Shown here in pieces: positions 1 through 23,050 of a stretch of DNA of 23,050 nt. The notes under the pieces were generated by a model. The model searched no databases and was not told where the DNA came from. It worked only from the letters and a program-made list of their open reading frames with translations. This stretch comes from a virus: positions 1 to 23,050 of IMG/VR virus record IMGVR_UViG_3300044623_000842. One strand, written 5' to 3'. Positions within the stretch are counted from its first letter, which is position 1; each line of letters begins with the position of its first letter. Position numbers and translations under genes: made by a program.

Positions 1-761
1 TCAACGACCTGATCAGCCGCATCGACAAGACCAAGCTGGAATACTGCGATGGCGTGTTCTGGAACAACCGCTACCTCTTGGCCGTTCCGTTCGTTACCGC
101 TGGTCCGTTCTCCATCGGGTTGGAAAGTGAAGAGGCACTTCTGCTCGAATCCGGTTCTTCAATCGAACTCGAAGGAACCTTCAACCAGAACAACGCGGTC
201 ATCGTCTACCACTCACTGGCCCGCTCGTGGCTCGGTTACTGGGACAACTGGCAGGTCAACGACTTCATACCCACCGCCTTCTCGAACTTCGGCCCCGTGC
301 TCATGTTCGCCGGCGACATCATCTCGCTGAGCGATGGTGCTGGCCAAGTCTGGTCTTTCAACGACTACCTACCCAACACCCGCCTCAGCCCCGTGCAGCA
401 GTCTGCTTACCTCGACGGCGGTAGCACCTACCAATCCACGGTCATCACCAAGGCGTACAACCTCGGGGAACCCATTCCGGACAAGATCGGATACAGCATC
501 CAGATCGCGCTTGATAATCCGTACACTTCGAGCATCGGTGCCTCGCTCTCATACGCCACAAACATGAGCGGGACGTTCACCTCGATTGATCCAGCGATCA
601 GCATCCCGAGCACTCAGAAGTTCCTGGCGGCTTACAACCTCATCAGCCGAGGACGTTGGAACAACATCCAGTTCAAGATCAACACGACCAGCGGAAGCCG
701 GTTGAGTCTCCAGTCCACGATACTTTCTGGCTTTGTTGATTCTGTGCGTCCTCAGCAATGA
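1..761 (+). CDS. Tail-hub-like virion protein, C-terminal part (5' end outside window)
   Basis: The reading frame is open from base 3 to the TGA at 759-761 and enters from outside the window, so this is the last 252 residues of a larger protein. The visible part is rich in aromatic residues and beta-strand-like stretches (FWNNRYLLAVPF, WLGYWDNWQVNDF, LMFAGDIISLSDG) and has no hydrophobic helix or coiled coil. That texture, and its place just ahead of a gp13-sized gene and internal virion proteins, resembles the beta-propeller tail hub (T7 gp12-type) of podoviruses. The family assignment is inferred from context and texture; no single diagnostic motif is seen. The stop overlaps the next start by four bases (ATGA), which suggests translational coupling. 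Confidence 0.6.
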   Translation, partial: NDLISRIDKTKLEYCDGVFWNNRYLLAVPFVTAGPFSIGLESEEALLLESGSSIELEGTFNQNNAVIVYHSLARSWLGYWDNWQVNDFIPTAFSNFGPVLMFAGDIISLSDGAGQVWSFNDYLPNTRLSPVQQSAYLDGGSTYQSTVITKAYNLGEPIPDKIGYSIQIALDNPYTSSIGASLSYATNMSGTFTSIDPAISIPSTQKFLAAYNLISRGRWNNIQFKINTTSGSRLSLQSTILSGFVDSVRPQQ

Positions 762-1186
762 CCGCACATCCCACCATCATCGAAGCGGCACAACTGCTGA
801 GACAACATTGGCCTACTTGTTCCACGTGGAACGATGATCAGTTGCTCAACTGGATTGGAATCTTCAATGCCAAGAAGCTGATCGGAATTGTGAAGAACGA
901 GGATGGTAAGTGCGTTGGCGTAGGGGCTGTTCGATTTCTCAACTCGATAGAGGAGTCTGAGGATCTGAACAACAACTTCCCAGACGGTCACATCGCGTGG
1001 ATCGAGATCGCTATTGGTGCTGAGCCATATGCGGTTCAGACACTCTGGTTGGCCATGATGGGGCTATGCTCGAAGAACGTCACCAAGCTGGGTGGGTTCC
1101 GCAAAGGCATTTCCCGTTTGTACGATTTTGACAGGTACTCCAAACTACTGATGAACCGAAGGATTTCCTATGGGCGGATCATATAA
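758..1186 (+). CDS. Small GNAT/gp13-like phage protein
   Basis: This 142-residue protein starts with an ATG overlapping the preceding stop (ATGA). It has a mixed alpha/beta pattern: an N-terminal helix, then strands such as GVGAVRFLNS and IAWIEIAIG, then the helix AVQTLWLAMMGLCSK. This is compatible with a reduced GNAT acetyltransferase fold, and T7-like phages carry a small acetyltransferase-like internal virion protein (gp13) at the same place between tail hub and internal core genes. I see no clear acetyl-CoA-binding RxxGxG/A motif, so enzymatic activity is doubtful. Its end overlaps the next gene by 17 bases. The gene call is secure; the function is inferred from fold and position. Confidence 0.55.
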   Translation: MTAHPTIIEAAQLLRQHWPTCSTWNDDQLLNWIGIFNAKKLIGIVKNEDGKCVGVGAVRFLNSIEESEDLNNNFPDGHIAWIEIAIGAEPYAVQTLWLAMMGLCSKNVTKLGGFRKGISRLYDFDRYSKLLMNRRISYGRII

Positions 1187-2543
1187 AGCACCAGATATGG
1201 CAGCGGCCAACCGGGAAGCGGTTATGGCCGGAATTGAAACTTTTCCGCTCCAGCGCGAGATTGAGGCAGCATCCCGGATTGGAGAGACAGTCCAAGTTCC
1301 AATCTACAAGGATGGAAAGGAAACCGGTCAGTTCCGAACGGTTGATTTTAGCAAGACATCAGATATCGCGCTGACCAAAGCTATCGGCCAAGCGCTTGCT
1401 GATCTTGCTCCGGTTCAAGCCCAACGCCAGCTTGAGGCGTCTCAACTGTACGGCACCAAGTTCGCCGAACAACGGCTTAAAGAGCTTCAGGCTCTTGATC
1501 CTGAGCGGTATGGCACTGCTGCTGCCGATGGAAGACCCGGAACTCCCGGTCTCTATTCCCAGTTCCTAAGCGATATCAGCAAAGCTCCCATCTCTGAGAC
1601 TTCTCCTGCCGCTCCCTCCTACGAGCGCGTGGGCATGCCTACTGGCCCGCAGGATACCGGCTACGCACAGTCCATCCGCAGCGATCTCGAGCGCCAGATT
1701 GGAGCCGGTCTTGCTCAGGCTGGCACTCTCGATCCCACGATGATCCGCGCTGCCGAGCAAGCCGCTCGCGCCCGCGGAACCGCTACCGGCAACATCCTCG
1801 GCAACCTGTCCGCTTTCCGTGAGGCTCGCGCCGTCAACGAGGCGATCGCCAACGCGGATGTGCAGCGCCGGCAGCAAGCCATTGGTCTGCTCCAGAGCGG
1901 CCAGACCACGAGCGATGTCGCCAATCGTCAGGCGCAGGAGGCGTTCAACAACATCCTCTCAGCCACCGGTCAGCGGAATACTGCGATGCAGCAGAGCTTC
2001 GCCGGTCAGATGGCCGCGCAGCAGCAGCAGCAGGCCAGTCGCCAGCAGAACATTGCCAACATCCAGTCTGCCCTGGGACTCCAGCCGATCGTTTCGCAGG
2101 CTTCTCAACTTGGAGGTCTTCAACAGGGCGCTTCGCCATTTGCTGTTCCTCAGCTCATGCAGGGAATGCAAATGGCAAGTCCAGCTCAGTCGATGCAGAT
2201 GGGTTCGAGCTTCGCACTACAGAACGCTCAGAACGCGTTTGAAGCCTCGAAGGCCAATTCTCCTCTTGCCATTGCTCAGGGCGTCACGAGCAGCATCGGA
2301 AACCTCGGTCAGGCATTCAGCGGATTCGGCCTTGCCGGCTGCTACGTGGCCCGCGAGTGCATCCCCGATCAGTGGGAGGCGTTCTACTTCTGGAAGGAGC
2401 TTGTCGGTCCCAAGTGGTTCAAGAGCTTCTACGACAGCAATGCCGAGAAGTTCGCCAAGTGGCTCAAGAACAAGCCGAAGACCAAGAAGATCGTGGCCAA
2501 CTGGATGCTCGGTCGAATCAAGAGCTTGGTGCCTAAGGCTTGA
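1170..2543 (+). CDS. Internal virion protein-like, Ala/Gln-rich, with conserved-looking C-terminal CYxARE module
   Basis: A 457-residue, mainly helical protein that starts inside the previous gene. Residues about 170-300 are Ala/Gln/Arg-rich, with a five-Gln run near residue 284, as in phage internal-core proteins that form helical assemblies. After a Met/Gln/Ser-rich linker the composition changes sharply. From Cys391 to the end there is a compact basic, aromatic module (CYVAREC, then W..F..WK, WF, WLKNKP, NWMLG). I recall similar Cys-[IFY]-x-Ala-Arg plus Trp-rich tails closing otherwise unrelated phage tail or internal proteins, but this is from memory. Position suggests a counterpart of T7 gp14. 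The gene ends three bases before the next start. Confidence 0.55.
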   Translation: MGGSYKAPDMAAANREAVMAGIETFPLQREIEAASRIGETVQVPIYKDGKETGQFRTVDFSKTSDIALTKAIGQALADLAPVQAQRQLEASQLYGTKFAEQRLKELQALDPERYGTAAADGRPGTPGLYSQFLSDISKAPISETSPAAPSYERVGMPTGPQDTGYAQSIRSDLERQIGAGLAQAGTLDPTMIRAAEQAARARGTATGNILGNLSAFREARAVNEAIANADVQRRQQAIGLLQSGQTTSDVANRQAQEAFNNILSATGQRNTAMQQSFAGQMAAQQQQQASRQQNIANIQSALGLQPIVSQASQLGGLQQGASPFAVPQLMQGMQMASPAQSMQMGSSFALQNAQNAFEASKANSPLAIAQGVTSSIGNLGQAFSGFGLAGCYVARECIPDQWEAFYFWKELVGPKWFKSFYDSNAEKFAKWLKNKPKTKKIVANWMLGRIKSLVPKA

Positions 2544-2546
2544 TCT

Positions 2547-3485
2547 ATGGCAACCGATACAGGATCCAACTACTTCCTCATCAACGGTGGGGAAACTCCC
2601 GCGCCGCCGTCCACTCTGCCTCCAGAGATTGCAGCGCTGTTCGGTCCTGTCACTCAATCCGGATACGCTCAGCCTCCCGTAGATCCGTTGAGCTACTACA
2701 ACCCCGCTCCGCCTCCTGTGGAGACGACTCCGTACACTGGTGGACCCACAAGTTGGTGGGAAATCAATCGTCCCACTCTGGAGACCCTTGCTCCAACGCC
2801 GATGCCGGTCACTCCCGACCTAAGCAGCGTAGACACGTTCAGCCCGTTGCCGCAGCAGCCAATGATGCCCGTGGAACCGGAGCCCGCTGCCCCGCCCACC
2901 GCTTACGATCAAGTTGCCGCAGAGGAACCCGCAGTAAGCGTCCTTCCTGGCTGGATCAAAGACTATTACATCAAGTACGGAACGATGCCTCCGTACACGC
3001 AGCCAGAGACACCGCTTATTGGCCCACGCTTCGAGACTGATCCTGTCGATATAACCATTCCAATCGAACAGCAGCAGCCCGTTGTCACGCCTCCTCCTGA
3101 GACTGTTACTAATACTCCAGTTCCTCAGGCTCCAGCTCCTCAGACTCCTCAGACTCCTCAGACTCCGGTTGTTACACCAACTCCCGTCTTTGATGAGCGT
3201 GTCACCGTCACGCCTCCGCCAAAGCTCCCTGACTTCGAGTTCCAGGAACCTCCTCCCACTCGCAACCCCATCGTACTCCCCGGTGCCTCGGTGCTGAGCA
3301 GGCCAGTCATCACGACCCCGTTGCCCGAGCTTCCGGTAAACCCCGTGCTGACTCGCAATCGGGACATGGCTCCGAGCAGGTACTTCCGCGACATCAACTA
3401 CGATCCCGAGGAGATCCTCGCCGCGGCGATGCGAAGCATGGGCGGTCGCATGGCCCGTCGGTCAATTCTCAACGAACAGAGCTAA
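2547..3485 (+). CDS. Proline-rich putative virion protein
   Basis: A 312-residue protein of extreme composition. Proline is abundant throughout, with Thr, Val, Gln and acidic residues, and there is almost no predicted secondary structure until a short C-terminal region (RYFRDINYDPEEILAAAMRSMGGRMARR) that could be a helix. A 9-base tandem repeat encodes PQT repeats at about residues 199-207. It starts three bases after the upstream stop and ends six bases before the next gene, so it belongs to the virion operon. It may be an extended linker or scaffold-like internal component; no catalytic motif is visible and I do not recognise a family. Confidence 0.6.
   Translation: MATDTGSNYFLINGGETPAPPSTLPPEIAALFGPVTQSGYAQPPVDPLSYYNPAPPPVETTPYTGGPTSWWEINRPTLETLAPTPMPVTPDLSSVDTFSPLPQQPMMPVEPEPAAPPTAYDQVAAEEPAVSVLPGWIKDYYIKYGTMPPYTQPETPLIGPRFETDPVDITIPIEQQQPVVTPPPETVTNTPVPQAPAPQTPQTPQTPVVTPTPVFDERVTVTPPPKLPDFEFQEPPPTRNPIVLPGASVLSRPVITTPLPELPVNPVLTRNRDMAPSRYFRDINYDPEEILAAAMRSMGGRMARRSILNEQS
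3141..3167 (+). repeat. Three-copy 9-bp tandem repeat in coding sequence
   Basis: CAGACTCCT is repeated at 3141-3149 and 3150-3158, and a third copy with one change lies at 3159-3167. It encodes Gln-Thr-Pro repeats in the proline-rich virion protein. A whole-codon unit can expand or contract without breaking the frame, so copy number may vary between relatives. Confidence 0.9.
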
Positions 3486-3491
3486 CGATAT

Positions 3492-4820
3492 ATGGCTACA
3501 CAATCAGCAGAAGAAATTAGAGACGACCTCGAAAAGAAGGCCAAGCAGCGCATCAATCCGCTGCTCAAGGGCCTGACCATGCTGACCGGCGGTCTGGCCG
3601 GCGAGTTCACGGGCACCAATGAGCAGATCCGCGAGCGCAACAAGGCCAGAGCTTCACTGCTTGAGCAGCAGCAGCGTGATCTTGAGAACGAGCGGATCTC
3701 TGCCCGTATGGCCGCTAAACGAGAAGACGAGATCAAGAAAGAAATCGAGCGCACTCGCCCTGAACTCGGCGGCTATCTCCGATCCCGTGGATACAATCTC
3801 GGAGATCCTGACATCGACACGCTTCGTGAGATGGCAGCTTTCGAGAAGTCAAAGGAACAGAAACAGAAGGAAGATGAGGCCAAGAGCACTCGCAGGTCTC
3901 AACTGATCGGTGCTTTGTCCGTTGATCGTGGCCCGCTTGAATTGCTTGCCGAACAGCAGGGTCTCACCACCCCGATTGCTGAACTTGATACGGCTGCTCT
4001 TGAACGCATGGCTTCTGCTTCTCAAGCAGCTATTTCCGCTAAGGAAAGAGCCGCTAAAGGAACCACCATGCAGCTCATGACTCCGAGCGGAAGTATGGTG
4101 TACGGAACTCGTAAGGAGTTGATGGAGCAGTATCCTGATCTGGTTCAGAACATCGGTGTCGCCAAGCCTGAGAAGACAAAGCCTTTGGATATCAGTGTCG
4201 AGACGGTTCTCGATAAACTTGGAAATAGGGTTCCGAAGTTTATCACTGGACCTGGAGTTACACCTGAACAAGCAAGGGAGTACATAGATGCGTATTCAAA
4301 GGCTTTGGGTGTAACTCCCGTTGAATCACCGGAGGCAAAGCCTTCGTTGAAAGGACCGGGTGCGGCTCAAGGTGCTCCCCAAGTCAGTCGGTTTGGAGGA
4401 GGTGCTGCTGCGGGTGGTGGCAGGACTGCTGCTCCAAGCACTACTGCAATGCCTGCTCAAACCGAACAGCCGATGTTCGGGCCTTTCCTCATGGAGGAGT
4501 ACAACCGCAAAGCCAAGCAGTTGGCGGCTGAATCTGGGCGTGTTCAGTACACGAGGTCAACCGACCCTCTAATGATTCCGATGTACGAGAACATCGCTCG
4601 TGAACTTGGTGTTCAGCCAGAGCAGATCGGAGCTTCCAGATTGAGCACCCGTCCGTACAAGGTGGTTGAATCAAATCTGAACCAGTACCTCGGTCAGTTT
4701 GGCCAACTTCCTCAAGAGGTTCAGAACCAAGCTGTCATGGACGCTTTGAATCAAGCGATGCAAAAGCGTAGGTATCGTGAGGAAGAAGGTGCGATGTACG
4801 AATCTCCGTTCAACAAGTAA
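3492..4820 (+). CDS. Coiled-coil putative internal virion protein
   Basis: A 442-residue protein. Residues about 1-150 are highly charged and helical (long Glu/Lys/Arg/Gln stretches such as LLEQQQRDLENERI and KSKEQKQKEDEAK), consistent with a coiled coil. A short LTGGLAGEF segment near residue 32 is the only hydrophobic patch. The centre is mixed. Residues about 288-320 are a Gly/Ala/Thr linker (FGGGAAAGGGR), followed by a folded-looking C-terminal part with Tyr and Pro (residues about 330-442). It sits between the Pro-rich protein and the 1728-residue protein with gaps of 6 and 3 bases, so all are almost certainly co-expressed late. Virion or injection-core function is inferred from position and texture only. 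Confidence 0.6.
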   Translation: MATQSAEEIRDDLEKKAKQRINPLLKGLTMLTGGLAGEFTGTNEQIRERNKARASLLEQQQRDLENERISARMAAKREDEIKKEIERTRPELGGYLRSRGYNLGDPDIDTLREMAAFEKSKEQKQKEDEAKSTRRSQLIGALSVDRGPLELLAEQQGLTTPIAELDTAALERMASASQAAISAKERAAKGTTMQLMTPSGSMVYGTRKELMEQYPDLVQNIGVAKPEKTKPLDISVETVLDKLGNRVPKFITGPGVTPEQAREYIDAYSKALGVTPVESPEAKPSLKGPGAAQGAPQVSRFGGGAAAGGGRTAAPSTTAMPAQTEQPMFGPFLMEEYNRKAKQLAAESGRVQYTRSTDPLMIPMYENIARELGVQPEQIGASRLSTRPYKVVESNLNQYLGQFGQLPQEVQNQAVMDALNQAMQKRRYREEEGAMYESPFNK

Positions 4821-4823
4821 ACC

Positions 4824-7800
4824 ATGACTCAAGAACAGCGCGATTGGCTGGAGAAAAACGGCCTTGATCCTACGGTCTACGACATCGACGCCGAAGGCAA
4901 TGTCTTCGAAAACCCCGTCGAGCGGATGTCCAAGACGCGAGCTGCGCTGACATCAGCCGCTGCAAGCACCCTTCCAAGTCTCGGTGGCTTGGCTGCTGCT
5001 GTTCCTGGTATGAAGGCTGGAGCGGCTCTATTCGCACCACTTGGGCCAGTTGGGTCTGCGGTTGGTAGTGTGGTTGGTGGCATGGTTACCGGATTCGGTG
5101 GATCATACCTCACTGGAAAAGTTCAGGAGGCTGCACTTGAAAGGTACGCTCCCGAAGCGATTGAGCAGATTTCCAGAGCGCAAGAAGAGCAGCCTGTTGC
5201 TTCGTTCGTTGGTGGAGTTGCACCTACTGCGCTCACCATGCGTCCAACCACTCAGGGATTGAGTGGCCTGCTTCGTCCTACAGTTCGTGGAACGACTCTG
5301 CGTGAGGCTGTCACGAGACCTGAGTTCGTCGCTCCTGCGTCTAACGTCGCAGCCAACGTCGCTCAGTCAGCCGCTGGCCAAGCCCTCAAGGTTGCTCAAG
5401 GTGGAGAGTTCTCACCCGCTGAGTTTGCAGCAGAAACCGCCATCGGAACCCTGTTCAATAGACCGACTCGACTGGGGCGTAAGCTGGGACTTCCTGATCT
5501 ACCGGAAGTTCCCGAAGCACAGAAGACCGATTTGGAACGCGCTCGACTGATGGCTGAAAGGCCCGAAGAGTTTGTCACACCGCGTGAGGAGCGACTCGGA
5601 ATCGGGCGCGAACGCGAAGCGCGTCAGCAGTACTTCGACGAAGGCGAGCCAGTCACCGAGAAGGCTCGGGCCAAGGAATACGCGGATTGGTGGAAGTCTG
5701 AGACCGAACCGACTGCTGATCTCATCAAGCAGGCGGCTGAGAGTGTTAAGATCAAGATCCCTCGTGAGCGCATCAACGAGTTGGCCAACGATCCTGATGT
5801 TGCTCGCGTCATCAACGATCCGACAACTCTGCCTGAGTTCGTAGCCAAGCAGAGCCAAGACGCGCTTCAGGACGCTTACGAGAACGCTGCAAAACAAAGC
5901 GAGTCTACCAAAACTCAAACTTACCAAAACATCACGGATGATGCTGCGGATCTTTTGGCCAAGGTAGATCAAGGTGGTGTTCCAGGTTTCATAACCAACA
6001 ACCTCAGAAAGATTGCTGAGAAAAACGGAATCACCATTGATGGATCCGATACGCCTAATAGCGTAATCGAAAAACTTAGACAGAAATCAAGATCGTACCA
6101 AGAAACTCCCGATTGGATGCGTCCCGCTCCAGAGGACGTTTCTAAAGCTGAGACAATCCAGAAGCAGAATGCGGAAGCCGGCCTCATGGAAGAGGGTATG
6201 GCTGCTCAGGAGCTTCTCAACGAGCAGAAGAAGAGGCGCAACAAACAGGGTATTGATGCTGCCCGCGAGATCTACAACGACATCTACAGCCGTTTCCAAC
6301 GCGGTGAAGGTGAACCTCGAATCAGCCAAGCGGATATTGATGCCGCTGCACAGATCGCTGCTCGCCGAGGTTTGAAGATCGAACTTGATCGAGCCTACTC
6401 CGGTTCTAGAGAGGTTCGCGGTGTGTACATGGTCAATCCGGACACTGGAGACCGTATTGTTCGCGTCAACCCGTTGATGGCCACACCGGATACCGCTATT
6501 CACGAGATTGGCCACGATGTGTTTCGTGGAGTCACGAACCCTTCGATGCGGAAGTCCCTTCTGGAAACGGCGATTGACACGCCCGCATTCAAGTCCGAGA
6601 TGGCCGCAAGACAGGCCGAGGTCGATCAGGGGCTGATGACTCCAGAGCAGGCCAGAAACATCGCTCTCGAAGAAGGTGTCATCCAAGCGTTCGGTGAACA
6701 GATACCGAACATCAACCGCAGCGAACTCCGATCGTGGTTTCAAGCGTTCAAAGCGTCCACCAAGCAACTCGTCACTGGCCGACTCTCACCGGATGACGCG
6801 ATCGCTTGGCTTCACTACGCCAGTACGGAAGCGGTTCCGTGGAAGGGTGTTGCTGCTCCGAAGGCTACTGAGCAGCGAATGCAGAGGGGTGAAGAGCAAC
6901 CCAGAATTGGCCTGAACAAGGATTTTGCAACACCTCCAACCGAACAAAAAGCCATAGAGGCTTTAGCATCATCAAAGCAACCTTTCTGGCGTCAACATGA
7001 GTCGCTTCCAGAAGGAACTCCGGTTGGAGTTCGCATAGATATACCGGCATTCCTGAACAAGGGAACATACGTTCAAACAATTCATGAACCTGCTACGCCT
7101 GGAAATGTTGGCGATAGAATTGGATATGATACCAGTGTTCGGCTTTCAGGCCCTGTAAGATTCTTTGTAAAAGAAGGCAGCGAAGACATTGGATCTGGTG
7201 CTCTTGCAATCAAGGAAGGCAGAGCGAAGAAACATCCGATTGCTACCGTTGAAGGAAGGTTGACCAATAATCGATCAATTCCTGCCGACATAGAAAGCTG
7301 GACTCCGGTTGGGATGGATCCCAAAAAGCACTCTTACTTTTACGACAAGCGAACTGATAGGCCAGTCATCGGTGGATCTGAATCGTACAGCGTTGGAAAT
7401 ACCGTATTCGTAAAAGATCCAATCTACGGAAATCCTCAAGACTTCCGATATCAACGTGGCGATGAGCGCACACGCAAGTTCGCGGAGCGTGTTGCTACTT
7501 CAGAACAGGTTCCTTCCGAGGTAAGGCGTGTGGTTGCAGGTTCTCCAGAAGCTCAGTACATCGAGCAATCCGTTCGTGATGAAGCCAGCCGAGCCTCCAT
7601 CAAGAGCGACCGTGAACTGGCCGCAGACATCATCGATCCGGAATCCAACACTCGGGTGATCTCCGGGATGGAGCAGTTCAATCGCCAGATCGCCAGTGGC
7701 GATATGGATGGTGCGAGCAAAACCGCGTTGTCTCTCGCAAAGAGCGGTACTACTTGGGGTCAGCTCATCAACCAGTTTAAGCTCCTCAAGTCGGCCAGCC

Positions 7801-10010
7801 GTGATGGCGTAATCCAGCTCGTCACAAAGTCGCTTGAGCAGAACAAACGCAAGCCGATGACTCCGAAGCAGGTCGATCAACTCGGCACTGCGATGGATCA
7901 GTACAAGATCGCTCAGGACGCTGCGACCGCTGCTCGTGTTGAAGGGCGCACCGCTTTCGGAAGCAACAATCCAGCCGATATTCAGAGCGCACTGGACCGC
8001 ATCAACGTGGCCGACACGCTTCGCATGGAAGCGGATGTCGTTCTCAACGAGACGATTGCTAGGATCAATCCTTCGTCCGCTGCTGATCTCTTCGTGTCGC
8101 TTGTGCAGGGATCGGTCATGGCCCCGATCTCCATCGTTCGCAACGTAGTCGGCAACGCCATCAACCTGCCACTCCGTGAGACCGCCGATCTTACCTCGTC
8201 GCTCATCGACATGGCGCTGTTTGGTAGCAAGAACAACGCTTACAACTACAGGTCTCGGTTGCTCGATCGTATCAAGGCGTTTGGACAATCTTTGCCCGCT
8301 GCACAGAAAGCGATTCTCAGGGGTTCCAACGCCAACCCATACGAACTGGGAACAAGCATCGGAAACCCGCTCAACTTCCAGCGGGCGTGGAAGAATCTGT
8401 ACGAGGCCATGTCCGGTGAGTACCGAGGCAACGTGGTCCGCAATATTGTTGAGGCTACCGTTGGCGTGATGCCTGACATCATGCTGCGACTGACTCAGGC
8501 GACAGACATCCCGTTCAAGCAGGCCAACCGTGCGGCGATCGTCTCTGAGTTGGGACGCATGCGCGGTCTCACCGAAAGTCAAATCAAGCTGGCACTCAAG
8601 GATCCTGAGCTTGCGCTGATCTCTGATCAGGCTCGTGCCAATGGGCGCAAGGGATTCACCGCGGATGACATCAACACGATCGAAACCGAGGCCGCTCGGT
8701 CGGTGTTCCAACAAGACAATTCCGCTACCCGCATGGTGGCCGGTATCAACCGGTTCATCAAACAGGAGACTGGTTCTCTTGGATACGTTCCGTACCGCCT
8801 GATATCGCTCTTCCAGAAGACGCCCATCAACGTCGCCGCTGAGGCATTGCAGTTCACTCCTGCTGGCGTTCTTAGAGACTGGGGCAACATGAGTGTGCGC
8901 GACCGTGAGCAGGCTGTTGGCCGGCTCATCGTTGGAAGCATGGTGATGGGGGCGTTCTCCTATCTATACGACAAGGGTATCGTCACCCCCAACCTCGACA
9001 CTCCTGGCGAGACGAACAAGGCCCGTGAGCTGGCCAAGGCTGGTGGTGTCATGCCTCCCGGAACTCTCAACGTGTCGGCCCTCCGACGCCTCACTGCGGG
9101 TCAGGATCCTAGCTTCAAGCCGGGTGATACGGTCAAAGACCTGTCAGCCCTCGGAACCATGGGCGCTCTCGGCATCATCGTTGGATCCTCGAAGCGTATC
9201 GCAGAGCGTTCACGCACCGATGAACCCGACTTCTTCGCCCTCGGAAAGGGGTCTGCTCTGTCTGGCATCAACTTTGTAATGGAGCAGCAGTTCCTCAAAG
9301 GCACGAGCGACCTGATCAAGCTGATGTCCGAGGAATCGGGCGCTTCGCTTGAGCGGTTCGTGAAGAATCTGGCGGTCACCGCTGCGTCCCCCATCGCTCC
9401 TTCGACTCTTGGGTCTATCCGCCGCGCTGAACGCGAGTACCTGCCCGTCACGGGCGGAGAAGGCATCATTAAGGACACGGTAAATGAGCTGAACCAGCGG
9501 TTCGCAGCCCTTGGATTGGCCATCCCTGGCACCAAGGATCCGAATGCGATGCCGGTGCGCCGTGATCTGTGGGGAGAAGCGGTTGAGCAGACACCGAAGG
9601 GCAACAACCCGTGGGTTTACCAGTTCCTTTCGTTCGCCAAGAACCGAGAGATCGATGCCGACCCGCTGAACGCCTCGATTTACCGCGTGTGGCGCAGGAC
9701 TGCGGACAACAAGGCGCTCCCGTCCGTGCCCAATCCAAAACTTACGTTCGATAACCAGACCTACGAGCGGATGACCCCTGAGCAGTACGACCGATATGCT
9801 CAACTTGTTGGATACTATCGACGGATGTTTGCGGAACGAGCCTTTATGAGCGGTGCCTACCAGCAGCGCGGAGACGAAGCGCGTATCGATTACCTCACAG
9901 ACGCTTACGACGAGGGACTCAAGATCGGAAAGCTCAAATTCCTTCAGGAATTGAGGAAATCTGGCCAAACTCTGACGCCCGTAGCTCCCCGCCGAGGCTT
10001 CGAGGAATAA
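4824..10010 (+). CDS. 1728-residue large polyvalent virion protein with HEIGH metallopeptidase-like motif
   Basis: The longest gene here, starting three bases after the previous stop. Order of parts: residues 39-98 form a Gly/Ala-rich hydrophobic stretch that could insert in membranes; about 215-480 are charged and helical; HEIGH at 560-564, with Glu616/617 downstream, fits a gluzincin-type zinc site; about 700-870 form a strand-rich domain (TPVGVRIDIPAF, HSYFYDKRTDRPV) resembling a domain I recall from large phage and plasmid polyvalent proteins; about 1088-1134 and 1364-1384 are hydrophobic; a long helical C-terminus follows. Three similar linkers (R-x-Q-R-G-E/D) at 490, 685 and 875 bracket the two central domains. 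Size, position and membrane-like segments suggest an injected inner-core protein comparable in role to T7 gp15/gp16. Peptidase activity is inferred from the motif alone. Confidence 0.75.
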   Translation: MTQEQRDWLEKNGLDPTVYDIDAEGNVFENPVERMSKTRAALTSAAASTLPSLGGLAAAVPGMKAGAALFAPLGPVGSAVGSVVGGMVTGFGGSYLTGKVQEAALERYAPEAIEQISRAQEEQPVASFVGGVAPTALTMRPTTQGLSGLLRPTVRGTTLREAVTRPEFVAPASNVAANVAQSAAGQALKVAQGGEFSPAEFAAETAIGTLFNRPTRLGRKLGLPDLPEVPEAQKTDLERARLMAERPEEFVTPREERLGIGREREARQQYFDEGEPVTEKARAKEYADWWKSETEPTADLIKQAAESVKIKIPRERINELANDPDVARVINDPTTLPEFVAKQSQDALQDAYENAAKQSESTKTQTYQNITDDAADLLAKVDQGGVPGFITNNLRKIAEKNGITIDGSDTPNSVIEKLRQKSRSYQETPDWMRPAPEDVSKAETIQKQNAEAGLMEEGMAAQELLNEQKKRRNKQGIDAAREIYNDIYSRFQRGEGEPRISQADIDAAAQIAARRGLKIELDRAYSGSREVRGVYMVNPDTGDRIVRVNPLMATPDTAIHEIGHDVFRGVTNPSMRKSLLETAIDTPAFKSEMAARQAEVDQGLMTPEQARNIALEEGVIQAFGEQIPNINRSELRSWFQAFKASTKQLVTGRLSPDDAIAWLHYASTEAVPWKGVAAPKATEQRMQRGEEQPRIGLNKDFATPPTEQKAIEALASSKQPFWRQHESLPEGTPVGVRIDIPAFLNKGTYVQTIHEPATPGNVGDRIGYDTSVRLSGPVRFFVKEGSEDIGSGALAIKEGRAKKHPIATVEGRLTNNRSIPADIESWTPVGMDPKKHSYFYDKRTDRPVIGGSESYSVGNTVFVKDPIYGNPQDFRYQRGDERTRKFAERVATSEQVPSEVRRVVAGSPEAQYIEQSVRDEASRASIKSDRELAADIIDPESNTRVISGMEQFNRQIASGDMDGASKTALSLAKSGTTWGQLINQFKLLKSASRDGVIQLVTKSLEQNKRKPMTPKQVDQLGTAMDQYKIAQDAATAARVEGRTAFGSNNPADIQSALDRINVADTLRMEADVVLNETIARINPSSAADLFVSLVQGSVMAPISIVRNVVGNAINLPLRETADLTSSLIDMALFGSKNNAYNYRSRLLDRIKAFGQSLPAAQKAILRGSNANPYELGTSIGNPLNFQRAWKNLYEAMSGEYRGNVVRNIVEATVGVMPDIMLRLTQATDIPFKQANRAAIVSELGRMRGLTESQIKLALKDPELALISDQARANGRKGFTADDINTIETEAARSVFQQDNSATRMVAGINRFIKQETGSLGYVPYRLISLFQKTPINVAAEALQFTPAGVLRDWGNMSVRDREQAVGRLIVGSMVMGAFSYLYDKGIVTPNLDTPGETNKARELAKAGGVMPPGTLNVSALRRLTAGQDPSFKPGDTVKDLSALGTMGALGIIVGSSKRIAERSRTDEPDFFALGKGSALSGINFVMEQQFLKGTSDLIKLMSEESGASLERFVKNLAVTAASPIAPSTLGSIRRAEREYLPVTGGEGIIKDTVNELNQRFAALGLAIPGTKDPNAMPVRRDLWGEAVEQTPKGNNPWVYQFLSFAKNREIDADPLNASIYRVWRRTADNKALPSVPNPKLTFDNQTYERMTPEQYDRYAQLVGYYRRMFAERAFMSGAYQQRGDEARIDYLTDAYDEGLKIGKLKFLQELRKSGQTLTPVAPRRGFEE

Positions 10011-10027
10011 TTTCCGCAAGAAATAGT

Positions 10028-10066
10028 TTGCAACACTCGGCAACACGGGGTACGTTCTTCCCCGTG
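10028..10066 (+). promoter_or_regulatory. Candidate promoter with direct and inverted repeats ahead of the HTH gene
   Basis: TTGCAA (10028-10033) and TACGTT (10051-10056) are separated by exactly 17 bases, a modest match to a sigma70-type -35/-10 pair. The heptamer GCAACAC occurs twice, at 10030-10036 and 10040-10046, one helical turn apart. CACGGGG (10044-10050) and CCCCGTG (10060-10066) form a perfect 7-bp inverted repeat with a 9-base loop, ending in the GTG start of the HTH gene. The repeats look like binding sites for a regulator, possibly the HTH protein itself. A start near 10063 would give an almost leaderless mRNA. The inverted repeat could instead be a weak end-of-operon hairpin for the virion genes; no T-run follows it. 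Confidence 0.45.
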
Positions 10067-10237
10067 AGCGTAAAACTACTCTCGATCAAAGAGATCGCAC
10101 AGACCCTCGGGACTCATCCCGAGACGGTGCGTCGATGGATCAGGGATGGTCGGCTTCCAGCCATGAAGGCAACGAAGCGCACGATCCGTGTTCGCTCCGA
10201 CGTCATCGAGCAACTACTCCGAAACAACAGCAAATGA
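10064..10237 (+). CDS. Excisionase/MerR-type helix-turn-helix protein
   Basis: A 57-residue protein from the GTG at 10064; an in-frame TTG at 10028 would add 12 residues but lies inside the candidate promoter. The sequence LLSIKEIAQTLGTHPETVRRWIRDGRLPAMK, followed by RTIRVRSDVIEQLL, is a textbook winged HTH of the excisionase/HTH_17 type: recognition helix around HPETVRRWI, then the DGRLPA turn and a wing. Such phage proteins act as excisionases, early regulators or replication-origin binders. With no integrase in view, a regulatory role for the replication operon is the simpler reading. The stop overlaps the next start (ATGA). Confidence 0.8.
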   Translation: MSVKLLSIKEIAQTLGTHPETVRRWIRDGRLPAMKATKRTIRVRSDVIEQLLRNNSK

Positions 10238-11013
10238 ACGCAATCGCAACGACAACCGCTGATGCATCCTCCGAGATGTACAGCAAGATCGCAGACCCCA
10301 TCACCGCCATCGAGAAGATGGGCGAGTGGATCGCAGCCAGCGGAATGCTGGGATGCACCAAGGTCGAACAGGGAAAGCTCATCGCGTGGCAATGCGCCGC
10401 CGAGAAGAAGACCCCGTTCGATTTCCGCCGGGAATACCACATCATCAACGGCTCCCTCAGCATGCGCTCCGACGCCATGCTGGCCGGCTACCGCGCCCGC
10501 GGCGGCAAGGTGGTGTGGAAGCAGTTCGATACCAAGGCAGCGATCGCTGTCTGGTCCTACGATGGTAACCAGTGCGAGATCGGGTTCTCCACCGAGGACG
10601 CCAAGCTCGCCGGTCTCCTGCCCGCCAAGCCGGGTTCCGGATGGGCCAAGGATCCTGGTGCCATGCTCCGCGCTCGGTGCATCAGCAAAGCGATCCGCAT
10701 GCTCGCGCCAGAGGTTGTGGCCGGCATCTACACCCCTGAGGAGACCGAGGACTTCCAGCCCGCGCCGTCCGAGGTAGCGGTCGCTCCCACTAAGAGCTTC
10801 GACCTCTTGGCCAAGCTGGAAGAACTCTTCGAGTCACGCGAGTCCGATGTGAACGCGCTGCTGCTCAAGGCCGGTCGAATCAAGGAAGGCCAGACCTTCC
10901 GCGATCTGGATGACGCATTCGCTTCCAAGTACATCAGCAAGCCTGACCTGATCCTCGGCAAGCTGCCCGTGATCGTGACCCCTGAGATCGTGAACGCGGA
11001 GGTGCAGCCGTGA
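10234..11013 (+). CDS. RecT-like single-strand annealing protein (putative)
   Basis: A 259-residue protein from the ATG that overlaps the HTH gene stop. The core reads like the RecT/Bet group: CTKVEQGKLIAWQCAAEKKTPF, then FRREYHIINGSLSMRSDAMLAG (the small-set motif seen around S/LxxRxDAMLA in phage annealases), then a Lys/Trp/Asp-rich segment, and RCISKAIRMLAPEVVAGIY-TPEE. The last 80 residues are more variable and helical. The immediate downstream neighbour is a PDDEXK exonuclease, which is the standard RecT-RecE pairing, so it probably loads on resected single strands to drive annealing during phage DNA replication. The family call is from motif memory and synteny; a profile search would decide. 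Confidence 0.65.
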   Translation: MNAIATTTADASSEMYSKIADPITAIEKMGEWIAASGMLGCTKVEQGKLIAWQCAAEKKTPFDFRREYHIINGSLSMRSDAMLAGYRARGGKVVWKQFDTKAAIAVWSYDGNQCEIGFSTEDAKLAGLLPAKPGSGWAKDPGAMLRARCISKAIRMLAPEVVAGIYTPEETEDFQPAPSEVAVAPTKSFDLLAKLEELFESRESDVNALLLKAGRIKEGQTFRDLDDAFASKYISKPDLILGKLPVIVTPEIVNAEVQP

Positions 11014-11789
11014 GTGGAGAAATCATCTGCAACATGCCGGCGGCGATCTACCACGGCACCAAGGCTCTCTCGAAGTCTGGACTCGATCAGTTCCGTAAGT
11101 CGCCCGCCCACTTCCGCGCTTGGCAGGATGGCACGACCAAGAACGAGTCGTCCCCCGCTCTGGAGTTCGGGACCGCCGTTCACATGGCGATCCTTGAGCC
11201 TGAGCTGTTCGCACTGAACTACACGTTGTTCACAGGCGATCGGCGCAACAAGGATGGCAAGATGGCCTACGAGGCGGTCATCGCTTCTGGCAAGATCCCT
11301 CTCAATCAAGAGCAGTGGGACAACATCACCGGAGCCGCCGCCGCGGTTCATGCTCACCCTGCCGCAGCGCCGCTACTCAACGGCATCCAGACCGAGGTCT
11401 CGTGCTTCGACTCGTGGAATGGCGTGAATGTCAAGGCTCGCATCGATGGCCTCGCCAAGGACTACATCATCGATGTCAAAACCACCCAGGACGCGTCCCC
11501 AGCGGCATTCGGCAAGTCGTGCGCCCAGTTCCGCTATCACGTGCAAGCCGCGTGGTACCAGCGCATGACCGGGGTCAACCGGTTCATCTTCATCGCAGTC
11601 GAGAAGGAAGCGCCCTATGGCGTGGCCTGCTACGAACTCGATCAACAGGCCATCGACCTCGGTCACTCAATCATCGAGGAGCAACTCCGCACGTTCGTCG
11701 AATGCCAACAGCTCAACTCTTGGCCTTGTTACTCATCAACCATCCAATCACTCTCGCTGCCCGCGTGGGCGGCTCGTCAGTCCGAATAA
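11010..11789 (+). CDS. PDDEXK exonuclease, RecE/YqaJ-type
   Basis: A 259-residue protein from a GTG start overlapping the RecT-like stop (GTGA), with GGAGG at 10998-11002 just upstream. The hallmarks of the RecE C-terminal nuclease family are present: an N-terminal YH..KALSKSGLDQFRKSPAHF segment, GTAVH with His58, Glu129, Asp146 in KARIDG, the catalytic D-V-K at 155-157 (IIDVKTT), and the Q-A-A-W-Y helix with Gln179 and Tyr183. It should degrade double-stranded DNA ends with a metal ion to give single strands for the adjacent annealing protein. Length is normal for the isolated nuclease domain. All expected catalytic residues are seen, so this is among the safest calls here. Confidence 0.88.
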   Translation: MSGEIICNMPAAIYHGTKALSKSGLDQFRKSPAHFRAWQDGTTKNESSPALEFGTAVHMAILEPELFALNYTLFTGDRRNKDGKMAYEAVIASGKIPLNQEQWDNITGAAAAVHAHPAAAPLLNGIQTEVSCFDSWNGVNVKARIDGLAKDYIIDVKTTQDASPAAFGKSCAQFRYHVQAAWYQRMTGVNRFIFIAVEKEAPYGVACYELDQQAIDLGHSIIEEQLRTFVECQQLNSWPCYSSTIQSLSLPAWAARQSE

Positions 11790-11808
11790 ACAACACACAT
11801 CCCAACAC

Positions 11809-12228
11809 ATGAAATTCAAAGTCGATCGTTCCCAAGCCGAAGTGAAGCCGTTTGCCGGCCCCGGCGAATACACTGTCATCGTCAACTCCTGCAAGGATGA
11901 CGGTCTGGACAAGAGCGGTAACAGCGTCGCAACCCTGCGATACAAGGGTCCATCCGGGGAGGTCATCAGCGACCGCTTCGTTCTCAAGGACACCATGATG
12001 TGGCGCATTCAGGCGCTGATCAGTGCGACCGAGGCAAACATCGATGACGGTGCTGAGTTCGATTTTAGCCTCAACGGAGCCTTCTTCCGATTCCTCCAAG
12101 GCTTCGTTGGACTGTCCCTCGTGATCGTCCTAGAAGAGGAGAAGTACACCGACAAGTTCGGTGCTGAGCAGACCGCTCTGCGAGTCCGTCGCATGAAGAA
12201 GGTGCCGAGCGATAACGACACCATCTGA
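11809..12228 (+). CDS. DUF669/SSB-like phage protein
   Basis: A 139-residue protein. The start at ATG 11809 is chosen because the protein begins MKFKVDRSQAEVKPFAGPGEYTVIV, the usual opening of this group; the open frame extends upstream into the exonuclease gene, but without conserved texture. The beta-rich core (YTVIV..C, GNSVATLRYKG, ISDRFVL), the W-R-I-Q-A-L-I helix, and the later LVIVLEEEKYTDKFG with basic RVRRMKKV are typical of DUF669-type proteins found beside phage recombinases. A role in binding single-stranded DNA alongside the annealase is inferred from that context. The upstream 19 bases are CA-rich with no Shine-Dalgarno sequence. A GC-rich hairpin follows the stop. Confidence 0.65.
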   Translation: MKFKVDRSQAEVKPFAGPGEYTVIVNSCKDDGLDKSGNSVATLRYKGPSGEVISDRFVLKDTMMWRIQALISATEANIDDGAEFDFSLNGAFFRFLQGFVGLSLVIVLEEEKYTDKFGAEQTALRVRRMKKVPSDNDTI

Positions 12229-12242
12229 CCTACAAACAAAAG

Positions 12243-12270
12243 CCCCCCGGAGAGTGCAGGCTCCGGGGGG
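12243..12270 (-). terminator. 10-bp perfect GC hairpin just before the helicase start
   Basis: CCCCCCGGAG (12243-12252) pairs with CTCCGGGGGG (12261-12270) around an 8-base loop. On the minus strand the stem is followed by C and then TTTTGTTTG, so it has the form of an intrinsic terminator for leftward transcription. On the plus strand no T-run follows; instead the helicase ATG (12275) begins four bases after the stem. It could therefore block antisense transcription, weaken rightward transcription, or hide the initiation region of the helicase mRNA. The stem itself is certain; its role is not. Confidence 0.7.
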
Positions 12271-12274
12271 TGAC

Positions 12275-13438
12275 ATGAGTCCAAAACAAACAAACAAAGC
12301 GCAACGACACGCTATGCAGACCAAAGATCATCCGGAAACCATTTCGACGCAAGCATTTCTGCTGCGTCCCTACCAGCAACGAGCGGTCGAGTGGGCCAAG
12401 TCTGGAGCTGATGGACTCATCATCGCACCAGCAGGATGCGGCAAGACACTGATCGCTTCATCGATCATCAAGCACTACTCACAGGATCCTAGCTGGACCT
12501 TTGGTTGGATTGCTCCCACCCGAGAGACATGTCAGCAGGCATGCGATGCTCTCGTGGCTGTGGGTGTGGACCCTACTCGCGTCGATGTGCGCTGCCCCCA
12601 CGAATCCGTAGATTTCAGCAGCAAGAAACTGATCATCGTCGATGAAGCCAAGCATGCGCCTGCGACCACATGGAAGCGCATTATCGAGTCGTGCAAGGGA
12701 CTGAGGTTTGGCTTCGACGCAACGCCTTGGTCCGATGACGGCGAGCGAAACGAAGAACTCCGTAAGCTGTTCCGCGGCAATCAGTTCGAGATCAAGCGCG
12801 AGGAACTCCAAGGAGTTCTGGCCCACGCAACCGTGTACATGCACTCGGCCAGCGACAAAGGTCTCCAGCAGAAGATCGATGATCACATCGAGATGCTCTT
12901 CAACGATCGCAAACGCTACATGCGGATCAAACACGCCGAACTCCGTGCGATGTGCGCTTGGGAAGCGATCACCGAGATCGGAATCTGCAAGAACATGGAT
13001 CGAAACGGAATGGCAGCGGCTATGGCATCAGCATCCGGTGGATCGAAATGTCCAACTCTGGTTCTGGTTCCACGAGTCACACTCGGGATGTGGTTCGCAT
13101 CGCTGCTGTCTGGCGCTGTCTGCATTCACTCGAAGGTTCCGAAGAAGGTCCGAGCCAATGTCATGGATGCGTTCAGGAAAGGAGACATCCAGATCTTGAT
13201 CGCCACCTCTCTGGCCGACGAGGGATTGGATCTGCCGAACGTCCACACGCTGGTCATGGTGTCCGGTGGGCGGAGCGCCCAGAAGACGATCCAGCGGGCC
13301 AGCCGTGCGCTGCGTCGAGCGCCAGGAAAGGATCACGCGATCATCCACGACTTCCGCGACACATTCCATCCGCTCGCAGAAGCCCACGCCAAGAAGCGCA
13401 TCAAGTGCTACAAGGAACTCGGATGCCACTTCGCATGA
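12275..13438 (+). CDS. Superfamily 2 DEAD/DEAH-like helicase
   Basis: A 387-residue helicase from ATG 12275; an upstream in-frame GTG at 12254 lies inside the hairpin loop and is less likely. ATG 12314 is another option. Motifs in order: RPYQQRAVEW (Q-motif-like), Walker A APAGCGKT at 51-58, motif Ia GWIAPTRETC, motif II D-E-A-K at 123-126 followed by His, SGGRSAQKTIQRASRALRR with motif VI Q-R-x-x-R-x-x-R starting at 340, and DILIATSLADEGLDLP-type motif V before it. It is compact, close to the UvsW/RadD-like phage helicases that remodel branched DNA. The DEAK variant of motif II is slightly unusual. Placed with annealase, exonuclease and resolvase, it likely acts in recombination-dependent replication. 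Confidence 0.88.
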   Translation: MSPKQTNKAQRHAMQTKDHPETISTQAFLLRPYQQRAVEWAKSGADGLIIAPAGCGKTLIASSIIKHYSQDPSWTFGWIAPTRETCQQACDALVAVGVDPTRVDVRCPHESVDFSSKKLIIVDEAKHAPATTWKRIIESCKGLRFGFDATPWSDDGERNEELRKLFRGNQFEIKREELQGVLAHATVYMHSASDKGLQQKIDDHIEMLFNDRKRYMRIKHAELRAMCAWEAITEIGICKNMDRNGMAAAMASASGGSKCPTLVLVPRVTLGMWFASLLSGAVCIHSKVPKKVRANVMDAFRKGDIQILIATSLADEGLDLPNVHTLVMVSGGRSAQKTIQRASRALRRAPGKDHAIIHDFRDTFHPLAEAHAKKRIKCYKELGCHFA

Positions 13439-13572
13439 GCACCGCACTCACCATCGTCTCCATGGCCGTGCTGATGCCCCTCTGCGTGATCGCAGGTGTC
13501 TACGTAGGCCACACTCTCACCATCAAGTCCCAACAAACCAAAACCAATGAGCAAAACAATCGTAGCCTGTGA
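13435..13572 (+). CDS. 45-residue single-span membrane microprotein
   Basis: ATG 13435 overlaps the helicase stop (ATGA), and the frame closes at TGA 13570-13572, 26 bases inside the resolvase gene. The product begins MSTALTIVSMAVLMPLCVIA and continues through GVYVGHTLTI into a short polar tail (KSQQTKTNEQNNRSL). That is one clean N-terminal transmembrane helix of about 25 residues with no charge before it. The tight coupling at both ends supports a real gene. It could be a small holin-like or regulatory membrane peptide; no family is recognised. Confidence 0.6.
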   Translation: MSTALTIVSMAVLMPLCVIAGVYVGHTLTIKSQQTKTNEQNNRSL

Positions 13573-14002
13573 CCCCGGCGTGAACGGCGGGTTCGCAATC
13601 CACACCAAGGACGGGATCCTCCTGTTCGCAATGCCCGAATCATTGCCCGATATGGCGCAACTACTAAGCGGATTCAAATTAGCAGATAGCCATCTCTGGA
13701 TTGAGAAGGTCCCCAAGTTCGTGTCCAAGCTGACTCCTGCTGCAAGCGTTGCCACGCTACATGAGAACTACGGCATCATCCAAGGATTGGCCTACTCCAT
13801 TGGATACGCCCTCCACCGCGTGGAACCCAAGGTATGGCAAGACCCTCTTGGACTGGGTGGTAAACGCTCCTGCGCCAACTCCGCGGAGTGGAAGCGCAAG
13901 CTCAAGGCGAAGGCCCAGGAACTGTATCCGCACCTAGATGTCACGCTTAAGAACTGTGACGCCCTGCTGGTCCTCCACTACGCCCAGGGAGGTGGTCGAT
14001 GA
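13547..14002 (+). CDS. RuvC-like Holliday junction resolvase
   Basis: A 151-residue RNase H-fold nuclease. The first strand carries IVACDPGVNGGFAI with Asp9 and the glycine-rich turn typical of RuvC-type enzymes. Glu53 lies in LWIEKVP, followed by a Ser/Thr/Ala helix region and VEPKVWQ, which matches the usual P.xWQ segment of phage RuvC proteins. The C-terminal helix has N-C-D-A-L with Asp138. The second acidic residue normally three positions before it is a Lys here, so one ligand of the metal site appears to differ. Its role is resolving branched replication and recombination intermediates. It starts inside the preceding microprotein gene, and its stop overlaps the next ATG. Confidence 0.8.
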   Translation: MSKTIVACDPGVNGGFAIHTKDGILLFAMPESLPDMAQLLSGFKLADSHLWIEKVPKFVSKLTPAASVATLHENYGIIQGLAYSIGYALHRVEPKVWQDPLGLGGKRSCANSAEWKRKLKAKAQELYPHLDVTLKNCDALLVLHYAQGGGR

Positions 14003-14163
14003 GCGAGCAGGTCAAACGAATGATCAACGATGGTACCGGGGTGTACCAGATGAGCAGGAGCCAAGCCGGTGAAACCTATCGTGCAGCGAAGAAACTTAAA
14101 AGATATGAAGTCAGCTACTGGAACAGAAACAAAAAGAACAAACAAACCCAAACGAAACCGTGA
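13999..14163 (+). CDS. Small basic protein, unknown
   Basis: A 54-residue protein from ATG 13999, which overlaps the resolvase stop (ATGA); the stop is at 14161-14163. It reads MSEQVKRMINDGTGVYQMSR followed by a helical AGETYRAAKKLKR segment and a Lys/Asn/Gln-rich tail. The helix pair with GVYQMSRSQAGETYRAA resembles a small HTH or DNA-binding motif, but this is weak. Its 3' half overlaps the next gene by 59 bases in another frame. Base composition becomes A-rich within this gene. Confidence 0.5.
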   Translation: MSEQVKRMINDGTGVYQMSRSQAGETYRAAKKLKRYEVSYWNRNKKNKQTQTKP

Positions 14164-14299
14164 TCTTGTTAAACACGTTTTAGTGTCACCAGATGTGCAT
14201 GCTGAGTTAAAGGCATACGCAATCAAAAATGGATATAGAACTCAGGGACTGGCAGATGAAGCAATTGCAGAATATCTAAAGAGACAGGAATCGAAATGA
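14105..14299 (+). CDS. Ribbon-helix-helix-like DNA-binding protein
   Basis: A 64-residue protein from ATG 14105; an in-frame GTG at 14069 would add 12 residues. After a Lys/Arg/Thr-rich arm, the sequence KHVLVSPDVHAELKAYAIKNGYRTQGLADEAIAEYLKRQ gives one beta strand and two helices, the CopG/Arc ribbon-helix-helix pattern. Such phage proteins are dimeric repressors or accessory regulators. The gene is clearly more AT-rich than its surroundings: 38 % GC on the line at 14101 and 42 % at 14161, against about 67 % at 11521. This suggests a separate origin. The stop overlaps the next ATG. Confidence 0.65.
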   Translation: MKSATGTETKRTNKPKRNRDLVKHVLVSPDVHAELKAYAIKNGYRTQGLADEAIAEYLKRQESK

Positions 14300-14514
14300 C
14301 CAACCAACCAATCAACGACGGAGGAAGTGCTTTCCCTTCCCCTCCTAGCCAGCATTCAAATGGTTTCTACTCCACCGGAGAAGGCATGACCCTGCGCGAC
14401 TACTTCGCGGCGAAGGCAATCAATGAAGTGGGATGGTACAACAACATAAACCAGAGCGCGATTATGGATTACGAAATAGCCGACGCATTGCTCAAAGCGA
14501 GGGGGGGCAAGTGA
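14296..14514 (+). CDS. Conserved-type small phage protein with GMTLRDYFAAKA motif
   Basis: A 72-residue protein starting at the ATGA overlap. NDGGSAFPSPP near the N-terminus and GEGMTLRDYFAAKAINE in the middle form a pair of motifs I remember from many phage and prophage small proteins of unknown function (DGGxAFP followed by GM[ST]LRDYFAA). The C-terminal YEIADALLKARGGK is helical. The function is not known to me. The gene ends in a G-run that doubles as the ribosome-binding region of the following GTG start. Confidence 0.7.
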   Translation: MTNQPINDGGSAFPSPPSQHSNGFYSTGEGMTLRDYFAAKAINEVGWYNNINQSAIMDYEIADALLKARGGK

Positions 14515-14765
14515 GCGATACCCCAATATCAGACAACACTCCTCACAACGTGGCCGAACTCGGCATGCTGTGCAGGAGGCTTGAACGAGAACTCACCGCG
14601 TCCAACGCAATCATCCGTCAGCAGCAATTGTTGGATGAGGCAAACCTGCGGCTTCAAGACCGCATCAAGCGGCTGGAGCGTGAGATTGAAGTGCTTCGAT
14701 TCTATGGAAACAAGGGATGCACAGCGGTTGCTGATAAAATACTAGCTAGGAATGCAAAGATATGA
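14511..14765 (+). CDS. Coiled-coil small protein, cassette family member 1
   Basis: An 84-residue protein from GTG 14511, overlapping the previous stop (GTGA), with GAGGGGGGG just upstream. It opens MSDTPISDN, then LCRRLERELTASNAIIRQQQ and QDRIKRLEREIEVL, a two-part coiled coil. The MSDTP opening, the L-E-R-E-L-x-A-x-N segment and the RIKRLE segment are shared with other small genes in this array, so it belongs to a local paralogous set. MSDTPRTDA-type openings with a following coiled coil are, as I recall, common in uncharacterised phage proteins. The stop overlaps the next ATG. Confidence 0.65.
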   Translation: MSDTPISDNTPHNVAELGMLCRRLERELTASNAIIRQQQLLDEANLRLQDRIKRLEREIEVLRFYGNKGCTAVADKILARNAKI

Positions 14766-14929
14766 ACGAAGAACTACTGACCAAACTATTGGAATACATT
14801 GACGCGGCAATCGACGCAAAATCTGAACAAGCGAGAGAATCGTCTGACGGAGGATTGGTTGAGGCGGTCGTAAAATTTCGCGTAAGAGATGAACTGTTCA
14901 GTCTAATTAAAAAGGAGGACAAGCCGTGA
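14762..14929 (+). CDS. Small acidic helical protein, unknown
   Basis: A 55-residue protein from ATG 14762 (ATGA overlap) to TGA 14927-14929. It reads MNEELLTKLLEYIDAAIDAK, then VKFRVRDELFSLIKKEDKP: two amphipathic helices with a short strand. The C-terminal E-D-K-P is encoded by the shared junction cassette GGAGGACAAGCCGTGA, which is also the ribosome-binding site and start of the next gene. No family is recognised. Confidence 0.6.
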   Translation: MNEELLTKLLEYIDAAIDAKSEQARESSDGGLVEAVVKFRVRDELFSLIKKEDKP

Positions 14930-14930
14930 A
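14914..14930 (+). repeat. Junction cassette copy 1 (RBS plus overlapping stop/start)
   Basis: GGAGGACAAGCCGTGAA provides a strong Shine-Dalgarno sequence, encodes the C-terminal Asp-Lys-Pro of the upstream gene, and contains the GTGA stop/start overlap. It recurs at 15096-15112 with one change and at 15428-15444 identically. Confidence 0.85.
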
Positions 14931-15111
14931 TCTACCAAAATCAAGCATCATTGATGAGATAGCAGATCATCGTGACGAACTGCTAAATGAGAACAGAAAA
15001 CTCAACCAACGCATCAAGCGGCTGGAGGAGGATGGGGATGAATCAATCTGCGCCTTGGAGTATGCGAGTAGAGTGAGAATTTGGACAGAAGCAAAGGAGG
15101 CCAAGCCGTGA
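14926..15111 (+). CDS. Coiled-coil small protein, cassette family member 2
   Basis: A 61-residue protein from GTG 14926, eight bases after GGAGG. It opens MNLPKSSIIDEIADHRDELL, then NENRKLNQRIKRLEEDGDES, a heptad-like helix. The RIKRLE stretch is nearly identical, also at DNA level (CGCATCAAGCGGCTGGAG), to that of the gene at 14511-14765. The C-terminus EAKP comes from the shared junction cassette. It probably dimerises; function unknown. Confidence 0.65.
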   Translation: MNLPKSSIIDEIADHRDELLNENRKLNQRIKRLEEDGDESICALEYASRVRIWTEAKEAKP

Positions 15112-15112
15112 A
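15096..15112 (+). repeat. Junction cassette copy 2
   Basis: GGAGGCCAAGCCGTGAA differs by one base from the copies at 14914-14930 and 15428-15444. It again gives the ribosome-binding site, a Lys-Pro C-terminus and a GTGA overlap. Confidence 0.85.
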
Positions 15113-15443
15113 CCCTCAACACGACCCCAGCCTCATTGATAAGGTTCCACCATCAATTGTATCGGCAGCGATGGCGGTATCAAACTGGTTTAACAGTCAG
15201 TCGCTGCATCCAAGCCCGCGCTGGGAATTTTTGAGCATTTGTTCCCGAAACCACGCGGACCGATTGAAGAAACTCGAACGTGAACTCGATTTCGCGATGA
15301 CCAACGAATCAATTGAAACAAATAAGAACCACAAGCTGCGACAACGCATCAAGCAACTGGAGCAGGAGAACGACGCAATGCGAGCGGATCTGCTGCTGTG
15401 GGACAAAGCTGGCATCGGATTTACTACGGAGGACAAGCCGTGA
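15108..15443 (+). CDS. Coiled-coil small protein, cassette family member 3, with extra N-terminal domain
   Basis: A 111-residue protein from GTG 15108. Residues about 1-45 form a compact domain with Trp residues (IVSAAMAVSNWFNSQSLHP, then PRWEFLSICSRNHADRL). Residues about 46-92 are a coiled coil with KKLERELDFAM and RQRIKQLEQENDAM, matching the paralogous motifs of its neighbours. The end TTEDKP is encoded by the third junction cassette. It looks like the family coiled coil fused to a small N-terminal module. Confidence 0.65.
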   Translation: MNPQHDPSLIDKVPPSIVSAAMAVSNWFNSQSLHPSPRWEFLSICSRNHADRLKKLERELDFAMTNESIETNKNHKLRQRIKQLEQENDAMRADLLLWDKAGIGFTTEDKP

Positions 15444-15444
15444 A
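15428..15444 (+). repeat. Junction cassette copy 3
   Basis: GGAGGACAAGCCGTGAA is identical to the copy at 14914-14930. It ends the coiled-coil gene 15108-15443 and starts the Cys-rich gene at 15440. Confidence 0.85.
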
Positions 15445-15721
15445 CCTCAACGATTCCCAGCGCAAGCTCATCACCAACAGCATTTCCACTGTTTGGAAGG
15501 GAAAGCGCGAATGCCCGATCTGCATCCCCACCACCGTTTGGAGCATTGGAACCCTCGTTGAGGTCCGAGAGTTCAACGAAGGTAATCACTGCCCCGGTGC
15601 TGCTATCACTCCTCTGGTAAAAGTCGAGTGCAACAACTGTGGGTACACCATCCTCTTCAATGCCATCGCTCTCGGTGTCGTTGACCCGGACACCGGCAAA
15701 GTGAAGGAGGTGAAGTTGTGA
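15440..15721 (+). CDS. Small zinc-ribbon-like protein
   Basis: A 93-residue protein from GTG 15440. CPIC (residues about 25-28) and CNNC (about 66-69) are the two halves of a four-cysteine zinc site, with strands between them (TLVEVREFNEGNHCPGA, PLVKVECNNCGYTILFNAIALG). The C..C / CxxCGY pattern and helical start (SQRKLITNSISTVW) look like a small zinc ribbon found in phage accessory proteins. A nucleic-acid or protein-binding role is an inference. The stop overlaps the next GTG; a GGAGG at 15706-15710 precedes that start. Confidence 0.65.
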   Translation: MNLNDSQRKLITNSISTVWKGKRECPICIPTTVWSIGTLVEVREFNEGNHCPGAAITPLVKVECNNCGYTILFNAIALGVVDPDTGKVKEVKL

Positions 15722-15900
15722 GCGATACACCAAGGACGGATGCGGCCTATGTTGCATCTACTAAAGTAGGGCTTTACGAGCTTTTCAAAGAGTCTCAGGC
15801 CATCGAACGCGAACTCAGCGTAGCCAACAAGCGCATCAAAGAACTCGAAGCCAAAGTGGATGAACTCCATGACCTCGAAAAATGGTTGGAGGGAAGATGA
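15718..15900 (+). CDS. Coiled-coil small protein, cassette family member 4 (MSDTPRTDA type)
   Basis: A 60-residue protein from GTG 15718. It opens MSDTPRTDAAYVAST, sharing GTGAGCGATAC at the DNA level with the start at 14511, and continues with IERELSVANKRIKELEAKVDEL, a clean two-heptad coiled coil with the same IERELxxAN and RIKELE motifs as its paralogues. The C-terminus DLEKWLEGR is helical. Function unknown. Stop and next ATG overlap (ATGA). Confidence 0.65.
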   Translation: MSDTPRTDAAYVASTKVGLYELFKESQAIERELSVANKRIKELEAKVDELHDLEKWLEGR

Positions 15901-16121
15901 AACTGCGACCGATCAAATGGGTGCTGTCACCTACCGACGACCACATGCTTTCCATGGAATGCACCGACATCGAGATCGTCGATGAAGGCGGCGGTGAGTA
16001 CGTCGAGGTCAGTCAATCTGCTGATGGCCATGGTAAAGTCAGCATCAACCCAGAGGAATGGCCGATGATGCGTAAAGCCATCGACGACGCCATCAAGCAA
16101 TGCAGGGATCTGAAACCATGA
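15897..16121 (+). CDS. Small acidic protein, unknown
   Basis: A 74-residue protein from ATG 15897, with GGAGGGAAG just upstream. It has strand-rich halves (IKWVLSPTDDHMLSMECTDIEIVDE, GEYVEVSQSADGHGKVSINPEEW) and a C-terminal helix (MMRKAIDDAIKQC). This beta-beta-alpha layout is common in small phage proteins; I do not recognise the family. It is linked by 4-base overlaps to genes on both sides. Confidence 0.6.
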   Translation: MKLRPIKWVLSPTDDHMLSMECTDIEIVDEGGGEYVEVSQSADGHGKVSINPEEWPMMRKAIDDAIKQCRDLKP

Positions 16122-16303
16122 CCATCGAAGAAATGAGAACCATTGACGGAGTGAAGACTTGGAAAGAGCTGGAGGAGGCCAAGGAGCGCATCGCGCACCT
16201 GGAGTCAGCCATCCGATCCACACTTGAAGCCAATCGACACCTGTCCGACGGAGAAAACTGCACTCTGATCGAACTCAAGAAAGCCCTACCAGACTACCCA
16301 TGA
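16118..16303 (+). CDS. Small coiled-coil protein, possible cassette family member 5
   Basis: A 61-residue protein from ATG 16118 (ATGA overlap). After TIEEMRTIDGVKTWKELEEA it has KERIAHLESAIRSTLEANRH, a more diverged version of the RIKxLE coiled coil. Membership in the paralogous set is uncertain. The stop overlaps the next ATG. Confidence 0.55.
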   Translation: MTIEEMRTIDGVKTWKELEEAKERIAHLESAIRSTLEANRHLSDGENCTLIELKKALPDYP

Positions 16304-16845
16304 TCTACTCACAAGCAGGCCAATTGCCTCACCATCAGTACTGCTTCGTCGAAGCATCCTTCCTCGGATTATCCGGGGCAGCATTTATCCCCTGCGTCTG
16401 GTTCGGCCTAGTATCCATCCCAGGTCGGATGTGGGGCTGCACCATCATGCTTGAGTGCGGCGCGGTTTACCGGGCGGTGCCGCCTCACGCGCTAGCATTC
16501 GATCCACAGCCTGAACTCGACTGGCGCCCAGACCACGCCCAGCGATGGGACTGCTACGGCACCGACTTCACCACCATCGAGTACACCTTCCTCCGAGGAC
16601 TCGAATGCCAGGTCAAATGCGCCGATCAAATCATCACCGGAGACTACCTCTTCACCGCCGCTCCCATCGGCGATAGCTGGAGCCGCCAACCCAACCAAGC
16701 CAAGGAATTCATGTTCATCCGAACCGATGGCGAACGACTCACCATCCAGCCCACCGATAAGGTCATCTTCATCGAGAAGTCATTCACCGAACCTCAATGG
16801 CCCACCGGCCTGCGAACCACCGACAAAATCTACACCTGCGAATAG
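16300..16845 (+). CDS. Conserved-type phage protein of unknown function (WDCYG / EFMFI / LTIQPT)
   Basis: A 181-residue protein from ATG 16300. It is beta-rich and Trp/Tyr/Cys-rich: MLECGAVYRAVPPHAL, RWDCYGTDFTTIEYTFLRGLEC, GDYLFTAAPIGDSWS, KEFMFIRTDGERLTIQPTDKV, and F.EKSFT near the end. I remember proteins with the same string of motifs in environmental phage genomes, always without a function, so it is probably conserved. The first 40 residues contain a hydrophobic patch (LSGAAFIPCVWFGLVSI), not a clear signal peptide. It sits in the co-transcribed small-gene chain. Confidence 0.6.
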   Translation: MIYSQAGQLPHHQYCFVEASFLGLSGAAFIPCVWFGLVSIPGRMWGCTIMLECGAVYRAVPPHALAFDPQPELDWRPDHAQRWDCYGTDFTTIEYTFLRGLECQVKCADQIITGDYLFTAAPIGDSWSRQPNQAKEFMFIRTDGERLTIQPTDKVIFIEKSFTEPQWPTGLRTTDKIYTCE

Positions 16846-16854
16846 AAGGGGAAA

Positions 16855-17100
16855 ATGACGATACTTCAACAATTGGGGTTGACCAAGGAGTCCATGTCTC
16901 GCATGGTGGGCCATGTCACTCCGTTCAAGGATCCGAACCCTCGGATCAACCGGCGGTGGCCGGCTGTTCCAACCGAGATCCGGGATGCCATCCTGAAAGA
17001 GGACAAGTCACGCACTTACCCAGAGTTGTCCAAAAAGTACAACATCTCACTGTCATGTGTATGGAACATCAAGAACAGCAAAAACAACAAACAACAATAG
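16855..17100 (+). CDS. HTH protein with N-terminal LGLT-PFK module
   Basis: An 81-residue basic protein from ATG 16855, preceded by GAAGGGGA. Residues 4-25 (LQQLGLTKESMSRMVGHVTPFK) form one helical module. Residues about 41-73 (EIRDAILKEDKSRTYPELSK, then KYNISLSCVWNIKN) look like a helix-turn-helix. The gene at 17240-17653 has the same two modules in reverse order. Likely a DNA-binding regulator. Its last 46 bases are shared with the next gene in another frame. Confidence 0.6.
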   Translation: MTILQQLGLTKESMSRMVGHVTPFKDPNPRINRRWPAVPTEIRDAILKEDKSRTYPELSKKYNISLSCVWNIKNSKNNKQQ

Positions 17101-17240
17101 AGGAACTACAACGATGGAAACAGTTATGTCACGAATTGGCCGATTGCTTGGGATGCGGATGCATAATCAAGCACGGCCTGTGTGTCCAGTGCCACAAAGC
17201 ACAGAAGAGGTACCGAGCAATACAAACACCTTTGAGGTAG
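17055..17240 (+). CDS. Small Cys-rich protein
   Basis: A 61-residue protein from ATG 17055 (or ATG 17061), ending at TAG 17238-17240. After a Gln/Glu-rich helix (QEQQKQQTTIEELQRWKQLC), it has CLGCGCIIKHG-LCVQCHKAQKR, where Cys-x-x-Cys pairs suggest a small zinc knuckle. It overlaps the end of the HTH gene, and its stop overlaps a GTG start by one base (TAGTG). No Shine-Dalgarno is seen. The Cys pattern supports a real product, but this is a less secure call than its neighbours. Confidence 0.5.
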   Translation: MCMEHQEQQKQQTTIEELQRWKQLCHELADCLGCGCIIKHGLCVQCHKAQKRYRAIQTPLR

Positions 17241-17653
17241 TGGCAGTTAGTAAGAAGAAGAAGGACAAGAAGCAAATATACATGAAACTTAGCGATTCAA
17301 TCGATCAAGTCAGGAAGCTGCGATCAGAAGGGCTTACCTATCGTCTCATCGGTGAACACTTCAAGATGTCCAAGCAGCGGGTCTATCAGATCATCCAAGC
17401 CGGCAAGCAGCGCGATATCGAGCGGGCCAAGTGGACCTACGGGCTCAGCGTTCGTAACGCTAAGCTGATGGAGAAGCTCGGGATCACAAGCAATGAATCC
17501 GCGAGGGTTGCTGTTCTCACTGGCGAGATCGCCCCTTTCAAGTGGGACAACTTCGGTCGCAAGTCCTACAACGACCTCTGCCAATGGCTCGATGTCAAAC
17601 CGCTTGAATCATTCAGCGGTAAGAAGTGTCCTCACTGCGGCCTTCAAACATGA
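17240..17653 (+). CDS. HTH protein with C-terminal LGIT-PFK module
   Basis: A 137-residue protein from GTG 17240; ATG 17282 and an upstream ATG at 17114 are alternatives. Residues 21-53 (LRSEGLTYRLIGEHFKMSKQRVYQII) are a sigma-region-4-like HTH. Residues 77-101 (LMEKLGITSNESARVAVLTG, then EIAPFK) match the N-terminal module of the gene at 16855. A lone CPHC at 130-133 near the C-terminus may be half of a metal site. A transcriptional regulator is likely. The stop overlaps the next ATG. Confidence 0.65.
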   Translation: MAVSKKKKDKKQIYMKLSDSIDQVRKLRSEGLTYRLIGEHFKMSKQRVYQIIQAGKQRDIERAKWTYGLSVRNAKLMEKLGITSNESARVAVLTGEIAPFKWDNFGRKSYNDLCQWLDVKPLESFSGKKCPHCGLQT

Positions 17654-17913
17654 GCAACCGTCACCAATACCCACTCGTTGAATCAATCAAGGTGGTCCGC
17701 CTCTCGGAGGGGCGGACCATCCGCATTACAAGGGATCGTACCAAGCAAGACCTCAAAGTGATCCACGGCGACGGAGACATCCATCTCACCTGCGTCGCTC
17801 AAGCCCATGATCCCATCGAGATGATCAAGACCTTGGCCCGCCTCGAAGACGTCCGATCAGTCGAACTCACCGACGCCAAGGGCAACGGCATCATAATCCA
17901 CAAACAGAAATAA
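17650..17913 (+). CDS. Small beta-rich protein, unknown
   Basis: An 87-residue protein from ATG 17650 (ATGA overlap). It is made of short strands (SIKVVRLSEGRTIRITRD, LKVIHGDGDIHLTCVAQ), a helix (IEMIKTLARLED) and a last strand (VELTDAKGNGIIIHKQ). No known motif. The next gene starts after a single base, so it is part of the same transcript. Confidence 0.6.
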   Translation: MSNRHQYPLVESIKVVRLSEGRTIRITRDRTKQDLKVIHGDGDIHLTCVAQAHDPIEMIKTLARLEDVRSVELTDAKGNGIIIHKQK

Positions 17914-17914
17914 C

Positions 17915-18160
17915 ATGAACCAGTCCTCAACACACGACATCGTAACGGCACTCAAGATCGTCAGCTCCCAAATCGAATCACCAGATGGAGTCGCGCAAGC
18001 CCTCTGCCTCGAAGCAGCAAGTCGTCTCACTGACATGGTCAAGCTCACGAGCGACCTCACTGCACACGTTATCTCCAATCCTGTGCATCATTCTCGATGT
18101 AACTCCAAAACCAAGGGTACCTACTGCAATTGTATCCTGGCTCGCATCCTCCCCACATGA
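17915..18160 (+). CDS. Small helical protein with C-terminal Cys/His cluster
   Basis: An 81-residue protein from ATG 17915. The first 55 residues are helical (HDIVTALKIVSSQIESPD, AQALCLEAASRLTDMVKL). The C-terminus has HHSRC and YCNCILAR, which could hold a metal ion. Unknown function. The stop overlaps the next ATG. Confidence 0.6.
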   Translation: MNQSSTHDIVTALKIVSSQIESPDGVAQALCLEAASRLTDMVKLTSDLTAHVISNPVHHSRCNSKTKGTYCNCILARILPT

Positions 18161-18423
18161 AGACCCCAAGACACGAGCAGCCATGGTACGAATGCCGCCT
18201 TGAAACCAACAAGAAGCCAGCCCCATTGACCGCAGAGGAACGCACCACCATGAGCGACATCAACCGAAAGCTCATCGAGGACGCCCCTCGCCTCATCGAA
18301 TACGGCATCAAGAAAGGGTGGATCTCCTACCCAAAGAAGACTCGAGCCTACCACACATGGATCACCAAGGATAGCCCGCCACTCGAACAAGACGATTCGT
18401 CCGCGTTCGATACCAGTCCGTAG
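18157..18423 (+). CDS. Small basic protein upstream of primase, unknown
   Basis: An 88-residue protein from ATG 18157 (ATGA overlap). It is hydrophilic, with a helical middle (DINRKLIEDAPRLIEYGIKK) and a Trp/Tyr-containing segment (GWISYPKKTRAYHTWITKD). It ends 20 bases before the primase-helicase start. Position hints at a replication accessory role, but no motif is recognised. Confidence 0.6.
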   Translation: MKTPRHEQPWYECRLETNKKPAPLTAEERTTMSDINRKLIEDAPRLIEYGIKKGWISYPKKTRAYHTWITKDSPPLEQDDSSAFDTSP

Positions 18424-18443
18424 TCCAGCAACAAATCAACGAC

Positions 18444-20300
18444 ATGACAACGCTCCTCGAACGAGCGGCGCTTTGGCTCGCCAAGGTACCGCCAGCCATC
18501 TCCGGATCCGGAGGGCACTCACAAACCTACACCGCCGCCGTTGGCCTCGTCCACGGCTTCGGCCTATCAGACACAGACGCATTCACACTCCTGTCCGATT
18601 GGAACCGCTCATGCCAACCACCCTGGCAGGACCGCGAACTCCTCCACAAGATCCGACAGGCCAATGAGAAGTCCCACTCCAAGCCCCGCGGGCACCTCGC
18701 CAATTCCTCGGCAAGCAGCCCCGCTGAGCCATTGGATCTGACACGGGTGCGGTTCAGTAGGCCAAAGCCTGTGGAGCCTCCGCGGGTACCAGAGGGGTCC
18801 GTGGAGCCGTCCGCGCCATCAAACCCGCCCGCAGCCCCCATACCGGCCTCGCACGACGCATCGGAGTTCAAGCGTTTCCTCACATCCGCCTTCGCGGCCA
18901 CCGAGGTGGTCTGCATCTGCGAGCAGGTCGAGGATGGTAGGCCAATCAGTGCCGGCTCATTCCTTCCCCTCGAGGACTGGATCGCTCGCTTCGATGATCC
19001 CGAGTCCATCCTGTTCCGCAGCGACCGAACCGATGGCGTCTTCGTACGCATCAACCCGTTCAAGCCAAACCTCTACAGCGGATCGGACAACGATGTCAGC
19101 GCGTACCGCCATGTCCTGGTGGAGTTCGATTCCAAACCCAAGGCCGAGCAGGAACAGCTCCTCCGCTCCTCGGGCCTCCCCATCAGCGTTCTCATCGACT
19201 CCGGTGGCAAGTCCATCCATGCATGGGTCCGTGTCGATGCCCCCAACCGCAAGGAATGGGACGCCCGCAGGGACCTCATCTACTCGGCAATCCCCGATGT
19301 CGATCCCAAGAACAAGAACCCATCGCGCTTCTCCCGGCTCCCCGGCTCCTGGCGGGGCGAAGAGAAGCAGAAGCTGTTGGACATCAACCTCGGCGCTCGA
19401 TCATGGGAAGATTGGCTCACCGATCGGGAGACCGATGATGACAAGGCCACCGTCGTCACCATCAAAGACCTCATGGACTTTGATCCGGACAACGATCCGG
19501 ACAACCTGATCGGCAATCGATGGATCACCCGCGGCTCCTCCATGATCGTCAGCGGTGGTACCGGGATCGGGAAGTCCAGCCTGATGATGCAGATCGTCAT
19601 CCGCTGGTGCCTCGGCCTCGACTTCTTCGGGATAAAGCCGGTGAAGCCATTGAAGATTGGGGTCATTCAGGCCGAGAACGACAAAGGTGACCTCGCCGAA
19701 GCATTCCGCGGGGTGGTGCATAAGAGATTCAGTCTCAATCAGATGAACCAGCTTCAGAAAAATCTGGAGTTCAGGACCGAGACCGTTCGTACCGGTGACC
19801 AGTTCCTCGCCTACGCCCGCCGATTCATCCACCGCTCCAAGATCGATCTCATCGTGGCCGATCCTTTGTTCAGTTACTTCGGCGGAGACCTCAGCGATCA
19901 GTCCGAGGTGTCGATATTCCTTCGCAACAAACTCCAACCCATCCTCCACGAGACCAAGGTCGCTTGGGTCTGGATGCACCATGTAGCAAAGCCCCAACGC
20001 AAGGATGGCGGCGAACCACTCACCACAATGGAACTGGCCCACTCAGGCTTCGGCTCCTCCGAACTCGCCAACTGGGCGCGTGAGATAGCCGTTCTCCATG
20101 AGGTAGGCCAATCAAAGCCTCGACGCTTCCAGCTAGCCTTCTGCAAGCGGGGAGGGAGGATTGGACTCCCGTCTCCCATTCTCAATCTTCAACACTCAGC
20201 CACCGGCATCCAGTGGGAAGAGTCCAACCCCCTAGCGTTCACGGGAGCGGAGCTGAAGAAGGAGAAGCCTTATCGCCCTCAGCCAAGGCGTCGCGCATAG
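18444..20300 (+). CDS. Primase-helicase fusion (Prim-Pol-like plus RepA/RecA-type ATPase)
   Basis: A 618-residue replication protein. Residues 1-75 (PPAISGSGGHSQTYTAAV, WNRSCQPPW, ELLHKIRQA) are the helical module often found with phage primases. Residues 90-140 are a Pro/Ser linker. Residues about 150-330 have archaeo-eukaryotic primase features: E-F-D at 227-229, S-G-G-K-S-I-H at 253-259, and SRFSRLPG at 294-301. Residues 360-560 are a RecA-fold helicase: Walker A GGTGIGKSS at 371-379, Walker B IDLIVADP at 467-474, and MHH at 511-513. It should prime and unwind at the fork; no DNA polymerase is seen here. Its last 62 bases overlap the convergent gene on the other strand. Confidence 0.82.
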   Translation: MTTLLERAALWLAKVPPAISGSGGHSQTYTAAVGLVHGFGLSDTDAFTLLSDWNRSCQPPWQDRELLHKIRQANEKSHSKPRGHLANSSASSPAEPLDLTRVRFSRPKPVEPPRVPEGSVEPSAPSNPPAAPIPASHDASEFKRFLTSAFAATEVVCICEQVEDGRPISAGSFLPLEDWIARFDDPESILFRSDRTDGVFVRINPFKPNLYSGSDNDVSAYRHVLVEFDSKPKAEQEQLLRSSGLPISVLIDSGGKSIHAWVRVDAPNRKEWDARRDLIYSAIPDVDPKNKNPSRFSRLPGSWRGEEKQKLLDINLGARSWEDWLTDRETDDDKATVVTIKDLMDFDPDNDPDNLIGNRWITRGSSMIVSGGTGIGKSSLMMQIVIRWCLGLDFFGIKPVKPLKIGVIQAENDKGDLAEAFRGVVHKRFSLNQMNQLQKNLEFRTETVRTGDQFLAYARRFIHRSKIDLIVADPLFSYFGGDLSDQSEVSIFLRNKLQPILHETKVAWVWMHHVAKPQRKDGGEPLTTMELAHSGFGSSELANWAREIAVLHEVGQSKPRRFQLAFCKRGGRIGLPSPILNLQHSATGIQWEESNPLAFTGAELKKEKPYRPQPRRRA

Positions 20301-20796
20301 CCTTAAACCAGTCCTCTCCATCAGCCGCTTTCTCTTCGGGGGGAGCGGCTTGTTGCTGTTGGGGATCATCGGCCTCGGGCTCATCGTCGGCCACATCCCT
20401 CGAACCCTTCCGCCGGCGCATCGTACTGATCATATGCCTCAGCTTGCGGTCCTCAGACCTCAGCGAGGATATATCACGCTTCATCTCAGTGATCATTGCC
20501 AATAGCATTGATACCTTATCAACCTCCTCGGCGGGAACCCAATCACAACCACGCCACTGGCGATGGATGCGATCGTATATCAATACACCGCTCTTTATGT
20601 TCCGCATCGAATTGAACGAGCGGATCGACTTCCCCAGATCGCATCGGAGGTTGTCCATTATGTAGGCCAGAACCTCGGATCGGCTCGGGTCGATGTCGTG
20701 CCTCATCGGCGGCATCAGGCGGAACATGGCGCGGAGGGTGGAACCGTTCTCTAGATAACTCATAGGAGAACCAAGGTAGCTTCCATCAGGACGCAT
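20239..20796 (-). CDS. Leftward gene, coiled coil plus acidic Gln/Pro linker, unknown
   Basis: A 185-residue protein on the minus strand from ATG 20794-20796 (ATG 20761-20763 is an alternative). Residues about 25-75 look folded (MPPMRHDIDPSRSEVLAYI, SGVLIYDRIHRQWRGCDW). Residues 82-118 are a coiled coil (VSMLLAMITEMKRDISSLRS). Then follows an acidic linker with a Gln run (EPEADDPQQQQ) and a short C-terminal helix (EDWFKAMRDALAEG), a layout of proteins that tether a peptide to a partner. It converges on the primase-helicase and overlaps its end by 62 bases. A strong candidate promoter lies at 20874-20902. No family is recognised. Confidence 0.6.
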   Translation of the reverse strand: MRPDGSYLGSPMSYLENGSTLRAMFRLMPPMRHDIDPSRSEVLAYIMDNLRCDLGKSIRSFNSMRNIKSGVLIYDRIHRQWRGCDWVPAEEVDKVSMLLAMITEMKRDISSLRSEDRKLRHMISTMRRRKGSRDVADDEPEADDPQQQQAAPPEEKAADGEDWFKAMRDALAEGDKASPSSAPLP

Positions 20797-20858
20797 GTCA
20801 AGGAAGCAGAAGTAAACCGTAATCGTGGCACCAGAACCTTATCCGCCCCCCCCGCTAT

Positions 20859-20902
20859 CTCCCCTAAAAGGGAGTCTTACTACTCCCTTAAAAGGGAGTC
20901 AA
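20859..20902 (-). promoter_or_regulatory. Leftward promoter with two operator-like dyads
   Basis: On the minus strand TTGACT (plus 20897-20902) and TAAGAC (plus 20874-20879) are separated by exactly 17 bases. The spacer contains the dyad ACTCCCTTAAAAGGGAGT (20882-20899, 8-bp arms around AA). A second, less perfect dyad lies 24 bp away at 20859-20874 (CTCCC, six bases, GGGAG), just past the -10. Both contain TAAAAGGGAGTC as a direct repeat (20865-20876 and 20889-20900). The layout is that of a repressible promoter driving the gene starting at 20796, with a leader of about 70 bases. The repressor is not identified; HTH and RHH proteins in the window are candidates. Confidence 0.55.
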
Positions 20903-20967
20903 AAATAGCATCGCCGAGACGCTGCGGGGGCGTTTCAAGACGCCCCGCGCTCGGCGGCCATTTTTGA
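20899..20967. terminator. Large imperfect inverted repeat, bidirectional-terminator-like
   Basis: Three nested arms pair around the loop TTCAAG (20934-20939): TCAAAAAT 20899-20906 with ATTTTTGA 20960-20967; CGCCGAG 20912-20918 with CTCGGCG 20950-20956; and GCGGGGGCGT 20924-20933 with ACGCCCCGC 20940-20948 (one bulged G). The GC-rich core is flanked by an A-run on the left and a T-run on the right, so in either direction a stem is followed by U residues in RNA. It could stop leftward read-through from 21228 and rightward antisense transcription. A structured origin element is the alternative. Confidence 0.6.
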
Positions 20968-21170
20968 GAACCCCCGATTCCGGATTGCGAAACTCGGAAG
21001 CAGTGGATCCGGAGGGTAGGAGGTAGGGGTATCGGAGCACTGAAACCGGAATGGCTGGTCCGATGGATGGATATGGATGCCTCGCAATCGATCAGAAAGG
21101 GGTCGCCAGTGCGTCGGAGGGTGGCTTCCGCATCAAATTGCGAAAGCGGTATCCGCGGGGCTGGAAACGG
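20968..21170. other. Non-coding stretch without recognised features
   Basis: Between the large inverted repeat and the terminator at 21174 I see no credible gene on either strand. The plus-strand frame beginning at 21051 runs antisense over a better-supported leftward gene. There are G/A-rich tracts (such as GGAGGGTAGGAGGTAGGGG near 21011-21029) but no tRNA fold and no clear promoter. Confidence 0.5.
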
Positions 21171-21173
21171 AAA

Positions 21174-21198
21174 GCCCCCGGATGGGTGGTCCGAGGGC
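21174..21198 (-). terminator. Leftward intrinsic terminator
   Basis: GCCCCCGGA (21174-21182) pairs with TCCGAGGGC (21190-21198), nine positions with one mismatch, around a 7-base loop. On the minus strand the stem is followed by TTTCCGTTT. It lies about 30 bases past the stop of the leftward gene at 21228-21428, where an end-of-operon signal is expected. The T-run is short, so strength may be moderate. Confidence 0.6.
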
Positions 21199-21227
21199 TC
21201 CGCGGAGTGGTGATGGGGATGTTTGGC

Positions 21228-21428
21228 CTACTCGGCAATGAAGAAGTCCGCCTCCTCGCCGTTCATCGTCACGCCGTCCACCCATGTCAGACCAATGCAG
21301 TCATCGTTGTAGTCGAACCGGATCAGGAAGTCATTGAGCTTGGGAGCGTATATCACTCGGTACCCATGGTTCTTCCAATGCACAGTCTTGCCATCTATCA
21401 CAGCCGACTTGATCTCGCTTAGTGTCAT
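21228..21428 (-). CDS. Small phage protein with VHWxN ... GLTWVDGV motif
   Basis: A 66-residue protein on the minus strand from ATG 21426-21428; a GTG at 21477-21479 would add 17 residues but would overlap the upstream gene. It reads MTLSEIKSAVIDGKTVHWKN, then YRVIYAPKLNDFLIRFDYND, and CIGLTWVDGVTMNGEEADFF. This strand-rich pattern (TVHWxN near the start, GLTWxDG and xxDFF at the end) is one I recall from small uncharacterised phage and plasmid proteins. It is the last gene of a leftward pair and is followed by a hairpin terminator. Confidence 0.65.
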   Translation of the reverse strand: MTLSEIKSAVIDGKTVHWKNHGYRVIYAPKLNDFLIRFDYNDDCIGLTWVDGVTMNGEEADFFIAE

Positions 21429-21451
21429 ATCGTTGGCCAGTTGTTTGTATA

Positions 21452-21640
21452 TCAGCGCAGATTGAAAGCCTCTCGCCACGCCAGATAGTCGTGCGTCAGG
21501 TCCGTCGAGAATCGGTACACACCGATGTCAGGCATGCCGTCAGCTCGGAGACAGGTGACGAATAGCCACCGCTCACCGCACATCACGAAGGACTCCTCGC
21601 AGTCACGCAGACGCAGGAAGGGAACAAGGGGAATGCTCAT
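21452..21640 (-). CDS. Small protein, unknown
   Basis: A 62-residue protein on the minus strand from ATG 21638-21640; a GTG at 21650-21652 would add four residues. It begins MSIPLVPFLRLRDCEESFVM and continues CGERWLFVTCLRADGMPDIG, then a DLTHDYLAWREAF helix. The mix of strands and a final helix looks folded, but no family is recognised. It lies 23 bases upstream of the gene at 21228-21428 and probably shares its transcript. A weak promoter-like pair overlaps a repeat just upstream. Confidence 0.5.
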   Translation of the reverse strand: MSIPLVPFLRLRDCEESFVMCGERWLFVTCLRADGMPDIGVYRFSTDLTHDYLAWREAFNLR

Positions 21641-21650
21641 GTCGGGGCAC

Positions 21651-21678
21651 ACCCTACCGCTCCATGCTCAGTCGTCAA
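21651..21678 (-). promoter_or_regulatory. Weak candidate leftward promoter
   Basis: On the minus strand TTGACG (plus 21673-21678) and TAGGGT (plus 21651-21656) are 16 bases apart. The -10 match is poor and the start codon would follow within a few bases. The spacer consists largely of the 18-bp repeat described separately, so the real signal could be that repeat. Confidence 0.3.
21654..21671. repeat. 18-bp direct repeat, copy 1
   Basis: CTACCGCTCCATGCTCAG here is exactly repeated at 21711-21728, a period of 57 bases. Both copies are in the non-coding region upstream of the leftward gene pair. Confidence 0.85.
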
Positions 21679-21710
21679 GTAGGAAAGTGTGGGGATGGAA
21701 TAAATCGCTT

Positions 21711-21728
21711 CTACCGCTCCATGCTCAG
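21711..21728. repeat. 18-bp direct repeat, copy 2
   Basis: Exact copy of 21654-21671. Flanking bases differ, so the unit is limited to 18 bp and may be a protein-binding or phage-specific promoter element. Confidence 0.85.
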
Positions 21729-21945
21729 GCTCCGCGGGTTCCGGATTTCGAGTTTCCGAATTCCGAATCTGGTATGGGGTATGGGCCGGTGCGGGAGATC
21801 CTGGCGCGAGGGCGGAGGGGTAGGACATCGAGTGTCTCACCTGGTAGGACATTGGATGTCCGATGGGGGGGGGCGAAACCTGGCGGAGTGGTTGACTGGC
21901 AAGGAAGGAAGGAAGGGAACCGAGTGGACGCCGGATCCGGGCAAC
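21729..21945. other. Non-coding control region with dyads and simple repeats
   Basis: No convincing gene is seen on either strand; plus-strand frames here have repetitive Gly/Arg/Ser composition. It holds TTCCGAATTCCGAA near 21756-21769, the paired dyads at 21823-21861, a nine-G run at 21865-21873 and four AAGG units at 21901-21916. It lies between a leftward terminator and the next leftward genes, so it is likely their upstream control region. Confidence 0.5.
21823..21861. promoter_or_regulatory. Paired operator-like dyads, 24 bp apart
   Basis: GGACAT-TGG-ATGTCC (21847-21861) is a perfect 6-bp dyad with a 3-base centre. A related, imperfect copy GGACAT-CGA-GTGTCT lies at 21823-21837. Both are preceded by GTA, and their centres are 24 bp apart, as for the dyads at 20859-20899. 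A regulator binding pair is inferred; no clear promoter is seen beside it. Confidence 0.4.
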
Positions 21946-21972
21946 AAAAAGCCCCTAGGGGGAACCTAGGGG
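21946..21972 (-). terminator. Leftward intrinsic terminator
   Basis: CCCCTAGG (21952-21959) and CCTAGGGG (21965-21972) form a perfect 8-bp stem with a 5-base loop. On the minus strand it is followed by C and TTTTTGTTG, the classical form. It lies 27 bases after the stop of the 30-residue membrane protein and ends the right-hand leftward operon. Confidence 0.85.
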
Positions 21973-21998
21973 ATGCGGGGGAATGATTGGCCTACTCG

Positions 21999-22091
21999 TC
22001 AACCGTTCCCGGCTAGGGCTGAGAGAACCATAAGGGCGACGAAGAAAGCGCCAAGCAGCAAGTAGCCCAAGGCGCGGAATAGGTCGCTCAT
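21999..22091 (-). CDS. 30-residue single-span membrane microprotein
   Basis: On the minus strand, ATG 22089-22091 overlaps the stop of the preceding gene (ATGA), and the frame ends at TGA 21999-22001. The product starts MSDLFRALGYLLLGAFFVAL and ends MVLSALAGNG: one transmembrane helix after a short polar start. Start/stop coupling and the terminator shortly downstream support a real gene despite its size. It may be a small holin-like or membrane regulatory peptide; no family is recognised. Confidence 0.6.
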   Translation of the reverse strand: MSDLFRALGYLLLGAFFVALMVLSALAGNG

Positions 22092-22429
22092 ACCGCGTAC
22101 CTTTCGGCAATGTCTCCCCAACAGCAGAGACGATAGTGCCCGTTGAACTTCAAAACCGTCGTTACGTATGGGTCACCTACGTTCAGGTAATAGCACCAAC
22201 CCTTTTCGGTCTCGAAAGCCTCAACCCCATGGGTCTCGAGCAATTCGTTAAGGCATTCCATCCGGAGGTCACGGGTTGATGGCGGGTTGTAGCATTCCCG
22301 AACCCGTGCAGCGCCCGCGGGCAATTGCTCGAGCTCACGACGGCTCATCCGGAAGATCTCCTTCGCCCGCTTTCCCTTTCCGGGGAAAACTGCCTCGAGC
22401 GAATTGACAGGGGGGGAAAGGAATTTCAC
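22088..22429 (-). CDS. Small phage protein, unknown, with GWCYYLNVGDPYVTT motif
   Basis: A 113-residue protein on the minus strand from ATG 22427-22429, overlapping the upstream stop. Residues 1-40 are basic and polar. Residues about 57-110 look folded: MECLNELLETHGVEAFE, then GWCYYLNVGDPYVTTVLKFN, and YRLCCWGDIAERY. The HGVE...YLNxGDPYxxTLL-like pattern is one I recall from uncharacterised phage proteins. A C7 run in the coding strand near codons 6-7 could be prone to slippage or sequencing error. It is the middle gene of a three-gene leftward operon. Confidence 0.6.
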   Translation of the reverse strand: MKFLSPPVNSLEAVFPGKGKRAKEIFRMSRRELEQLPAGAARVRECYNPPSTRDLRMECLNELLETHGVEAFETEKGWCYYLNVGDPYVTTVLKFNGHYRLCCWGDIAERYAV

Positions 22430-23050
22430 TTGGTCACTCCTTCCTTGAAATGCGTGGCTCCGGTTCCATGGGGGGGAATATGGACGGACTCGAGACCATT
22501 ACGGGATCCCGCGCATAGCAGGCACTCAGCGCAAGGGGTTCCGATGCGCTCACTGGCGCAAAGCGACTCGCCCACCGAAGCTTCGGAGCCGACGCGAAAG
22601 GTTGACCAGCCAAGGGAACGGGCGATCACAAGTTCAGCCACGCTGTCAACGGAGGCCATCAAAAGGGAACGCCAGCCTTGCAAGCTAGGCTTGCGCCATT
22701 GATGGGTGTAACCTGTCCATCCGGAAGAAGCGCCAGCAATGGCCAGTGCAAGGCTAAGGGGCAAGTGTGTGGGGTCTCCGTAGGCTCCGAAACGGACCCG
22801 GCGCCCGGTGAAAACCTCGAGGCTGCGCAGCAAGGGATAATTGCCCGCTTGCCACGCCCGCCAGATCCCCAGTGGAGCTTGGCCTACGTTGACGTAGCAG
22901 GAACGACCGGAGCCGTCGCCGTTGCCCCGATGGACGCATGATCCGCAGATCAAACGGTCCAACCCTTCCTTGATTGCGCGGACGGGGTCCATGGCTTTGA
23001 CAAGAATCCAAATTTGGATCATATCGCCCGTCTTCCGGTTGTCGGAAGGG
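22426..23050 (-). CDS. DUF7227-like phage/plasmid protein, 5' end outside window
   Basis: The minus-strand frame is open to the window edge. The codons before ATG 23020-23022 encode SDNRKTGDM, which fits the NxKTGxMxQxWIL opening I remember for this family, so the true start lies beyond the window. The visible part is 207 residues: ICGSCVHRG, SCYVNVGQAPLGIWRAWQAG, VRFGAYGDPTHLP, TGYTHQWR, LMASVDS, GWSTFRV, and C-terminal CAECLLC. These ordered motifs with conserved Cys residues strongly mark the family, found in phages and plasmids; I believe it is DUF7227 but cannot confirm the number. The function is unknown; the cysteines suggest a metal site. Its stop overlaps the next start. Confidence 0.75.
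   Translation of the reverse strand, partial: PSDNRKTGDMIQIWILVKAMDPVRAIKEGLDRLICGSCVHRGNGDGSGRSCYVNVGQAPLGIWRAWQAGNYPLLRSLEVFTGRRVRFGAYGDPTHLPLSLALAIAGASSGWTGYTHQWRKPSLQGWRSLLMASVDSVAELVIARSLGWSTFRVGSEASVGESLCASERIGTPCAECLLCAGSRNGLESVHIPPHGTGATHFKEGVTK

Follow-up and report, generated by a model that had tools for sequence, protein, structure and literature searches.

The question raised by this locus is what kind of protein is encoded by the gene at one end of the window, the whole 23,050-base stretch of DNA that we analyzed and the entire linear IMG/VR virus record. The minus-strand frame at 22426-23049 is open at the window edge and translates into residues 22-228, followed by a stop (residue numbers are those of the relative L002), with seven conserved cysteines. 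The original prediction described a DUF7227-like protein that runs off the window and carries the motifs CYVNVGQAP, FGAYGDP, GYTHQWR, LMASVDS and GWSTFRV; all five are present in this translation, and the frame does continue upstream in L002 and L003, which are 97% identical. In these relatives the start, taken at MNGFILHED, lies 21 codons before the first codon of the window, and these 21 codons are missing from the window. Extending the sequence past the edge, a check proposed with the prediction, yielded the full-length protein of 228 aa from the relatives and not from the window itself. As the window is the whole linear record, the 5' end of its own gene is not recoverable.

Relatives were found in 147 of 50,697 phage records, mostly from phages of Mycobacterium (61), Klebsiella (29), Gordonia (28) and Microcystis (8), and homologues are present in mycobacteriophages RhynO, as gp74, and Adzzy, in Gordonia phage ShayRa and in Klebsiella phage KB57, as KB57_206. 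With L002 as the query, relatives were recovered from 6 of 72,556 plasmid records, and a pattern scan of genomes from 84,980 species, a method that detects only some relatives, placed them at 21 loci or more. Comparison of the window coding sequence with 11 relatives gave dN/dS values of 0.128-0.202, in keeping with the strong constraint that had been predicted. From the spread in phage records, these dN/dS values and the identity of all seven cysteines in every representative compared, we conclude that 22426-23049 (-) is a real, conserved and constrained gene, beyond chance.

The first relatives that we retrieved all shared at least 75% identity, and a query with a Klebsiella phage protein yielded 11; for that reason we ran three alignment-based scans of viral sequences and one of bacterial genomes. 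Each viral scan contributed its best 80 loci and was capped at 600 stretches, which makes the family sample an incomplete one. Residue conservation was scored on 198 representatives below 90% identity, drawn from 342 sequences, and structure and profile work used 120 of the 137 family representatives below 80% identity. Most sister records listed have a hypothetical protein at the match, unlike the Klebsiella phage records OY979426.1 and OY757067.1, where the matching region is annotated as "baseplate hub | baseplate spike" together with tRNA genes; these labels are possibly a misannotation or the result of shifted coordinates.

The window protein is a member of PHROG 2554 (E 3.2e-59), from which it shows no difference, and all 120 relatives scanned match the same group, to which no function is assigned. 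Searches with the window protein returned no Pfam family at E<=1, DUF5131 and GP88 included, no NCBIfam or PADLOC family, and no radical-SAM family in Pfam or NCBIfam. Sequence searches of the PDB gave one row for the window protein (E 0.97) and two for the family profile (E 0.38 and 1.3), none of them a convincing relative. With these sources empty or unconvincing, we rejected direct annotation as a way to assign function. The open-licence literature agrees with the earlier view that the family is undescribed: no function for it was found there, no mention of DUF7227, PHROG 2554 or DUF5131 was found, and "Gene product 88" led to an unrelated paper only.

The name DUF7227-like is right in substance. 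Pfam DUF7227 (PF23872) is matched at E<=1 by 97 of 120 family members (best 5.5e-8), the DUF7227 protein L358 (220.6 bits) matches PHROG 2554 at 6.3e-30, and hhalign comparison of the family with DUF7227 gave 98.1% over 189 columns. Where the label falls short is the window protein itself, which has no Pfam match at E<=1 and does not reach the DUF7227 gathering score of 27 bits; relatives scored singly gave 17.9 (L085) and 14.3 bits (L082) for phage proteins and 16.0 bits for a bacterial one (L325), with no DUF7227 match for a third phage protein, L083. A viral scan with L358 as the query found no relative. In a Foldseek search of viral models with our own model (see below), the best DUF7227 protein was found at E 3.6e-7 and TM 0.62; two named DUF7227 proteins had a prob of 1.00 and a third, of 66 aa, 0.23. 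The DUF7227 proteins that we compared, of Pseudomonas phage and cyanophage origin apart from one bacterial protein, have the same layout of three plus four cysteines and share KTG, GD, YTH, S and HG, but they have CP/CG-x2-C-x(5-6)-CYA and [AS]GDL where the window family has C-x2-C-x(6-48)-CY and YGDP. Profiles and models together show that the window family is kin of DUF7227 over most of its length, with a common seven-cysteine layout.

Residues C56, C59, C72, C185, C194, C197 and C200 are identical in 198/198 representatives, as are N25, K27, T28, Y73, R107, G109, Y111, G112, H137 and S154; of the nearly invariant positions, D113 is conserved in 196 representatives and H215 in 194. The cysteine clusters of metal-binding type that had been predicted are thus borne out, and they split into an N-terminal group of three, C-x2-C-x(12 here)-C-Y (22897-22947), and a C-terminal group of four, C-x(mostly 8 or 11)-C-x2-C-x2-C (22513-22560), each present in 198/198 and, like all motifs below, on the minus strand. 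Across the 198 representatives, C56 and C59 are always 2 residues apart, the C59-C72 spacing ranges from 6 to 48, and the CxxCxxC of C194, C197 and C200 is fixed. The other motifs are NxKTG (N25-G29; 23026-23040, placed by codon count), with N, K and T in 198/198 and G in 194/198; RxGxYGDP (R107-P114; 22771-22794), with R, G, Y and G in all and D in 196; GYTH (G134-H137; 22702-22713), with an invariant His; LMASVDS (22642-22662), containing the invariant Ser154; and HG (H215 and G216; 22465-22470), in which the Gly is kept in 189/198. As the scans that gathered most sequences used RxGxYGDP and NxKTG as patterns, conservation in those columns is partly selected, and the cysteines are unaffected by this.

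We propose, with slightly better than even confidence, that the gene encodes a stand-alone radical-SAM-like phage enzyme with a three-cysteine catalytic cluster and a four-cysteine auxiliary site. The canonical radical-SAM motif CX3CX2C is absent, the family having C-x2-C-x(6-48)-CY in 198/198; non-canonical cysteine spacings do occur in the wider radical-SAM superfamily. Three invariant, oddly spaced cysteines followed by an aromatic residue, together with the weak match to solved barrels described below, would also suit an enzyme in which a [4Fe-4S] cluster serves the non-classical cleavage of SAM or of a different substrate, broadly as in Dph2, ThiC or PhnJ. We hold this alternative to be improbable, as no Dph2, ThiC or PhnJ family is among the matches listed, although absence is no proof.

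To place these residues in a structure, we modeled L002 with AlphaFold2 using 120 sequences (pLDDT 96.0, pTM 0.92). The model has an N-terminal hairpin followed by six strands with helices between them, an alpha/beta arrangement that we read as a partial barrel. It predicts that two short helices separate the three-cysteine stretch from the end of strand 1 of these six, that GDP ends strand 2 (residues 105-111), YTH strand 3 (131-136) and S154 strand 4 (152-155), that the four-cysteine stretch lies between strands 5 and 6, and that HG comes after the last strand. RxGxYGDP would therefore stand at the end of the presumed second barrel strand, which we infer to be the place of the radical-SAM GGE motif.

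Comparison of this model with solved structures gave weak matches at best. Foldseek against the PDB found no significant match, the best (E 0.13) not being a radical-SAM protein, and in comparisons by VIA, radical-SAM structures reached Z scores of at most 3.0 (MoaA 1tv7, 3.0; 5wgg, 2.8; Cfr 9p0p, 2.8), no better than other barrels (1dl3, 3.2). Among viral models, Foldseek placed a GP88 protein at E 0.67 and radical-SAM proteins at E 1.0 to 1.9, without significance. That no significant PDB relative turned up does not prove a new fold. The weak similarity to radical-SAM structures, mixed among many TIM barrels, the non-canonical cysteine spacing and the missing direct profile link to DUF5131 are all compatible with a metal-binding barrel outside radical-SAM chemistry, which would hold zinc or structural Fe-S clusters and act as a hydrolase, transferase or nucleic-acid binder; tRNA-guanine transglycosylases, for example, bind zinc in a TIM barrel. 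The C-terminal CxxCxxC points the other way, being commoner for [4Fe-4S] clusters, as in ferredoxin motifs, than for zinc, and so does a chain of profile matches to DUF5131, whose model fold is radical-SAM. Weighing the two sides, we consider such a barrel rather unlikely, if far from negligible.

The chain that favors a radical-SAM-like enzyme runs through GP88 (PF17338) to DUF5131 (PF07505), which we take to be phage Gp37/Gp68. Profile comparison gave 94.0% for DUF7227 with GP88 and 91.2% for GP88 with DUF5131, and hhalign gave 68.1% for the window family against GP88 (49.7% in the reverse direction); reversed profiles and 13 neighbor families, used as controls in the same test, stayed at or below 6.1%. 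Direct profile comparison with DUF5131 gave 0.6% for the family and 0.8% for DUF7227, so the chain to DUF5131 hangs on GP88. Greater depth did not help: with 88 GP88 sequences the family scored 57.9-62.4%, over the C-terminal cysteine stretch alone, and DUF7227 79.0% in one direction against 38.8% in the reverse (reversed controls reached 7.6% at most), and we dropped added depth as a means of strengthening the family-GP88 link, which stands at 50-68% by direction and depth. A merged DUF7227 and GP88 profile scored 81.8% against DUF5131 with set A10 and 32.5% with the smaller set A9; the values were 16.6% and 0.9% when the family was merged with both, and 0.1% in either set for family and DUF7227 merged, in tests where one decoy reached 8.4%.

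Single proteins also connect these families. L353 bridges GP88, at 82.7 bits, and DUF7227, at 27.4 bits (cut-off 27), and L350, a DUF5131 match at 330.8 bits, scores 24.4 bits to GP88, which is at the GP88 cut-off; the DUF5131 protein L351, at 19.6 bits, is below it. In a merged alignment of 59 family, DUF7227 and GP88 sequences, two N-terminal cysteines, a Tyr, an Arg, Gly-Asp, a Ser, the four C-terminal cysteines and one His are invariant, the Arg and Gly-Asp being partly selected by the search patterns. The GP88 clade of L353 has C...CxxCYA, GD, S, the four C-terminal cysteines and the terminal His, whereas the GP88 proteins L349 and L354, unlike the window family, are without the C-terminal four. 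Common to the aligned sets of the family, DUF7227, GP88 and DUF5131 are three invariant N-terminal cysteines and a Tyr directly after the third; in two further GP88 proteins, L352 and L354, Leu stands in place of this Tyr. DUF5131 has the three N-terminal cysteines invariant and no C-terminal group, a distribution expected if the former belong to a core cluster and the latter to an auxiliary one.

To assess the far end of the chain, we took 46 of the 63 usable DUF5131 sequences that 79 loci provided. All 46 match TIGR04471, "radical SAM mobile pair protein A" (best 5.7e-31), with scores that, among the matches listed, are far below the equivalog cut-off. For a DUF5131 model (L427:2501-3253 (+); pLDDT 91.2), the top row in VIA was spore photoproduct lyase (Z 13.4, rmsd 2.9, 196 aligned), with viperin, RlmN and lipoyl synthase after it. 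Judged by their titles or by general knowledge, 48 of the best 50 rows belong to radical-SAM enzymes, several rows repeating one enzyme, with an MtaB model of unclear standing at rank 48 and a designed protein at rank 49. In Foldseek, spore photoproduct lyase was alone below E 0.01 (E 2.7e-4), and the next rows include unrelated barrels. DUF5131, labeled as unknown in Pfam, is thus predicted from this model to fold like radical-SAM enzymes, with spore photoproduct lyase the nearest of the matches listed.

The window family resembles DUF5131 and TIGR04471 in the three-cysteine motif, which in them ends in CYA, in the Asp after strand 2, in the alpha/beta fold and, for most DUF5131 proteins, in a Ser near strand 4; DUF5131 differs by its C-x6-C-x2-CY spacing, by having no C-terminal four cysteines and by the clear radical-SAM fold of its model. 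With radical-SAM enzymes such as spore photoproduct lyase, some of which carry auxiliary clusters, the likeness is one of proposed chemistry, and the window family differs from them in its smaller size and in the Z of at most 3.0 for its own model. By profiles and models, then, the chain appears firmly radical-SAM at DUF5131 and is supported only step by step, through GP88, at the end of the window protein. Taken together, these comparisons make a radical-SAM-like identity plausible for this gene, which is widespread in phages and keeps all seven cysteines throughout our sample.

If the proposal is right, the product would act as a stand-alone enzyme whose roughly 228 residues form an alpha/beta (partial TIM) barrel with kinship to the radical-SAM superfamily. 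C56, C59 and C72, the last followed by Tyr, would ligate a [4Fe-4S] cluster and leave one of its irons free to bind S-adenosylmethionine. From general knowledge of radical-SAM enzymes, GDP after strand 2, at the GGE position, would bind the SAM amino group, and the strand-4 Ser would contact the SAM ribose. C185, C194, C197 and C200 would ligate another [4Fe-4S] cluster, an auxiliary one next to the active site, H137 or H215 would be at the substrate, and reductive cleavage of SAM would start radical chemistry on it. The original prediction of a probably metal-binding protein with an enzymatic role is upheld in part: metal binding is read from the conserved cysteines, and an enzyme is plausible through the radical-SAM-like links rather than shown.

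We also examined the genomic neighbors of homologues, as had been suggested, at 198 representative loci, clustering up to 5 mechanically called ORFs per side within 5 kb (fewer at locus ends). Terminase subunits (30, 27 and 15 loci) head the list of neighbor families together with a hypothetical protein (20 loci), and DNA methyltransferases lie near the gene at 12 and 5 of the 198 loci. There is no steady partner, and we rejected a fixed-partner model, as no neighbor family occurs at more than 30 of 198 loci. The same result could be expected of a non-enzymatic accessory protein, such as a regulator or host-factor binder, whose cysteines only stabilize the fold. Such a role is very unlikely in our estimate, given that the invariant or nearly invariant polar residues D113, H137, S154 and H215 are placed by the model at strand ends, as in an active site, and that the protein is kept across very different phages. 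For a radical-SAM-like enzyme, the lack of a steady partner suggests that the substrate is probably something available in every infected cell (nucleic acid, nucleotide or host protein) and not a dedicated phage peptide. In the window, a downstream 113-aa ORF at 22088-22429 (-) overlaps the gene end by 4 bases, and for this reason the two are probably on the same transcript. Counting the window, 7 of the 198 loci have this ORF or a relative of it at the +1 position, and searches with it gave no family at E<=0.1.

Were the radical-SAM identity true, a widespread phage family would gain a chemical identity that can be tested, and DUF7227, GP88 and DUF5131, listed separately as unknowns, would become one superfamily. 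The homologues in RhynO, Adzzy, ShayRa and KB57 bring a knock-out and an anaerobic assay within reach. A broader and doubtful possibility is that DUF7227/PHROG 2554, GP88 and DUF5131 form one large, unnamed, phage-borne radical-SAM branch that acts on nucleic acids or nucleotides, in which the DUF7227 side gained the four-cysteine auxiliary cluster. It would then serve phages of mycobacteria, enterobacteria, cyanobacteria and alphaproteobacteria during infection, in modifying or repairing their own nucleic acid or, alternatively, in altering the nucleotide pool or tRNA of the host. A study of alphaproteobacterial phages mentions a radical-SAM protein adjoining QueC (PMC10783043), and TcmP is named in a table row of PMC12429752. 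We rejected a deazaguanine link, as nothing that we read in PMC10783043 ties the QueC-adjacent protein to the window family.

Elsewhere in the window, a 1728-aa protein at 4824-10010 (+) has the size of an internal virion protein and matches neither PHROG nor NCBIfam families below E 0.01. The product of 16300-16845 (+) matches PHROG 3704, labeled "ferredoxin" (9.6e-17); by eye it has no CxxCxxC ferredoxin motif, and the label may be wrong. A block of replication and recombination genes extends over 11010-20300 (+) by PHROG match, with an exonuclease VIII-like protein (11010-11789 (+)), a DNA helicase (12254-13438 (+)) and a DNA primase-like protein (18444-20300 (+)), and the product of 13547-14002, judged by eye, resembles a RuvC-type resolvase.
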